Below, in pieces: positions 1-64,000 of a stretch of DNA of 64,000 nt. Each line of letters opens with the position of its first letter. Position 1 is the first letter of the stretch. Position numbers and translations under genes: made by a program. This stretch comes from Anaerolinea sp. (lineage in GTDB: Bacteria > Chloroflexota > Anaerolineae > Anaerolineales > Anaerolineaceae). The stretch spans positions 62,001 to 126,000 of the forward strand of contig DYEC01000024.1 of NCBI GenBank assembly GCA_020725865.1, read 5' to 3'. Below the pieces are notes generated by a model. It was not told the origin of the DNA, did no database searches, and worked only from the letters and a program-made list of their open reading frames with translations.

Positions 1-124
1 AGGTGTGGAGCTGGCAGACAGAGAAGTTGGAAACCCCAAAGATATGCTCAATCCTATAAAGATTAACGTCCCCTGAAAAGGGAGCGACGGTTGCCGCTTA
101 TCCCAATAAACAAGAGATGCAAAC

Positions 125-1399
125 ATGAAGATACTTGAACTTGAGACTGCCCCGCTGGCGGTGTTGCGCGAACAAGCCAAAGAGTTGGGGATTCCCAACG
201 CAATGCGCCTGAAGAAGGAAAACCTGATTATTAAGATTCGTCAGGCAGAAGCTGAAAAAGAAGGCCTGGAAGTGCGTGGTGGTGTGCTTGAAATTATGAA
301 TGAGGGAATTGGTTTCCTGCGCACCAATTATCAGGTGGGTCCGGACGATGTCTATGTTTCGCAGGCTCAATTGCGCCGTTATGAACTGCGCTCAGGCGAT
401 CTGGTAATCGGGCATGTGCGCCCGCCGCGCGAATCCGAACGACATTATGGATTACTGAAAGTTGAATCTGTCAATGGCATGGATCCCGAAGAGGCGCGCA
501 ATCGGGTCAATTTTGAGGATTTGACACCTATCTTCCCGGACAGACGCTTTGATCTGGAAACCAACCCGAACATTCTCTCCACCCGCCTGATTAATCTGAT
601 TGCCCCTATTGGGCGAGGTCAGCGGGGAATGATCGTTTCTCCACCAAAAGCCGGCAAAACCACAATTCTAAAACAAATTGCCAATGGCATTTCCACCCGT
701 CACCCCGAAGTACACTTAATCATTGCCCTCATCGGTGAACGCCCTGAAGAGGTCACGGATATGGACCGCTCTGTGGATGCCGAAGTGGTTGCTTCAACGT
801 TCGATGAGCCTGTCACGGCGCATGTGCGCACGGCAGAAATTGCGCTGGAACGTGCCAAGCGGCTGGTGGAGATCGGCCGCGATGTGGTGATTCTAATGGA
901 CTCGCTTACCCGTCTAGCGCGCGCCTATAACCTAGTGGTCAACCCGTCCGGACGCACGCTTTCGGGAGGTATGGATCCCTCAGCGTTGTATCCTCCCAAG
1001 CGTTTCTTTGGCGCGGCACGCAATCTGGAAGAAGGCGGTAGTCTGACCATTATTGCCACTGCGCTGGTGGATACCGGTTCTCGTCTGGATGACGTTGTCT
1101 TTGAAGAGTTCAAGGGCACAGGCAATATGGAACTGCACCTCTCGCGTCGTTTGCAAGAGCGTCGTATCTTCCCCGCGATTGACATTGAGCGTTCCTCGAC
1201 ACGCCGTGAAGACCTTCTGCTTGGTCCGGATATTTTGCAGCGCGCCTGGCTGATGCGCCGCATGTATTTGCAGATGGTTGGTACACCGCCACAAGGGGCT
1301 GGAATGGATCCAGCGGTGGCGACTGAAGCTATACTGCAACGGATGCTGAAAACCCGCAATAACCAAGAGTTCCTGGAAACACTGACGGAGGAATTGTGA
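125..1399 (+). CDS. rho: Transcription termination factor Rho
   Basis: Hexameric RNA-dependent ATPase/helicase that terminates transcription. The 424-residue protein has the usual length. Seen in order: a helical Rho N-domain (about residues 5-45), a cold-shock-like RNA-binding domain (about 50-120), then the RecA-type ATPase with Walker A SPPKAGKTT (about 180) and Walker B-like VVILMDSLTRLARAYN (about 260-270). The ATG is preceded only by a weak purine stretch (AAGAG). Its TGA overlaps the GTG start of the LysM/M23 peptidase gene (GTGA, 1396-1399), so the two are probably translationally coupled. About 124 bases of upstream sequence are visible, without a clear gene. Assignment is secure. 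Confidence 0.98.
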   Translation: MKILELETAPLAVLREQAKELGIPNAMRLKKENLIIKIRQAEAEKEGLEVRGGVLEIMNEGIGFLRTNYQVGPDDVYVSQAQLRRYELRSGDLVIGHVRPPRESERHYGLLKVESVNGMDPEEARNRVNFEDLTPIFPDRRFDLETNPNILSTRLINLIAPIGRGQRGMIVSPPKAGKTTILKQIANGISTRHPEVHLIIALIGERPEEVTDMDRSVDAEVVASTFDEPVTAHVRTAEIALERAKRLVEIGRDVVILMDSLTRLARAYNLVVNPSGRTLSGGMDPSALYPPKRFFGAARNLEEGGSLTIIATALVDTGSRLDDVVFEEFKGTGNMELHLSRRLQERRIFPAIDIERSSTRREDLLLGPDILQRAWLMRRMYLQMVGTPPQGAGMDPAVATEAILQRMLKTRNNQEFLETLTEEL

Positions 1400-2517
1400 A
1401 ATCATCCACTTCTCAGCAGGTAAAACCTGCTGTGAGGCGTAAATCTTCATTGCCACGCTGGGTATCTCCTACAGCATGGGGCATTGCTCTGGTGATGGTT
1501 TTGTTGATGCTTTTCTTGCTTTATCAGCGTTCGCCGGTGGCTCAGCAGATGCGGGCGAAAGCACAAGTCGAATCCCAGCCGGCAGTCGAAGCTCCCACCT
1601 CATTACCGGCGGAAAGCGTCGTCAAAGCGCCTTTACCTGAGCTGGATAGCAATAGAGGGGTGAATTCACTGGTGCGGCTGGCAAATCCGCGCACCATCAT
1701 CCCAACCCGCCCGCGTTCGAGCGTAGTGAATTACACCATTAAAAAAGGCGACTCGATTTTTGGGATTGCCAGCGAGTTCAAAATCAAGCCCGAATCTATA
1801 CTGTGGGCAAATTACGAAGTTCTGAATGACGACCCGCATCAGATCTCCATTGGACAGGAAATCAAAATCCCGCCGGTAGATGGCATCCTTTACCAGTGGA
1901 AAGAAGGCGATAAGCTGGAAGATGTGGCGGCTCGATTTCATGCTGACCCAAAGGAAATTCTCAGCTTCCCAGGCAATAAACTGGATATGACTGACCCGAA
2001 AATTGAACCGGGGCAATATATCATGATTCCCGGTGGCTGGCGCGAATTGAAACCTTGGGTTGTGCCGGTGGCATATGCACCCAAATCCGGCGTTACCAAA
2101 GGTATCAGCGGTCCGGGTGGATGCGAGGTGCCGTCGGGCGGTGCGGTAGGGTCGGGTGCCTTTATCTGGCCTGCGGTGCAGCATTTCCTCTCTGGAAACG
2201 ATTACTGGTCAGGGCATCTGGCAATTGACATCGCCGCCGGCGAGGGCGCACCAGTTTATGCGGCCGATAGCGGTGTGGTGGTCTATGCCGGTGCAATTGG
2301 CGGCGGCTATGGTAATATGATCATGATTGACCACCAGAACGGTTACCATACGCTTTATGCCCATCTCAGTTCGATCAATGTGCGCTGCGGTCAGAGCGTG
2401 GCACAAGGTAGTCTGATCGGTCTGGCAGGCAGTACCGGCAATTCTACCGGCGCGCATCTACATTTCGAGGTGCGTTATCTGGGTGGATTTATCAACCCCT
2501 GGTACGTGTTGCCATAA
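1396..2517 (+). CDS. LysM domain M23 family metallopeptidase
   Basis: Membrane-anchored, cell-surface peptidoglycan endopeptidase (373 aa). Seen: an N-terminal transmembrane anchor (about residues 24-48), a Pro/Ala-rich linker, LysM repeat 1 (about 112-160, starting NYTIKKGDSIFGIA), a divergent LysM repeat 2 (about 163-212) and a C-terminal M23 domain (about 270-372) with zinc-ligand signatures HLAIDI and HLHFEV. The start is GTG, sharing four bases with the rho stop; GGAGG at 1387-1391 gives a good ribosome binding site. LysM should bind glycan while M23 cuts peptide cross-links. Coupling to rho is unusual functionally but supported by the overlap. A strong terminator follows. Confidence 0.93.
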   Translation: MKSSTSQQVKPAVRRKSSLPRWVSPTAWGIALVMVLLMLFLLYQRSPVAQQMRAKAQVESQPAVEAPTSLPAESVVKAPLPELDSNRGVNSLVRLANPRTIIPTRPRSSVVNYTIKKGDSIFGIASEFKIKPESILWANYEVLNDDPHQISIGQEIKIPPVDGILYQWKEGDKLEDVAARFHADPKEILSFPGNKLDMTDPKIEPGQYIMIPGGWRELKPWVVPVAYAPKSGVTKGISGPGGCEVPSGGAVGSGAFIWPAVQHFLSGNDYWSGHLAIDIAAGEGAPVYAADSGVVVYAGAIGGGYGNMIMIDHQNGYHTLYAHLSSINVRCGQSVAQGSLIGLAGSTGNSTGAHLHFEVRYLGGFINPWYVLP

Positions 2518-2538
2518 ATATCCGGATGAGTAAAACAA

Positions 2539-2570
2539 AAGCGCTCGCCTTTTCGGGCGGGCGCTTTTTT
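2539..2570 (+). terminator. Rho-independent terminator after the M23 peptidase gene
   Basis: An 11-pair GC-rich stem with a short TTTTC loop (one G-T wobble) is followed directly by a run of six T. It lies between the plus-strand peptidase gene and the convergent minus-strand metallophosphoesterase, so it closes the rho-peptidase transcript. A-rich sequence on its left side suggests it may work on both strands. Confidence 0.85.
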
Positions 2571-2594
2571 CCCTGAGACTGAAAGTAAAAAAGC

Positions 2595-3542
2595 TTAACC
2601 GCTGGTCAGAACGTAACTCTTGATTTTATCTTTTGACAATGTGACCAGCGCACCGCACAAAACCCCTTGCTCGTACATGCTGCCCGGGTTAATACACAGG
2701 GTTTTGCCAATGCGCGTGGCGGCACGCGCTTCGTGAATATGACCAAAAAAACCCACCAGCGGCTGATAGTGTTCGATCACTGTTCGCACCGCTCGGCTTC
2801 CAACCGGTATCAATGAATTGCCAGCATACTTTGGGCGAAGATCAGCGGTCAGTTCCGGAGCATCATCCAGCGAAGAGGCGTAAGGTGGTACATGCAAGTT
2901 GAAAATGCTGGTGCGGGGGTTTTTTACCTTCGACAGCATGGCTTCAAAGCGTGCCAGAAGTTTTTCTTCGCTTTCCTCGCGGTAGGTGTGCCAGGGGGTT
3001 GGGTTGCTCCAGCCGGAGCTGATTAATTCATGGTACTCGTCCAGTTTAATGACCTGCCCTTCTGCCAGTGTGACACATTTGGAGGAACGAATCAGATCAT
3101 CTAGCTCGAACATGTCATCGTTGCCGGGTGCAACAAAGCATCGGATGCCACTATCTTTAAGTTTCTCGTCCGCATAGTCTAACCAGCGTTCTGCGGTCTT
3201 AAGCACTTCCTGACGGAAAATCTGCTGTACTTTCTCGGGATTGTGATCCAGCTCAGCCAGTTCATCTGGTGTGGTCAAATAGGGATAATAGCCGCGGCTG
3301 CGGATTTTTTTAATCATCTGCTGTAGTTCATCTTCGTTATTGAGGGTGAAGGTCTGTTCCAACAAGACAGCGCGATGGGTGCCGTTACCCTGATAAACAA
3401 TTGGCACCACTGCTTTTCCGGTCATGTCACCGCCAAGGATGATAATGCCGGCGCCGTAAAATTTTCCGGCGTTTATGAATTTATTCCAGCAAATGTCCGA
3501 GCCATGAACATCGGTTGCGAAGAAAATGGTGGTCACCAGCAC
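2595..3542 (-). CDS. Calcineurin-like metallophosphoesterase
   Basis: Two-metal phosphoesterase fold, 315 aa. Motifs seen in order: FFATDVHGS (DxH), GGDMTGK (GDxx), APGNDD (the usual GNH[DE] position reads GND), NLHVPPY (H) and FFGHIHEAR (GHxH). The His of the third motif, which normally protonates the leaving group, is replaced by Asp; this also occurs in some related families. The start is GTG at 3542 with no convincing Shine-Dalgarno site, chosen because the fold's first beta strand begins only a few residues later. Substrate is unknown. It is convergent with the M23 peptidase gene and divergent from the sensor cluster. Confidence 0.85.
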   Translation of the reverse strand: MLVTTIFFATDVHGSDICWNKFINAGKFYGAGIIILGGDMTGKAVVPIVYQGNGTHRAVLLEQTFTLNNEDELQQMIKKIRSRGYYPYLTTPDELAELDHNPEKVQQIFRQEVLKTAERWLDYADEKLKDSGIRCFVAPGNDDMFELDDLIRSSKCVTLAEGQVIKLDEYHELISSGWSNPTPWHTYREESEEKLLARFEAMLSKVKNPRTSIFNLHVPPYASSLDDAPELTADLRPKYAGNSLIPVGSRAVRTVIEHYQPLVGFFGHIHEARAATRIGKTLCINPGSMYEQGVLCGALVTLSKDKIKSYVLTSG

Positions 3543-3721
3543 ATTTTACCAGAAAATCGGAGCGCTCTTTTATACAGACGCGCCTTGCAATTACTTTTCA
3601 ATTGCTTGTAGAAGACCTTGTGGTGCTGTATAAGGTTAATGAAGCCTGATAAAATACTAAAGACAGCGGTCATATATTTTCGCTGAAATAATTTGTAGAA
3701 TTTATAACGCTTTCGGGACTG

Positions 3722-3727
3722 TATAAT
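3722..3727 (+). promoter_or_regulatory. Candidate -10 box for the sensor gene cluster
   Basis: A perfect TATAAT preceded by TG lies about 75 bases before the ATG at 3803, in the 260-base divergent gap. No good -35 at 17 bases is visible. It is a plausible promoter for the giant sensor gene and possibly for the long downstream series. Confidence 0.45.
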
Positions 3728-3802
3728 AAATGTGGAACACAGTTTGCACGGTGGAAGAAAATCAAAAGACGCGCTGCGTGCTTGATAAGGAGTAAAAGGG
3801 TC

Positions 3803-6800
3803 ATGAGGGCACTGGCAGAGACGATTCGTTCCCAGTTGGATAAATTGACCGCTCAAACCAGCGATTATCTGATGTCGGAAATAACCAAAGGCAACAAGCA
3901 TACCGGAGCGACTGTTGTGAATATGAGTCGCCAGATGCTTGAGCTTACAGCAACTTGCCTTTTAGATGGGGATGCAAGTGCATTTGTGGAATTTACCAGT
4001 AAAGGCGTCTCCCAGATGAGAGAATTGAAAATGACACCTTCTCTGATGGGCGCCAGTCTGCGTGCACTATCCCGGACGTTGCTTGCACTGGATATGAGTG
4101 CAGAGGCATCAAAGTTTATCTGGGATATGTTAATGCGGGCTACCCGTAGTCTGGAAGATGTGATTATTGTTCAGTCCCAGCAAACAGCGGCCCTTGAAGC
4201 GCAAACCGAACGTACCCGGAAAGTGCTGCATTCTGTCTTAAGTACAATGCCTGATGCGGTGTTCCTGACCGACATGCAGGGAAAGGTGAGTCAGGCGAAT
4301 ACGGCGGTAGAAGCATTGTTCGGTTACCGCCATGCTGAATTGGTAGGCATGGATCCCGGTAACCTGATTCACCCCGAGGACCGTGCGACGCTATTACGTG
4401 CCGTGCAAACCACCACGGATATGGGCAAAGATCAGACCTCGTTGCTTGAGTTGCGTTTTGTAAAGAAAGATGGCAGTGTCTTTTTTGGTGAGGCTGCAGT
4501 CGGGGTCATGCTGGACACGGGGGCTATTCCAACTGGGTTCATTGTGGCAGTGCGAGACATCAGTGAGCGCAAGGAAATGGAAGAGCGCATCCGATCGATG
4601 GCTGAACGGCGCGGTCTTCAGGTGCAGGTCACAACCGAACTGGCGCAGGAGCTCGTCACGGCTGAGACGTTAGAGGCAATGCTCGAACGAGTCGTAAAAA
4701 GGGTCAAAGAACGCTTTGGCTACTATCATGTGCAGATTTTGTTTTTTGACGCGGCGGTAAATGCAGTTGTGTTGCTTGCAGGTTATGGTGAGGTGGGGAA
4801 GCAGATGCGAGCAATGGAGTATCGTGTTTCGCTGACCCATTACCCGATTGGTAGCGCAGTGACCAGCGGAGAGACCATACTGATACCAAATGTTCAGCTG
4901 ATCAAAGGCTGGACACCGGAGTCACTCTTGCCTAACACGGCAAGCGAGATTGCCGTACCGATCAAACTGCGTGGAGAGGTGGTCGGCGTACTAGATGTGC
5001 ATAGCGACCAACCCTGGGGTTTGAATGAAGACGATCAGAACCTGCTGGAGGGGCTTTGTGGTCAAATAGCCATTGCGTTTGAGAGCCTGCGTTTGTTAGA
5101 AAAAGAAAAGCTACGTGCCGCTGATCTTTCAACGGTGGCGCAAATCAGCACAGCTGTTTCAACAATTCTAAACCCCATAGAAATGTTACAGGCGGTTGTA
5201 GATCAGACGCGCGAACACTTCAGTCTGTATCACGCTCAAGTTTACTTACTAGAAGATACTAACACGCTGTTGTTACGAGCCAGCACTGGCGAAGTTGGAC
5301 GAAAACTGATAGCTGAAGGTCATGCCATCCCTGTACAGGCAGAACAATCACTTGTGGCGCGCGCCTGCCGCGAGCGGCGTGGTGTAATTGTCAATGACGT
5401 GTGGAAAGACCCTGCTTTCCTGCCCAACCCACTGTTGCCAAAGACGCGCTCTGAACTGGCTGTGCCGTTACTGGCTGGTGATGAAGTGCTTGGGGTTCTG
5501 GATTTACAGTCCAACATCTTGAACAATTTCAGTGAAGAAGATACCAATCTTTTTATTTCGCTGGCTTCTCAGGTGGCGGTTGCCTTACAAAATACTCGCC
5601 AGTTTGAACGTCTGATGGACATGTATCGTGCCAGCCAGCGGGTGAACACAGCCAGCGATTTCAACGAAATGGTTGCAGTTGTGGCTGAGGGCTTAAGAGT
5701 TCCCTCCATCAACCGCGCCGAGTTGATAATCTTTAATTATGATCACTTGGGTCAGATTGAATCGGTCAGCGTTCAGGGTACTTGGTATAGCGGTGAGGGT
5801 CCCAAACCTCAAGCATTGGGAACGATCTACCCAAACACCATGTTTGATTCCATTCGGGTGCTGTTAAGCCCGGATGCGCTCTTTGTGAATGATGTGTTTG
5901 AGGATGATCGAATAGACGCGGCGACGCGAGAATTTCTGCGGGGCCAACATGTTCGCGCCATTGGGATTTTGCCGCTCTGGATCTTATCCCGACAGGTGGG
6001 TACCATACTTATAGAAAGTGATACCGCACATCCCTTCAGCGAAAGCGAGCAGCAAGGATACCAGACGTTTGTTGCTCAGGTTGCCTTGGCTTTAGAGAAC
6101 CGTCGCTTGTTGATTGAGGCACAACAACGTGCAGCCGAGCTTCAAAAATCGCAACAGGCATTGCTCGAAAGTGAAGAACACTTCCGCAACCTGTTTGCCA
6201 GCTCCCCTGTGTCACTGTGGGAAGAGGATTTCAGCCAGGTAAAGGTGTATCTGGATAATTTACGGGCTTCCGGTGTGAGCGACTTGCGCGCATACATGGC
6301 CGAGCATCCTGAGGTTGTTAACGACTGTATGGCAAGGATTCGGATCATTGAAATCAATGACCGCACTTTGCGTTTGTTTGCTGCGCGTTCGAAGCAAGAG
6401 TTGTTAGCGAACCTGAAAAGCATCTTTCGTGAAGAAACAAAAACGGTTATGGCTGAAGAATTGCTGGCAATCTGGCAAGGGCAAACCCATTTTGCCAGTG
6501 AGGGTGTCAACTACACCCTGGATGGTCGCCGTCTGGATGTTTTGGTACAGTGGAGTGTGATTCCCGGACATGAAGCAACGTATGATCGCCTGCTGGTTTC
6601 ATTGGAAGATATAACCTCACGTAAGCGATTCGAGCAATTTGTCACCCAGCGTGCCGAGCAAATGGCGAAAGTTGCCAAAGTTTCGACAGCCATATCTACA
6701 ATTCTTGACCGGGACGAGATGCTCCAAACGGTTGTAGATCTGGTTTGTGAGAATTTTGGACTTTATCATGCCCACGTTTACTTGCTGAATGAGGCGGGGG

Positions 6801-9127
6801 ATACGCTGGTGCTGACCTCCGGAGCGGGCAAGGTGGGCAAAAAACTGGTTTCCAAAGGGCATATCATCCCGCTTGCAGCCACACGGTCGTTGGTGGCTCG
6901 TGCTTGTCGCCAGCGAAGTCCGGTCATTGTCAACGATGTGCGCAAAGAGCCCGGATTTTTACCCAACCCACTATTGCCGGATACACGTTCGGAAGCAGCA
7001 ATTCCATTAGTGGTCGGTAGTCGCATCCTGGGAGTTCTGGATGTTCAATCGAACATTATTAATGGCTTTACTGATGAGGATGTTGGTATTTATACCACGC
7101 TCGCGGCTCAAATAGCAGTCAGTTTGCAGAACACAGAACAGTTTGCTCATCTCAACCGCATGTATAGTGCCGGTCAGCGCATTAATACAGCAAAAACGCT
7201 GGATGAGCTTGTGGCAGTGGTAGCAGAAGAGTTGAAAATCAGCGAGATCAATCGCGGTGTATTGTTGCTCTTCCGCCATGATGCTGCGGGTCGGATAGAG
7301 ACGGCAACAGTTCAAGGCGTCTGGTACAGTGGGGAAGGCACCCGGCCAATTCCCCTTGGAACAACCTACTCTAAAGATGCTTTGACCACCATAAATCTTT
7401 TCCTCAGCCCAAACCCGGTCTTTTCGGACGATGCATCGCAGGATGAAGAGATTGATGCGAAAACATTGGACATGCTGCGGATGCTGAACATGCGCTCATT
7501 GGGTATTCTGCCCGTCTGGGTGGGTGAGGCTCATTTAGGGGCAATCATTCTGGCTGGTGAAGAGCCGCATTACTTTACCGATCGTGAAATTCAAGGTTTG
7601 CGCACGTTGACCACTCAGGTGGCAATTGCACTTGAAAACCGCCGTCTGCTTCTGGAATCCCGAAGGCGCGCTTCTGAGTTGCAGCAATCACAACAATTTT
7701 TGCAGACACTGGTGGATAACCTGCCGGTTGCCGTGGTTGCCAAAGACCCGGAAGGACATTTTACAATCTGGAATAAAACCGCCGAACAGCTCTTTGGTTT
7801 TACCAGAGACCGCGTATTGGGCAAAACAGATTACGACCTCTTCCCAAAGGCGCAGGCAGATTTCTTCCGTGCTAATGATCAGGAAGCTTTAAAGAACGGG
7901 AAAATCATCGACATCCCGGTAGAAGAGGCAGACACGGCGCATCTTGGACGGCGCTTTCTGCACACGGTCAAAGTTCCAATTTATGATGATCAACACAAGC
8001 CGCTGAGTCTGGTGCTAATTACCGAAGATATTACGGAGCGCCAGCTTTATGAGGAGCGGATCAAGGAGTCAGAACGCCGTTTTCGCCAGATGTTGGAGGA
8101 TATCCGCCTGATCGCGATCATGCTGGATAGAGAAGGTAACCTGACCTTCTGCAACAATTATCTATTGGAATTGACGGGCTGGACACGAGAAGAAGTTTTG
8201 GGCAAAAACTGGTTCGAGATCTTCACGTCGGGCGAGGACTGGGTGCAAAAGAGTTTAATCACCGAGGGCATTGAGCGTGATGCTGTGCCCCTTTATCAGG
8301 AAAATTATATCCTGACGAAGCGTGGTGAACAGCGCCTGATTGCATGGAGTAATTCTGTCCTGCGCGATACTGAAGGGAAACCGATTGGCATTACCAGTAT
8401 CGGTGAGGATGTTACCGAGGAGCGCCAGGCAGCACAAGTGATTGCTCAGCGTGCTACCCAACTGGCAACAGTGGCTGAGATTTCCACCACAGTTTCTACC
8501 TTGCTCGAACCCCAGGTGATGTTGCAACGCGTGGTGGATCTGACCAAGGAGCGGTTTGGGTTGTATCATGCCCATATCTATTTGTTGGATGATAAAACCG
8601 ACGAGCTGATTTTGACCGCTGGGGCGGGTGAGGTGGGGCGACAGATGGTTGCAGAACGGCGGACAATTTCGTTGCGGGCAGAAAAATCGCTGGTGGCACG
8701 CGCTGCTCGTAGACGCCAGGGCGACATCGTCAATGATGTTACTGCGGACCCAGAGTTTCTGCCAAATCCGCTTTTACCGGATACCCGTGCAGAGCTGGCA
8801 ACACCTATTTTGATTGGTGATCGAGTGTTGGGGGTGCTGGATGTGCAGGCAAACCGCCCTAATGCTTTCTCTGCCGAGGATGCCGATATCCTGACAACGC
8901 TGGCGGCTCAGATTGCTGTAGCATTACAAAATGCCCGTCAATACGAACAGGCGCGGCGCAGTGCAGAACGCGAGGCGCTTATTAATGCCATCACCGAGCG
9001 TATCCAGAATGCCACTTCGGTTGAAGAAGCTATGCAAATTGCTGTGCGGGAAGTGGGACGGGCGCTTGGCAAAGCACCTGCAACCGTGCGTCTGACTGGC
9101 GGCTTGAAAACCGCACAAGAAAATTGA
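3803..9127 (+). CDS. Giant multi-domain PAS/GAF sensor protein without output domain
   Basis: Cytoplasmic (no membrane segment seen) 1774-residue protein made almost only of sensor modules. Rough order: N-terminal all-helical domain (1-130), PAS (142-265), GAF (272-428), GAF (444-601), divergent GAF (606-771), PAS-like (790-945), GAF (955-1112), divergent GAF (1116-1282), PAS (1300-1418), PAS (1427-1543), GAF (1557-1714) and a short tail (1719-1767). Most canonical GAFs carry the signature LPNPLLPxTRxE near their C-terminal half. No histidine kinase, receiver, GGDEF, EAL or DNA-binding domain is present, so it presumably acts as a scaffold or signal integrator for the histidine kinase encoded at 17 kb. 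The reading frame is open from a TTG at 3782, but ATG 3803 has AAGGAG ten bases upstream. Ligands are unknown. Confidence 0.9.
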   Translation: MRALAETIRSQLDKLTAQTSDYLMSEITKGNKHTGATVVNMSRQMLELTATCLLDGDASAFVEFTSKGVSQMRELKMTPSLMGASLRALSRTLLALDMSAEASKFIWDMLMRATRSLEDVIIVQSQQTAALEAQTERTRKVLHSVLSTMPDAVFLTDMQGKVSQANTAVEALFGYRHAELVGMDPGNLIHPEDRATLLRAVQTTTDMGKDQTSLLELRFVKKDGSVFFGEAAVGVMLDTGAIPTGFIVAVRDISERKEMEERIRSMAERRGLQVQVTTELAQELVTAETLEAMLERVVKRVKERFGYYHVQILFFDAAVNAVVLLAGYGEVGKQMRAMEYRVSLTHYPIGSAVTSGETILIPNVQLIKGWTPESLLPNTASEIAVPIKLRGEVVGVLDVHSDQPWGLNEDDQNLLEGLCGQIAIAFESLRLLEKEKLRAADLSTVAQISTAVSTILNPIEMLQAVVDQTREHFSLYHAQVYLLEDTNTLLLRASTGEVGRKLIAEGHAIPVQAEQSLVARACRERRGVIVNDVWKDPAFLPNPLLPKTRSELAVPLLAGDEVLGVLDLQSNILNNFSEEDTNLFISLASQVAVALQNTRQFERLMDMYRASQRVNTASDFNEMVAVVAEGLRVPSINRAELIIFNYDHLGQIESVSVQGTWYSGEGPKPQALGTIYPNTMFDSIRVLLSPDALFVNDVFEDDRIDAATREFLRGQHVRAIGILPLWILSRQVGTILIESDTAHPFSESEQQGYQTFVAQVALALENRRLLIEAQQRAAELQKSQQALLESEEHFRNLFASSPVSLWEEDFSQVKVYLDNLRASGVSDLRAYMAEHPEVVNDCMARIRIIEINDRTLRLFAARSKQELLANLKSIFREETKTVMAEELLAIWQGQTHFASEGVNYTLDGRRLDVLVQWSVIPGHEATYDRLLVSLEDITSRKRFEQFVTQRAEQMAKVAKVSTAISTILDRDEMLQTVVDLVCENFGLYHAHVYLLNEAGDTLVLTSGAGKVGKKLVSKGHIIPLAATRSLVARACRQRSPVIVNDVRKEPGFLPNPLLPDTRSEAAIPLVVGSRILGVLDVQSNIINGFTDEDVGIYTTLAAQIAVSLQNTEQFAHLNRMYSAGQRINTAKTLDELVAVVAEELKISEINRGVLLLFRHDAAGRIETATVQGVWYSGEGTRPIPLGTTYSKDALTTINLFLSPNPVFSDDASQDEEIDAKTLDMLRMLNMRSLGILPVWVGEAHLGAIILAGEEPHYFTDREIQGLRTLTTQVAIALENRRLLLESRRRASELQQSQQFLQTLVDNLPVAVVAKDPEGHFTIWNKTAEQLFGFTRDRVLGKTDYDLFPKAQADFFRANDQEALKNGKIIDIPVEEADTAHLGRRFLHTVKVPIYDDQHKPLSLVLITEDITERQLYEERIKESERRFRQMLEDIRLIAIMLDREGNLTFCNNYLLELTGWTREEVLGKNWFEIFTSGEDWVQKSLITEGIERDAVPLYQENYILTKRGEQRLIAWSNSVLRDTEGKPIGITSIGEDVTEERQAAQVIAQRATQLATVAEISTTVSTLLEPQVMLQRVVDLTKERFGLYHAHIYLLDDKTDELILTAGAGEVGRQMVAERRTISLRAEKSLVARAARRRQGDIVNDVTADPEFLPNPLLPDTRAELATPILIGDRVLGVLDVQANRPNAFSAEDADILTTLAAQIAVALQNARQYEQARRSAEREALINAITERIQNATSVEEAMQIAVREVGRALGKAPATVRLTGGLKTAQEN

Positions 9128-9153
9128 TCTTATGATGCTCTGAGGAGTTTTAA

Positions 9154-12100
9154 ATGAGTAGTCTGAAACAGCGTTACTCCAAACTTGCATCAAACGAGCA
9201 GCATATCCTCTGGTTTGCCCTTCTGTATGCCGTTATACTGGCTGGAGCAGGGTTTTATTTCTTGCCGTCTTTTCTTTCAGCGGGGCTCTGGCAGGGTACC
9301 CTTGCGGCTGGATTATATGGCTTATTGATCCTGATTGCGTTGGTTGGGGCGGCATGGGTGCTTTTCGGCATGACGCGGGCTGGTGCTTATTTGCTGTTGG
9401 GCGGCTGGTTGACAGGATTGCTTGGGATTGCGCTGTTGGCTGAAGGTTACAGTCTGGTTTTTGCTGCAGTCGGTGCGTTGTTGGTTATTGTTTTAGGGTG
9501 GGAATTGTTTGGCAGTCGACAGGCGCAGTATTATGTCCTTGCAAGCTGGTTATATGTTGGCTTAGTGCTGATTGCAGATTGGTTCTGGCCCTATTGGCGA
9601 ATACCGGTACAAGGGCAAACTGTATTAATGGGACGCAATCTGGGTGTGATGGTTGCGGTGCTCTACCTTTTGATTTTGATCAGGCAGTTTGCGGATTATC
9701 CCCTGCGTGCCAAAGTGACCATTGTGTTTCTGTTTATGGTATTTGCTTCGAGCGGCACAATTACGATTATCAATCAGTCTAATCTGTCCCGTATCCTAGC
9801 CAATAGTATTGGAGAGACGCTACAAAACCTTTCCCAAAACAGCGCCACAGCGTTGGGAGATTTGCTATTCTATCAGGTGGAAAAACTCAACACACTGGCA
9901 CTGGACGAAACTGTGCAGGTGAATGTTTCAATCTCCAATGTTCTCTATCGAGGAAACCAGCAAGAGATCAATGAGATGATTGCCCAGCGTGCGCTGGACT
10001 GGCGTGTGGCTTTTGCTGAGAATAATTTGAGAAACTCACTGGTTGTTAGTCGTCTGGATAGTGCGATGGCTCGCAAGTTGCGTGAATTTTTGATAGCCTT
10101 TCCAGATTTTCAAAATGTTTTTGTAACAGACCGGTATGGAGCGCTGGTGGCTACAAGCCAGATGACTCCTGACTATAGTTTTGCTGACACTTCCTGGTGG
10201 GTAACCGCTTATAACAATGGTCAGGGGTCAGTGTATATTGGCATTCCGGAATATACCACCCGTCTTGAGGAATTTCTTTTGATTTTTGCAGTTCCGGTAC
10301 GGGATGCACAAAGCGGACGCGTGATTGGCGTTTTGAATGCGCAATACCGACCGAGGGCTCTGGTTGGTATTCTACAAACGGCGAGCGGTAGCGTAGCCCA
10401 GACCGATTTGATCTTCCCGAATGGGTTGTCCCTTTATTTGCCTGGGCAATTGATGCTTCAAACTGCAACCACAACTTCTGTGTCCGACATGGACGAGCTT
10501 GCCCTTGGTGTGGCAAACAACGCAGATGCGATTGGTTTTCTTCCTCACGCTTATTATGTGCGCCATGCAGACCGCTTGCGGCTGGTTGCTGTTGAAGGCC
10601 TTCCTCCTTCTCCAGAGGTGGTTCAGCGGGGAAGTTACCCGTTTTCTCGCATGCTCTACCTGTATGTTGACCCTGCGGCTGTTCGCGAAAAACCCCAGGT
10701 TGCTGAATTTATCCATTATTTTATAAGCCATTCGGATGAAGAAAGCCAAGCCTTGGGGTATTTTCCTCTGGGAGCTGATACAAAGGCTGGCGCTTTGGAA
10801 ACTCTGAGGTCAGCCATGGGCGTAAATTCCTTACCAGCGCTTAATCCCGGACAAGTTTCAGGCAATCTATCGGTTGCGGGCAGTGTGTCCCTTGCACCGC
10901 TGGTGAATCGCATGGCAGAACGTTTCCGCGCAGATGGCTTTGATGGGAGTCTGGAGATTGAGGCTGGCGGTACTAGCTCTGGCTTTGAAGCTTACTGTCA
11001 GGGCGGGGCGGTGGACATTGTCATGGCTTCGCGGCAGATTACCGAGCAGGAACGTGGATGGTGTTTGAAAGCAGGACGAAAACCGCTCGCTTTTTCGGTG
11101 AGCCGGGATGCCATTGCCATTGTGGTCAGCCGGAACAACAACTTTTTGTCCAATGTTACATTGAAGCAACTTTTTCCGCTCTTTGTCCAATCCGAAAAGT
11201 GGGCGGGGGTGAATCGGTTCTGGCCAGATCGTCAGATTGTCCGTTTCGTTCCCGGTGCTCAGTTTGATACGTATAACTTCTTTTTACAGGCTCTGTTTAA
11301 CCAGGGTGCTATGCTTGATGTGCAGCCGGGTTTGTTTCAGGTTGCAAACGAACTGGCAAAGCAGGGGCGTTATGCGGAAACAAAGTATTATGGCGGTAAA
11401 GAGAGCTTGGTGAGTGTCCAGCCGATCCGTACAACGATGGGCAGTCTGGAGATTGACAATCTGGGCTGGCTGTTATCACTTCACGCGGATAAAGAGCGCG
11501 TGTTAGCACCGGTTCAAGAACAAACGCAACGCAATTTGCTGTTGACAGTTTTCATCCTGATTGCCACCTCCGTGGTAAGCGTTGCCTTCTCATCGGTAAT
11601 CGTCAATCCCATCCTGCGGCTGACTGAAGCGGCGCGCGCCGTTGCTGCCGGCAAGCTGGAAACGCGCGCGAACATTCGCTCGGGTGATGAAATTGGCGTG
11701 TTGGCATCTGTCTTTGATTCAACAACGGCACAATTGCAAGACTTAATTGGTACGTTGGAGCAGCGCGTTGCCGATCGTACTTTGGCGTTACAGACCTCAA
11801 CGGAGGTCAGCCGGCGGCTATCTACCATTCTTGACCCCTCGCAATTGGTGCTGGAGGTGGTGGAACAGCTCCAATCGGCGTTTGGATATTACCATGCGCA
11901 TATTTATTTGTTTGATCCGACGCAGGAGTATCTGGTGATGAAAGGTGGTACAGGCGAAGCGGGGCGCATTATGCTGGCGCGGGGGCACAAAATCCCGCGC
12001 GGGCGTGGTTTGGTCGGGCGTGCAGCAGAGCTCAATGCTCCGGTCTTTGTGCCGGATGTCTCTGAGGATATGAACTGGTTGCCTAATCCGTTGCTGCCAG

Positions 12101-12501
12101 AAACGAAAGCAGAGGTTGCCGTTCCGATTTCTGTGGGTGATCAGGTCTTGGGTGTTTTGGATGTGCAGCACAATGTTTTAGGTGTTTTGAAGGAAGAAAG
12201 TGTCGCACTGATTCAGGGCATTGCCAGCCAAGTAGCGATTGCACTGCAAAATGCGGAAGCGTACGAACGGGCGCAGCGGCAGGCACAGCGTGAGACATTG
12301 CTGGCTGAGTTGAGCGGCAAAATACAAAGCGCGGCGACAATTGAAGATGTGCTCAAAACTGCTGTTGAGGGGCTAGGACAGGCGCTTAAGGCACGCCGAT
12401 CTGGCGTGGAGCTGGGACTGCGTCGCCCGCCCCAAGTGGTCGGTGAACTAAATAACAACTTAACACAGGAAGAAGGGGGAGACGGTTTTGGCAGTAGTTG
12501 A
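9154..12501 (+). CDS. Membrane sensor: 7TM, Cache-like, PstS-like, HAMP, GAF; no output domain
   Basis: A 1115-residue receptor. Seen: six or seven transmembrane helices (20-208), an extracytoplasmic Cache-like region (about 213-489), a domain resembling the phosphate-binding protein PstS (about 568-750; motifs VAGSVSLAP, GGTSSGFEAY, DIVMASR, ISRDAIAIVVS-like strand), a transmembrane helix (795-821), HAMP (817-873), one GAF (882-1037) and a C-terminal tail like that of the 1774-aa protein. No kinase or methyl-accepting region is present. Starts at ATG with GAGGAG upstream, 26 bases after the previous stop, so co-transcribed. It is a paralogue of the next gene but has the extra PstS-like domain. 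It likely senses an anion or other small ligand outside the cell; phosphate is only a guess. Confidence 0.88.
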   Translation: MSSLKQRYSKLASNEQHILWFALLYAVILAGAGFYFLPSFLSAGLWQGTLAAGLYGLLILIALVGAAWVLFGMTRAGAYLLLGGWLTGLLGIALLAEGYSLVFAAVGALLVIVLGWELFGSRQAQYYVLASWLYVGLVLIADWFWPYWRIPVQGQTVLMGRNLGVMVAVLYLLILIRQFADYPLRAKVTIVFLFMVFASSGTITIINQSNLSRILANSIGETLQNLSQNSATALGDLLFYQVEKLNTLALDETVQVNVSISNVLYRGNQQEINEMIAQRALDWRVAFAENNLRNSLVVSRLDSAMARKLREFLIAFPDFQNVFVTDRYGALVATSQMTPDYSFADTSWWVTAYNNGQGSVYIGIPEYTTRLEEFLLIFAVPVRDAQSGRVIGVLNAQYRPRALVGILQTASGSVAQTDLIFPNGLSLYLPGQLMLQTATTTSVSDMDELALGVANNADAIGFLPHAYYVRHADRLRLVAVEGLPPSPEVVQRGSYPFSRMLYLYVDPAAVREKPQVAEFIHYFISHSDEESQALGYFPLGADTKAGALETLRSAMGVNSLPALNPGQVSGNLSVAGSVSLAPLVNRMAERFRADGFDGSLEIEAGGTSSGFEAYCQGGAVDIVMASRQITEQERGWCLKAGRKPLAFSVSRDAIAIVVSRNNNFLSNVTLKQLFPLFVQSEKWAGVNRFWPDRQIVRFVPGAQFDTYNFFLQALFNQGAMLDVQPGLFQVANELAKQGRYAETKYYGGKESLVSVQPIRTTMGSLEIDNLGWLLSLHADKERVLAPVQEQTQRNLLLTVFILIATSVVSVAFSSVIVNPILRLTEAARAVAAGKLETRANIRSGDEIGVLASVFDSTTAQLQDLIGTLEQRVADRTLALQTSTEVSRRLSTILDPSQLVLEVVEQLQSAFGYYHAHIYLFDPTQEYLVMKGGTGEAGRIMLARGHKIPRGRGLVGRAAELNAPVFVPDVSEDMNWLPNPLLPETKAEVAVPISVGDQVLGVLDVQHNVLGVLKEESVALIQGIASQVAIALQNAEAYERAQRQAQRETLLAELSGKIQSAATIEDVLKTAVEGLGQALKARRSGVELGLRRPPQVVGELNNNLTQEEGGDGFGSS

Positions 12502-12602
12502 CAGTCTCCCTGAAATGTCGTATGGTTGAGTAAATTAGAATGGTGTGCTGATGAGTATTTTGCAAATGAAAGTGTGGTTGGAGATCAGGCAAGGAGTGCG
12601 GC

Positions 12603-15600
12603 ATGTTTTCGATACGTAAGCGTTATCTAACCTTGACGGCGGAGATGCGCGTCGTATTCTGGTTTGCCCTCGTTGGTGTAGCCGTAGCGTTTTGGATGGG
12701 TTACTCTGGCTTTCGCCAGTTGCCGGCGGCGACGTTTTCCGGGTGGATTAACGGTATCTTGCCGCTCTTCTTTCTGCTGGGTTCGCTGGCGAGCGTGATT
12801 CTGTTACTGGTTGGGTACTCAAAAGCGGGCGGCAGAATCTTTCTCTTCACCATGTGGATGGTCTTATTAGGTGTGCCATTGGCTGTCAGTGGCATTGGTA
12901 TGGCGATAGCAATTACCGCTTTTTTGCTCACCCTCTATCTCTTCCGGCGGATATTTGCCGGTTTTGCGGCAGAGACAAGCGCGGCAATCGGGCTTTTGCT
13001 GGCAGTTACGATACTTTTGCTGGATACACTGGCATTCTGGCAGCGAATAGAGGTTGCAGAAAGTTTTATCAATCTGCTAAATGCCAGTGCTATGACTGTT
13101 CTGATAATGCTGGCGGTAGTGGTGGCGCAGAATATTACGACTTATTCCATCCGCACCAAGTTGATGCTGGCATTTGTCCTGATCACCGGTTTGCCGGCGG
13201 TGTTCCTCGTTTTTTACAATAATTATCGTATCAGTGGTTTTTTGAACCAACAAGCGAACCAGAAACTTCTGGAGAATGCTTCGAGTGTTGCCAGTGATCT
13301 TGATGTATTCGTTCAAACCAATCTGGATCTTATTCGTACAGAAGCACAACTGCCATCTATTGTCAAATTTATGGAGCGGGCTTTGAGCGTTGAGGAAAGC
13401 TTGGAAGCTCGAATGGAGCTGAGCAACATTTTGAATTCGTTAGTAAAAAAGGACCCGGTCAATATTCGTTCTTATGCGTTGCTGGACAGCAGAGGTATTA
13501 ATATTGTCGACACTGAAGTTAGCAATATCGGCGCTGATGAATCCGGCTTTTTTGATTATTATCGGCGTCCTTTGCTGAGCGGGCTTCCAGCAGTTTCTTT
13601 GTATTATGTTGGTTCAGAAGCTGTCTTAACGTTCAGCGCGCCAGTGGTAGGGGCAGATGGTAACACCCTTGGTGTTTTGCGTGTTCACTATGACACAGAT
13701 GTGTTGCATCAGCGTATTTCCCGGTCCAGCAGTGCTTTTGGGTTGAATGTGAATGTTCTTCTAGTAAATGAAAATGGCATTTTGCTTGCTAATAATTCAA
13801 AACCATGGCTGGTCAATAAGTTTCTCAGCCCGCCTGACCCACAGAACTTAGAAAGGCTGCGTTCTGAGAATCGTCTACCGCGGGTGCCTCCGGAGGATTT
13901 GGCACTCAATTTGCCTTCTCTGAGTGCAGGAATTGCTGCGGCGGGCTCTCAGCCTATATTTACATTTGAAGTCCCGCCCGATCAGCAGGCTTACGGTCCG
14001 CCTCGCGCGGAGCGAGCGAGTTTAGTACAACTAAAAAACGTGCCGTGGTCTGTTGTTGTCGCTGAAGCAGAAGAGGTATTCCTCGCACCAGTTGGACAGC
14101 AAGGACGTGTGATTCGCCTGCTGGGTGTGTTGGCAGTTGCGGTAGGTTTGATTGCTGGTGTTTCTATTTCACAAGTGCTTAGTATGCCGATTATGCAATT
14201 AACAACTGCTTCTAAGCGCATTGCTCAAGGCGATTTGAATGTTAGGGTTCAGGTTCAAACGGGTGATGAACTTGGTTTATTGGCAACTACATTTAACACA
14301 ATGACGGATCAATTGAACGACTTAATTGGTACACTCGAACAGCGTGTTGCCGACAGAACGCGTGAACTGCAACTGGCGGCGGATGTTGGCCAACGCGTCA
14401 GTATGGTCCGTGATCTGGATGTCTTGCTGAACGAAGCGGTGGAGCTGATTCGCCAGCGTTTTGGTTTGTATCACACACAGGTCTATCTGATGGATACTGC
14501 AGGCACCAATCTTGTGTTGCGCGCGGCAACGGGAGAGGCTGGTGCTGAACTGTTGAAGCGCGGGCATCAGTTGCCGCTTGGCCAAGCTTCTATTAACGCC
14601 AGAGCAGCTGCCGAGCGACAGGCGGTGATCGTCTCGGATACTGCCGCCAGTGAGTCCTTCCGTCCCAATCCGCTTTTGCCAAACACGCGCTCCGAAATGG
14701 CTGTGCCGTTGATTGCAGCCGGACGTGTAGTTGGTGTACTGGACTTACAAAGCGATCGCGTGGGTGCATTGAAACAGGAGAACCTGTCCGCATTTGAAGC
14801 GCTGGCTGGACAACTGGCGATTGCCATTTCAAATGCTGAGCTGTTTGGCGAGGTTGAGCGGTCGCGGAAAGATCTGGAAGTGTATCTGAGGCGAATGGCA
14901 CGGGAAGGCTGGGAGGACTTTCTTGATGGAGTCCATGAGAAAGAACGACTGGCTTTCGCTTATGATCAGGGCGCGGTTGTACCAGTGCGCGAAATCCAGC
15001 CGAGCGAGCAAAGTGCGAACGCACTAGTGCAACCGCTACAGGTTGCCGGCGAGCCGATTGGCAAGTTGTTGCTTGAGCGTGACGAATCGTGGACAGAGGA
15101 GGATGTTGAACTGGTGGAAGCAATTGCCCGCCAGGTGACACAGCAGGTAGAAAGTCTGCGTCTGCTGGCGCAGACCGACCGTTACCGCGCTCAGGCAGAA
15201 GAGGCAGTGCGTAGGCTCACTCGCGAAGGTTGGCAGGATTACATGAAGGAATTTGAACGGGCACAGAAGGGTTATGTTTATACGGGGGACCAGGTGGTGC
15301 CGCTTGCTACTGAAAACGAAGGTGATCACTTCGCTGCCTGTGAAATCAGGGTGCGTGACGAGGTAATTGGACAACTGGGTATTGCCGGAACGGAGGAGCT
15401 GGCGCCGGAAGATGCTGAATTGGTGGCGATCATCAGTGAGCGCCTGGGAGCGCATCTGGAAACCCTGCGTCTATTTCAGACCGCGCAGCAGGAACTTTCC
15501 GAACGTCAGCGCGCCGAAGCAGAAAAAGCCCGCTTGCTCGAACAGGTGCAAGCCGCATTGGCTGAAACCGAAACGCTTTATGCTATTTCCAGCGCTGCAA

Positions 15601-16262
15601 CGCGCTCGCTGGAGCTAGATGAGATTTTGCGCGAGACACTGGGAAAGCTTTTGAATGCCACGGGATATGACGCTGGGCTAATCAGCATGACTGATGACAA
15701 GTCTGGTAAGCCCCGGCTGGCAATTCAGCAGAATTTGCCCGATTCGCTGGTAAAGCGCTTGAGTCTAGAGGATACTGAAGATGTTTTGCGTGACCGGTTA
15801 TTACAAAGTCAGGAGACGGTCGTATTTGATAACCTGGCTGAGGATATCCCTCTGGACAGCAGTGCACTTCTTCATGCCGGATTGCATGCCTTTTTAAGTG
15901 TACCAATCATCTCTAAGGGACGTTTGTTGGGCAACCTTGTGCTATTCGGTCAACGTGAGCGTACAACGCCGACGTCTTCACTTTCATTGGTGCAGGCTGC
16001 CGCGCAGCAACTGGGTATTGCCATTGAAAATGTGACTCTCTTCCAGCAAGTACAGCGTCAAGCAGAATACGAGGCGACGATTAATGCCATCAGCCAGAAG
16101 ATTCAGAGCGCTACAACTGTTGAAAGCGCTTTGCAGATAGCGATCCGCGAACTGGGGCGTGCGCTGGGCGCACAACGCACGCGGGTTCATCTCACTGTTG
16201 GAAAGAATGAACAAGCGTCCCTCCAGCGCGGCGGTAATGGTTCACAGGCGGGTGAAAAATGA
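12603..16262 (+). CDS. Membrane sensor: 7TM, Cache-like, HAMP, multiple GAF; no output domain
   Basis: A 1219-residue receptor with the same plan as its upstream neighbour. Seen: about seven N-terminal transmembrane helices (15-205), extracytoplasmic Cache-like region (about 210-460), transmembrane helix (500-528), HAMP (523-580, ending in LIGTLEQRVADRT as in the neighbour), GAF (590-746), two short repeated GAF-like modules each opening with an RxxREGWxDxx pattern (757-860 and 860-963), a coiled segment, a more distant GAF (983-1153) and the shared C-terminal tail (1155-1205). No kinase. ATG start with AAGGAG seven bases upstream. Its TGA overlaps the ATG of the ParA-like gene (ATGA, 16259-16262), which argues for coupled translation. 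Confidence 0.88.
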   Translation: MFSIRKRYLTLTAEMRVVFWFALVGVAVAFWMGYSGFRQLPAATFSGWINGILPLFFLLGSLASVILLLVGYSKAGGRIFLFTMWMVLLGVPLAVSGIGMAIAITAFLLTLYLFRRIFAGFAAETSAAIGLLLAVTILLLDTLAFWQRIEVAESFINLLNASAMTVLIMLAVVVAQNITTYSIRTKLMLAFVLITGLPAVFLVFYNNYRISGFLNQQANQKLLENASSVASDLDVFVQTNLDLIRTEAQLPSIVKFMERALSVEESLEARMELSNILNSLVKKDPVNIRSYALLDSRGINIVDTEVSNIGADESGFFDYYRRPLLSGLPAVSLYYVGSEAVLTFSAPVVGADGNTLGVLRVHYDTDVLHQRISRSSSAFGLNVNVLLVNENGILLANNSKPWLVNKFLSPPDPQNLERLRSENRLPRVPPEDLALNLPSLSAGIAAAGSQPIFTFEVPPDQQAYGPPRAERASLVQLKNVPWSVVVAEAEEVFLAPVGQQGRVIRLLGVLAVAVGLIAGVSISQVLSMPIMQLTTASKRIAQGDLNVRVQVQTGDELGLLATTFNTMTDQLNDLIGTLEQRVADRTRELQLAADVGQRVSMVRDLDVLLNEAVELIRQRFGLYHTQVYLMDTAGTNLVLRAATGEAGAELLKRGHQLPLGQASINARAAAERQAVIVSDTAASESFRPNPLLPNTRSEMAVPLIAAGRVVGVLDLQSDRVGALKQENLSAFEALAGQLAIAISNAELFGEVERSRKDLEVYLRRMAREGWEDFLDGVHEKERLAFAYDQGAVVPVREIQPSEQSANALVQPLQVAGEPIGKLLLERDESWTEEDVELVEAIARQVTQQVESLRLLAQTDRYRAQAEEAVRRLTREGWQDYMKEFERAQKGYVYTGDQVVPLATENEGDHFAACEIRVRDEVIGQLGIAGTEELAPEDAELVAIISERLGAHLETLRLFQTAQQELSERQRAEAEKARLLEQVQAALAETETLYAISSAATRSLELDEILRETLGKLLNATGYDAGLISMTDDKSGKPRLAIQQNLPDSLVKRLSLEDTEDVLRDRLLQSQETVVFDNLAEDIPLDSSALLHAGLHAFLSVPIISKGRLLGNLVLFGQRERTTPTSSLSLVQAAAQQLGIAIENVTLFQQVQRQAEYEATINAISQKIQSATTVESALQIAIRELGRALGAQRTRVHLTVGKNEQASLQRGGNGSQAGEK

Positions 16263-17059
16263 ATGTAAGCAAACCTTATATTATGGCTGTGTGTCATCAA
16301 AAAGGCGGGGTCGGCAAGACAACCACAGCACTGGCGCTGGGAGCCTGTTTAGCCGAAAGGGGATTGCACACTTTGATGGTTGACCTTGACCCTTCCGGCA
16401 ATCTCACTAATGGGGTGGGGTTGATGCAGGCAACAGCCTATAAGTCTATTGCAGATTATCTGCTGGTAAGTGAGCCGTTACAGAGTATTTTGAGGCAGAC
16501 AACAATACCCAATTTGGATATTATTCCAACAAACCAGGATGTAAGCGGGCTGGGGAGTTCATTGTATTCTCTTGCTCAATATGAGACGCTATTGTATCGG
16601 CGCTTTTCCCAAAGCGAATTGGATACATATGATTTTATTATTATAGACTGTCCACCCTCGCTAGGCTCATTGACTATTTTAGCACTGGGCGCCGCACATC
16701 TGGCGCTAATCCCGGTACAGTGTGAGTATTATGCCTTTCAAGCGCTCGAAGGATTATTTAAGCTGATCCGATCCCTGCGCATTAAAGCCAATCCTGATCT
16801 GGCTTACCGATTGTTGATCTCTATGTATGATCGGCGTGGTTTGTTACACACACGCGTGCTGGAGCGTATCCTGGAGAAAATGTCCAAAGCGACCTTTGAA
16901 ACAAGAATTGGGTTTGATAGTAAAATACGGGAAAGTCAGATGGCCGGCGTGCCTTTGCCGGTTTACGCTCCAAATACCCGCGCCGCCCTGCAGTTCCGTG
17001 CTTTAACGGATGAGATTTTGGCCTATGTCCAAGCGCAAAGTATTCCTCAACCGGCTTGA
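16259..17059 (+). CDS. ParA/Soj-like partitioning ATPase
   Basis: A 266-residue deviant Walker-type ATPase. Seen: KGGVGKTT with the signature lysine (about residue 12-19), DLDPSGNLT (switch I), and DFIIIDCPPSLG (switch II/Walker B). Such ATPases position plasmids, chromosomes, chemosensory arrays or other large complexes. No ParB gene or parS-like repeat lies nearby, and it sits between receptor and histidine-kinase genes, overlapping the receptor stop by four bases. I infer an orphan ParA that places or segregates the sensor complex, as ParC-type proteins do for chemotaxis arrays, rather than a chromosomal Soj. Confidence 0.9.
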   Translation: MNVSKPYIMAVCHQKGGVGKTTTALALGACLAERGLHTLMVDLDPSGNLTNGVGLMQATAYKSIADYLLVSEPLQSILRQTTIPNLDIIPTNQDVSGLGSSLYSLAQYETLLYRRFSQSELDTYDFIIIDCPPSLGSLTILALGAAHLALIPVQCEYYAFQALEGLFKLIRSLRIKANPDLAYRLLISMYDRRGLLHTRVLERILEKMSKATFETRIGFDSKIRESQMAGVPLPVYAPNTRAALQFRALTDEILAYVQAQSIPQPA

Positions 17060-19127
17060 TAATCTTTTTTCCGAAGATGCGGCGCCGCCAGATCCCTTTG
17101 AGATGGCACCGCAACAGGAAAAAGATGCCCGCGCTGAAGGCTCAAGTGAACAGCCTGAAGCGGTATTGACTCGTCCCGCACTTGCTCCGGATCAAAAACC
17201 TCATGATGAGCTGAAATCATCAGCAAACCAATTCACGACTGCGCATCTAGAAGGAGCCTGGGCGGAATATCTCAATGCTGTTGACCGTCCGGAACAGATG
17301 ACGTTTAGTTATGATCTGAGCGGTTCTTCTTCCCTTCCCAAGGTTCGGCATGATGACGATTCGTCGCCCAATGGTGGTAAACCGCGCCTTTCGGCGCCGC
17401 TGGTGGTGGGCAATGAGTGCATCGGTACGATTGAATTGGAGGGGGACCCGGAAAATCCCTGGAGCGAGCAAGAAGCCGGGTTAGTTTCCAGTGTTTTGCA
17501 GCAGATGGCACAGCACCTGGAAAATCTGCGCTTGCTTTCGCAGGCGGAACAATATCGCAAGGAAGCGGAACTTGCAGTGCGCCGTCTGACGCGTGAGGGT
17601 TGGGAAAGTTTCCTGGAAAGCCGAGCGACTTCAATCAGCGGTTATGTCTATGATGCTAACCGTGTAGTTCCTGTTGAGACTGATTCTTTGCCTTCTGTCA
17701 CCACGTCAAACTGCATTATTCATCCAATTACGGTGCGTGAAGAAACAATTGGAGAGCTGGTGATTGAAGCCCCCCGGACGGATACAGCAGCCGATTTGCT
17801 GAAAGCGGTTGCCGAGCGGCTGGGCGTGCATATTGAAAATCTGCGCCTTTTGGAAGAAACGGAGCGCGCTCGCCGTCAGCTTGACCGGCGTGCGGCTGAG
17901 CTTGAAACAGTGGCAAAAGTGAGTACGGCAGCGGCGACCATTCTTGATCCAGGAACACTGCTGCGAACAGTGGTGGAGCTAACCAAATACAGCTTTAAAC
18001 TGTATCATGCGCACATTTATGAGCTTAATGAGCTGACCGGTGAGCTGGTGCTGGCTGCCGGTGTGGGCAAGATTGGCGACACCATGCTTTCTGAGCGACA
18101 CTCGATTGCCCTGGATGATCCGCACGCAATGGTTGCAAAAGTGGCGCGCACGCGCAGCGGGATGATCCTTTCTGATACCCGGAGTGACTCTCACTACATA
18201 TATCACCCGTTGCTGCCGGATGTGCGTAGTGAGCTGGCAGTGCCGATGATTGTCGGCGATCAGGTTTTGGGTGTGTTCAGTGTTCTGTCCGACATTCCCA
18301 ACCGTTTTCAGGAAGATGATATGCGTACATTTTCCACGCTTGCTTCACAGACGGCGGTAGCACTGCGCAATGCGCAATTGTATGCCGAACAGATGCGCAC
18401 TGTTGAGCGTCTGCGCGAGCTTGATCAACTGAAAACCTCCTTCCTGGCAAACATGAGCCACGAGCTGCGCACGCCGTTGAACTCCATTCTCGGTTTTACC
18501 GATGTGATGCTAATGGGATTGGATGGACCGTTGACCGATTTGATGGTCAATGATCTGGGATTAATCCAGAAGAATGGCAGGCATCTGCTCAGTCTGATCA
18601 ATGATGTGCTGGATATGGCGAAGATTGAAGCTGGTAAGATGAATCTGGTCTTTGAGCGCTTCAAACTAGAGGACGTGATTAAAGAGGCGTTGGATGTAGC
18701 AAGTCCACTTGCTCGTGAGAAGGGTCTCTGGCTTAATTTTCATCCCGGCAATGCTGAGGGACTGGAACTGGTGGCGGATGCAGTGCGGATGCGCCAGGTG
18801 TTGATCAATATTCTGGGTAACGCGATTAAATTTACCGAGACCGGTGGTGTAGATTTGTCGGTAGAAAAGCGGGAAGAGGTAGTGCATATTGTGGTAGCGG
18901 ATACCGGCATCGGTATCCCGGAAAACAAGCTAGAAATGATCTTTGAAGCCTTCAGTCAGGTGGATACATCCACAACCCGCAAAGCTGGCGGTACTGGACT
19001 GGGTTTGCCGATTAGTCGTCGTTTGATTGAGCTTCAAGGTGGCAGGCTATGGGCAGAGAGCAGTGGTATACCTGGTGAGGGTTCCCGTTTTATTATTGAA
19101 ATGCCGTTAGAGGTGAAAGCTGAATAA
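17025..19127 (+). CDS. GAF-domain sensor histidine kinase
   Basis: The only kinase of the block, soluble, 700 aa from ATG 17025. Seen: a charged N-terminus, two short GAF-like modules (72-176 and 176-276, the second with LTREGWESFL as in the 1219-aa receptor), a full GAF (293-456), HisKA with phospho-acceptor His479 in MSHELRTPLN, and HATPase_c (582-696) with N box, DTGIGIP and GTGLGLPIS. No receiver or HPt domain is present; receivers are encoded in the next two genes. The frame is also open to ATG 17010; neither start has a strong ribosome binding site and both overlap the parA end. Likely reads out the upstream scaffolds and phosphorylates the downstream receivers. Confidence 0.93.
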   Translation: MSKRKVFLNRLDNLFSEDAAPPDPFEMAPQQEKDARAEGSSEQPEAVLTRPALAPDQKPHDELKSSANQFTTAHLEGAWAEYLNAVDRPEQMTFSYDLSGSSSLPKVRHDDDSSPNGGKPRLSAPLVVGNECIGTIELEGDPENPWSEQEAGLVSSVLQQMAQHLENLRLLSQAEQYRKEAELAVRRLTREGWESFLESRATSISGYVYDANRVVPVETDSLPSVTTSNCIIHPITVREETIGELVIEAPRTDTAADLLKAVAERLGVHIENLRLLEETERARRQLDRRAAELETVAKVSTAAATILDPGTLLRTVVELTKYSFKLYHAHIYELNELTGELVLAAGVGKIGDTMLSERHSIALDDPHAMVAKVARTRSGMILSDTRSDSHYIYHPLLPDVRSELAVPMIVGDQVLGVFSVLSDIPNRFQEDDMRTFSTLASQTAVALRNAQLYAEQMRTVERLRELDQLKTSFLANMSHELRTPLNSILGFTDVMLMGLDGPLTDLMVNDLGLIQKNGRHLLSLINDVLDMAKIEAGKMNLVFERFKLEDVIKEALDVASPLAREKGLWLNFHPGNAEGLELVADAVRMRQVLINILGNAIKFTETGGVDLSVEKREEVVHIVVADTGIGIPENKLEMIFEAFSQVDTSTTRKAGGTGLGLPISRRLIELQGGRLWAESSGIPGEGSRFIIEMPLEVKAE

Positions 19128-19201
19128 AATTACCCATTAGCGACGGACACCCTGAAGAGGCTCTGTCGAAACATTATTGTCGAGGTTGTCCAAAAACATA
19201 T

Positions 19202-20851
19202 ATGTCTATCCCACAATATCTTGAATGTATGCAGTGTCAGCATCAGCAGGCTTATAAGCCGCTGGAGTTGCCAACTTGCGAGAATTGCGGCGCTAACTGG
19301 TTAGAACCGATCTATGATTATGCTTTGTTCAAGCGGCAGGTATTGCGCGGCTTACCCGGACGACTGTTCAATATGTGGCGTTATCATGAGGTCCTGCCGG
19401 TTAATGATCCATTTGCGTTGAATCTGGACTATGTGGGCGGGACGCCACTGGTTCCTGCCCGGCAATTTGCTGCCGATTTAGAGAGCACCCGACTTTATAT
19501 TAAAGACGAACGTTACGGACCAACCAGCTCATTTAAGGATCGCCAAGCAGCTCTTTCGGTCGCGGCAATGCTGGAAGCTGGCGTGCGCGAAAGCGTGATT
19601 GCCTCGACCGGTAACGCGGCAGTGGCTTATGCGGCTGCCTGTGCTCGAGCAGGTATCAAGTTATGGGTCTTCATGACCAGTCTGGTACCTTCAGAGAAGC
19701 TGCGCGAGGCAGCGTTGTTTGGTGCCGAGGTCATTAAAGTCAGCGGCACCTATGATCAAACCAAACAAATAGCGGCAGAGTTTGCCCGCCGGCGCGGTTT
19801 GCCCCTCGATCGCGGTGCGCATAGCATCCCGGCGCGTGAGAGTATGAAGACCCTTGCCTATGAGATTGCCGAACAGCTTGGCTGGCAGGCACCCGATTGG
19901 TACGTGCAATCAGTTAGCGGCGGACTTGGTCCGCTGGGGGTATATCATGGTTTTATGGAATTGCTCCGCATGGGACTGGTGGATCGTATTCCAAAGATAG
20001 CGGTTATTCAAACGGAAGGTTGTGCACCGATGGTGCATGCTTTTAAGGCAGGTAAGCCTACAGCCGATCCGGTCATCCCACAAACGTTGATCGCCATCCT
20101 CTCAACAGGCGATCCGGGAAAGACTTACACATATCTCTGGAAGTTGCTCAACCAGTATGGCGGTGTGATGGAAAGCGTGAGTGACAGCGAGGCGTTTACC
20201 GTGATGCATTCGCTGGCAAAGCGTGAGGGGATGGCAGTAGAGCCGGCTGCGGCGGTGGCATTTGCTGGTTATGAAAAGCTGCGCCGGCAAGGTGTCATCG
20301 GTGCTGATGAGCTGGTGGTCATCAATTGTAGCGGGCATACCTTCCCGGTGGAAAAGCATGTGCTGGGCGACCAATGGAAAGTGGATATCAGTTTGGGTAG
20401 CGTTGCACCGGCAGCTCCTAAAGAAGGGCTGGTAGCGGCACTGGAATCTCTCGATGAAAAAACTACCACCGTGTTGATTATCGAAGATAACCCCGATGAC
20501 GCGTTACTGATTCGTCGGTTTCTGGAGAGCCGTAAAGCCTACCGCGTTTTCCATGCAGAGAGCGGTATGGAAGGATTGAAGCAGGCGCGTCAACGCTTGC
20601 CAGATTTGATAATTTTGGATATGATGATGCCGGAAGTGGACGGTTTTCAGGTTTTAAAGGAATTAAAGCAAGAAGAAGCTACCGGGCGCATCCCGGTGAT
20701 TATTGTTAGCGCCAGAGATGTCACCAGATCAGAATTAGAAGCTGTGGGTGGTGTGGAGGGTGTCTATCAGAAAAGTAATCTTCCAGTACAGACTTTCTTG
20801 AATCAGGTGACGGAAGTGCTTGAACAAAAACGGCGCGCAGAAGAGGAGTAA
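19202..20851 (+). CDS. Threonine synthase-like PLP enzyme fused to a response-regulator receiver
   Basis: A 549-residue fusion. Residues 1-400: an N-terminal zinc-ribbon-like part (two CxxC pairs in the first 30 residues) and a fold-type II PLP enzyme with Schiff-base lysine K112 in PTSSFKDRQA, the phosphate/substrate loop STGNAAVAYAA and a glycine-rich SVSGGLGPLG loop. Residues about 422-545: a CheY-like receiver with acidic pair in IIEDNPDD, phospho-acceptor D473 in IILDMMMP, a Ser in VIIVSARD and Lys in VYQKS. All catalytic receiver residues are present, so it should be phosphorylatable. Threonine synthase makes threonine from O-phosphohomoserine; whether this copy keeps that activity is unproven. 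Placed 74 bases after the histidine kinase and just before a second receiver and a second threonine synthase. Confidence 0.9.
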   Translation: MSIPQYLECMQCQHQQAYKPLELPTCENCGANWLEPIYDYALFKRQVLRGLPGRLFNMWRYHEVLPVNDPFALNLDYVGGTPLVPARQFAADLESTRLYIKDERYGPTSSFKDRQAALSVAAMLEAGVRESVIASTGNAAVAYAAACARAGIKLWVFMTSLVPSEKLREAALFGAEVIKVSGTYDQTKQIAAEFARRRGLPLDRGAHSIPARESMKTLAYEIAEQLGWQAPDWYVQSVSGGLGPLGVYHGFMELLRMGLVDRIPKIAVIQTEGCAPMVHAFKAGKPTADPVIPQTLIAILSTGDPGKTYTYLWKLLNQYGGVMESVSDSEAFTVMHSLAKREGMAVEPAAAVAFAGYEKLRRQGVIGADELVVINCSGHTFPVEKHVLGDQWKVDISLGSVAPAAPKEGLVAALESLDEKTTTVLIIEDNPDDALLIRRFLESRKAYRVFHAESGMEGLKQARQRLPDLIILDMMMPEVDGFQVLKELKQEEATGRIPVIIVSARDVTRSELEAVGGVEGVYQKSNLPVQTFLNQVTEVLEQKRRAEEE

Positions 20852-20855
20852 GCCA

Positions 20856-21239
20856 ATGAGCCGACGTGTGCTTTATATCGAAGATAATCCGGACAATATG
20901 ACATTAGTGCAACGGGCAATTGAGGCTATTGGATTGACTTTCATCGGAGCAGAAAATGGGACGCGGGGATTGGAAGTCGCCTTTTCTGACACACCAGATT
21001 TGATTTTGCTGGATATAAATTTACCTGATATAGATGGTTATGAGGTGGCGCGCCGTCTGCGCAATAGCGGCAGGGCCGAGTTAAAGTATGTTCCGATTGT
21101 CGCGGTCACTGCCAATGCACTGCGCGGCGATGCCGAAAAGGCGCTTGAGGCAGGCTGTGATGTTTACATGTCCAAACCGATCAATATCCGTGAGCTGTGG
21201 GCACGGGTCGAAGCATTGCTGTCTGATACAAAGTCGTGA
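20856..21239 (+). CDS. Single-domain response regulator (CheY/DivK-like receiver)
   Basis: A 127-residue stand-alone receiver. Seen: VLYIEDNPDN acidic pocket, phospho-acceptor D53 in ILLDINLPDIDG, Thr in VAVTANALRGDA and Lys in YMSKPI. There is no output domain. ATG 20856 is chosen because AGAGGAG lies eight bases upstream; the longer frame from a TTG would overlap the preceding fusion gene. Its TGA overlaps the GTG start of the downstream threonine synthase gene (GTGA, 21236-21239). Likely partner of the histidine kinase two genes upstream; it may work as a shuttle or phosphate sink in competition with the receiver of the fusion protein. Confidence 0.93.
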   Translation: MSRRVLYIEDNPDNMTLVQRAIEAIGLTFIGAENGTRGLEVAFSDTPDLILLDINLPDIDGYEVARRLRNSGRAELKYVPIVAVTANALRGDAEKALEAGCDVYMSKPINIRELWARVEALLSDTKS

Positions 21240-22423
21240 CCTTCAATTCTCCTTTTTCTTATCTAAAACATCTGGAATGCTCTGGATGCCACGAGCATTT
21301 TGATCCGCGTCAGTTGCAGACATATTGCCCGATCTGTCAGTCACCTCTTGTTGCTCTTTATGACCTTGAAACTGCCAGAAAGCAGCTTGACCGCGAACAG
21401 ATCAGCCGGCGGCGTCAGGCGATGTGGCGCTGGCATGAATTACTGCCAGTATTTGACCCGCAGAACGTCATCACGTTGGGCGAGGGGGATACGCCCTTGC
21501 TCACCCTGCCGCATTTGGGCGCAAAGCTCGGTTTGCGGCATCTGATGCTTAAGGATGAGAGCATGAACCCAACCGGTAGCTTCAAGGCGCGCGGGCTTTC
21601 TGCAGCCATCTCCAAAGCGAAAGAGCTTGGGGTGGAAAAGGTAATTATTCCCACTGCCGGCAATGCGGGAGGCGCCATGGCAGCCTATGCCAGCCGTGCC
21701 GGTTTGAAAGCACATATCTTCATGCCCAAAGATACCCCGCTGGCGAATGTGCTGGAAAGCCGCATCGCCGGTGCAACAGTCATTTTGATTGATGGTCTGA
21801 TTTCAGAAGCTGCTGGTATGGCAGGGGTCAAAGCGCGTGAAGAGGGTTGGTTTGATGTTTCGACTTTTAAAGAACCTTATCGCCTTGAAGGCAAAAAAGT
21901 GATGGGTTATGAGCTGACCGAGGCTCTTGGATGGGTGCTGCCAGACGTAATTATCTATCCAACCGGCGGTGGCACTGGATTGGTAGGTATCTGGAAAGCA
22001 ATCGGTGAATTGGAAGCGCTGGGCTGGCTGGAAAGCAGGCGTAAGCCGCGCATGATTGCTGTGCAGGCTGAAGGTTGTGCGCCGGTAGTACGCGCTGTTG
22101 AACGCAATGCTCCCTTCTGTGATTTTTGGGTGGGTGCAGAAACGATCGCATCCGGATTGCGGGTGCCAAAAAGTTTTGCCGACCAGTTGATCTTAAAGAC
22201 AATACGAGAATCCGGCGGAACTGCAGTGGCAGTCAGCGATACAGCGATTTTACAAGCCCAGAAAGAACTGGCAATGATGGAGGGAGTATTCGCTGCCCCG
22301 GAAGGTGCTGCCACGCTGGCAGCGCTAGCCACACTCAAAGAGCGTCAACTTATCCATCCGGACGAGCAAATCCTGCTTCTCAATACCGGCACCGGTCTTA
22401 AGTATCTCGAACAGTTACATTGA
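21236..22423 (+). CDS. thrC: Threonine synthase
   Basis: PLP-dependent enzyme converting O-phospho-L-homoserine to threonine, 395 aa. Seen: N-terminal zinc ribbon (CSGC and CPIC), Schiff-base lysine K117 in NPTGSFKARG, PTAGNAGGAMAAY loop, and the glycine-rich PTGGGTGLVG loop that binds the PLP phosphate. The GTG start shares four bases with the receiver stop, so its translation is tied to a signalling gene. It is a paralogue of the PLP part of the fusion protein two genes upstream, but lacks a receiver. No other threonine-pathway gene (hom, thrB) is in the window. It is convergent with a small membrane protein gene only about 30 bases away. Confidence 0.9.
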   Translation: MTFNSPFSYLKHLECSGCHEHFDPRQLQTYCPICQSPLVALYDLETARKQLDREQISRRRQAMWRWHELLPVFDPQNVITLGEGDTPLLTLPHLGAKLGLRHLMLKDESMNPTGSFKARGLSAAISKAKELGVEKVIIPTAGNAGGAMAAYASRAGLKAHIFMPKDTPLANVLESRIAGATVILIDGLISEAAGMAGVKAREEGWFDVSTFKEPYRLEGKKVMGYELTEALGWVLPDVIIYPTGGGTGLVGIWKAIGELEALGWLESRRKPRMIAVQAEGCAPVVRAVERNAPFCDFWVGAETIASGLRVPKSFADQLILKTIRESGGTAVAVSDTAILQAQKELAMMEGVFAAPEGAATLAALATLKERQLIHPDEQILLLNTGTGLKYLEQLH

Positions 22424-22454
22424 GAAGGCTGAGATAAGGAACAAAGCTGGCATT

Positions 22455-22673
22455 TTATCCCGTGATTCTCAGTGTCCTATAAAGTGTGTAGATGGCAGTC
22501 CCCGTGAAAGTTATGAAAAGAAGGGCGGAGATACGCAGAATATTCCACTCCAATTGTGGATTGGGTTCGCCATGGTAGATGTCGGTTAGTGCAAGATGGC
22601 TGAAAAACAATGCAATGAGCGCGGCGATTCCCAAAGCCATACTCAACTTGATAAGCGTCTTTAGCCTGTTCAT
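22455..22673 (-). CDS. Small two-helix membrane protein
   Basis: A 72-residue protein with two hydrophobic helices (about 10-30 and 45-66) separated by a polar DIYHGEPNPQ segment. ATG start with AGGAAGG seven bases upstream supports real translation. No family recognised and no functional clue from context; it lies downstream of the CPBP protease gene on the same strand, 65 bases away. Confidence 0.6.
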   Translation of the reverse strand: MNRLKTLIKLSMALGIAALIALFFSHLALTDIYHGEPNPQLEWNILRISALLFITFTGTAIYTLYRTLRITG

Positions 22674-22738
22674 CTGAAACCTTCCTGTTGTAACAAATGG
22701 TTTATCCCGTCTGTCTTAAAATTGGATAGAGCGAAGTA

Positions 22739-23632
22739 TTAGCCCGTTTTTGTAGCGCAAAAGTATTTTGCGAAAACCCGCAATTCCTTTCTGAAATACA
22801 GGATAGCAATTGTGAGGAGCATAGTCAATATAAGCCCAAGATTACAGGCGACCTGGTTCTGAATTACCGCATAGTAGGAGAAGGATGCAGCGGTGTTATT
22901 CATAGTGATATGAGCCAGCGCAGTCACAAAGATGCTCTCACTTTTGGTGTACACATACGCCAGGTAGGTATGAGTACAAATGGAACCAAGTGCCAGAATG
23001 AGCAGATTAAGTATGGTTTGCCAGAATGGTAATTTGGTTGCCTGTGGGATAACGAAAGCAAGCGGAATGTGCCAGAGGTACCACAACAGCCCGCCGATGA
23101 TGATGCCAATCCAGGGCTTGATCTTGTAGAGCATGGGAAACATAAAGCCACGATGACCAAATTCCTCACCAAAACCGGTGATGATGCCCGGAATGACGTT
23201 TAACACGGTTAATCCGCCGATGGTGTAGATGAGTAGCATCATGCTGGGGGTGAAACCTGGTGGAAGTGCAGCCTGAATATCTTGTCCTGTGACGGTAAAT
23301 TGTTGTGCCAATTTGTCCAGAAAAACCCGGCCGCTGAAATCCCAGGTGATGCCGCCGAATGCAGTAAAGGAGATATAGGATACTCCGGTAATCCCCAGCG
23401 AAATCAGCCAGAATTTGAGATAATCTTTCAGCCTGCCAAAGCGCAAATTGGCGTCGCTGAATTTTGGTGGGTAGAAGAAAAGGCGTGTCAACAGGGCGGC
23501 GATGGCGGGGGTCATCATATATCCCTGTGCCAGATAGGCGCCATATTGTCCAGCCATCCTTGCTCCAATGATAAAAACGGTGCAAAGGACGGCAAGAAGT
23601 GTGAAGTAAAAGATAAGCGCTTTGTGTTTCAT
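22739..23632 (-). CDS. CPBP family intramembrane metalloprotease (CAAX prenyl protease-like)
   Basis: A 297-residue polytopic membrane protein with at least seven hydrophobic helices. The three glutamate/histidine motifs of the CPBP (Abi/CAAX, Rce1-like) family are visible: EEFGHR (EExxxR), LWHIPLA (H) and ALAHITMNN (HxxxN). Bacterial members cleave membrane peptides or protect against bacteriocins; the substrate here is unknown. The frame is open up to 23707, but that would overlap the upstream GNAT gene; ATG 23632 immediately precedes the first transmembrane helix and is preferred. It lies 28 bases after the GNAT stop. Confidence 0.85.
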   Translation of the reverse strand: MKHKALIFYFTLLAVLCTVFIIGARMAGQYGAYLAQGYMMTPAIAALLTRLFFYPPKFSDANLRFGRLKDYLKFWLISLGITGVSYISFTAFGGITWDFSGRVFLDKLAQQFTVTGQDIQAALPPGFTPSMMLLIYTIGGLTVLNVIPGIITGFGEEFGHRGFMFPMLYKIKPWIGIIIGGLLWYLWHIPLAFVIPQATKLPFWQTILNLLILALGSICTHTYLAYVYTKSESIFVTALAHITMNNTAASFSYYAVIQNQVACNLGLILTMLLTIAILYFRKELRVFAKYFCATKTG

Positions 23633-23660
23633 TGTTGTTATTCGCTTAAGAATTTGCAGG

Positions 23661-24191
23661 TTATATCGGGTTTTGTTGATTAATCTTTGCGTACAAAAAC
23701 TGGTCAAGAATTTGACCGTCCTTGATTACGCTGCTTCTCATTCGTCCTTCTAACTCGAAACCTGCTTTTCGCAACACCCGACAGGAAGCGGCATTGGTGG
23801 CGTAAGGCTCGGCGTAAATGCGCACCAAACCAAAGTGTTCAAAGGCAAAACCAACGAATCGGGTTACAGATTCGCTCATGATCCCTTTTCCCCAATAGGG
23901 TTCTGCCAGCCAGTATCCCAGTTCGGCAGTAAATCGGTGGACATCGGTATTTATGGTGAGACCGATCCCGCCGATTACTTCTTCTGGTGTCGCGATGGCG
24001 AAAAAAGTCACCGGGTTTTGTTGGGCAACCATTGCAAGGAATTCTCTGGCATGTTCAATTGTATATGGAAAGGGAAAACCATCCCGCAGGTTGATCCAGA
24101 TTTTACGATTGTTGGCGTATTTCGCCAGTGCATCAGCATCGTGGATGCTCCAATAACGGATCGTTCCAAAAGATGTATTGATGATTGCCAT
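23661..24191 (-). CDS. GNAT family N-acetyltransferase (RimJ/RimL type)
   Basis: A 176-residue acetyltransferase of the RimJ/RimL-like group that transfers acetyl from acetyl-CoA to an amine of a protein or small molecule. Seen: IGLTI and ELGYWLAEPYWGKGIMSE (acetyl-CoA-binding motif A, here EPYWGKGI), followed by the typical ASCRVLRKAGFELEGRMR motif near the C-terminus. Start at ATG with AGGGAA upstream. Precedes the CPBP protease gene in the same direction. Substrate cannot be read from the sequence. Confidence 0.9.
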   Translation of the reverse strand: MAIINTSFGTIRYWSIHDADALAKYANNRKIWINLRDGFPFPYTIEHAREFLAMVAQQNPVTFFAIATPEEVIGGIGLTINTDVHRFTAELGYWLAEPYWGKGIMSESVTRFVGFAFEHFGLVRIYAEPYATNAASCRVLRKAGFELEGRMRSSVIKDGQILDQFLYAKINQQNPI

Positions 24192-24337
24192 AACTTGTTT
24201 CCCTGAAAAACAATGTTTCGCGCGTTTGGGTCAAATTTTGCGCTTAGGTGGCGTGGGCGGAATAAGCAATTACATCGTTGACATATATAATTCGGAAACT
24301 CATTTACCAACCCCTCTAATCCGTATTAGCCGATGGG

Positions 24338-24817
24338 TCAGGAGTGGGCTATCAACTGCAAAGCCCAGTTGCCGGCACGTTCAAGTTCACCATCTTTCAG
24401 GGGACCTTCCTGACCGCTGACAAAAAAACCTTCCGGCGGCACAAGCAGATACCCTCCCAGTTTTTTAAGATGTCTTCCGATGACATTCGCAGCATATCCG
24501 CCAGTGTTAACGATGAAGCGGAAGAAAGGTGACTTAATATCACTCAGCATGATTCGGGTATCAAAAGTAGCAACCCGCACACTCTTGAGGTCGGTTTGGT
24601 CAAGTGCTTTCAGGAATGTCTGTATTGCTTCTGTTGGGCGAAAACCACGCGTGGGTGAACCAACAATCAGAAGGTCCACTCCCCGAATGTTTTCGGTTTT
24701 CACCGAGTTAACCCGTAACGTTTGCACCGGTTCTTTAGTGCCGATTGTGTCACCTATTGCCCGAGCAATTTGCTCAGTATTGCCAAATACCGAGTCATAA
24801 ACAATCAATACATTCAT
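24338..24817 (-). CDS. Flavodoxin family protein
   Basis: A 159-residue FMN-binding electron carrier or flavodoxin-like protein. The FMN phosphate loop is visible at the N-terminus (VYDSVFGNTEQIA), as are SPTRGFRPTEA and the GGYA region that normally flanks the isoalloxazine ring. ATG start with AAGGAAA eight bases upstream. It starts 12 bases after the isochorismatase stop, so the two are probably co-transcribed. It resembles the flavodoxins of menaquinone/energy metabolism only in fold; the redox partner is unknown. Confidence 0.88.
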   Translation of the reverse strand: MNVLIVYDSVFGNTEQIARAIGDTIGTKEPVQTLRVNSVKTENIRGVDLLIVGSPTRGFRPTEAIQTFLKALDQTDLKSVRVATFDTRIMLSDIKSPFFRFIVNTGGYAANVIGRHLKKLGGYLLVPPEGFFVSGQEGPLKDGELERAGNWALQLIAHS

Positions 24818-24829
24818 TTTTTATTTTCC

Positions 24830-25393
24830 TTAATGATGTTGAAGAATATAGATAGCTTGTTCGCTATCCACGATAACATTGGGTTGGGTACGTGCCATGA
24901 TACGAAGGACAGCCTGGTGCGCTTCGTCGTCAGTGGTTGCGCAGCCATCCGAAACCACGCGCAGGTAGAAATCGCGGGCGTGGGCGTCCATTGCAGTCAT
25001 CAATACACATCCATCAGTGATGATTCCCGTCACGACAACGGTATCCACCCCTAGACAGCGGAGAAGCACTTCCAGATCGGTATTGTAAAAGCCGGAATAA
25101 CGGCGCTTGATAACAGTGTAATCGCCGTCCAGGTATTCTAGCCCTTCAATCAAATCCGCACCGGTTGTGCCTTCTATGCAATGGATTGGGCTGATATCGG
25201 CTTCGCGTCCGAAGTCAATCAGTTGTCGTCGGTGTTCCTGGATGATCCAGATGACTGGCGTACCGCTGGAGCGGGCCGCACTTGCCAGCTTGTTTATGAC
25301 TGGTACCAGTGCTTTAGCGCCGGGCGTGTATAAACGACTATCCGGTTTTATTCCATCATTTTGCATATCAATAATCAAAAGGGCTGGTTTCAT
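24830..25393 (-). CDS. Cysteine hydrolase, isochorismatase family
   Basis: A 187-residue hydrolase of the isochorismatase/nicotinamidase superfamily. The catalytic triad is visible: Asp in LLIIDMQND, Lys in YTVIKRRYSG, and the nucleophilic Cys in TGIITDGCVLMTA, followed by the DA motif. Family members hydrolyse isochorismate, nicotinamide, N-carbamoyl compounds or related amides; the substrate is not evident. The frame is open to 25462 but ATG 25393 has GGAG about nine bases upstream and begins right at the first beta strand. Upstream gap is divergent with the YtxH gene. Confidence 0.87.
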   Translation of the reverse strand: MKPALLIIDMQNDGIKPDSRLYTPGAKALVPVINKLASAARSSGTPVIWIIQEHRRQLIDFGREADISPIHCIEGTTGADLIEGLEYLDGDYTVIKRRYSGFYNTDLEVLLRCLGVDTVVVTGIITDGCVLMTAMDAHARDFYLRVVSDGCATTDDEAHQAVLRIMARTQPNVIVDSEQAIYILQHH

Positions 25394-25517
25394 GAGAGCT
25401 TTCTCCGAGCGAGAACAAATATTTCTGTGACTGGATGAGGCATATCGAGTGTATATTATCACAGAATTACGTTAGAATTAAAAACGAGATTGGTTTATAA
25501 ATTGAGATAGGAGCGAT

Positions 25518-25736
25518 ATGAGTAAAGCACTTGGTTTCTTTCTTGGACTGTTTTCCGGTATGGTTGTAGGCGGAGTTGCTGTACTGTTGTTAACCCCTAA
25601 AGCTGGCCGCGAGCTGCGGGATGAATTGCAGGACGACTTGGGTAACATTGCCCGCGACGTTGGACACACATTTGGCGGGAGTTATATTCTGCTGGAAAGA
25701 CAGCAGCAAAATTCGGCACAAGAACCTACCTCTTAA
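25518..25736 (+). CDS. YtxH domain-containing protein
   Basis: A 72-residue membrane-anchored protein typical of the YtxH family: one N-terminal glycine-rich helix (GFFLGLFSGMVVGGVAVLLL), the conserved TPKAGRELR turn, and an amphipathic C-terminal helix. TAGGAG seven bases before the ATG. General-stress or envelope role known for Bacillus YtxH is only loosely transferable. Single gene between divergent and convergent neighbours. Confidence 0.85.
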   Translation: MSKALGFFLGLFSGMVVGGVAVLLLTPKAGRELRDELQDDLGNIARDVGHTFGGSYILLERQQQNSAQEPTS

Positions 25737-25826
25737 TTTTTAATTTTTGAACAGTTTTGTATCGTCTGGGATTTCTAGCGGTTACATGAAGCTTTATCGG
25801 CGATATTAAGAAGATATCCGAAAAAA

Positions 25827-27920
25827 TTAGTTTTGCTTTTCCTGCTTTAGCAGGCGCGCCGAGTTGGCAAGAATGCCCAGATCGGGCAAAGATTGTGCTG
25901 CGGCAGCCAAAACGGGCGGAAGAATCCCCAATGCAGCTAGTGTCAGACCGACAAGATTATAAACCCCGGTAAAAATCAGATTCATCTTCACCACACTCAT
26001 CGTGCGTCTCGCAATGCGTAAAACTTTTGGGATAAGCCGCCAATCCTCATGTAGCAGAGCAATATGTGCGACTTCAATAGCGATGTCGCTGCCGACAGCG
26101 CCCATCGCAATTCCCACATTTGCTTGTGCCAGCGCAGGCGCATCGTTAATGCCATCGCCGATCATGATGACTGTTTTTCCCTTCGCTTGGTAATCCTTCA
26201 CAATTTGGATTTTGTCTTCTGGCAGTAAATCGGCGCGGTATGCGATGCCCAGACTGCCCGCCAGCGCCGCCGCGGCACGTTCGTGATCGCCCGTTAGCAG
26301 CTCGATATGTTTGACACCCAGCGAATAGAGCTCTTTGAGTGCCTCAGGGACTTCTCTGCGCAATGTGTCAGCAGCGGCAAGAATTGCTGCCAGCTTGTTG
26401 TTGCATGTAACAAGAAGCAATGTTTTGCCCTGCGCTTCCAATTGTTGCACCTCGGGCAATGCTTGTACTTGCGGGAACAAGTGCCGGTTGCCTATGGTTA
26501 TTTGCATTCCATTGACACGAGCGCGAACACCCTGCCCGGGTAATGCTTCGAAGTCCTGAGGTTCAGCAAGCGGTAAATGTTGCTCACGGGCGGCGGCGCG
26601 TACCGCCTCAGCCAGCGGATGTTCTGAATAACGTTCTGCGGCGGCAGCTAACGTCAGAATTTCAAGGGTTGACAACCCATTCAACGCAATGATGTCAGTG
26701 ATTTTCGGTTGACCAAGCGTCAGTGTGCCGGTTTTGTCTATCAATACCACATCGGCGCGCGCCAGTGTCTCGAGATATTTGCCGCCTTTGATCAACAAGC
26801 CGCGTTTGGCGCTTGCACCAATGGAAGCCAGCATGGCAATCGGCGTTGCCAGCGCAATCGAACAGGAGCAAGCCACTACCAATACCGCAGCAGTGGCGAG
26901 CGGGTTGCGGCTGATGAGAAAAGTCAGCGCTGCGATACCAGCCACCAGCGGCAGGTAATACCCGCTGAAGCGGTCAGCGAAACGCTGCACTTCGGAGCGG
27001 TGCGCTTCGGCTTCTTCGACCATTTTGATCACACGTCCGAAAGTAGTATCCGGACCAACGCGTAACGTTTTGATGCGCAGGCTACCCAGCTTGGCAATTG
27101 TGGCGGCGAAGACATGCGAGCCTTTTACTACCTCGACCGGCATTGCTTCACCAGTAATGGAGGATTGATCCACTGTGGCGTGGCCATCCAGTACTTCGCC
27201 GTCCACCGGGATTTTCTCGCCGGGGCGGACAATCACTACCTCGCCGGTCTGTACCTCGGAAACTGGCACTTCCTGCTCTATTCCATCACGTTCGATACGT
27301 ACAGTTTGAGGAGCGAGAGCATTCAATTCTTTGACTGCACGGCGGGCGCCCTCGGTGGTGAATTGCTCTACATAACTGCCGATACGCATGAAAATAACGA
27401 CAATCGCCGCCGTGACCCACTCACCAACCAGCAAAGCGGCAATTACGCCGATGGTCATCAGGGTGTGTGAGGTAATTTGTTTTTTGAGAGCGGCACGTAC
27501 AACATTGATAAAAACTTGCCAGCCGCCAGCAATGACGATAGCAACACCTAATGGAAATGGGACAAGGACATTCAGCTTATCGAACATCCCCAGCCACTCC
27601 CCGGCAATGACAATTATCATGACAGTACCAAACACTGCCCCAAGCAAAATTTCGGACTGGCGGCTGAAGAAATTTGCGCCAGCAGATGATGGCGTATTGC
27701 CAACCGCATAACCAGCGTCTTCGATTGCTTTCCGAATTGTCGAAAAACCTACCAGCGCAGGGTCAAGATGGACAATGGCTTTTTCGGCGGTTAGCAGAAC
27801 CTGCACAGATTTGACACCGGGGAGCTTTGTGACGGCACGTTCAACATGAAGTGCGCATTCAGCGCAATCCATACCCTTGACAGGGATTTCAATAGTTTTT
27901 GTTTCCGGTGTATCTCTCAT
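25827..27920 (-). CDS. P1B-type heavy-metal-translocating ATPase with CSC transmembrane motif
   Basis: Metal-ion pump, 697 aa. Seen: N-terminal HMA metal-binding domain with GMDCAEC (Cys19, Cys22), transmembrane helices, actuator motif SSITGEAMPV (TGE), the metal-site motif C351-S352-C353, phosphorylation site D395 in DKTGTLT, nucleotide-binding HP (SEHPLAEAV) and hinge GDGINDAPALA. The metal-site motif is CSC where zinc/cadmium and copper pumps usually have CPC; the absent proline may change specificity, so the metal is not assigned. No metalloregulator (ArsR, CsoR, MerR) is adjacent. ATG start at 27920; upstream is an AT-rich gap of about 470 bases. Confidence 0.93.
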   Translation of the reverse strand: MRDTPETKTIEIPVKGMDCAECALHVERAVTKLPGVKSVQVLLTAEKAIVHLDPALVGFSTIRKAIEDAGYAVGNTPSSAGANFFSRQSEILLGAVFGTVMIIVIAGEWLGMFDKLNVLVPFPLGVAIVIAGGWQVFINVVRAALKKQITSHTLMTIGVIAALLVGEWVTAAIVVIFMRIGSYVEQFTTEGARRAVKELNALAPQTVRIERDGIEQEVPVSEVQTGEVVIVRPGEKIPVDGEVLDGHATVDQSSITGEAMPVEVVKGSHVFAATIAKLGSLRIKTLRVGPDTTFGRVIKMVEEAEAHRSEVQRFADRFSGYYLPLVAGIAALTFLISRNPLATAAVLVVACSCSIALATPIAMLASIGASAKRGLLIKGGKYLETLARADVVLIDKTGTLTLGQPKITDIIALNGLSTLEILTLAAAAERYSEHPLAEAVRAAAREQHLPLAEPQDFEALPGQGVRARVNGMQITIGNRHLFPQVQALPEVQQLEAQGKTLLLVTCNNKLAAILAAADTLRREVPEALKELYSLGVKHIELLTGDHERAAAALAGSLGIAYRADLLPEDKIQIVKDYQAKGKTVIMIGDGINDAPALAQANVGIAMGAVGSDIAIEVAHIALLHEDWRLIPKVLRIARRTMSVVKMNLIFTGVYNLVGLTLAALGILPPVLAAAAQSLPDLGILANSARLLKQEKQN

Positions 27921-28128
27921 TTTTTGAAGTTAAGAGTATTTAAGCAGCATGTGGATGGATGATCTGGCAAACTGGTTGTCTATGTTGAGACGATTGGCTG
28001 ATATTGATTATGATATATCATACCTTGTTTATATAAATTTGGGTAGTGTGATATAACTATCGCATTTCATGTAATTTTTCGGGTGATTTAATGAATCAAT
28101 TCTACTGCTACACTTGAACTAGACAAAC
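27921..28128. other. AT-rich gap with no gene
   Basis: Gap between the metal pump start and the leader hairpin described next. It is rich in A and T and contains several TATA-like boxes (for example around 28012-28040), compatible with divergent promoters, but no open reading frame, RNA gene or repeat that I can support. Confidence 0.5.
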
Positions 28129-28145
28129 GGGTGCGGTTCGCACCC
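28129..28145 (+). promoter_or_regulatory. Orphan leader hairpin upstream of a decayed ECF transporter gene
   Basis: A perfect 7-base-pair stem GGGTGCG/CGCACCC with a three-base loop stands at the head of a roughly 120-base leader that ends in an intrinsic terminator. The layout (structured leader, terminator, strong ribosome binding site, transporter gene) is that of a riboswitch or attenuator. I could not match it to a known class (cobalamin, TPP, FMN, preQ1 and T-box signatures were looked for and not found). Confidence 0.3.
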
Positions 28146-28219
28146 TGCTAACATGCTACGATATGTTTCGGCGCGGTTGGGGAATGCTTATTTCTTAATT
28201 TTTTGTAAAGCCTCCTGTC

Positions 28220-28254
28220 CCGCCGCTGACATGTTGTAGCGGCGGCGTTTTTTT
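28220..28254 (+). terminator. Intrinsic terminator in the leader before the decayed ABC gene
   Basis: Perfect 8-base-pair stem CCGCCGCT/AGCGGCGG with a 10-base loop, followed by CG and seven T. Immediately downstream comes AGGAGGTG (28270-28277) and an ATG at 28282 whose frame stops after six codons. This suggests premature termination control of a transporter operon that has since decayed. Confidence 0.75.
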
Positions 28255-28397
28255 AAAGTTGAGAATAGCAGGAGGTGTGAGATGAGTTTTTTGATTTTGT
28301 AGAACCTATTGGGTGGGGTGATGGGCAGAAAATAGGAGCAGAATGTTTTGGCTCTAATCTTGTATATGCTTTTCAGGAGGGGGAAGGATGAGAGTTT

Positions 28398-28868
28398 ATG
28401 CGCTGCGTTTGTGCCCCGGTGAAGACCTCAAAGTTGCAGGAGGTAGCCAGTCTCAACCCGCGTGATTTGGGTTATTCGGGTCGCAAGCGTGTGACACTGG
28501 CGTGTGCGTTTGCCATGCAAACACCGATTTTGGTATTGGATGAACCGACTGCGGGGCTAGACGCAACAGAACAGGCACAGTTGGCTCGGGCAATTCAATT
28601 TGCAAACGGTCAGGGGAAGACAGTGCTGGTAATTTCGCATGACATGGACTTTATCGCCGAGAACTTTGAACGGGCAATTCTGTTGAAAGATGGGCGGGTG
28701 ATACTGGACGCACCTATGGAGGATTTTTTTGCACAAACGCAGTTGCTGGAATCGGCAGCGATTACCCCTCCGCAGATGGTACGCCTAAGCCTCGCGCTTA
28801 ACTTTTCTAAACCTGCCTTGACAGTTACGCAATTTTTGGATACACCTCAAAAAACAGAAGCGATTTAG
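28398..28868 (+). pseudogene. Truncated ECF-type ABC transporter ATPase (5' part lost)
   Basis: Only the C-terminal half of an energy-coupling-factor ATPase is readable (156 codons). Seen: degenerate signature YSGRKRVTLACAFAM, Walker B LVLDEPTAGLD, and the switch histidine in LVISHDMD, followed by an EcfA-like tail (ITPPQMVRL). The Walker A half, the Q loop and about 130 residues are missing. Between a good ribosome binding site at 28270 and this fragment there are only short broken frames. The remaining domain cannot bind ATP normally, so the gene is probably dead. No ECF T- or S-component remains nearby. Confidence 0.75.
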
Positions 28869-28900
28869 AAATTTTCTCCAGTTACAGTTAAAATATACGT

Positions 28901-29128
28901 ATGAGCGCATCCGATTTTCTTCGCCTGCTGTTGATGCTGGGTATTCTGGGTATGGTGTTGCTCGCAGTTTTTTATCTGCGCAGGCGCGAAATGTCTTGGC
29001 AGGCGTATTTGCTCTGGGGGCTGGTGGCATTGCTTTTCCCTATCCTTGGTCCGTTTTTAGTGATTGTGTGCCGCCCCGGGCGCCCGCGCAATGCAGAGAA
29101 GCATCCGCCGGGCAGGTTGCTTTCTTAG
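28901..29128 (+). CDS. Small membrane protein, PLDc_N-like
   Basis: A 75-residue protein with two transmembrane helices (about 8-26 and 35-57) and a basic tail (RPGRPRNAEKH). The second helix, LLFPILGPFLVIVCRPGR, resembles the N-terminal segment found in cardiolipin synthases and stand-alone PLDc_N proteins. No Shine-Dalgarno site is visible; a TTAAAATA box lies just before the ATG, which may mean a leaderless message. Function unknown. Confidence 0.55.
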   Translation: MSASDFLRLLLMLGILGMVLLAVFYLRRREMSWQAYLLWGLVALLFPILGPFLVIVCRPGRPRNAEKHPPGRLLS

Positions 29129-29175
29129 AGCATATTCCATGAATATGCTTTTTTCTTTTTCCGCAGGAGGCTCAC

Positions 29176-29664
29176 TTGAAAAATGACCGTTGGCTGCTTG
29201 TCATTATGGCAGGTGTCCTATTGTTGTCAGTCCTGGCAGTTGGATTGTTTCTCGCCCGCCGGGCGGCGCTGGACTATCAGCCGGAGAACAGCCCGGCGAA
29301 TATTCTGTACAATTATGTGCTGGCAATTGACCGCAAGGACTTTGACCGTGCCTACGGCTATCTGGCAAATCAGCCGAACAAGCCCAGCCCAGGCGATTTT
29401 CGTTCCCATGTTCTTTCTGTAACCGACTGGGCAGCTTTGGAAACAATGGAGGTCATCCTTGAAGATGATCAGGCTTTTGTGACCCTTTCCGTTCATCACT
29501 ACAGCCGTGCTGTGCTGGGGGAAGGCTGGACAGAAAAGGCGACCGCCAAGCTGGTCAAGCAGGATGGAGAGTGGAAAATTCTTACCATGCCTTATCCGTT
29601 TTTCAACTACCTCTGGATTCAATCGTCTGATCTGGTACCGTCCCCCCAATCGCCGCTTTATTAG
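29176..29664 (+). CDS. Membrane-anchored NTF2-like (DUF4878-type) extracytoplasmic protein
   Basis: A 162-residue protein with one N-terminal transmembrane anchor (about 7-27) and a compact outer domain. The pattern ILYNYVLAIDRKDFDRAYGYL, then a beta-rich half ending in a KLVKQDGEWKI strand, resembles the NTF2-like/DUF4878 fold used in lipoproteins and immunity proteins. The start is TTG at 29176, selected by AGGAGG about six bases upstream. It sits 30 bases before the DUF5671 gene, so the two may form a unit. Ligand unknown. Confidence 0.7.
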   Translation: MKNDRWLLVIMAGVLLLSVLAVGLFLARRAALDYQPENSPANILYNYVLAIDRKDFDRAYGYLANQPNKPSPGDFRSHVLSVTDWAALETMEVILEDDQAFVTLSVHHYSRAVLGEGWTEKATAKLVKQDGEWKILTMPYPFFNYLWIQSSDLVPSPQSPLY

Positions 29665-29694
29665 CAGGGATAAAGAGATAAAGGAATAATCAGT

Positions 29695-31632
29695 ATGCGT
29701 GTGGTACGGCGTTTGTATTTTTACTTGATTGCATTGATCGGACTGGAAGCGGTCATCTGGGGAGCAATCTCACTGGCACGCACAATGGTTGAGCAGTTGC
29801 CGCTACTGGGCACACTGGCCATGCTGGCAGGCGGGTTATCGGCGGTCCTGGTGGGACTGCCGGTATTCCTAATCCACTGGCTGGTTATTCAACGGGATGC
29901 GCGTCAGGATGAAGACGAGAAAAGGGCGCTCCTACGGGCGATATTCCTTTATGGCGTCCGGCTGGCTACGTTGATCCCGGTGGCGCATAATCTGCTGGCG
30001 TTGGTCAACCGCACTTTGTTTTCATGGCTGGATGTTTTACCCTCGCGCGCCTGGCTTGGAGGCGGGCAAACAATTTGGGATAACCTGATTGCCATAGCAG
30101 TCAATTGGGCGGTCTGGTTTTATTTTGATCATGTTCTGCGCAATGAATGGGTAAATTGTACGGATGTGAATCATCTTGCTGGTGTACGCAGGTTGTACCG
30201 GTACATTTGGGTCATTTATACGTTGGTTTTGCTGGTCATTGGTGTGCGCGGGCTGGTGAAATTTATTCTGCCGTTACTTGAGTCTCCTTCTTTGATTATG
30301 ACCGAATGGTTGGGGAACGGATTGACCTTCAGCTTGGTGGGTGCTGCTTTATTTAGCTGGAGCTGGAGGATTGCGCAACGCGCCTGTTCGATTGACAAGG
30401 CAGAAGCTGATTCGTCCCTGCGGTTAGGGGTACTGTATGTATTATCCTGGGCTGGGGCAGCGCTGACGCTGCTATCCTTCGGAAGCATCCTGAACAATTT
30501 GCTGCGTTTGGCGCTGGGTGGCTTTGCCAGCTTCTCGGAATTTTTGACCGAAATCCGCGATGCGTTTGCCCTGTTGATACCGATGACAATAGTTTGGCTT
30601 TATTTTGGGGGCGAACGTCGCCGACAGACCGGCATAGAAACCGAAGAGTTACGCTGGGCTACCCAAGAGCGTTTTTATCTCTCCCCGCTGGCATTGGGCG
30701 GGTTGAGCGCGCTGGTGATTGGACTGTGGCAGTTGCTCGGTGTCCTCAATGATTTACTGTTCGGTAAGCTGGGGAGCACATTGCAGTTGCGCGATCCATT
30801 GGTGGACTCTCTAGCCACCTTGCTGATTGGTTTGATACTTTGGCTGGTGACTTGGCTGCGCTTGCAGACTGAAAGCCGACGCATGGATGACATTGGTGAA
30901 TCCGCACGCCGCTCGGTGGTGCGCAGAGGATATCTTTACCTGGTGATTTTTGTGCTTGTGATTGCATTGATGGCTAGTGCCGGTGCTTCTATTTATCGTG
31001 CCGTATTACAATTACTTGGTCAGGGAGAGGCGGATTTTTGGCGGCTTCTAGCTCAAGATGGCGAGCGAACGGCTTTGATTGTAGTCTGGCTGTCTTATCA
31101 TTTTTCTGTTCTGCGTCGGGATGGCGAGCTTGTCCGTGAGAACTTGCGCAAGCGTTACGTTGCTTTTTCTGTTTTGATCTTACGATCTGCTGAAAATGAC
31201 TTTGCTGAAGAACTGGCACGCACCATAAATCAGCAGATACCCGGTGCGTCTGTTTTTGTGCGTCAGCCGGGTGGTGAGCCTTTGGAAGATGAACTTTTGA
31301 GCGTTAAAGCTGTTGTCATTCCTTCCGATTTGGCTTTACAGCCGCCCGACTCATTGCGCCTCTGGTTGTCAGCGTATCGGGGAGAACGGATATTTGTACC
31401 GGTTGTGGTTGCCGGCTGGATTTGTCTTGGCGCGGCTGAACAATCATTGCGCGAACAGGTACGCGAAGCAGTACAGGCTGTTCGCCAGCTGGCGGAGGGT
31501 CAGCCATTGCGAACAGCTGGTCGGGGATTTAGTGCTTCAACTGTCGTAACGGTATTGGGATGGATCTTTCTGGTTTTGATATCGTTTTGGCTGGTGATGT
31601 TGATTATGTCTTTGTTTGGTTTTCTGGATTAA
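29695..31632 (+). CDS. DUF5671 domain-containing multi-repeat membrane protein
   Basis: A 645-residue polytopic membrane protein made of about six copies of a two-helix unit that starts with a Y/F-rich stretch and contains a gap-and-turn pattern (for example RRLYFYLIALIGLEAVIWG near residue 5, LFYGVRLATLI-like near 88, RRLYRYIWVIYTLVL near 165, LRLGVLYVLSWAG near 245, and RRGYLYLVIFVLVIAL near 405). This is the DUF5671 pattern common in Chloroflexi. A soluble C-terminal part (about 480-605) precedes a last transmembrane helix. AAGGA eight bases before ATG. No biochemical function is known for the family. Confidence 0.8.
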   Translation: MRVVRRLYFYLIALIGLEAVIWGAISLARTMVEQLPLLGTLAMLAGGLSAVLVGLPVFLIHWLVIQRDARQDEDEKRALLRAIFLYGVRLATLIPVAHNLLALVNRTLFSWLDVLPSRAWLGGGQTIWDNLIAIAVNWAVWFYFDHVLRNEWVNCTDVNHLAGVRRLYRYIWVIYTLVLLVIGVRGLVKFILPLLESPSLIMTEWLGNGLTFSLVGAALFSWSWRIAQRACSIDKAEADSSLRLGVLYVLSWAGAALTLLSFGSILNNLLRLALGGFASFSEFLTEIRDAFALLIPMTIVWLYFGGERRRQTGIETEELRWATQERFYLSPLALGGLSALVIGLWQLLGVLNDLLFGKLGSTLQLRDPLVDSLATLLIGLILWLVTWLRLQTESRRMDDIGESARRSVVRRGYLYLVIFVLVIALMASAGASIYRAVLQLLGQGEADFWRLLAQDGERTALIVVWLSYHFSVLRRDGELVRENLRKRYVAFSVLILRSAENDFAEELARTINQQIPGASVFVRQPGGEPLEDELLSVKAVVIPSDLALQPPDSLRLWLSAYRGERIFVPVVVAGWICLGAAEQSLREQVREAVQAVRQLAEGQPLRTAGRGFSASTVVTVLGWIFLVLISFWLVMLIMSLFGFLD

Positions 31633-31659
31633 TCGGTTTGCTCCACTCCAATATGGTTG

Positions 31660-32508
31660 TTAATCAAAGACCAGGTGACCTTGAAAGGATCTTAGTCTCA
31701 AGACGCCAGTCAACAGATGAAACAGAGCATACAATTCCATAGCAAATGGTAGATAACCACCATAGCCTAGCAGCGGCATTTCAAACACATGCCAGAAATC
31801 CGCAAACGGTACGCGGTAAATCCACTTTGGATAGGAATAGAAATTCCATAGCTCCCAGAAGAATCCGCAGATTAGAACACCCACCCATAAAGCGAGCACA
31901 GGACGCCAGTCGCCTTTGCGGGTGTAGTCCACCAGCGAAGGGTAACCCAGCCAGAGATTGAGCGGTTCCAGAATAAAGTACAATGACAGCCATACAAAGG
32001 GGAAGAAATAGCGCGGCAAAAGAAGTAGCATCATCAGCATCAGCCAGCCAGCAATAAAGAAGGCGATTTGCCCTGATTTTCCAGGTGCGAGACGAAAACC
32101 GTTCCCGATTCGCCGTAGCCAGCGAAAAGTACCAGCGAGTTCAGCTGTGCCAAACACGGAGGGCATTACAGTGGAAAAACTGAGTGAAGCCAGGAGAGCA
32201 TATTCTAGCGAAGAAAACCGGTCAGCGCCCAAATAAAACCAGTTTTGTGTGCGCAAGTTTATCAGTTCAAACAGCCACCAGCCAGGTATAGATAGTAAGA
32301 ATAGCATAACATACCCCAAGGGTTGACGGGTAGCGAGCGAGTTTCCCTTGCGCATAAACACCAGCCCATCTATTGTTAGCGCGTAGCCCAGCCAGAGGGG
32401 GAAGAATGCCCAATGGGTGCGCAAGTCGGGCAAGGTCCAGTTCAGCGTCCAGAACAAGACGACTAACCCAAGTCCTATCCAAAAGTGCAGAGGAAGCTTT
32501 CTCACCAT
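31660..32508 (-). CDS. Integral membrane protein of unknown function
   Basis: A 282-residue protein with roughly seven transmembrane helices and many aromatic residues (WWLFELINLRTQNWFYLG, FFWELWNFYSYPKWIY). Repeated W-E-L-x-N patterns within membrane segments occur twice, suggesting an internal duplication. Not assigned to a family. It overlaps the end of the upstream DUF2804 gene by seven bases, so both are probably made from one transcript and may act together. ATG start. Confidence 0.7.
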   Translation of the reverse strand: MVRKLPLHFWIGLGLVVLFWTLNWTLPDLRTHWAFFPLWLGYALTIDGLVFMRKGNSLATRQPLGYVMLFLLSIPGWWLFELINLRTQNWFYLGADRFSSLEYALLASLSFSTVMPSVFGTAELAGTFRWLRRIGNGFRLAPGKSGQIAFFIAGWLMLMMLLLLPRYFFPFVWLSLYFILEPLNLWLGYPSLVDYTRKGDWRPVLALWVGVLICGFFWELWNFYSYPKWIYRVPFADFWHVFEMPLLGYGGYLPFAMELYALFHLLTGVLRLRSFQGHLVFD

Positions 32509-33545
32509 TTGGCTTTGTGCTCTTCAATAAAGCCAATTTGCTCTTTCAGCTCAATGGTTTCGCCGGTGTCGCTAGTCACCTGGCCGTTATAATACCCAAA
32601 CATTTGATGGACTTCGCTGCAAAGCAGTTTGAAGTCCGTTTTTGCTACTCGTTCTAATTGCGGGATAAAGGTCAGGTCCAGCCGTCCATCCTCATCCCGA
32701 ATCCGCCATGGACGCATAAAGTTGTGCGGGTCATAGTCATAATTCACTTTGCCGAGTTTGTGGATGCGTCCATTCAGGATCAGAGAGCAATCCGTCGCGG
32801 CGCTCATATCACCAATCCCTGCGCCAAGATTCAAGCCAATAGTACGTCCATCCGATAGAAAACTGTTCAGACTTCCCCAAATCCAGAAGGATTGATAATT
32901 CCATATACCGCGTCCCCAATCTAAACACCCCAGCGAGCTTTGAGGCTCAAGCTCATGGCGTTTGCCATTACAAATGACCCAACCAGAAGCCGGCAGGCAG
33001 TTCACCTTACGAGTGTAATAAAAGCGCTTCTTGCCGATGGGGATGACGTTGACGGTGGATTCATGTTGTGGTGCAAGCGAGAGTGTCACATTCGCGCTCA
33101 ATTCCTGACTGTTGAAGCCATCCCAGTGCACTTCCAGATGGCGACAGGTTGGCTCTGCCAGAAACCGCAGTCTGACGCGTTTATTTTCGAAGCGGCTCTC
33201 GCCGCTGGTGCTATTGCGCGGCAGAATAACGCCACGCGCCAGAGGAATGGTTAACGTCTCTTCGTGGTATTTCCAGGATGTGAAATCAATCGTATAGGCG
33301 AAGATTGATCCGAGATAACCAATGTCTCCAATAGTGAATGAAAAGAAGTGGTCCGGGGTGAAGACAGCGTAGTAATCCCAGCGTTTGATACGTAGCCATT
33401 GTAAGAAACGCAGGCGGTAAAAATGAGCATTTTCGAGGTTGCAGTCCAGAACGGGGTGCCGTGCCCAGCCGTGGTCGTTTAGGGTGCCATTTTCACTCAA
33501 GAGAGTGCCGGCAGTATTGATTTCTCGCTGAAAGGTATTTGCCAT
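32502..33545 (-). CDS. DUF2804 domain-containing protein
   Basis: A 347-residue soluble protein recognised as DUF2804: a beta-rich protein with the typical run FTPDHFFSFTIGDIGYLG, LDWGRGIW, and FIWGSLN-like segments (seen as NYQSFWIWGSLN) and GLNLGAGIGD. No catalytic residues are known for the family. The frame is open to 33584, but ATG 33545 has GGAGGAG five bases upstream and is preferred. Overlaps the downstream membrane protein gene by seven bases; divergent from the flavoprotein gene at 33729. Confidence 0.82.
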   Translation of the reverse strand: MANTFQREINTAGTLLSENGTLNDHGWARHPVLDCNLENAHFYRLRFLQWLRIKRWDYYAVFTPDHFFSFTIGDIGYLGSIFAYTIDFTSWKYHEETLTIPLARGVILPRNSTSGESRFENKRVRLRFLAEPTCRHLEVHWDGFNSQELSANVTLSLAPQHESTVNVIPIGKKRFYYTRKVNCLPASGWVICNGKRHELEPQSSLGCLDWGRGIWNYQSFWIWGSLNSFLSDGRTIGLNLGAGIGDMSAATDCSLILNGRIHKLGKVNYDYDPHNFMRPWRIRDEDGRLDLTFIPQLERVAKTDFKLLCSEVHQMFGYYNGQVTSDTGETIELKEQIGFIEEHKAKW

Positions 33546-33728
33546 GTTGCTCCTCCAGTTGTATTTGTTGACATAGTTTACCATTTTCTTAGCTGGATAA
33601 ATTTTTTGAGATCATAAAATTCAGGAAAAATGTCACTTGATACCCGCATTAGATTTCTTGATAATAATAATGTGTTAGGGGGAATGGTTGTGTCCGGCTG
33701 GTTCTTTTAATTTCTAAGAGGTGTATCT

Positions 33729-35786
33729 ATGTCTGATAAATTTACCGCTTTGTTCCAGCCGTTACAGCTTACATCGAAAGTGCAACTCAAAAACCGAATT
33801 GTGAAGACGGCTCAGTGGTTTATTTATCCGGAGCCCGATGGTTCGGTGGGTGACCGTTTGGTCAACTTTTATCGGGCTGTTGCCAGAGGTGGACCTGGCA
33901 TGATCACGGTAGAGGAGTCGATCTGCGATTATCCTTTAGGCGCATCTAATCAGCCGCACATCCGGTTGGATGATGACCGCTTTATTCCCGGTCTATCGCG
34001 GCTGGCATCTGCTATTCATGAGTATGATGTCCCCGCAGTTGTCCAGATCACCCATGCGGGTCCCGCACATAACCCGTTGCAACCGAATGGCGGACAGCCG
34101 ATTGCGCCATCATCTATAGATCCGCCCAGTGAACCGACTTTTGCAGTGGCGCGCGAATTGACTAAGGCAGAGATTGAAGAACTCATTGAGAAGTTTGCTC
34201 AAGCTGCACGACGCTGCAAGGATGCAGGATTTGATGGAGTTGAACTGCATAGCGCGCATTATGCGTTGGTAAATGCTTTTCTGTCACGACGGCAGAATAA
34301 GCGTCATGATGAATATGGTTGCGATACGCTGGAAAACCGGGCACGCTTTCCGGGCAGCATTCTGAAACGAATGCGCGAACTTTGTGGACCGGATTTTGTC
34401 CTGGGTGTTCGGATGAACGGGCGCGAGTGGGGGGATCCACTTGGGACAACAAATGAAGAGGCGATAGCCTTTGCAAAGATGTTTGAAGCTGCTGGCGCCA
34501 ATTATTTGCAGGTGTCAGCTTATGGTTATGGTCCTTTCTGGATGGCAGCTTTTCCTGATTATGTTGCGGTGATGGGCCCGCCGGACGTGAAGTCCTTTGT
34601 GGACCGTTTACCAGACGGCGCGCTAATTCCGGACGCTGCAGAGATTAGAAAGGCGATTAACATTCCGGTTTCAGGCGTTGGACGTTTGAGTTTTGAAACT
34701 GCGGAAAAGGTAGTTAGAGAAGGGTTGGTTGACTTGGCAGCATTTGGGCGTCACTTTATGGCTGACCCTGAATTTCCAGTCAAACTCAAAGAAGGGCGGC
34801 GAGAGGATATACGTCCCTGTAACGGCTGCTTGTATTGTTTGCATGTTTTGTTCCTTAACTTGCCGGTTGAATGTCGGGTTAATCCCTTTATGGGGCATGA
34901 GGGAGAAATGATTATCTCCCCCGCTGAAAAACGTAAGAAGGTGCTGGTGATTGGGGCAGGTCCAGCCGGACTGGAAGCGGCACGTGTAGCGGCTCTGCGC
35001 GGTCATGATGTGACAGTCTATGACAAAGCTTCTGAGATTGGCGGACTGATGCCAATGGCAGCATTTATCAAAAGCGGTGGAACGGATGAAATTCCGCCTC
35101 TCCTCGACTGGTACGAGCGTCAGCTGAAGAATTTAAACGTTAAATTAAGCTTAGGAAAAGAAGTTACGGTGGATGTCGTCAAGAAACTTGCTCCGGATGC
35201 GGTCGTGGTAGCAACAGGTGGCAAGCCAGTCCAAGCGCCGATCAGCAATGGCAAGGTGGTTACAACTGAGGAGCTTAAGTCACGTGCAAAGGGCTTTGTG
35301 CGGCTCTTAGGACCAGACGCTTTGTCTGCTCTAACGAAAATCTTTCTGCCAACCGGTAAGAGAGTTGTCGTTGTAGGTAGCGATCTGGCAGCATTGCAGA
35401 CAGTGGAGTTCCTTGTCAAGCGCGGCAAGCAAGTAACCCTAGTGGATACCGCAGAGAATATTGGCAAGGGAACCGGGATTCACCTTCTGGTTAAATACCC
35501 GCTGTGGCTGCAGGCAGTTGGTGTTGCCGTATACACCGGGGTTAAGAAATACAAAGCAGTCAACAAAGAGGGTCTGGTGATTGAGACCAAAGAAGGACAA
35601 GAAGTAACCCTTGAATGTGATACGGTCATGGTCGTCACTCAATATGGTCAAAATACTGATTTGTTTGACGCGCTTGAGGGAATCGTGCAAGAGCGCTATC
35701 TTGTTGGTGATGCGGCAAGCGCAGAAGGACCGGCTTATATTCACGGCGCGATCCGTGATGGCGCTAATGTAGCTTTGAAGATATAA
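33729..35786 (+). CDS. FAD/FMN oxidoreductase, old yellow enzyme/2,4-dienoyl-CoA reductase type
   Basis: A 685-residue three-part flavoprotein. Seen: an N-terminal OYE-type TIM barrel (about 1-345) with VVQITHAGP, GFDGVELHSAHYALVNAFLS and GVGR motifs for FMN and substrate; an iron-sulfur loop CNGCLYC plus a Cys 14 residues later (about 362-382); and C-terminal FAD/NAD(P)-binding Rossmann parts (VLVIGAGPAGLEAARVAA about 400-417, RVVVVGSDLAALQTVEFL about 540). This is the layout of 2,4-dienoyl-CoA reductase, trimethylamine dehydrogenase and enoate reductases, so the exact substrate is left open. Ribosome binding site AAGAGGTG. Followed by a perfect 12-bp hairpin. Confidence 0.88.
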   Translation: MSDKFTALFQPLQLTSKVQLKNRIVKTAQWFIYPEPDGSVGDRLVNFYRAVARGGPGMITVEESICDYPLGASNQPHIRLDDDRFIPGLSRLASAIHEYDVPAVVQITHAGPAHNPLQPNGGQPIAPSSIDPPSEPTFAVARELTKAEIEELIEKFAQAARRCKDAGFDGVELHSAHYALVNAFLSRRQNKRHDEYGCDTLENRARFPGSILKRMRELCGPDFVLGVRMNGREWGDPLGTTNEEAIAFAKMFEAAGANYLQVSAYGYGPFWMAAFPDYVAVMGPPDVKSFVDRLPDGALIPDAAEIRKAINIPVSGVGRLSFETAEKVVREGLVDLAAFGRHFMADPEFPVKLKEGRREDIRPCNGCLYCLHVLFLNLPVECRVNPFMGHEGEMIISPAEKRKKVLVIGAGPAGLEAARVAALRGHDVTVYDKASEIGGLMPMAAFIKSGGTDEIPPLLDWYERQLKNLNVKLSLGKEVTVDVVKKLAPDAVVVATGGKPVQAPISNGKVVTTEELKSRAKGFVRLLGPDALSALTKIFLPTGKRVVVVGSDLAALQTVEFLVKRGKQVTLVDTAENIGKGTGIHLLVKYPLWLQAVGVAVYTGVKKYKAVNKEGLVIETKEGQEVTLECDTVMVVTQYGQNTDLFDALEGIVQERYLVGDAASAEGPAYIHGAIRDGANVALKI

Positions 35787-35808
35787 GCGACTACAACTGA
35801 CATTTTGC

Positions 35809-35856
35809 AACAGTGCCGCCTTGATGGATGCTCTTGATCATTGGGGCGGCACTGTT
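35809..35856 (+). terminator. Hairpin after the flavoprotein gene, probable terminator
   Basis: Perfect 12-base-pair inverted repeat AACAGTGCCGCC/GGCGGCACTGTT with a 24-base loop, starting 22 bases after the stop codon. The T-run behind it is short (TTATTC), so termination strength is uncertain, but the position fits. Confidence 0.5.
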
Positions 35857-35948
35857 ATTCATCGGAATGTTTTTCGGCTTTGAGTCATCCGTTGTTGAGG
35901 GAGATCCGGGGCTTCCCGTAAACTCGTTAAGAGAGAAGAGGGTTGGTT

Positions 35949-36734
35949 TTATATGTTCAGGTCGCGTTGTTCGAAGCCGATCTGGGAAGCCAGATAAAGC
36001 AAGACATTCACGCCTAAAAGCGCTGGTAAAGTCCAGATTGACGGATGTGGATTGAGCGGCGAGAGACTGGCATTAATGGTAAATGGGGAAAGCAGGCGCA
36101 GCGCATTGGGTAAGGAAGGAAAGAGAAACAGCAGATACATCAAAACCATTACCACTATACCAATCAGACGGCTCGGCGTGGTGCGCCCCTTCACAACACC
36201 CAACAGAAAAGCCAGGCTGCCATTGGTAAGCGCTGTCAGCACATTGCTCAGACAGCCCAAAGCCAGCGCTCCCGGCGACAGATTTATTTTCAAAAGCCAG
36301 TTACAAATCAGCATCAGAATAAAAACCAGAGCAGTCAGCGCCACCGCCAGTGTCAGTAAAGCCCCATATTTTTGCAGGATAATCTGCCAGCGGGCAACGG
36401 GTTGAGCAAGCCAGAGCGTCAACTCACCATTTTCCTCGCTTTTTGCCACCAAACTGCCGCCGGCCCAGATGAGCGAAATACTCATAACCAGCGGCAAAAT
36501 AAAGAGGAAAGCGGCCGCTATGATCCAGTACCCAGCGTTGCTGGGCACAGATTGGGGGACGATGGATGAAAATGCTGCAAAAATTTTGGAAAAACGAGAG
36601 AACACCGCTGGTTGAGATACCAGCGGTGTCATCCACATAGTAACGAATGCATAAATAGTTAATCCCACTCCCCATTTGAACAGGTAGGGGAGCAATTCCC
36701 TGCAAGTGCGAAAAAAAATACTAGTTTGCAACAT
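35949..36734 (-). CDS. ABC-2 type transporter permease
   Basis: A 261-residue permease with six hydrophobic helices and the periplasmic/loop segment LTLWLAQPVARWQIILQKYG that is typical of ABC-2 permeases of the NatB/Nos family. Its start overlaps the end of the ATPase gene by 14 bases, so the two encode one exporter. Substrate unknown: such pairs export sodium, antibiotics, peptides or act in copper/NosD assembly. No Shine-Dalgarno site is needed given coupling. Ends before a gene-poor stretch. Confidence 0.85.
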   Translation of the reverse strand: MLQTSIFFRTCRELLPYLFKWGVGLTIYAFVTMWMTPLVSQPAVFSRFSKIFAAFSSIVPQSVPSNAGYWIIAAAFLFILPLVMSISLIWAGGSLVAKSEENGELTLWLAQPVARWQIILQKYGALLTLAVALTALVFILMLICNWLLKINLSPGALALGCLSNVLTALTNGSLAFLLGVVKGRTTPSRLIGIVVMVLMYLLFLFPSLPNALRLLSPFTINASLSPLNPHPSIWTLPALLGVNVLLYLASQIGFEQRDLNI

Positions 36735-37626
36735 ACCCTTCCACCCCGTAATAGCGCTGGAAGACCTCTTCTAGATTGGGTGTCTGGCTGACAAAGTCCA
36801 CAACACGGTACTGGCTGGCTGCTTTGATCAGTGCATCAGGATCACCGCATACTGTACAGCGCAGAATGTTGTCTTCAATGATTAAGTTTTGCAGATTGGC
36901 AACATTGGCAAAGGCTTCTGGCTGCACTGGGGTGGCGAAACGCAGCTCGATGAAGCGCATTGCCCGGCTGCGCAGTTGTACACCTCGCTCAATGGCAATC
37001 AGGTTGCCCTGATGAATCACTGCCACACGGTCACATAACCGCTCCATTTCCGCCAGGATGGATGAGCTGAGGAATGTGGTGCGCCCTTCGGCACGCGCGT
37101 TGTGAATCAACTGATAAAGCACCTGTCGGCTTTGCAGACCAAGTGTTTTGGAAGGCTCATCCAGAATGATCAGCTCCGGTCGGTGCATGAAAGCCTGCAC
37201 CAGCGTCAGCTTTTGACGACCTTCGGCGTTGAGCTGGTCCAGTGACATGGTCAGATCAAGATTGAATTTTGCAGCCAGTTCCTCCACATAGTCCCAATCT
37301 ACACCACGCCGCAGTTTTGCTAGATTATGGAGTAATTCTGCGCCGCTTTGCCGACCGCGCAAGGAACAATCAGCAGGGGCGTACCCCACTTGTTGACGGA
37401 TGGCGTAATCATGATGACGGCTGTCCAGCCCCAACACCAGCGCCCGACCGGAGGTTGGGCGAACATAGTTCAGCATCATGCGGATCGTTGTAGTTTTTCC
37501 TGCGCCGTTGGGACCTAGAAACCCGTATGTTTCCCCCGGTTCTACCATCAGTGACAGGTTATTGACGATCAGCCGATGACCGATCATCTTGGTTAAGTTT
37601 TCCATGCGAATCGTCATGTAGCGCAT
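36721..37626 (-). CDS. ABC-2 type transporter ATP-binding protein
   Basis: A 301-residue ABC ATPase. Seen: Walker A GPNGAGKTT, a Q loop (QVGYAPA), a weakened signature LNAEGRQKLTLVQAF in place of LSGGQ, Walker B LIILDEPSKTLGL and a degenerate switch region (FLSSSILAEMERLCDR) lacking the usual His. C-terminal extension (about 215-301) typical of ABC-2 exporters. ATG 37626 has GGAGGTG six bases upstream; the longer frame from 37644 lacks this. Overlaps the permease gene by 14 bases. Signature and switch departures are common in this group but worth noting. Confidence 0.87.
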   Translation of the reverse strand: MRYMTIRMENLTKMIGHRLIVNNLSLMVEPGETYGFLGPNGAGKTTTIRMMLNYVRPTSGRALVLGLDSRHHDYAIRQQVGYAPADCSLRGRQSGAELLHNLAKLRRGVDWDYVEELAAKFNLDLTMSLDQLNAEGRQKLTLVQAFMHRPELIILDEPSKTLGLQSRQVLYQLIHNARAEGRTTFLSSSILAEMERLCDRVAVIHQGNLIAIERGVQLRSRAMRFIELRFATPVQPEAFANVANLQNLIIEDNILRCTVCGDPDALIKAASQYRVVDFVSQTPNLEEVFQRYYGVEGYVAN

Positions 37627-37667
37627 TGCACACCTCCGTAGCAAAGACTAACGCGCGCCGTAAAGAA

Positions 37668-37695
37668 ACCGGCTGGCTCAGGAGTGCCAGCCGGT
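37668..37695 (-). terminator. Hairpin between a small ORF and the ABC exporter genes
   Basis: Perfect 10-base-pair stem ACCGGCTGGC/GCCAGCCGGT with an 8-base loop. Read on the minus strand it is followed by TTTCTTTA, a weak T-run. It lies after the 55-aa reading frame and before the ribosome binding site of the ATPase gene, so it may act as a partial terminator that lowers exporter expression relative to the upstream small gene. Confidence 0.55.
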
Positions 37696-37740
37696 GGGGT
37701 TTCAATACGCCACATGGGTAGAACAGGTCAGATGCTTATT

Positions 37741-37908
37741 CTACCTCGGCTGGTTCCTCCTAGAGGGATGGCGTGCACGGAAAAAGCAGGACAGACTATT
37801 GCTTTTTCGAGCACTCATTCCCGTTTTATCAATGAACAGGGATAACAGAGGATCGTCTTGACTATGGTCAGGACTATCTGCAGTGTTATCCGTAGTTTCT
37901 TGCTCCAT
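37741..37908 (-). CDS. Hypothetical 55-aa peptide upstream of an ABC exporter
   Basis: Short frame with ATG 37908 and GGAG ten bases upstream. The predicted peptide has an acidic first half (MEQETTDNTADSPDHSQDDP), a hydrophobic patch LLSLFIDKTG and a basic, Cys-containing end (SCFFRARHPSRRNQPR). The acidic-leader/basic-core shape, the following hairpin and the adjacent ABC-2 exporter resemble a precursor-peptide gene, but no maturation enzyme is nearby. It may equally be a chance frame. Function unknown. Confidence 0.35.
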   Translation of the reverse strand: MEQETTDNTADSPDHSQDDPLLSLFIDKTGMSARKSNSLSCFFRARHPSRRNQPR

Positions 37909-38201
37909 TACTAAAACTCCTTTTGAACAGGCACACAACAAAAACTTGTTAACAGATGCTTAAATAATTTTATGAGGTTAAAACCTTTCTGTCAAGCAAA
38001 ATTTCCTGAACTTCGGACAAGAGTACGGACATTAGAATGGAGACAGATATGGCTAAATAAACAAGAGCGTTTCAATGGTCTTGATAGGGATTTAAACATT
38101 CTTTTGCGTGGCTTTGCCCCTTCGGATATTCCTAAAACCCCTTGTTTTTCAATACCCTCAATTTATGTTACATTTGTCACGTGAGCATGATTTACCCATT
38201 A

Positions 38202-38210
38202 TGCTATAAT
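38202..38210 (+). promoter_or_regulatory. Extended -10 promoter for the sugar ABC operon
   Basis: TGCTATAAT is a perfect extended -10 element about 90 bases before the ATPase start; no -35 is needed for this type. The surrounding 390-base gap (37909-38300) otherwise holds only AT-rich sequence and no gene I can support. No clear operator palindrome was found. Confidence 0.55.
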
Positions 38211-38300
38211 GATTATCAGCAGATTGGTGGACTTATCCTTACACATATCCAGAAATTCTTGCTTGAATTCGGCATCACATTATGCGGGAAATGAAGGCTT

Positions 38301-39812
38301 ATGAGTGAGTATATCTTGGAAATGGAGCATATCTCCAAAAGCTTTTCCAGGGTAAAAGTTCTGGATGATGTCAGTCTGAAGGTGCGGGCTGGCGAGGTTC
38401 ATGCAATTGTGGGTGAGAACGGGGCGGGTAAATCAACCCTGATGAAAATATTGACGGGAGTTTATTCGCCAGACGGTGGTGAGATACGACTGCATGGTAA
38501 AAAGGTGGAAATTCATAACCCGCGCATGGCGCTGGCACATGGAATCGCCATGATCTATCAGGAGTTAAATCCTGTTTTAGATCAGGACGTTGCCGAAAAT
38601 ATTTTCCTGGGAAGAGAGTTGATTCGCTATCATTTTGGACCATTGAGCATCGTTGACAAACAGGCACAACACCAACACACTCAGGAGCTTTTTGCTCGGA
38701 TGGGAGTTGACATTCCGAGTAAAGCATTAATGCGTCAGTTAAGTGTAGCCCAAAAGCAACTGGTGGAAATTGTCAAAGCGATCTCTTTGTCTTGCAGTGT
38801 GGTGGTCATGGATGAACCTACCTCAGCATTGACAGAAAAAGAGGTCGCAACGTTGTTTGAACAGATTGAGAAGTTGCGATCACAAGGTGTGGCGATTATC
38901 TATATCTCACACCGTCTAGAAGAGGTGTTCAAGATTGCCGATACCATAACCGTGTTGCGTGATGGCCGCTTGATTGGTACAGATAGTGTCAGCAATTTTG
39001 ACCATGATAAGCTGATACGAATGATGGTCGGGCGAAACATTGAGGAGTTCTATCCTAAACAGAATGTGCCCATTGGAGAGGTTGTACTGGAAGTTCGCAA
39101 TCTATCCCTGGGGAAACGTTTCCGTAATATCAGTTTTCAGTTGCATGCGGGTGAAATTCTAGGAATTGCTGGTCTGGTCGGCGCAGGCAGAAGCGAGCTG
39201 GCAGAGTGCATTTTTGGGCTTTCTCGTCCTACGACGGGAGAGGTGTATATTCGTGGAAAGCGGGTGGATTTCCATCATCCGCAAGATTCCGTTCGCCATC
39301 GTGTTGCAATGATAACCGAAGACCGCAAGTTGACCGGATTGAATCTCAAGGCTTCTGTGGAGCATAACATTACCCTGGTGGCACTTTCCCGCCTCAGCCG
39401 CTTGGGGATTATTGATTCAGACAAAGAAGCTCAAGTAACCGATACATATATCAAGGAGTTAAGCATTCGCACGTTTTCCCGTAAGACGCTGGTGGCAAAT
39501 CTGAGTGGTGGGAATCAGCAAAAGGTGGTTTTGGCGAAGTGGTTGCTCACCGAGCCGGATATTATCATTATGGATGAACCAACACGTGGAATTGATGTGG
39601 GTGCAAAGCGGGATATATATCTTCTAATGGGCTCTCTGGCAGCAGCAGGTAAGGCGATCTTGATGGTGTCATCCGAATTACCGGAAATTATGGGGCTAGC
39701 CGATCGGGTTATTGTACTGGCTGCCGGCAATATGACCGGCGAATTGGCTCGTCATGAGTTCTCCCAGGAAGCAATTATGCGTTATGCATCTGAATTTCGT
39801 CAGAATGGGTGA
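38301..39812 (+). CDS. Sugar ABC transporter ATP-binding protein (RbsA/MglA type)
   Basis: A 503-residue tandem ABC ATPase of the carbohydrate-uptake class 2 family. First cassette: Walker A GENGAGKST (about 37), signature region RQLSVAQKQLVEI, Walker B VVMDEPTSAL. Second cassette: degenerate Walker A GLVGAGRSELAE (about 290), signature LSGGNQQKVVLAKWL, Walker B IIMDEPTRGIDVGAK. This pairing of a complete and a degenerate site is standard for ribose/galactose/xylose importers. Start has only a weak GAAGG site. It is followed four bases later by the permease gene, then by the binding protein gene. Confidence 0.93.
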   Translation: MSEYILEMEHISKSFSRVKVLDDVSLKVRAGEVHAIVGENGAGKSTLMKILTGVYSPDGGEIRLHGKKVEIHNPRMALAHGIAMIYQELNPVLDQDVAENIFLGRELIRYHFGPLSIVDKQAQHQHTQELFARMGVDIPSKALMRQLSVAQKQLVEIVKAISLSCSVVVMDEPTSALTEKEVATLFEQIEKLRSQGVAIIYISHRLEEVFKIADTITVLRDGRLIGTDSVSNFDHDKLIRMMVGRNIEEFYPKQNVPIGEVVLEVRNLSLGKRFRNISFQLHAGEILGIAGLVGAGRSELAECIFGLSRPTTGEVYIRGKRVDFHHPQDSVRHRVAMITEDRKLTGLNLKASVEHNITLVALSRLSRLGIIDSDKEAQVTDTYIKELSIRTFSRKTLVANLSGGNQQKVVLAKWLLTEPDIIIMDEPTRGIDVGAKRDIYLLMGSLAAAGKAILMVSSELPEIMGLADRVIVLAAGNMTGELARHEFSQEAIMRYASEFRQNG

Positions 39813-39816
39813 TTGA

Positions 39817-40794
39817 ATGGACAAAGCAGGCTTTCTAAAACAAAGAAACCGTTTGGATTTTGCCTCACTGCGCGAGTGGGGCATTTTGATTGTTTTTGTG
39901 TTGATTGTTGGTATCTTAATGCTTCTTTCACCATCATCCTTTGCCCGCCCGACAAACCTGATCAATATTGTGAAGCAAGCTTCAATCAATGGCATTCTGG
40001 CAACGGGAATGACGTTTGTCATTATTTCGGGTGGCATAGATCTCTCCGTTGGTTCGATTGTGGCATTGTCAGGGGTGATTGCGGCAAGTTTTGCTCACCC
40101 GGGAGAATATCCTCTGATTGTCCCGATAGTTCTTTCGACACTTGTCGGAGGTGTGGCTGGATTTTTGAATGGCATTGGTGTGGCTTATGGCAATATTCCT
40201 CCCTTTATTGTGACATTGGGATCCATGACAATGATTCGGGGCATGGCGTTAATCGTCGCTCGTGGGTCTCCGGTTTTCAATGTGACAAAAGCGTTTGAGA
40301 ATATTGCCGGTGGTTTTTTATTTGACACGATTCCTTATTTGGTGATTTATTTTGTTGTGACAGCAGCGATTGGCGCATTTGTTCTGACGCGTACCGTGTT
40401 TGGCCGGCGTGTCTATTCAGTAGGTGGCAATGAGATGGCGGCAAAGGTCTCCGGCATTCAGGTGGATAGAATAAAGGTGGCAGTTTATTCTATATCAGGT
40501 TTTCTGGCAGGGGTTGCCGGGCTTTTGCTGGCTTCTCGGATTGTCTCCGGAAATCCAACTTCTGGAGTTTCCTACGAACTGGACGCGATTGCCGCAGTCG
40601 TTATTGGGGGTATTAGTCTTTCCGGTGGATCAGGAAAATGGTATGGCGCTGTTATTGGTGCGCTTCTTATTGCGGTCATTGGTAATGGGTTGGATATCTT
40701 AAACGTTTCTGCACATTTCCAGTTACTCATCAAGGGTGCGATCATCATCACTGCTGTGTTGCTGGATGTGAAGAGCAAGGGTAATCGTACATAA
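39817..40794 (+). CDS. Sugar ABC transporter permease (RbsC type)
   Basis: A 325-residue inner-membrane permease with about eight to ten helices. Seen: IISGGIDLSVGSIVALSG and GIPPFIVTLG-like (here YGNIPPFIVTLGSMTMIRG), NEMAAKVSGI and DAIAAVVIGGISLSGG, all hallmarks of ribose/xylose-type permeases. Only four bases separate it from the ATPase stop. It should form the membrane pore with the ATPase and receive sugar from the lipoprotein encoded next. Confidence 0.93.
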   Translation: MDKAGFLKQRNRLDFASLREWGILIVFVLIVGILMLLSPSSFARPTNLINIVKQASINGILATGMTFVIISGGIDLSVGSIVALSGVIAASFAHPGEYPLIVPIVLSTLVGGVAGFLNGIGVAYGNIPPFIVTLGSMTMIRGMALIVARGSPVFNVTKAFENIAGGFLFDTIPYLVIYFVVTAAIGAFVLTRTVFGRRVYSVGGNEMAAKVSGIQVDRIKVAVYSISGFLAGVAGLLLASRIVSGNPTSGVSYELDAIAAVVIGGISLSGGSGKWYGAVIGALLIAVIGNGLDILNVSAHFQLLIKGAIIITAVLLDVKSKGNRT

Positions 40795-40880
40795 GATTTG
40801 TTGGTAGGAGGGGTTGCCCGCACAAACTGTGAACCCTCGAGTCAAAATTAGAAATTCAAGGAGAAAAGAGGAGGCTAATA

Positions 40881-41813
40881 ATGAAGCGATATTGGATGGT
40901 TGTTATCAGTGCATTGCTGGTGTTGGCTTTGCTGGCAGGGTGTACACCTGCTGGAGGAACTGCCAAAGAAGCCAAATACGGCTTGTTTATGAGCCATATG
41001 ACAAACGCTTTTACCATTGAGTTATCTGATGCGGTCAAGTCAAAGGCGCAGGAGCTTGGCGTTAATTTGGCGGTTTATGATGGCGGACAAGACGCTGCCA
41101 AGCAGGTCAGCCAGGTTGAGACCGCAGTCAACGAAGGCATTGCTGCCATCGTGATTGAGCCTGTTTCTGTGGATGGGATTATTCCAGCAATCGAAACTGC
41201 AAAAAAAGCCAAAATTCCCGTTGTTACTGTCAACCAGAATATCTCTAAGCCAGAACTGGTGGACTGCTTTGTAGGTGTGAGCCATGTTGAGGGTGGCTCG
41301 GTTGAGATGAAAGCGGCTATGGAGATGATTGGCGGTAAAGGCAAGATCGCAATCCTGTTGGGACCCATGGGGTCAGATGCCCAGCTCGGTCGCAGTGAAG
41401 GCTATAAGCAAGTGCTTGCTTCTTACCCGGACGTTGAGGTTGTCTTTGAGCAGACGGCGAACTGGAAGACTGACGAAGCGCTGAAGTTGGTGGAAAATTG
41501 GCTTCAGACTGGAACGGATCTTGTTGCAATTGTGGCGCAAAACGATGGTATGGCATTGGGCGCTTTGAAAGCTGTCGAAGATGCCAAGTTGGGGGACAAG
41601 ATCAAAGTCTTTGGTCTGGATGCCACACCGGATGCGCTGGCGGCAGTCAAAGAGGGTCGTCTGGCAGCCACGGTTTCTCAAAGCACGACCGAGCAAGGAC
41701 TCAAAGCAATGGAAGCCGCGGTAAAGCTGGTCAAGGGTGAACAGGTTGAAAAGCAAATCATTGTGGGACATACCCTGATCACTAAGGATAATGTAGATCA
41801 GTTCATCAAGTAA
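40881..41813 (+). CDS. Sugar ABC transporter substrate-binding lipoprotein
   Basis: A 310-residue periplasmic-binding-protein-like domain I protein (RbsB group). Seen: signal peptide with lipobox LLAGC (lipidated Cys21), first beta strand AKYGLFMSHM, central IAAIVIEPVSVDGI and the NDGMALGALKAVEDA and GLDATPDALAAVKEGRLAATVSQ segments that line the sugar cleft in this family. GAGGAGG seven bases before ATG. Being last in the operon, after an 86-base gap, is unusual for this class, where the binding protein often comes first and is made in excess. The sugar cannot be named; no kinase or isomerase lies alongside. Confidence 0.92.
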   Translation: MKRYWMVVISALLVLALLAGCTPAGGTAKEAKYGLFMSHMTNAFTIELSDAVKSKAQELGVNLAVYDGGQDAAKQVSQVETAVNEGIAAIVIEPVSVDGIIPAIETAKKAKIPVVTVNQNISKPELVDCFVGVSHVEGGSVEMKAAMEMIGGKGKIAILLGPMGSDAQLGRSEGYKQVLASYPDVEVVFEQTANWKTDEALKLVENWLQTGTDLVAIVAQNDGMALGALKAVEDAKLGDKIKVFGLDATPDALAAVKEGRLAATVSQSTTEQGLKAMEAAVKLVKGEQVEKQIIVGHTLITKDNVDQFIK

Positions 41814-41861
41814 GTATGGCAATGGTGAGTTAATCCGCGGGCGGTTACCCCTAAGCAACTG

Positions 41862-41898
41862 CTGGCTGTGTGTACGATGGTCACACAGCCAGTTTTTT
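41862..41898 (+). terminator. Rho-independent terminator after the sugar ABC operon
   Basis: Perfect 11-base-pair stem CTGGCTGTGTG/CACACAGCCAG with a nine-base loop and six T behind it, 48 bases after the binding-protein stop. Confidence 0.92.
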
Positions 41899-41917
41899 AT
41901 CGATTGTCTAGAAATTA

Positions 41918-41946
41918 TTGCCGTTTCTGCAGTTGCATTGTATAAT
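41918..41946 (+). promoter_or_regulatory. Sigma-70 type promoter for the SET-domain gene
   Basis: TTGCCG (41918-41923) and TATAAT (41941-41946) are separated by exactly 17 bases. They lie 20 bases after the sugar operon terminator and about 75 before the SET gene start. Confidence 0.8.
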
Positions 41947-42021
41947 CAGTTTCGTTGTTACGATTTGCTTGTCCCAGAAATGGGGTGGGTGAATCAATTT
42001 TATTTTTATGCAGGAGCGGAG

Positions 42022-42582
42022 ATGGAACTGGAGCACTTTCCTTCCTACACGAACCCGAAACTGGAGGTTCGTCGCTGTCCCGAAAAAGGTGGCTGGGGAG
42101 TATTTGCAAGGGAATTCATTCCGAAGGGTGAACTCCTCTCGGTATGGGGTGGTGCGGTTTACACAGAAGAAGAACTGAGACAGGTCCCCGAATCAAGAGC
42201 AAAGCATGGTCTTCAAGTGGAGGAAGGAATTTATCTGCTCCCTCTGGTGGAAGGGGATCCCGGAGACTATTATAATCATTCCTGCGACCCAAATGCAGCT
42301 CTGGAAGGTCAGATTTGTCTGGTAGCTTTTCGCGATATTTTGCCCGATGAGGAAGTCTGCTTTGATTACGCGATGAGCGATGGCAGTGACTATGACGAGT
42401 TTGAATGCCACTGCGGTGCCCAGAATTGCCGCAGGATTGTCACTGGTAATGACTGGATGTTACCGGAACTTCAGGAGCGTTATGCAGGACACTTTATACC
42501 CTATCTGCAAAAGCGGATTGATGCCCTAAAGGAAAAATTTAACGGGCACAAAGACAAGGAAGAAGTTATCATTCAAAAATGA
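42022..42582 (+). CDS. SET domain-containing protein-lysine methyltransferase
   Basis: A 186-residue SET protein that should transfer methyl from S-adenosylmethionine to lysine. Seen: KGGWGVFAREFIPKGELL (SET-N, GxG cofactor loop, here GGWGVFA), YYNHSCDPNA (NHSCxPN pseudoknot motif), VCFDYAMSD (catalytic-region Tyr) and a post-SET-like Cys cluster CHCGAQNCRR (cofactor-side zinc site). A TTG at 41938 extends the frame, but that lies inside the promoter; ATG 42022 with AGGAG five bases upstream is correct. Single-gene transcript between its own promoter and terminator. Substrate in bacteria is unknown. Confidence 0.9.
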   Translation: MELEHFPSYTNPKLEVRRCPEKGGWGVFAREFIPKGELLSVWGGAVYTEEELRQVPESRAKHGLQVEEGIYLLPLVEGDPGDYYNHSCDPNAALEGQICLVAFRDILPDEEVCFDYAMSDGSDYDEFECHCGAQNCRRIVTGNDWMLPELQERYAGHFIPYLQKRIDALKEKFNGHKDKEEVIIQK

Positions 42583-42616
42583 ACTTCTGAGCTTTCTTTG
42601 CAAGCAGAAAAAGTAT

Positions 42617-42652
42617 AACCGCGCAACCTTCACACGGTTTGCGCGGTTTTTG
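42617..42652 (+). terminator. Rho-independent terminator after the SET gene
   Basis: Perfect 10-base-pair stem AACCGCGCAA/TTGCGCGGTT with a 12-base loop, then a T-run. It isolates the SET gene from clpB. Confidence 0.88.
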
Positions 42653-42805
42653 CATTTTATTGATTATTTTATTGAATACTGGATAACCGGGGGTTATATA
42701 TCAATCTAATAAAATGTTGATCTGAATCATATCTTGCAGCCTTAAGATGATACAGCACAGGTTAATTTACCGGTGTTGTTGAATCTTGTTTTAAGGAGGT
42801 GTTCG

Positions 42806-45391
42806 ATGAACCTCGATCAATATACACAGAAAGCACAGGAGGCGATTCTTTCGGCGCAGCGTCTGGCGCAGGAATTGAACCATCAGGCGATTGAACCGGC
42901 ACATTTGCTGCTGGCTTTGCTCCAGCAGGAGGAAGGCGTTGTCCCAGCGGTTGTGACGCGTGTGGCGGGCAGTGTGCTGGCATTACGTGAGGAAGTGCGT
43001 ACGGATTTAGAAAAACGGCCCAAAGTCTATGGTGCAGGCGGACAAGTTGGGCTGTCTCACCCAGCGGTGGACGTGTTGATCGCAGCGGAGCGCTATGCCA
43101 AAGGAATGCAGGATGAATATGTTTCCACCGAGCATATTCTGCTCGGTTTGACGGAAAGCGTTGAGGGCAAGCGGCTTTCCCAGTACGGCTTGACTAAAGA
43201 TGCCATTTTAAAGGCGCTGGTTAGCGTGCGCGGCACACAGCGCGTGACCAGTCCAACCCCAGAGGACACCTATCAGGCATTGGAGAAATATGGGCGTGAT
43301 CTAACAGCGATGGCGCGCCAGGGCAAGCTCGACCCGGTCATTGGACGGGATGAGGAAATTCGCCGTACCATTCAAATCCTCTCACGGCGCACGAAGAATA
43401 ACCCGGCGCTGATCGGCGATCCAGGTGTTGGAAAAACTGCTATTGTCGAAGGGCTGGCGCAACGCATTGTCAAAGGCGATGTACCGGAGGGATTGAAACA
43501 CAAGCGCATCGTGCAACTGGACATGGGTGCGCTGGTGGCTGGCGCGAAGTATCGCGGCGAGTTTGAGGAGCGCTTGAAGGCGGTGCTGAAAGAGATTACT
43601 GCCGCAGAAGGTGAGATCATCCTCTTTGTGGATGAGATGCATACGGTGGTCGGTGCAGGTGCAGCCGAGGGCGCAATGGATGCCGGCAATATGCTCAAAC
43701 CGATGCTGGCGCGCGGCGAGTTGCACATGATCGGCGCGACCACGATTGATGAATATCGCAAGCATGTCGAGAAAGACCCGGCGCTGGAGCGTCGCTTTCA
43801 GCCGGTGATGGTTTCTGAACCTTCGGTAGAGGATACCATAAGCATTCTGCGCGGGCTGAAGCAGCGCTATGAAGTTCATCATGGTGTGCGCATCACCGAT
43901 GCGGCAGTCATTGCGGCAGCAACCCTTTCTAACCGCTATATCACTGATCGTCATCTGCCGGATAAGGCAATTGATCTGATTGACGAGGCAGCGGCACGCT
44001 TGCGCAGCGAGATTGATTCCAAACCGCAGGCATTGGATGAGGTGGACCGCCAGATCATGCAACTGGAAATTGAGCGTGAGGCGCTTCAGAAGGAAAAGGA
44101 TAAAGCGTCAAAGGAGCGGTTGGAAAAACTAGAGCGCGAGCTGGCTGACTTGCGCGAGAAATCAGCGCAGTTGACCACACGCTGGCAAACCGAGAAGCAG
44201 GCAATTGCCGAATTGCGTCAAATTAAGGAAAAGATCGAGCAGACACAAACTGATTTGGAACGCGCTGAACGTCAAAACGATCTGGCACTGGCGGCGCGGC
44301 TGCGCTATGGTGAATTGCCGGAACTGGAGAAACGCCGTCGGGAAGCTGAGGAACGGCTGAAACAGTTGCAGGCGGAAGGTGCACTGCTCAAGGAGGAAGT
44401 GGACGCGGAGGAAATTGCCGAAATTGTGGCGCGCTGGACTGGTATCCCGGTCTCCAAATTGCTGGAAGGCGAGATGCAAAAGTTGCTGCACATGGAAGAG
44501 AATCTGCATAGCCGCGTGGTTGGGCAGGATGATGCCATTCGTGCTGTCTCGAATGCCGTACGGCGGGCGAGAGCAGGTCTGCAAGACCCGAACCGTCCAA
44601 TTGGCTCTTTCATTTTCCTTGGCCCAACCGGCGTGGGTAAAACCGAGCTGGCGCGAGCTTTGGCGGAGTTCCTCTTCGACGACGAGCGAGCGATGATTCG
44701 GATTGATATGTCCGAATATCAGGAGAAACATACTGTATCGCGCCTCATTGGAGCACCGCCAGGCTATGTCGGCTATGAAGAAGGCGGACAGCTCACTGAA
44801 GCAGTTCGGCGGCGACCGTACAGTGTAGTGCTCTTTGATGAAATCGAAAAAGCGCATAGCGAAGTTTTTAACGTATTGTTGCAACTGCTGGATGACGGAC
44901 GCCTGACGGATGGGCAAGGACGGACGGTGGATTTCCGCAATACGGTAGTTATTATGACCAGTAATCTGGGCAATGAGCTGTGGATGAACGGCCAAGGACA
45001 GGTGGGCCGGGACACCATCCAACGCGTGTTGCAGGCTCATTTCCGTCCAGAATTTCTTAACCGGCTGGATGAGATTGTGGTCTTCCGCCCGCTGACGCGT
45101 GAGGATATGAAGCAGATTGTGGATATTCAACTGAACCGCGTGGCAGCTTTGCTGGCGGCGAAAGGGTTATCTCTTGAAGTCACGTCTGAAGCGCGCGAGT
45201 TTTTGGTTGAGGTTGGCTATGACCCGGATTACGGTGCCCGTCCGCTCAAGCGCGCTATTCAGCGCGAGCTGCAAGACCCGCTAGCGTTGCACGTCCTTTC
45301 TGGCGAGTTCCGTCCCGGTGATTTGGTGCGTGTGGATCGCGGCGCAGAGGGATTAACGTTTACACCAATAGTAGTTGGTGAGGTTGTGTAA
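42806..45391 (+). CDS. clpB: ATP-dependent disaggregase ClpB
   Basis: Hsp100 chaperone that re-solubilises aggregates together with DnaK, 861 aa. Seen: N-terminal Clp repeats (1-145), first AAA+ domain with GDPGVGKT (about 203) and LFVDEMH, a long coiled-coil middle domain (about 400-535) that marks ClpB rather than ClpA/ClpC, second AAA+ domain with GPTGVGKT (about 610) and [10 protein letters not shown], and the C-terminal D2-small domain. AAGGAGGT five bases before ATG 42806; the longer frame from 42773 is not used. No CIRCE inverted repeat was found in the upstream 150 bases. A strong terminator follows. Confidence 0.97.
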
Positions 45392-45408
45392 GCAAGGCGC
45401 GTGTTTTG

Positions 45409-45448
45409 GAGTGGATGGGGCAGAACGATCGCCTCATCCACTCTTATT
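45409..45448 (+). terminator. Rho-independent terminator after clpB
   Basis: A 12-base-pair stem starting GAGTGGATGG and closing CATCCACTC (one G-T wobble), with an 11-base loop and a TTATTAT tail, 17 bases after the clpB stop. Confidence 0.82.
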
Positions 45449-45525
45449 ATGTCATGTAACCTTTTTGTGTCCTTTTCATCCAAATGATAGAACACTAAAT
45501 GGATTAAACCAAAGGAGAAGAAAAA

Positions 45526-45726
45526 ATGAAAATGAATGAATCGGGCCTGGATCGTGTTGTGAGGGTTGTTTTGGGTATTGTAATTCTGATGCTTGGCTGG
45601 GGTGGTGTGGTCACTGGCGGTTGGGGAACCTTTTTCAAAGTAATTGGTTTCTTACCTCTGTTGACGGGGCTGATAGGTTTCTGCCCGGCGTATGCATTGT
45701 TCCGCTTCAGCACGCGTAAGGCGTAG
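45526..45726 (+). CDS. DUF2892 (YgaP-type transmembrane) protein
   Basis: A 66-residue two-helix membrane protein of the DUF2892 family: conserved start NESGLDRVVRVVLG, two helices around GGVVTGG, and the family signature LTGLIGFCPAYALF with its conserved Cys. In YgaP this segment anchors a rhodanese domain. AAAGGAGAAG upstream. Separated by a terminator-like hairpin from the thioredoxin-DUF2892 gene that repeats the same module. Confidence 0.9.
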   Translation: MKMNESGLDRVVRVVLGIVILMLGWGGVVTGGWGTFFKVIGFLPLLTGLIGFCPAYALFRFSTRKA

Positions 45727-45740
45727 CGCATCGTAATTAT

Positions 45741-45771
45741 GCAGGGGCGTGTAAACGCCCCTGCAGTTTTT
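45741..45771 (+). terminator. Intergenic terminator between the DUF2892 and thioredoxin-fusion genes
   Basis: Perfect 9-base-pair stem GCAGGGGCG/CGCCCCTGC with a six-base loop, then AGTTTTT. It ends the short DUF2892 transcript or attenuates read-through into the next gene, whose ribosome binding site (AAAGGA) follows immediately. Confidence 0.85.
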
Positions 45772-45787
45772 CCAAAGGATATAAACG

Positions 45788-46300
45788 ATGACCTTCGAGG
45801 AATTTGAACAACGATTGCGTGACAGTGAGGTGCCGATTGTTGTGGAATTTTGGGCACCATGGTGTATGCCCTGCCGAACAATGGAACCTTTTCTAAAGCG
45901 TATGGAAAGCGAATTTAAGGGACGTGTAGCACTCTGGCGCATCAACGCCGATGAAGAAGTGGACTTGTTACGCCATTTGAAGGTTTTTGGTATCCCGACT
46001 TTGATTGGATATCAACAGGACCGCCAGGTGATCCGAGTTACTGGCGCGCAAAGTGTAAATAGTTTACGAAAGCTATTTGAAGCGTTGGCGCAGGGAATGC
46101 CGATTGAGCGTGGGCTTACGCCACAAACGCGACTGTTGCGCCTGATCTCAGGTTTGGCACTGGTTATGTTAGGCTGGTGGAGCGCATCCTCACTGCTTCT
46201 TGTGACATTGGGCGGTATCGTCACGTTTTCGGCAGTGTACGACCGTTGCCCAGTTTACAATGCCATTGCCCCGCGTCTGAAGAAATTACTGGGGCTCTGA
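45788..46300 (+). CDS. Thioredoxin fused to a DUF2892 membrane domain
   Basis: A 170-residue fusion. Residues 1-105: thioredoxin fold with active site WAPWCMPC (usual WCGPC; the first inner residue is Met) and the cis-proline in FGIPTLI. Residues about 115-168: two transmembrane helices and DRCPVYNAI, matching the conserved Cys-Pro signature of DUF2892. The thioredoxin is thus tethered to the cytoplasmic face of the membrane, next to a conserved Cys that could take part in thiol exchange. Its TGA ends exactly one base before the convergent PIG-L gene begins its stop. No signal peptide. Confidence 0.9.
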   Translation: MTFEEFEQRLRDSEVPIVVEFWAPWCMPCRTMEPFLKRMESEFKGRVALWRINADEEVDLLRHLKVFGIPTLIGYQQDRQVIRVTGAQSVNSLRKLFEALAQGMPIERGLTPQTRLLRLISGLALVMLGWWSASSLLLVTLGGIVTFSAVYDRCPVYNAIAPRLKKLLGL

Positions 46301-47161
46301 TTAAAGTTGCACGCCGCTGAACAAGTCACGGTCTTGTTGTCCAGGATAGGGTGGTGGATATGCCTGAATAAAGGTTTCATCGGCGGCGAACAGGCGACGC
46401 AGAATTGCCATAATGCCTGCACCCTGCTGTCTTCCGCCTTGTGATTCGTGGCAAAAAGCGGCTTCCTTACGAATTTTGATCACCTTCCGGTAATCAATAC
46501 GGGTGTGAATCTCAAATTTGTGGTCAGCAATCCAGAGCAAGTCAATGTCACCATTCGCGCCAAACTTGCGCGGATCTTTTCCCAGAAGGCGCAGCAATAA
46601 AATTGCAGCGCGCAGGAAACGGCGCGGGATGGTTTGAAAATAAAGCTTTTGGGCTTTATGGGATGGCAAGTCATTTTCGAATTGGGAATCCCCCGCCAAC
46701 TCGAAGGCACGCACAGTTGCTTTGTGAATGGTGATGTGGTCAGGGTGACCATAGCCACCAATTGGGTCAAAAGTGATGATAACGTGGGGTCGTAGCAAGC
46801 GGATATAATGGGCGATATCGGCAGCAACTTTTTCCAATGGCTGGGCAACCAGCGCACGCGGATGTTGATTGTCCGCTGATCCGAGCATTCCCGAGTCGCG
46901 ATAATTCAGGAAATACACCTGCTTGAGTCCAAGTTTTTCGGCGGCGCAGCGCAGTTCGGCTTCGCGGCGTTCTGCAATGGAGGAGAAACCGCGCAGTAAA
47001 CAATCATCCATCTCGCCGGCTTCACCGCGCGTGGCGCAGACCAGATATACATTAGCGCCGCGCTGGGCGTAAAGCGCCAGTGTCCCGCCGATGCCGAAGG
47101 TTTCGTCATCCGGATGAGCAAGAACCGCCAGCAATGTGGGTTTTCTTTGATCAGCTTCCAT
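46301..47161 (-). CDS. PIG-L family deacetylase
   Basis: A 286-residue zinc-dependent N-acetyl-hexosamine deacetylase-like protein. Seen: VLAHPDDETFGIGG (HPDDE, metal ligands and catalytic Asp; about 12-25), GEAG loop, and GYGHPDHITIH (second metal histidine; about 133-143). Family members act in mycothiol, bacillithiol, GPI or antibiotic synthesis; nothing here fixes the substrate. Starts nine bases after the MoeB/rhodanese stop, so probably the second gene of that transcript. Convergent and directly abutting the thioredoxin fusion gene with no gap. Confidence 0.9.
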   Translation of the reverse strand: MEADQRKPTLLAVLAHPDDETFGIGGTLALYAQRGANVYLVCATRGEAGEMDDCLLRGFSSIAERREAELRCAAEKLGLKQVYFLNYRDSGMLGSADNQHPRALVAQPLEKVAADIAHYIRLLRPHVIITFDPIGGYGHPDHITIHKATVRAFELAGDSQFENDLPSHKAQKLYFQTIPRRFLRAAILLLRLLGKDPRKFGANGDIDLLWIADHKFEIHTRIDYRKVIKIRKEAAFCHESQGGRQQGAGIMAILRRLFAADETFIQAYPPPYPGQQDRDLFSGVQL

Positions 47162-47170
47162 GCTTATATC

Positions 47171-48322
47171 TCAGTATTCAAGCATTGTTTTGTCCACCTG
47201 GCGCGCCCAGGCGTTGATGCCGCCGCGCAGGTTTTTCGCTTTGGTATAGCCCTGACTGTGCAACAATTGAACTGCGTAGGTCGAGCGGCTGCCAGTGCGG
47301 CAGAATACTACAATTTCCTCATCCTTGGAAAGCTCATGAAGTTGCGAGCTTAAGCGCCCGTAGGGGATATGCAAAGCACCGGGCAGTGAAGAGACCTGTT
47401 GCTCAACCGCTTCACGTACGTCTAAAAGGCGAATATTGTCACCGTGTTGCAACCGTTTGGCAAGTTCAATGGGTTCAATATCCCAGCTTTGCGTTGCAGT
47501 CTCAGCCGGGCGATATGCAGGTGTACCGCAAAACTGTTCATAGTCTATCAGGTGGGTGATGGTTGGATGTTCACCGCATATTACACAAGCCGGGTTTTTG
47601 CGTAACTGAATGTTCTGGAACGAGCTTTCCAGGGCGTCGTAGAGCAGTAACCTGCCAATCAATGGCACGCCAATTCCCAGAATCAGCTTAAAGACTTCGG
47701 TGGCCTGCAGGGTGCCAATGGTGCCGGGAAGCACGCCCATCACACCACCTTCAGCGCAGGTTGGCACCATGCCGGGCGGCGGTGGTTCGGGGAACAAGCA
47801 ACGATAACAAGGCCCACTACGGGCATCGAAAACGCTGACCTGTCCTTCGAAACGGAAAATCGAACCATAAACGTACGGCTTACCAGAAAGTACGGCATAG
47901 TCGTTGAGCAGGTACCGGGTGGGAAAATTGTCCGTCCCATCTATCAAAATATCGTAGCTGGAAGCAATGTTTTCTATATTTTCTGAAGTAAGCACTTCGT
48001 TATAGGTTTCTACATAGACATGCGGATTCAGCTCTAATAAGCGTTGACGGGCGGATTCTACTTTTGGAGTTCCAACGCGCGGGGTGCCATGCAATATCTG
48101 GCGTTGCAGATTGGAAAGGTCCACTACATCATAATCTACAATTCCAATGCGACCAATACCAGCCGCAGCCAGATAAAGACTGATGGGTGAACCAAGCCCG
48201 CCGCTACCAACTACCAGCACTGAAGCAGCTTTCAATTTGCGTTGACCTTCCAGACCCACGTCCGGCAGGATCAAATGACGCGAGTAACGTAACACTTCTT
48301 CACGAGACAAATCAGCTTTCAT
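47171..48322 (-). CDS. MoeB/ThiF adenylyltransferase fused to rhodanese (MoeZ-like)
   Basis: A 383-residue E1-like activating enzyme. Seen: nucleotide-binding VVGSGGLGSP (about 37-46), LSNLQRQILH, DGTDNFPTRYLLND, zinc-ligand pairs CYRC and CVIC, an active-site-type Cys in VPTCAEGG, then a C-terminal rhodanese domain (about 290-375) with catalytic loop FCRTGSRS. It should adenylate and thiolate the C-terminus of MoaD/ThiS-like sulfur carriers. No carrier gene is in the window, but moaA is divergent 250 bases away, which suggests molybdopterin synthesis. GGAG precedes ATG 48322 at a good distance; ATG 48334 is too close to it. Confidence 0.92.
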   Translation of the reverse strand: MKADLSREEVLRYSRHLILPDVGLEGQRKLKAASVLVVGSGGLGSPISLYLAAAGIGRIGIVDYDVVDLSNLQRQILHGTPRVGTPKVESARQRLLELNPHVYVETYNEVLTSENIENIASSYDILIDGTDNFPTRYLLNDYAVLSGKPYVYGSIFRFEGQVSVFDARSGPCYRCLFPEPPPPGMVPTCAEGGVMGVLPGTIGTLQATEVFKLILGIGVPLIGRLLLYDALESSFQNIQLRKNPACVICGEHPTITHLIDYEQFCGTPAYRPAETATQSWDIEPIELAKRLQHGDNIRLLDVREAVEQQVSSLPGALHIPYGRLSSQLHELSKDEEIVVFCRTGSRSTYAVQLLHSQGYTKAKNLRGGINAWARQVDKTMLEY

Positions 48323-48574
48323 GGCATGCTCCACTATCGTACAATTGGTGAATTACGCCGTACGCAGGTTGATTGCTTACTGAGACAGACGCTTAATATC
48401 ATACCAGAAAAGCCGTAACAACTGCGAAGCTGCCACAGGTTTTATGGTTATTTGTCTTAATGATATAGGATAAATGTGACTAAAAAAGTCTGTTAATAAA
48501 ATGTATGATGGACTTATGATACAATCGGAAACAAAAGTTAACCCATTTGACCAAACGCTGGGAAAGGCGTTATT

Positions 48575-49561
48575 ATGCTGATTGATCGTTTTGGGCGGCT
48601 TATTACCTACCTGCGGATTTCGGTCACCGACCGCTGCAACATGCGTTGTGTGTATTGTATGCCTGCTGAAGGCATTCCCTTGCAAAGTCACGAAAATATC
48701 CTGCGTTATGAAGAGATTGTCCAGATAGTGCGCTTGGCGGCAGAGCACGGCATCCGCGAAGTGCGTCTGACGGGTGGTGAGCCGTTGGTGCGGCTAGACC
48801 TGCCTATTCTGGTGCACATGATTGCACAAATACCGGGGATTGAAGATATTAGCCTGACTACCAACGGATTGTTGTTGGAGAAAGTGGCACAATCATTAGC
48901 AGAAGCGGGGCTGAAACGTGTCAATATTAGCTTGGATACGTTGGACTCGGCAAAATTCGAACGCATTACGCGCGGCGGTTCACTGGAAAAAGTTCTGCGG
49001 GGGATTGAAGCAGCTGAACGGGTAGGGTTGGCACCAATTAAACTTAACGTGGTTGCCATGCGCGGGGTTAATGATGATGAACTGATTGAGATGGCAAAGC
49101 TAACTCTACAGCGTCCCTGGCATGTGCGTTTTATCGAGATGATGCCGATACAAAATCAGGATTCATGGGGCAACGGTTTTCCTCCACCTGAAGAGGCATA
49201 TATCTCAGTTCATGAGATGCGTCAATTGTTATTCCCCTTGAACCTCCAGCCCGTTAATGAAAAGGTGGGCAATGGCCCGGCGCGAGAATATCGTATTCCT
49301 GGTGCAAAGGGAATTGTAGGATTTATCTCTCCCATTGGGGAGCATTTCTGCCAGAGCTGTAATCGGCTTCGCTTGACGGCAGATGGTCACTTGCGGCCAT
49401 GTTTGTTGAGCGATCTTGAGATACCGGTTCTTCAAGCGCTACGGGCAGGAGAAGATATTTTACCCCTTCTGGAGCGGGCGATTTTAATAAAACCAGAAGG
49501 TCATGAGCTAGCTCTGAACCATAGCCCGATGTCAAGGTGTATGCGTCAAATTGGCGGTTAA
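48575..49561 (+). CDS. moaA: GTP 3',8-cyclase MoaA (molybdenum cofactor synthesis)
   Basis: Radical SAM enzyme for the first step of molybdopterin formation, 328 aa. Seen: radical SAM motif CNMRCVYC (Cys21, 25, 28), RLTGGEPLVR, LTTNGLLLE, a C-terminal second cluster site CQSCNRLRLTADGHLRPC and the family's terminal GG (IGG), needed for activity. Start ATG after GGGAAAGG. The 250-base divergent gap to the MoeB-like gene holds AT-rich sequence with TACAAT at 48520-48525 as a possible -10; no Moco riboswitch structure was recognised. Confidence 0.96.
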   Translation: MLIDRFGRLITYLRISVTDRCNMRCVYCMPAEGIPLQSHENILRYEEIVQIVRLAAEHGIREVRLTGGEPLVRLDLPILVHMIAQIPGIEDISLTTNGLLLEKVAQSLAEAGLKRVNISLDTLDSAKFERITRGGSLEKVLRGIEAAERVGLAPIKLNVVAMRGVNDDELIEMAKLTLQRPWHVRFIEMMPIQNQDSWGNGFPPPEEAYISVHEMRQLLFPLNLQPVNEKVGNGPAREYRIPGAKGIVGFISPIGEHFCQSCNRLRLTADGHLRPCLLSDLEIPVLQALRAGEDILPLLERAILIKPEGHELALNHSPMSRCMRQIGG

Positions 49562-49573
49562 GAAAGTGATCCT

Positions 49574-49615
49574 AAAGCCCACCTTGCCTTGTTAAGACTT
49601 GTGAGGGCTTTTTTA
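49574..49615 (+). terminator. Terminator between moaA and upp
   Basis: Stem AAAGCCC/GGGCTTT enclosing a roughly 24-base loop, followed by a T-run of six on the plus strand, 12 bases after moaA. It sits at the end of both convergent genes (upp stop at 49619), so it likely serves moaA and perhaps upp. Confidence 0.6.
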
Positions 49616-49618
49616 TGC

Positions 49619-50248
49619 TTATCCTGTTCCAAACTGACGGTCGCCGGCGTCTCCCAGACCGGGAACAATGTACCCTTTTTCGTTCAAATGGTCGTCAATG
49701 GCTGCCAGATGGATGGGGACATCCGGGTGTCTCTCATGCAGATGAGTGATTCCCTCCGGCGCCCCAATCAGACCGACAAATTTGATCCGTTTAGCCCCCC
49801 AGTGTTTCAGAATGTCCACAGTTGCAACTGCTGAGCCACCGGTTGCTAGCATAGGATCGAGGATCAGACAAACCTGTACAGTCGCACCAACTGGCAACTT
49901 GTTGTAATATTGCACAGGTTGAAGTGTTCGTTCATCGCGGTACAAGCCAATATGCCAGACTTCTGCTGAGGGCATCAATTCCCAAATGCCTTCCACCATC
50001 CCCAGCCCAGCGCGCAGGATGGGGATCAACCCAATTTTTTCTTCCAGTTCGGCACCGATGGTTTTCGCCAGCGGCGTTTCAACTTCAAGCGGGCGAGTTC
50101 TTAAATCCAGCGTTGCCTCATAAGCCAACAAGCCAGCCAGCTCGCGCACCAGTTCGCGAAATTTTTTGGGTTCGGTGGTGGTACGGCGGAGCAGGGTTAG
50201 CTTATGAGCTACCAGCGGATGAGATGAAACAAATACATTTGGGTACAT
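49619..50248 (-). CDS. upp: Uracil phosphoribosyltransferase
   Basis: Pyrimidine salvage enzyme making UMP from uracil and PRPP, 209 aa, the normal length. Seen: [21 protein letters not shown] start region, [14 protein letters not shown], the PRPP-binding loop [13 protein letters not shown], and the C-terminal uracil-binding [22 protein letters not shown] eight bases before ATG. Divergent from the ruvB operon across a 60-base gap. Confidence 0.97.
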
Positions 50249-50333
50249 AATCGCATCCTCTGTGGAGAGATTTTATTGATTATAAACGAAAAGGATGTGT
50301 CTATCAGATGAATCCTCAACCAGTCTCATCGGG

Positions 50334-50339
50334 TATAAT
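50334..50339 (+). promoter_or_regulatory. -10 box suggesting leaderless ruvB transcript
   Basis: A perfect TATAAT ends seven bases before ATG 50347, which is where transcription would start. No -35 match at 17 bases. If used, the ruvB message would be leaderless; it would also sit inside the frame of the alternative upstream ATG 50308. Confidence 0.4.
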
Positions 50340-50346
50340 CAATGGC

Positions 50347-51381
50347 ATGACCGAACAATCAAACCGTTTGATTACGCCAGAAGCCCGACCGGATGACCGA
50401 CTAGATCAAGCAATGCGTCCGCGCTCTTTAGGTGAAGTTATTGGTCAAACTGCAGTTAAGGAGAATCTATCTATCCTGATTGCTGCTGCTCGACAGCGCA
50501 ACGAGCCGCTGGATCATGTACTGTTTTATGGTCCACCCGGTTTGGGTAAAACGACATTGGCTCATGTTCTGGCGAATGAGATGGGGGTCAATATCAAAAT
50601 CACTGCTGGACCAGCGGTGGAACGTCCGGGTGATCTGGCTGCCATTTTAACCAATTTACATGCCAGCGATGTTCTGTTTATAGATGAAATCCATCGTTTG
50701 GGACGGGTGGTTGAGGAAGTATTGTACCCGGCGATGGAAGATTTTGCATTGGATATTATCATCGGCAAGGGACCATCGGCGCGTTCGATTCGTCTGAAGT
50801 TGCCACGCTTTACTGTCATTGGTGCAACAACGCGGCTGGCGCTGGTTAGCGCGCCGCTGCGAGCACGCTTTGGCGCAGTGTACCGTCTTGACTACTATGA
50901 CCTCGCCGCAATGCAGGAAGTGATCGTGCGCGCGGCGCGCATCCTGGCAGTCAGCATTGAAGAAAGCGGTGTGATTGAGATTGCCCGTCGGGCACGCGGT
51001 ACGCCGCGCGTTGGTCTGCGCCTGTTGCGGCGGGTGCGTGATTTTGCGCAGGTTCGTGCAGATGGTGTGATCACCGGCGCAGTGGCAGCGGAAGCGCTCA
51101 ATCTTCTCAGTGTGGATCAGCTTGGTCTGGATGAAGTGGACCGGCGGGTGTTGAGCACGATCATCGAAAAGTACGGCGGGGGTCCTGTGGGTCTAAGCAC
51201 GATTGCAGCATCCATCAGCGAAGAACCGGACACTATTATGGATGTGGTTGAACCGTATTTGTTGCAGTTGGGCTTTTTGGAGCGCACGCCGCAGGGCAGG
51301 GTGGCAACCCGACAGGCATATGAACATCTTGGGTTGACTTATAACAGGGCTGCACCACAGCCGGGTTTGTTTGACGCGTGA
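50347..51381 (+). CDS. ruvB: Holliday junction branch migration helicase RuvB
   Basis: AAA+ motor of the RuvABC complex, 344 aa. Seen: GPPGLGKTT Walker A (about 61), FIDEIHRL Walker [17 protein letters not shown] sensor/arginine-finger region, and the winged-helix C-terminus with [15 protein letters not shown] 50347 gives the family-typical beginning ([12 protein letters not shown]); ATG 50308 in the same frame adds 13 residues and has a weak AAAGGA site, so the true start is not certain. Its TGA overlaps the queA GTG start by four bases. No ruvA or ruvC nearby. Confidence 0.96.
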
Positions 51382-52397
51382 AAACATCCGATTTCGATTA
51401 TTATCTTCCCGCGGAATGTATTGCACAGACACCGGTAGAGCCGCGCCATGCCTCGCGGCTGCTGGTGTTACGCCGGGATCACACAGAGCTAGAACATACC
51501 ACTTTCTGGAACATCGGTGATTATTTGAACCCCGGTGATTTACTGGTGATTAATCAGACGCGCGTCATCCCGGCGCGCTTGTTTGCGCGCAAAGAAACTG
51601 GCGGGCGGGTGGAGATTTTGCTGCTTCGGAAAGAGGATGATTGTCTCTGGGAAGCGCTGGTTGGCGGCAAGCGGATTGCTCCTGGCAGGCGGCTTCAGGT
51701 GGAAGGAGGACCGGCTGCAGAGGTGATTGCAGTTTTGAATGGGTCGCGCCGTTTGATCAAATTCGGAGAGTCTATTGAACCGTATCTGGAAAAGATCGGC
51801 GAAATGCCCTTGCCTCCCTACATTCACAAGCCGCTTAAGGACCGCGAACGGTATCAGACAGTTTATGCGAAAGAGAGTGGTTCAGCGGCCGCGCCGACCG
51901 CAGGACTGCATTTCACACCGGAACTGATGGGACATTTGCAGGCGAAAGGAATTCGCTTTGCGACGGTGACACTTCACGTCGGATTGGACACCTTTGCACC
52001 GGTCACTGAGGAAGATCCGCGTCAGCATATCATCCATACCGAATGGTGTGAGATGCCTGCTGAAACTGCCGAGCAAGTCAATGAAACCTCCCGCAATAGC
52101 GGGCGCGTGGTTGCTGTCGGTACAACCAGCGCGCGCGTACTGGAAACAGCGGCGCAAGCGGCTGAACCGGGTCAGCGAGTAGGGGTATTTGCCGGTCCCA
52201 CAGCTTTGTATATCCTGCCGGGATACATCTTTCGAGCAGTGGATGCACTGGTCACCAATTTTCATCTACCACGCTCAACGTTGATCATGATGGTCAGTGC
52301 GTTCGCCGGGCGGGAGCGCATTCTGGAAACCTACCAAATTGCCATTCGAGAGGGGTATCGGTTTTATTCGTTTGGCGATGCAATGTTGATTTTATGA
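51378..52397 (+). CDS. queA: S-adenosylmethionine:tRNA ribosyltransferase-isomerase QueA
   Basis: Adds the epoxyqueuosine ribosyl moiety from SAM to preQ1 in tRNA, 339 aa. Seen: [18 protein letters not shown] at the N-terminus, [14 protein letters not shown], the strongly conserved [13 protein letters not shown] motif, [13 protein letters not shown] and [21 protein letters not shown] near the end. GTG start overlapping the ruvB stop (GTGA), and a TGA that overlaps the ATG of the uracil-DNA glycosylase gene, so all three are coupled. The ruvB-queA linkage is common in bacteria. Confidence 0.97.
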
Positions 52398-53104
52398 AAG
52401 CGATGGGCGAGCAGGAAAAGTGGGATAAGCTGAACGATGAAATCACAAGTTGTCGCGCCTGTCCCCGGCTGGTTGTCTGGCGGGAGCAGGTAGCGCGCCA
52501 GAAACGGCGCGCTTACCGCGAGTGGGACTACTGGGGCAAGCCTGTGCCGGGGTTTGGTGATCCTCATGCCTGCTTACTGATTGTCGGATTAGCGCCAGGT
52601 GCGCATGGCTCAAACCGCACTGGGCGGATGTTTACCGGTGATGCTTCAGGTGACTTTCTCTATGCGGCACTGCATCGCGCCGGATTTGCCAATCAGCCGC
52701 GAGCCAACCATCTTCGGGATGGGCTGGAGTTATGGAATGTGTTTATCACGGCAGTGTGCCGCTGTGCTCCGCCGGATAACCGCCCTCTGCCAGGAGAAAT
52801 TCTCAACTGCCGCCAGTTTCTGCTCCGTGAGCTTGCATTACTGAGTCATGTGCGCGGTATCGTAGCGCTGGGCAGGGTGGCTTTTGAGCAAATCGCTGCC
52901 ATTTATCGGGAAAAGAGTAGCGAACTTCTGCGACTGAATTTTGAACATGGCAGGCTTTATTCGTTGGGGGAAAATTCTCCCTGGCTGCTGGCTTCTTATC
53001 ACCCGAGTCGCCAGAACACTCAAACCGGAAGGTTGACCGCAGCGATGTTTGACGCTGTCTGGCGGCAGGCAAAAGCGGAGTTGGATGGGGGACAGACAGG
53101 ATGA
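52394..53104 (+). CDS. Uracil-DNA glycosylase, family 5 (UDGb-like)
   Basis: A 236-residue base-excision repair glycosylase. Seen: an N-terminal cluster-binding CRACPRL, motif 1 GLAPGAHGSNRTGRMF (the GLAPGAHGSNR signature of family 5, lacking the family 1/4 catalytic polar residue), a Cys pair in VCRCAPPDNRPLPGE, and motif 3 ASYHPSRQN with catalytic-loop His. The Cys positions fit an iron-sulfur protein. ATG start overlaps the queA stop by four bases. Family 5 enzymes are frequent in thermophiles and remove uracil and hypoxanthine. Confidence 0.93.
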   Translation: MKAMGEQEKWDKLNDEITSCRACPRLVVWREQVARQKRRAYREWDYWGKPVPGFGDPHACLLIVGLAPGAHGSNRTGRMFTGDASGDFLYAALHRAGFANQPRANHLRDGLELWNVFITAVCRCAPPDNRPLPGEILNCRQFLLRELALLSHVRGIVALGRVAFEQIAAIYREKSSELLRLNFEHGRLYSLGENSPWLLASYHPSRQNTQTGRLTAAMFDAVWRQAKAELDGGQTG

Positions 53105-53136
53105 AGGATGCAACCGCCTTATAGCTCGAAACCAGT

Positions 53137-54309
53137 CTATATTTTTTGAATCACACTTGTGTAGAAACTGCATGCTTCTAGAATCTGGTTTACCGGGCAA
53201 TTTTCATTACGCACGTGGGCTAATTTTGATTCCCCTGGCCCAAAGCCAATGGTGGGAATACCCATGCTGACCGGTGTAACTGCATTGGTGCTGAAATCCC
53301 AGTACACATATTCGGATGGTTCGTGACCAAACGTTTCTTGGTAGGCGGCAATACAGGCTCTTACAAGCTCGTGGTTTAAATCAATCTTCCATGCAGAGTG
53401 AAACGGCTCATATTTAAACTCCAATCCTGTCCAGCTTTTCCGATAGAGCGTACCAATTTCCCATGTGGCATTTTTACCTTTTATAAGTTGTTCAATTTCC
53501 TGTTTAATATCCTCTTCCGTTTCGCCGGGGGTCGTTCTTCTATCAATATAAATTTCGCACTCCGAAGGGACGGCGTTCAGGGATACACTGATGCTGGAAA
53601 TTCTGGAGATAACCAGACTTCCCCTGATCCCTTCCTTTTTCATCAGTTCATGATTGATCTTCTCTGCGCGTTGGATGATCTCAGCCATTTCGTAAATCGC
53701 GTTGATGCCCTTTTCAGGTGCAGAACCATGTGCGGATACGCCATGTGTTCTAATGATGATCTGTGCCTTGCCCTTATGCCCCAGCGAAATTTTGTTGCTG
53801 GATGGTTCGCAAATAACCACAAACCCCGGTTTCAGGTTGAGTTCTTTAAATAGATGTTTTAGGTTTTCCCCATCACAATCTTCTTCAAACACAGTACAGG
53901 AAACGTAAACAGTCTTGCCCGATGAGAAGCCCATTCGTTTCGCGATTGCGCCTGCATAAATAGATGCGGCTACGGCTGACTTCATGTCCACAGAACCAAG
54001 ACCATACAATCAACCATCAATGATCTCACCACTGAGCGGCGGGACGTCCCAGTTGTCCTTATCGGTCACTTCCACCGTGTCTACATGAGAGTCGAATAGG
54101 ATGGATTTCTCACCACTGCCAATTCTACCGATGAGGTTGCCCATCGAATCAATGATAACCTCATCATATCCCAGAGCCAGCATTTTCTTTTCAATGAATT
54201 TGATGATTTCCCCTTCCTGTCCCGAAAGGCTTTTTATTCTGATAAGGTTTTGTGTGAATTCAATCAGCTCTTGTTGTATCTCTGAAGTGAGCAAATTGGA
54301 CGAATACAT
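53137..54309 (-). pseudogene. M20 family hydrolase (YgeY-like) with in-frame TGA codon
   Basis: Reading through one TGA (54010-54012, codon 100) gives an intact 390-residue metal-dependent amidohydrolase. Seen: DSHVDTV (metal His and catalytic Asp), then the TGA, then LYGLGSVDMK (bridging Asp), TVFEEDCDGE (Glu pair), CEPSSNKI and a dimerisation domain. Motifs such as MGNLIGRIGSG, IDRRTTPGETEED and TIGFGPGESKLAHV resemble the YgeY group. The TGA stands where relatives have a Lys, Arg or similar residue, so a nonsense mutation (for example CGA to TGA) is likelier than selenocysteine; no other damage is visible. ATG 54309 with GAGGA upstream. AT-rich compared with neighbours, which suggests transfer. 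Confidence 0.75.
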
Positions 54310-54666
54310 TGTTTCCTCTTTCAAGATTTCATGATTCTCATAAGACCATCGAATCGTTTTTGATTGCAGTGTTCCGCATAAAACAAAGCCCTGAATGATC
54401 AGAGCTTTGCAACAAAACCGGACAGCAAAATTATACCCCAATCCGTATCAGGAAGAATGATTAAACCCAATCCTTCCCAATCTGGATAATGGGTTTTGAA
54501 TTGTCATATATGCCGATTTTTCCGCTGCTGAAATCAGTTCACTGCAAACCATAAAATCCACTATAGCAGCGGAACTTCTTAGGAAGACTTTTGATTTGCT
54601 TGTATTCAATCAGTCCATCAATCAAATACCGGTGCCGGTAAAATTTTGCTCCTCCGGTAGAAATCT
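54310..54666. other. AT-rich gap without gene
   Basis: Between the M20 start and the DUF4352 remnant. Contains an inverted repeat (AAAACAAAGCCCTGAATGAT...ATCAGAGCTTT region near 54380-54410) and only short broken frames. Nothing else supportable was found. Confidence 0.4.
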
Positions 54667-54955
54667 CTAGAGCAATGCTACAAAAACTTTCCCTTCACTC
54701 ATTGGATCAGGGTCGAAAATGAAAACCAAGCCCAGGACATTTTCTGGAACCTGAAAACCCGCCTGCTGGCGCAATTTTTTCACCCGAGGAAATCTCTCCA
54801 TCCGGTGGTGTACCACTGCCTGCACTGGTTGTCAAATAATCTGGATAATATTGTTGGCTGGCTGTATCTTTCAATGACATTTGCGTTAAAGCGGTTACCC
54901 GAAAAGGGTTGGTTCCCTTGTTTTCGCTGGCCAGAACCAGGCACTGGATGAACGA
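54667..54955 (-). pseudogene. DUF4352 protein remnant, frameshifted and 5'-truncated
   Basis: Two overlapping minus-strand frames join into one DUF4352-like sequence. The first gives ENKGTNPFRVTALTQMSLKD, then YYPDYLTTSAG and PPDGEISSGEK; the second, after a shift, gives LRQQAGFQVPENVLGLVF, then IFDPDPMSEGKVFVALL and a TAG at 54667. The shift falls at a run of six A (minus strand, 54775-54780); removing one A restores a continuous frame. No N-terminal half or start with a signal peptide is visible. Most likely a decayed lipoprotein gene. Confidence 0.6.
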
Positions 54956-55142
54956 AAAATGCCTGCAGTCTAACAAAACTGCATCCCGGCAGTAAATCAG
55001 AATCTACATATATATTTTTACACCTTTTTATTTGCCTGACGCACTGGCTTTTTTCTGTTCTTGCCCTGTTTGTATAATCTTTGTATAAATCTGACTTGAA
55101 ACGCACTTGTATTTGACCCGTCTCACATGTAAAATGATTTTC

Positions 55143-55901
55143 ATGAATAAATCAAGGGCAAAACTATTGACGAGAATCTTGCTTGCCATCTTTACGTTGC
55201 TGGCATTGGGTGTGATTGGTTTTGTCCTTTGGGCAAATACTCCATTGGCGGCACAGCCGGAGGCGCTGGATGCCCTTCGCAGTGATTCGCAGGTAATTGT
55301 TGAGGTTAATTCAGAGTGGATCACGTTCAGCCCGGTAACAGGCACTGCCAGAACCGGATTGGTTTTTTATCCGGGCGGCCGCGTGGATTACCGTGCCTAT
55401 GCATTGCCGTTGCGACGGATTGCGGCGAGCGGTTACCGTGTGATACTGGTGCGCATGCCGCTCAATCTAGCTTTCTTTGCACCTGAGAAGGCATCTGAAG
55501 TCATATCGGAATTTTCAGAAGTGAGCCGCTGGGTGATAGGCGGTCATTCACTTGGCGGGGCTATGGCGGCGGCATATGCCTATCGTCATCCTGAACAGAT
55601 ACAGGGATTGGTGCTATGGGCTGCTTACCCGGCGCAAGCCAATAGCCTGTCTTCCAGACCGTTAAAGGTTGTCTCAATTTATGCGACCCGTGATGGGCTG
55701 GCAACTTTAGAAAAAATCCAGGCTTCGCGCGGGTTGTTGCCCCCCGATACGCGCTGGGTGGCAATTGAAGGCGGCAATCATTCACAATTTGGTAGCTATG
55801 GACTCCAGCCCGGCGACGGTGAGGCTACAATTTCGATGCAGCAACAGCTGGCACAGGTAGTGGAGGCAACAGTTGACTTGCTTGAAGAGATAGGGAAATA
55901 G
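55143..55901 (+). CDS. Alpha/beta hydrolase (membrane-anchored)
   Basis: A 252-residue alpha/beta-hydrolase with an N-terminal signal anchor (about 8-32). Catalytic residues can be placed: nucleophile Ser in IGGHSLGGAM, Asp in YATRDGLA and His in EGGNHSQFG; LVFYPGGRVDYRAYA supplies the oxyanion region. Likely faces the outside. Start is uncertain: ATG 55143 or 55134, no Shine-Dalgarno site; upstream frame extends to a TTG at 55107. Followed one base after its stop by a second alpha/beta hydrolase gene. Substrate unknown. Confidence 0.85.
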   Translation: MNKSRAKLLTRILLAIFTLLALGVIGFVLWANTPLAAQPEALDALRSDSQVIVEVNSEWITFSPVTGTARTGLVFYPGGRVDYRAYALPLRRIAASGYRVILVRMPLNLAFFAPEKASEVISEFSEVSRWVIGGHSLGGAMAAAYAYRHPEQIQGLVLWAAYPAQANSLSSRPLKVVSIYATRDGLATLEKIQASRGLLPPDTRWVAIEGGNHSQFGSYGLQPGDGEATISMQQQLAQVVEATVDLLEEIGK

Positions 55902-55902
55902 A

Positions 55903-56874
55903 ATGCGGGTGATCAGGTATTTCGTGCTTGGGTTGCTCATTCTGGTCTTATTAATTTTTCTTGTGCCGTTATTTGTTCCTTTGCCTGCACAGGAAGGGCT
56001 ATTGTCTCCTTACGAATTGGCGGATGCAGACAGCCGTTTCGTTGAAGTGAATGGAATTGAAATTCACTACAAAATCAGTGGTACAGGCGAACCAGCGTTG
56101 GTGTTTGTGCATGGTTTTGCTGATAGTACATTTTCATGGCGTAAGGTGACCCAACCGCTTACGAAGGAGCGTGTGGTACTGGCGTATGACCGCCCGGCTT
56201 TTGGCTTGACCGAGCGCCCTATGCCCGGAGAGTGGATTGGAGAAAACCCATACAGTCTGGCAGCACAGCCCGATTTGTTAATGGGACTGCTGGACACTCT
56301 GGGAATCAAGCGGGCAATCCTTGTCGGTCACTCCGCTGGTGGCGCAGTAGCGGTGCAGACCGCGCTGGATTATCCTCAACGGGTGGAAGCGCTGGTGCTG
56401 GTTGCGCCGGCGATCATTCGAACTCAGCGCTGGCTGGGGTTATTTCAACCGTTACTTTATACACCGCAGATGGATCGGCTGGGTCCGTGGTTGGCGCGCT
56501 CGATTCAATGGCAGGAAAAGCAAATGGTTGAAATTGCATGGCACGATCCTTCTACGGTTACTAATGAGGATATGGAAGGCTATCGTAAGCCATTGCTGGT
56601 GCGAAACTGGGAGCGCGCTCTATGGGAATTCAGCCGAGCCGAACAGGACACCGGGCTGGCTGAGCGTATGGATGAATTGAAGATGCCGGTCATGATCATT
56701 GCGGGCGATGATGACCGCGTGATACCAACTGAACAAAGCATTAATCTAGCAAAGCAGATACCCGGCGCGCAACTAGCGGTCCTGCCGATCTGCGGACACG
56801 TACCTCAGGATGAATGCCCTGAGGCATTTTTGAACGCAATGCAGCCTTTTTTAAAACAGTTAGAAGTTAGATAG
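55903..56874 (+). CDS. Alpha/beta fold hydrolase
   Basis: A 323-residue alpha/beta hydrolase with an N-terminal transmembrane anchor (about 5-27). Seen: FVHGFADSTFSWRK (HG oxyanion region), YDRPAFGLTERP, nucleophile Ser in LVGHSAGGAVAV, Asp in IAGDDDRVIP and His in PICGHVPQDECPEAF. The pattern fits haloalkane dehalogenase, epoxide hydrolase and esterase-type folds; no cap-domain marker decides between them. Starts one base after the preceding hydrolase stop; the Sec-peroxiredoxin gene begins ten bases after its end, so they are co-transcribed. Confidence 0.9.
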   Translation: MRVIRYFVLGLLILVLLIFLVPLFVPLPAQEGLLSPYELADADSRFVEVNGIEIHYKISGTGEPALVFVHGFADSTFSWRKVTQPLTKERVVLAYDRPAFGLTERPMPGEWIGENPYSLAAQPDLLMGLLDTLGIKRAILVGHSAGGAVAVQTALDYPQRVEALVLVAPAIIRTQRWLGLFQPLLYTPQMDRLGPWLARSIQWQEKQMVEIAWHDPSTVTNEDMEGYRKPLLVRNWERALWEFSRAEQDTGLAERMDELKMPVMIIAGDDDRVIPTEQSINLAKQIPGAQLAVLPICGHVPQDECPEAFLNAMQPFLKQLEVR

Positions 56875-56884
56875 GGAGTATTCT

Positions 56885-57355
56885 ATGAGCGAGGAGTTTG
56901 CGCCGGATTTTGAATTAACTGATACATACGGCCAGATTGTACGGCTTTCAGATTTTCGCGGCAAGAAAAACGTTGTATTGATTTTCAATCGTGGCTTTGC
57001 CTGACCATTCTGCCGTCGGCATATGGCGCAGTTGCGTCAGGACTATGCAAAATTCCAACATCTGGATGCTGAGGTTGTGGCTGTAGGACCAGATGGACCG
57101 AATGCGTTTCGGCGGTTTTGGGAAAGTGAACAGATGCCTTTTATAGGGTTAGCGGATGTCGGCTCTAAAGTGGCTGAACTGTACAATCAAGAGGTCAACA
57201 TTTTCAAACTGGGACGCATGCCGGCTTTACTGGTTGTGGATAAGCAGGGAGTAATTCGTTACCATCATTACGGGCGTTCTATGGCGGATATCCCGGCGAA
57301 CAGTGAGGTTCTGGAAGTGTTGAAAACGTTAGTGGAGGAAGAAGAGCATGGGTAA
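56885..57355 (+). CDS. Peroxiredoxin-like selenoprotein (in-frame TGA as Sec40)
   Basis: A 156-residue AhpC/TSA-type redoxin when TGA at 57002-57004 is read as selenocysteine. Seen: APDFELTDTYGQIVRLSDF start typical of bacterioferritin-comigratory-like peroxiredoxins, then NRGFA-Sec40-PFC43RRHMAQL, where relatives have a peroxidatic Cys (NRGF-x-CPFC). The protein continues without other defects (VVDKQGVIRYHHYGRSM) to a TAA. The TGA falls exactly at the catalytic position and a Cys lies three residues on, giving a Sec-x-x-Cys redox motif. GGGAG seven bases before the ATG. Its end overlaps the SDR gene start by eight bases. A nonsense mutation is the alternative but would have hit one codon in 156. 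Confidence 0.82.
57001..57040 (+). promoter_or_regulatory. Candidate bacterial SECIS hairpin
   Basis: Bases 57001-57005 (CTGAC, containing the TGA) pair with 57036-57040 (GTCAG), and 57010-57013 (CTGC) with 57028-57031 (GCAG), leaving a 14-base apical loop. Bacterial SECIS elements are hairpins of about 40 bases that begin at the UGA, so size and place fit. The inner loop is fairly open and no thermodynamic folding was run, so this is tentative. Confidence 0.4.
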
Positions 57356-57992
57356 AACAGCATTGATTTGGGGCGCGGGCGGCGGTATCGGAGGCGCGCT
57401 GGCGCATCACTTGAAAGCGGAGGGCTGGCAGGTAATTGCTGTTGCGCGCTCAATAAGTAAAATCGAAGAATTTGTCCCGCTTGCCTTTGAGGCGGATTTC
57501 GGCAATCCGACAATGGTTCAAACAGCCGTGACAGCCGTCGCACAACAGGTGGAGACGGTGGATTGGTGGATTTACGCTGCCGGAGATATTGCCGCCGAAC
57601 AGGTCAAAGAGATGACGCCGGAGGTCTGGAAGCGCATTCTAGACGCCAACCTGACCGGTGTTTATCATACTGTGCATTTCAGTCTGCCATTACTTTCACC
57701 GCAGGCGCCGCTATACCTGCTGGGGGCTGTAAATGAACGGATGCGCTTGCCGGGTTTGTCAGCTTATGTGGCGGCAAAAGCAGGGCTGGAGGCGTTGGCA
57801 GAAGTTTTGCGTAAGGAACTGCGCCGCACAGTGGTGGTCGTTCGTCCGGCGGCAGTGAACACACCGTTGTGGAACAAAGTGCCGTTCAAGATGCCTTCTA
57901 ACGCCATGACGCCAGAGGCGCTTGCCAGCCGCATGCTTCAGGCATATACGCAGGGAATGAAAGATGGCATGATGGATGTGTTATATTCTTGA
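57348..57992 (+). CDS. Short-chain dehydrogenase/reductase
   Basis: A 214-residue Rossmann oxidoreductase. Seen: nucleotide-binding IWGAGGGIGGALAHHL (GxxxGxG) at the N-terminus, ARSISKI where NADP phosphate would bind, IYAAGDIA in place of NNAG, and the catalytic Tyr-Lys in SAYVAAKAGLEAL. Shorter than usual (about 250) but with all key motifs. Overlaps the Sec-peroxiredoxin gene by eight bases (ATGGGTAA), so it is coupled to it. Substrate unknown. Confidence 0.9.
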   Translation: MGKTALIWGAGGGIGGALAHHLKAEGWQVIAVARSISKIEEFVPLAFEADFGNPTMVQTAVTAVAQQVETVDWWIYAAGDIAAEQVKEMTPEVWKRILDANLTGVYHTVHFSLPLLSPQAPLYLLGAVNERMRLPGLSAYVAAKAGLEALAEVLRKELRRTVVVVRPAAVNTPLWNKVPFKMPSNAMTPEALASRMLQAYTQGMKDGMMDVLYS

Positions 57993-57998
57993 GCTGGC

Positions 57999-58472
57999 AT
58001 GTTTTTTGCAGCAAGATTTCTCGGTGAGCCGATGATGACGTTGTGGCAGTTTCTGCGTTTGTTGTCTGTGCGCCTGTTGCGCTGGAGCTTGCTCAGTGTT
58101 TTGGTCGGGGTATTATTTGTGATTGGTAAGGATATCTTCTGGCGCGGCTTTGGCTTGCAGGCGACTGTCTGGGGGATAGTGGACGGAGTAATTGCTACCT
58201 TTGGTTGGCGCAGTGCCGGGCGCAAAGAAGCCGAGCTGATGACTTGGGAACAGGTGGGTGCCGAGGCGCGTAAGCTGAGGCGAATCCTGTGGATCAATGC
58301 TGGGTTAGATATTCTTTATATTGCTGGCGGGATGGCGCTGATCTTAAAGCCCGGTGCAGATAGCCTTTTCTGGTCAGGCACCGGCTGGGGGATTGTGGTA
58401 CAAGGTGCATTTTTACTGTTTTTTGATACTTTTCATGCCCATCAGATAAACGGCGAGCACGTAGAGATATAA
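57999..58472 (+). CDS. Membrane protein of unknown function (DUF6992-like)
   Basis: A 157-residue membrane protein with four predicted helices (about 20-42, 55-70, 105-120, 125-145), a charged cytoplasmic stretch GRKEAELMTWEQVGAEARKL between the second and third, and the motif FFDTFHAHQI at the end. It resembles DUF6992-type proteins only loosely. ATG 57999 has a weak site; ATG 58032 with GGTGAG upstream is also possible. Last gene of the hydrolase-peroxiredoxin-SDR operon, just before the enolase terminator. Confidence 0.65.
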   Translation: MFFAARFLGEPMMTLWQFLRLLSVRLLRWSLLSVLVGVLFVIGKDIFWRGFGLQATVWGIVDGVIATFGWRSAGRKEAELMTWEQVGAEARKLRRILWINAGLDILYIAGGMALILKPGADSLFWSGTGWGIVVQGAFLLFFDTFHAHQINGEHVEI

Positions 58473-58487
58473 GTCTATGTGAATACA

Positions 58488-58526
58488 TAAAAAAACGCCT
58501 GGCGATTATGCACAATCGTCAGGCGT
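58488..58526 (-). terminator. Terminator of the enolase gene (minus strand)
   Basis: A 13-base-pair stem ACGCCTGGCGATT/AATCGTCAGGCGT (one G-T wobble), six-base loop, with a run of seven A on its left that is a T-run on the minus strand. It closes enolase and probably also the convergent membrane-protein transcript. Confidence 0.9.
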
Positions 58527-58546
58527 ATAGCTTAATTGTGGGTGAA

Positions 58547-59929
<1,383 letters not shown>

Positions 59930-59956
59930 CTAGTTCTCGATATTTTCGGAGATTGT

Positions 59957-61606
59957 TTAAACCTCTGTGTGCGCTGATGGTTGGTTTTGATAGTACGGCA
60001 CTCCTGCGCGCTCACAAGCGGCGCGCAGAAAAGCCACAAACAATGGGTGGGGGCGATTGGGACGGGAAAGAAACTCGGGATGGAATTGTGTGCCAAGCAT
60101 GAAGGGGTGGTCTGTCAGCTCAGCGATTTCCACCAGCCGCCCATCCGGCGAGATACCCGAAAAGCGCATTCCGTGTTCTTGCAGAGGCTTGCGATATTCA
60201 TTGTTGAATTCAAAGCGGTGGCGATGTCGTTCCTGCACCATCTTTTCGCCATAAGCCGCAGCGGCGATTGTACCCGGTTGGAGCTGGCAGGGATATAGAC
60301 CCAGCCGCATTGTGCCGCCCATGTCACTGATAACGCGCTGGTCGGGCATCAGATCAATCACTGGCGCTGGGGTGTTGATGTCGAACTCGGTCGAGTTGGC
60401 TTCTTCCTGATTGAGGGCGTAGCGGGCAAATTCGATGACCATCAGTTGCATTCCCAGGCATAAACCTAGATAAGGCACTTTTTCGGTGCGTGCATAGCGG
60501 GCAGCCTGAATTTTTCCCTCAATGCCGCGGCTGCCAAATCCGCCCGGCACAACAATCCCATGTGCCTGACGGATGAGATCCCAGCCTTTGCCTTTTTCCA
60601 GCTCGGCGGAATGCACCCATAGCATTTTCAATTCAACGCCCAACTGCAATGCTGCATGTTTGAGCGCTTCATGAACGCTGATGTAGGCGTCATGCAGTTC
60701 AACATATTTGCCGACCAGTGCAATCTGTACAACCGGCTTTTCTCGGCGTACTTCGGCAACCAGTTGTTCCCATTCCTGCCAGTCCGGTTGTCGGCGGTCT
60801 TCCAGTTTGAGCCGATGGGTGATGTAATCACCCACTTTGGCTTTCTCCAGCAATAGCGGAATCTCATATAAAACTGGCGTAGTGACCATTGGAATGACCG
60901 CCCGGCGTTCGACATCACAGAATAATGCAATCTTTTCGCAAATACTCTCATCTACTGGATAGTCTGAACGAGCGACGATCATATCCGGCGTGATGCCGAT
61001 GGAACGCAACTCGCGTACCGAGTGTTGAGTTGGTTTGGTTTTCAATTCACCAGTGGCGCCAATGTAGGGCAACCAGGTAACATGGATATAGAGCGTATTC
61101 TCACGCCCCAAATCGCTGCGCAACTGGCGTAGGGCTTCGAGAAACGGCTGACTTTCAATGTCGCCCACTGTGCCACCCACTTCAACAAGGACAATCTCAG
61201 CTTCAGTAGTTCTACTCACTGCCGCGATGCGGCGTTTAATTTCACTGGTGATATGCGGGATGACTTGTATCGTCCCACCAAGGAAATCGCCGCGCCGTTC
61301 TTTGCTAATTACTTCTGCATATACCTGCCCGGTGGTAACATTACAGGCTCGGTTCAAACGGATGTCAATAAAGCGCTCATAGTGTCCCAAATCCAGATCA
61401 GTCTCTGCGCCGTCATCTAGGACAAAGACCTCGCCATGCTGGTAGGGACTCATCGTGCCCGGGTCAACGTTGATATACGGATCAAGTTTTTGCACGGCGA
61501 CCTGAAAACCGCGCTCTTTGAGCAGCCTGCCAATGGCAGCGGCGGTGACACCTTTGCCGACAGAGCTGACAACGCCTCCGGTAAAGAAAATATATTTTGC
61601 AGACAT
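59957..61606 (-). CDS. pyrG: CTP synthase
   Basis: Makes CTP from UTP, ATP and glutamine, 549 aa. Seen: N-terminal synthetase domain with [33 protein letters not shown] and [16 protein letters not shown]-terminal class I glutamine amidotransferase (about 300-540) with nucleophile Cys in YLGLCLGMQ and His-Glu in [11 protein letters not shown]. The frame stays open 70 codons further upstream to 61816, but homologues begin at MSAKYIF-like residues, so ATG 61606 is used. Same direction as enolase. Confidence 0.98.
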
Positions 61607-61789
61607 GCTGTTCTTATCCCGATAGTAAGGATACCAGGGAAGTTCCGCTTTTTGCCCCTCAGGTAGCCATGCAGGGGCTGGACATTGTGCATAGTTTACC
61701 ATAAAACTCGTAGCTGTTTTACACAGAGATTGGGGCTGTAGCAGGTTGGGGCAGGTTTTAGAAGGTCGCCAGATAGATGCTGGAGAGAG

Positions 61790-61795
61790 TATAAT
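61790..61795 (+). promoter_or_regulatory. -10 box for the membrane protein/methyltransferase pair
   Basis: A perfect TATAAT lies 45 bases before ATG 61841 in the divergent gap to pyrG; no -35 match is evident. Confidence 0.4.
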
Positions 61796-61840
61796 CAGTC
61801 GGCAGTCCTTTATCAAGGTACAAAAAGTGGAGAAGTTTTT

Positions 61841-62320
61841 ATGGGATTATTCAATCGTTATCGGTGGCGGGCAGTGCTGCGTGGGGTATTCTTGGGGCTG
61901 GTGATTGTGGTCATTATGGCTTTGATCTCGCCATTGTTTTTTGAGGTTGAGAAGGTCCTGGATTCCTGGATGGAGCATAAACTGTATGGCGGGCTCTGGC
62001 TGGTCAACCGTCCGTTATCTTATGCATTTTTCTTTTTGCAGACTATGTTGTTGTACGGTGTGCCTTCGGGATTGGGGGGTGGTATCTTGGGCTGGCTTGC
62101 TGTAAATGGCGGACAGAGGCAGGTTGTACTCTGGAGTTTATTGATGGGGATAGTTGTCCCGTTATCTGGTGCGGTGATTCTGGCATTGGTAGCATTTATT
62201 CTTTCGGGTCAGCCTCACTTGGATAAGTCCATGCTGATTATGCACCTTGCGGTGATGGTGCCGTTGTTCGGTTTTGCCGGGCAAATCCTGCTGAGAGCTT
62301 TTACGGACAAAGACAGATGA
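61841..62320 (+). CDS. Four-helix membrane protein of unknown function
   Basis: A 159-residue protein with a basic N-terminus ([11 protein letters not shown]) and four hydrophobic helices (about 15-35, 60-95, 98-122, 132-150). A glycine-rich turn [14 protein letters not shown] lies between helix two and three. GGAG lies before the ATG. Overlaps the downstream methyltransferase gene by four bases (ATGA), suggesting a functional tie. No family recognised. Confidence 0.65.
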
Positions 62321-62886
62321 TGTTTCGACAGTGGTTATTCTTCAATCTGGCGTATTTCTTTGGACATCCTCGTTGGGATACTGGGATCTCGCCGCCGGAG
62401 CTGATACAGTTTATTGCTTCTCATCCGCCGGGGCGGGCGCTTGATTTGGGATGTGGAACGGGGCTGAATGTACTGACGCTGGCAAAAGCCGGATGGCAGG
62501 TACTTGGTGTGGATTATGCCTGGCGTGCTGTTGAACTGGCAAAACGACGCTTGAAACGGTCAGGGGTACAAAATGCCGAGGTGCGTGTTGGGGATGTGAC
62601 AGCGTTGTTTGGTATTCATGAGTCTTATGACCTGGTTCTGGACATAGGCTGTTCTCATGCCCTCTTGCCAGCCGGTCGAGATGTTTTGCGCAAGAACTTG
62701 CAGCACTGGCTGAAACCGGGTGGAACGTATCTGCTTTATGCCCATCTTGTGCAACAAGGGGGAATCGGTATCACAGAACAGGATATCGCGGCATTGTCAA
62801 CAGTTCTCAAGCTGGTGCAGCGCCGGGATGGCAGCGAAGGTGATGGACGCCCATCAGTATGGTTGTGGTTTAAGAAACCAGAATAG
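62317..62886 (+). CDS. Class I SAM-dependent methyltransferase
   Basis: A 189-residue methyltransferase. Seen: motif I ALDLGCGTGLNVLTLA (about 48-63), acidic end of strand two GVDYA, motif VGDVTAL and motif post-I DIGCSHALL, then LKPGGTYLLYAH. The WDTGISPPELIQFI stretch before motif I is typical of small bacterial thiopurine- or tellurite-type methyltransferases, but the substrate is unknown. ATG overlaps the membrane-protein stop. It converges with the GNAT gene, three bases apart. Confidence 0.9.
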   Translation: MMFRQWLFFNLAYFFGHPRWDTGISPPELIQFIASHPPGRALDLGCGTGLNVLTLAKAGWQVLGVDYAWRAVELAKRRLKRSGVQNAEVRVGDVTALFGIHESYDLVLDIGCSHALLPAGRDVLRKNLQHWLKPGGTYLLYAHLVQQGGIGITEQDIAALSTVLKLVQRRDGSEGDGRPSVWLWFKKPE

Positions 62887-62889
62887 CAC

Positions 62890-63441
62890 TCAAAGCTTTT
62901 TTTCCATGCGCCAGGCAGGCTCATGCACGTCAATAACCACCCCTTTATCATTAATATAAGACCAGTTGCCTGGCTCATGTGCCACGATATGATAGCCATG
63001 GCGTTTGTACATTTTTTGTGCCAGCCGGTTTTCTTTGCCAACATTTAGGGTTACATAACGAAAACCGCGCTGACGCAGGTCATTTTCAACAATTTGCAGG
63101 ATGCGCGAACCCAATCCCAAACCGCGATAAGCCGGGCGAACGCGAAATGAATACAGGTAAGCGCGTGTCTTGCCATCTGCCAGCTCAGGCCGATCACAGA
63201 TCAGTTGAATAAAAACCTGTCCGACCAGACCCACACCGGGCAATTCGGCAACCCAAAGCACGGAGAGCCCTTTCTGAAACCGTTGCCAGGCTTGTCCAAA
63301 AACGTTGCGAAAGTGGCGGTACTCGCCGTCCCATTCCAACGCTGGCAAATCTTCTTCCCGCATCAAGCGAATAATCACCTTAGATAACCAGGCGGGTTCA
63401 GATGGAGGAGGAAGGAGGGTTGGCTTCAGATGGCTAACCAT
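62890..63441 (-). CDS. GNAT family N-acetyltransferase
   Basis: A 183-residue acetyltransferase. Seen: IIRLMREEDLPAL at the start of the fold, YLYSFRVRPAYRGLGLGS (motif A, acetyl-CoA pyrophosphate loop RGLGLGS), and VGKENRLAQKMYKRHGYH (motif B). Starts with ATG 63441 after AGAGGAT. It lies 16 bases after the stop of the tRNA nucleotidyltransferase-like gene and shares its direction, so is probably co-transcribed. Substrate not evident. Confidence 0.9.
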   Translation of the reverse strand: MVSHLKPTLLPPPSEPAWLSKVIIRLMREEDLPALEWDGEYRHFRNVFGQAWQRFQKGLSVLWVAELPGVGLVGQVFIQLICDRPELADGKTRAYLYSFRVRPAYRGLGLGSRILQIVENDLRQRGFRYVTLNVGKENRLAQKMYKRHGYHIVAHEPGNWSYINDKGVVIDVHEPAWRMEKKL

Positions 63442-63457
63442 TGGATGATCCTCTGCC

Positions 63458-64000
63458 TCAGGTAATCTCAGACCGGTTTACCGATTGTTCAAGAGACAGT
63501 AGATGCTCAAGCAGGACGTTTTCTTCTTCTTCGGTGGTAATCTCACCGTTCAACCACGCGGCGCGTAGCGAATTAAGGATGCGGGAATAGCTCTTGCCGG
63601 GGGGTAACCCTTTGGCACGCAACATCAACCCAGTGGTCTTCGGGCGCACCATCTGCCATTGGGTCACATAGCGCAGCAACAATGACTTTTGTGTCTCATC
63701 TTGCGTCAGACAATACAACACGTATAAAGCGGAATGCGGGACGACCTCAAGCCGGTTCACGATACGACTGGGGGGAAGAGTGACCAGATTGGGCAATTCG
63801 CGTCGCAGTCGTGCGATGCCAATCAGCGACCTGAGCAATACATTGGGGAACTTGAGACGTTCGGCGATATTATGTAGTGTTTCTTCCGTTAGGTTGTTCA
63901 GCCAGACCAGATATGCCAGATACATACGTGTTGTTGGCAGGTCAGTATCAAACTCCAGTTTCCAGGTCGGATCAATTGGCTCAAACAAAACCCTGCGCAG
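63458..64000 (-). CDS. CCA tRNA nucleotidyltransferase-like protein, C-terminal part
   Basis: Partial gene: the frame is open through the right window edge (LRRVLFEPIDPTWK at 64000-63960), so the TTG at 63988 is not the true start. The readable 181 residues match the all-helical tRNA-binding tail of CCA-adding or poly(A) polymerase-like enzymes, especially LRAKGLPPGKSYSRIL and the final WLNGEITTEEEENVLL. The catalytic head (GGxxR, DxD) lies beyond the window, so activity cannot be judged. Confidence 0.7.
   Translation of the reverse strand: MRRVLFEPIDPTWKLEFDTDLPTTRMYLAYLVWLNNLTEETLHNIAERLKFPNVLLRSLIGIARLRRELPNLVTLPPSRIVNRLEVVPHSALYVLYCLTQDETQKSLLLRYVTQWQMVRPKTTGLMLRAKGLPPGKSYSRILNSLRAAWLNGEITTEEEENVLLEHLLSLEQSVNRSEIT

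Follow-up and report, generated by a model that had tools for sequence, protein, structure and literature searches.

A PALP enzyme domain fused to a response-regulator receiver beside a fixed histidine kinase neighbor in Chloroflexota

A gene of Anaerolinea sp. (phylum Chloroflexota) joins a PLP-enzyme domain of the PALP type and a CheY-like receiver in a single protein, and this PALP-receiver arrangement recurs across Chloroflexota in two versions, here termed type A and type B. We consider it rather probable that the fusion is a response regulator with a PLP enzyme as its output, which would be switched by the histidine kinase encoded beside it. The observed basis of this reading is the fusion itself, its membership in a single clade, the intact residues of its PLP site and receiver, and its fixed kinase neighbor. 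The gene lies in a stretch of 64,000 nucleotides (GenBank assembly GCA_020725865.1, contig DYEC01000024.1, positions 62,001 to 126,000 of the forward strand), referred to below as the window, and all coordinates are given relative to it (Table 1).

Architecture of the fusion gene

The fusion is encoded by a single intact frame (19202-20851) with an ATG start and 549 codons. The initial annotation, made from the sequence without database searches, had described a PLP enzyme with a zinc-ribbon start and a Schiff-base lysine at K112, joined C-terminally to a CheY-like receiver that retains D473, the acidic pair, the serine and the lysine. The enzyme part was confirmed by a Pfam match to PF00291 (PALP) at residues 77-377 (E 3.8e-69, above the gathering score), by alignment and by the four cysteines of the N-terminal segment. 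The receiver was likewise confirmed, by alignment and by a match to PF00072 (Response_reg) at residues 424-512 (E 9.1e-20; 71.3 bits against a cut-off of 30.2), and the response-regulator residue set comprises the acidic pair E428/D429 together with D473, S503 and K524. In an AlphaFold model of the fusion (pLDDT 78.2, pTM 0.75) the secondary structure of both domains is present. Confidence is low at residues 378-391 and at residues 398-410, the latter lying just before the linker helix, and the model therefore does not give the relative seating of the PALP domain and the receiver. Structure prediction of the two domains together, which had been proposed as a check, thus bore out the secondary structure of each domain, but at this confidence the model demonstrates no interdomain contact.

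A frameshift or assembly join at about 20440-20470 had been named as the finding that would undo the fusion, in which case an error in sequencing or assembly would have merged two neighboring genes. About 100 other, independent Chloroflexota loci, named isolates among them, show this full-length architecture too, however, which excludes such a join and leaves the artefact explanation with a negligible probability.

Table 1. Features of the fusion gene and its neighborhood in the window.
Feature	Coordinates	Strand	Remarks
Large PAS/GAF multi-domain protein	3782..9127	+	kinase domain absent
dCache-HAMP-GAF sensor with PBP_like_2	9154..12501	+	kinase domain absent
dCache-HAMP-GAF sensor	12603..16262	+	kinase domain absent
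ParA-like ATPase (PF13614)	16259..17059	+	overlaps start of kinase gene
Soluble histidine kinase	17025..19127	+	GAF, HisKA, HATPase; without a receiver of its own; likely phospho-donor
PALP-REC fusion	19202..20851	+	549 aa; zinc-ribbon, PALP with K112, conserved linker, receiver with D473
Zinc-ribbon-like N-terminal segment	19202..19306	+	C9, C12, C26, C29
PALP domain, residues 77-377	19430..20332	+	K112, N138, S239-GG-x-GP-x-G246 loop, S377; Pfam, alignment, Foldseek
Conserved linker, residues 401-421	20402..20464	+	EGLxAAL motif; helix 407-421 in AlphaFold model
Receiver, residues 422-540	20465..20821	+	E428/D429, D473, S503, K524; Pfam PF00072
Stand-alone CheY-like response regulator	20856..21239	+	begins 4 bases past fusion stop
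Threonine-synthase family protein	21236..22423	+	4-base overlap with CheY-like gene

Distribution and conservation of the fusions

Of 40 sampled relatives, 20 have a full-length fusion, and a survey of occurrence, whose scope was the Chloroflexota, found the fusion in 34 of 301 genomes, counting the one from which the window comes. The fusion is also present in at least 80 genome contigs, a set made up of the best 80 of 144 matches, which includes named strains of Herpetosiphon as well as a complete genome. In plasmid records no place covered 80% of the fusion query, and no unfused member of the PALP clade to which the fusions belong was seen in the lists for the 40 sampled relatives and the 301 genomes. 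In one relative (L142, frame 955-4425 on the minus strand) a further receiver-like segment forms the C-terminus, which gives the arrangement PALP-receiver-receiver.

The 97 other fusions that were aligned comprise 82 of type A, the type of the window (about 59-69% identical), and 15 of type B (about 50%), and some genomes (G027, G029 and G039) possess both types. All 97 share C9, C12, C26 and C29 of the zinc-ribbon, K112, G137 and N138, then S239, G240, G241, G243, P244 and G246 of the glycine loop, G378 and H379, and D429, D473 and K524 of the receiver, while positions 377 and 503 are serine or threonine throughout. Within the EGLxAAL motif of the linker, G409, A413 and L414 are also invariant (97 of 97). 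Among these fusions the top residue has a mean frequency of 0.83 over the PALP domain and of 0.78 over the receiver.

Gene order in the two types

The order of genes in type A is kinase, fusion, CheY-like regulator and, often, threonine synthase. Among the best 80 of 144 matches, 79 loci have a histidine kinase directly upstream of the fusion and 78 have a CheY-like regulator downstream of it; from the same 80 matches, a threonine-synthase family gene was found downstream in 34 of the 69 loci that have room for one. Type A loci L031, L037, L045, L079, L085 and L107 have two consecutive CheY-like genes after the fusion. Of the 67 type A loci that have room for a ParA-like ATPase, 5 were found to have one. 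The genes further downstream differ by lineage, and because genes outside the core vary in this way the wider pathway is not fixed.

The H-box of the kinase was found in 72 of 76 homologous frames, and the frames end 220-239 residues past it. With an end point at about 230 residues beyond the H-box, the kinases of type A have no receiver of their own, and the receivers of the module are therefore those of the fusion and of the CheY-like protein. Domain scans revealed no DNA-binding domain in the module genes that were scanned, and the enzyme would therefore be the obvious effector.

Upstream of these genes in the window (3782-16262) lie three consecutive large sensor-like proteins, in which Pfam identified neither a kinase nor a cyclase nor a chemoreceptor output domain. 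The sensors scanned in types A and B possess Cache, HAMP, GAF or PAS domains without a kinase domain, and for this reason they may act via the soluble kinase. In the sensor at 9154-12501, PBP_like_2 (566-717) is placed between Cache and HAMP; the matches of relatives to this protein lie mostly in its HAMP/GAF part.

The type B order, taken from 12 loci (L108-L119), is nearly constant and runs from a kinase-less sensor through a ParA-like ATPase, a hybrid kinase and the fusion to an EamA transporter. The hybrid kinase upstream, the fusion and the EamA gene downstream are present in 12 of 12 loci, and the ParA-like ATPase is beside the kinase in 9 of 12. The hybrid kinase differs from the kinase of type A, and both of the kinases scanned (n=2) contain two receivers. 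The EamA transporter gives a weak match, below cut-off, to TIGR00950 (carboxylate/amino acid/amine transporter), and its position 3' of the type B fusion would fit a small metabolite as product or substrate.

Relationship of the PALP domain to threonine synthase and cysteate synthase

The best matches of the fusion in the PDB, by sequence and by fold, are threonine synthases (best Foldseek E 9.6e-23), and identity to ThrC (PDB 2zsj, 1uim, 2d1f and 1e5x; models NF006050 and TIGR00260) is about 30-35%. Pfam, alignment and Foldseek agree that the fusion has the PALP fold, the Schiff-base lysine and the PLP-site residues of threonine synthase, including the PLP-site Asn and Ser/Thr: K112, N138 and S377 align with K61, N87 and T317 of the Thermus enzyme, in which K61 is the Schiff-base lysine. 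The N-terminal zinc-ribbon is also as in threonine synthases of the NF006050 type. Unlike ThrC, the fusion falls below the cut-offs of NF006050 (239 versus 303 bits) and TIGR00260 (153 versus 167 bits), has altered pocket motifs, forms a clade of its own and carries a C-terminal receiver; the other threonine-synthase models shown were missed as well. In the alignment, Thermus N154, S155 and N188, which we take to be residues that hold the substrate phosphate, are replaced by R204, G205 and G240, R160 is shifted or lost, and the motif R-x-E-G-Q-K-T is matched by A-R-E-S-M-K-T. The position of N188 is also Gly in the protein encoded at 21236-22423, and the change at this position alone is therefore weak as evidence. 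When 71 PALP domains were placed in a tree, those of the fusions all fell into one clade (support 100), the stem of which measures 1.87 changes per column; long branches were flagged among the other groups, so that the deeper order of this tree is unsure.

The fusion could nonetheless be a true threonine synthase that converts O-phosphohomoserine to threonine under phospho-control. Besides its closest PDB matches, this explanation has in its favor a threonine-synthase family gene in the same gene run and the presence of hom and thrB in the genome. However, that family gene, next but one after the fusion, encodes a protein that passes NF006050 (563 bits) and TIGR00260 (176 bits) and is, judged by its sequence, a much better threonine synthase than the fusion. 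The same genome also has a separate thrC-thrB pair, in which the gene at C12:20637-21521 scores 295 bits with TIGR00260, above the cut-off, and thrB comes next. Together with the missed cut-offs and the altered equivalents of the Thermus pocket residues and motif, this pair makes phospho-control of a true threonine synthase highly improbable. The name threonine synthase was rejected on the curated cut-offs, the altered pocket and the separate, deep clade, and the threonine synthase identity and threonine production suggested by the initial annotation could not be upheld.

Several pocket residues are thus replaced, and the replacements are in part cysteate-synthase-like. In one PDB alignment, the fusion loop at about residues 204-217 gives a gap-free partial match to the GGAxNIARRDGM-type pocket loop of cysteate synthase 9k3c (GGAKNIARRDGMAT in the fusion versus RGAHSIPARESMKT), and both proteins have Y-x-Q ahead of the glycine loop. 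Matches of full-length fusions to the cysteate synthase model TIGR03844 reach 104-122 bits, higher than those of the other PALP proteins of their genomes, but the cut-off is 324.9 and the name cysteate synthase was rejected on these scores. Overall the fusion is nearer to threonine synthase than to cysteate synthase, and the known cysteate synthase has no receiver.

The receiver domain

A tree of 90 receivers (126 columns), although weakly resolved, joins the receivers of type A and type B fusions as sister groups (support 91). Of the other receivers in the sample, the last ones of the adjacent type B kinases come closest (support 95). This topology would fit a single fusion event, in which the receiver was a relative of that of the neighboring kinase. 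The receiver of the window evolves faster than those of its relatives (end branch 0.44); it has E428 where nearly all relatives have Asp, and S525-N526 where most have G-S. The residue after the receiver lysine is thus Ser here and Gly in most relatives, as against the usual Pro.

Proposed mechanism and alternative explanations

The initial annotation had proposed direct two-component control of an enzyme and had named the kinase at 17025-19127 for an assay. Conservation and gene order indirectly support such control of a PLP enzyme, with this kinase as the likely partner. We infer sensor-to-kinase signaling, phosphorylation by the kinase, catalysis, the direction of control and the type of substrate as follows. 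The kinase-less Cache/HAMP/GAF and PAS/GAF sensors would signal to the soluble GAF histidine kinase, which would phosphorylate D473 of the fused receiver; phosphorylation would then alter the activity of the PALP domain, probably via the conserved linker helix or the oligomer; and the PALP domain would act on an amino-acid-type substrate, probably other than O-phosphohomoserine. The retention in 97 of 97 fusions of the PLP site (K112, N138, the glycine loop and S/T377) along with D429, D473, S/T503 and K524 argues for this mechanism, as do the kinase that accompanies 79 of 80 type A and 12 of 12 type B fusions and the receiver tree. Arguing against it are the atypical serine after the receiver lysine, the low confidence of the model at residues 398-410, the lineage-dependent genes outside the core and the fact that a PLP-binding sensor would retain the same lysine.

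This last point belongs to the main rival, which the initial annotation had also offered and in which the PALP domain is a metabolite sensor that binds an amino acid via PLP with little or no turnover, its bound state altering the uptake or loss of phosphate by the receiver and the signal passing to the CheY-like regulator. Such a role would account for the output-less CheY-like protein that comes next in 78 of the best 80 matches, for a pocket unlike that of threonine synthase, in a clade whose stem has 1.87 changes per column, and for a genome in which a further threonine synthase is superfluous. Sequence cannot separate a sensor from a PLP-enzyme output because both would keep the lysine. 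However, the PLP site is kept in its entirety, along with many further residues and with no sign of decay (mean top-residue frequency 0.83 in the PALP domain), and type B has EamA rather than a CheY-like gene after the fusion, which fits the flux of an enzyme better; we thus regard the sensor as possible but unlikely. The receiver might instead serve for docking only, tethering the enzyme to a cluster of kinase, sensor and ParA and so setting its location in the cell rather than its catalysis. Docking would be consistent with the conserved linker that joins the two domains and with the ParA-like ATPase gene, which lies just 5' of the kinase both in the window and in 9 of the 12 type B loci. 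However, ParA, found in 5 of 67 type A loci, is absent from most of them, and the full phosphorylation set in every member exceeds what docking needs, which makes this explanation highly improbable.

The response regulator with an enzyme output that we favor could be extended to a system that has a dedicated small molecule as its output. The sensors would switch on the PLP enzyme, which would make an unusual amino-acid-like signal compound, and in type B the adjacent EamA transporter would carry this compound across the membrane; we offer this extension as a speculation that is unlikely to hold.

Comparison with known systems and significance

With a receiver and a metabolic-enzyme domain in one chain, the protein has the arrangement that defines receiver-enzyme fusions. 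Receivers with metabolic enzymes as output are a known class that includes KaiC-REC, glycosyltransferase-REC, thioredoxin reductase and pyruvate phosphate dikinase (PMC5847659, section 14); these share with the present fusion a receiver joined to an enzyme, taken as environmental control, and a lineage-specific occurrence. The fusion differs from that class in its enzyme family, in its spread over several classes of one phylum, and in its two conserved gene arrangements with a fixed kinase in each. The wing domain of LdcI has a receiver-like fold. The lysine decarboxylase LdcI resembles the fusion as a PLP enzyme with an extra domain, an N-terminal wing that anchors the decamer, and ppGpp is its inhibitor (PMC4832331); unlike the fusion, it belongs to another PLP fold type and involves neither phosphorylation nor a kinase. 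The initial annotation had known of no described system of this kind. This holds for the PALP-receiver pair, of which no description was found in the open-licence literature searched, but receivers on metabolic enzymes as such were already known.

Judged from the sequences, the direct target of a sensor system of the Chloroflexota is probably an amino-acid-type enzyme rather than a gene. If this is true, a phylum that is hard to grow controls such an enzyme by phosphorylation without intervening gene regulation. A clade of PLP enzymes also gains a genetic context of kinase, transporter and ParA, in which substrate and signal can be sought jointly, for example in cultured Herpetosiphon.
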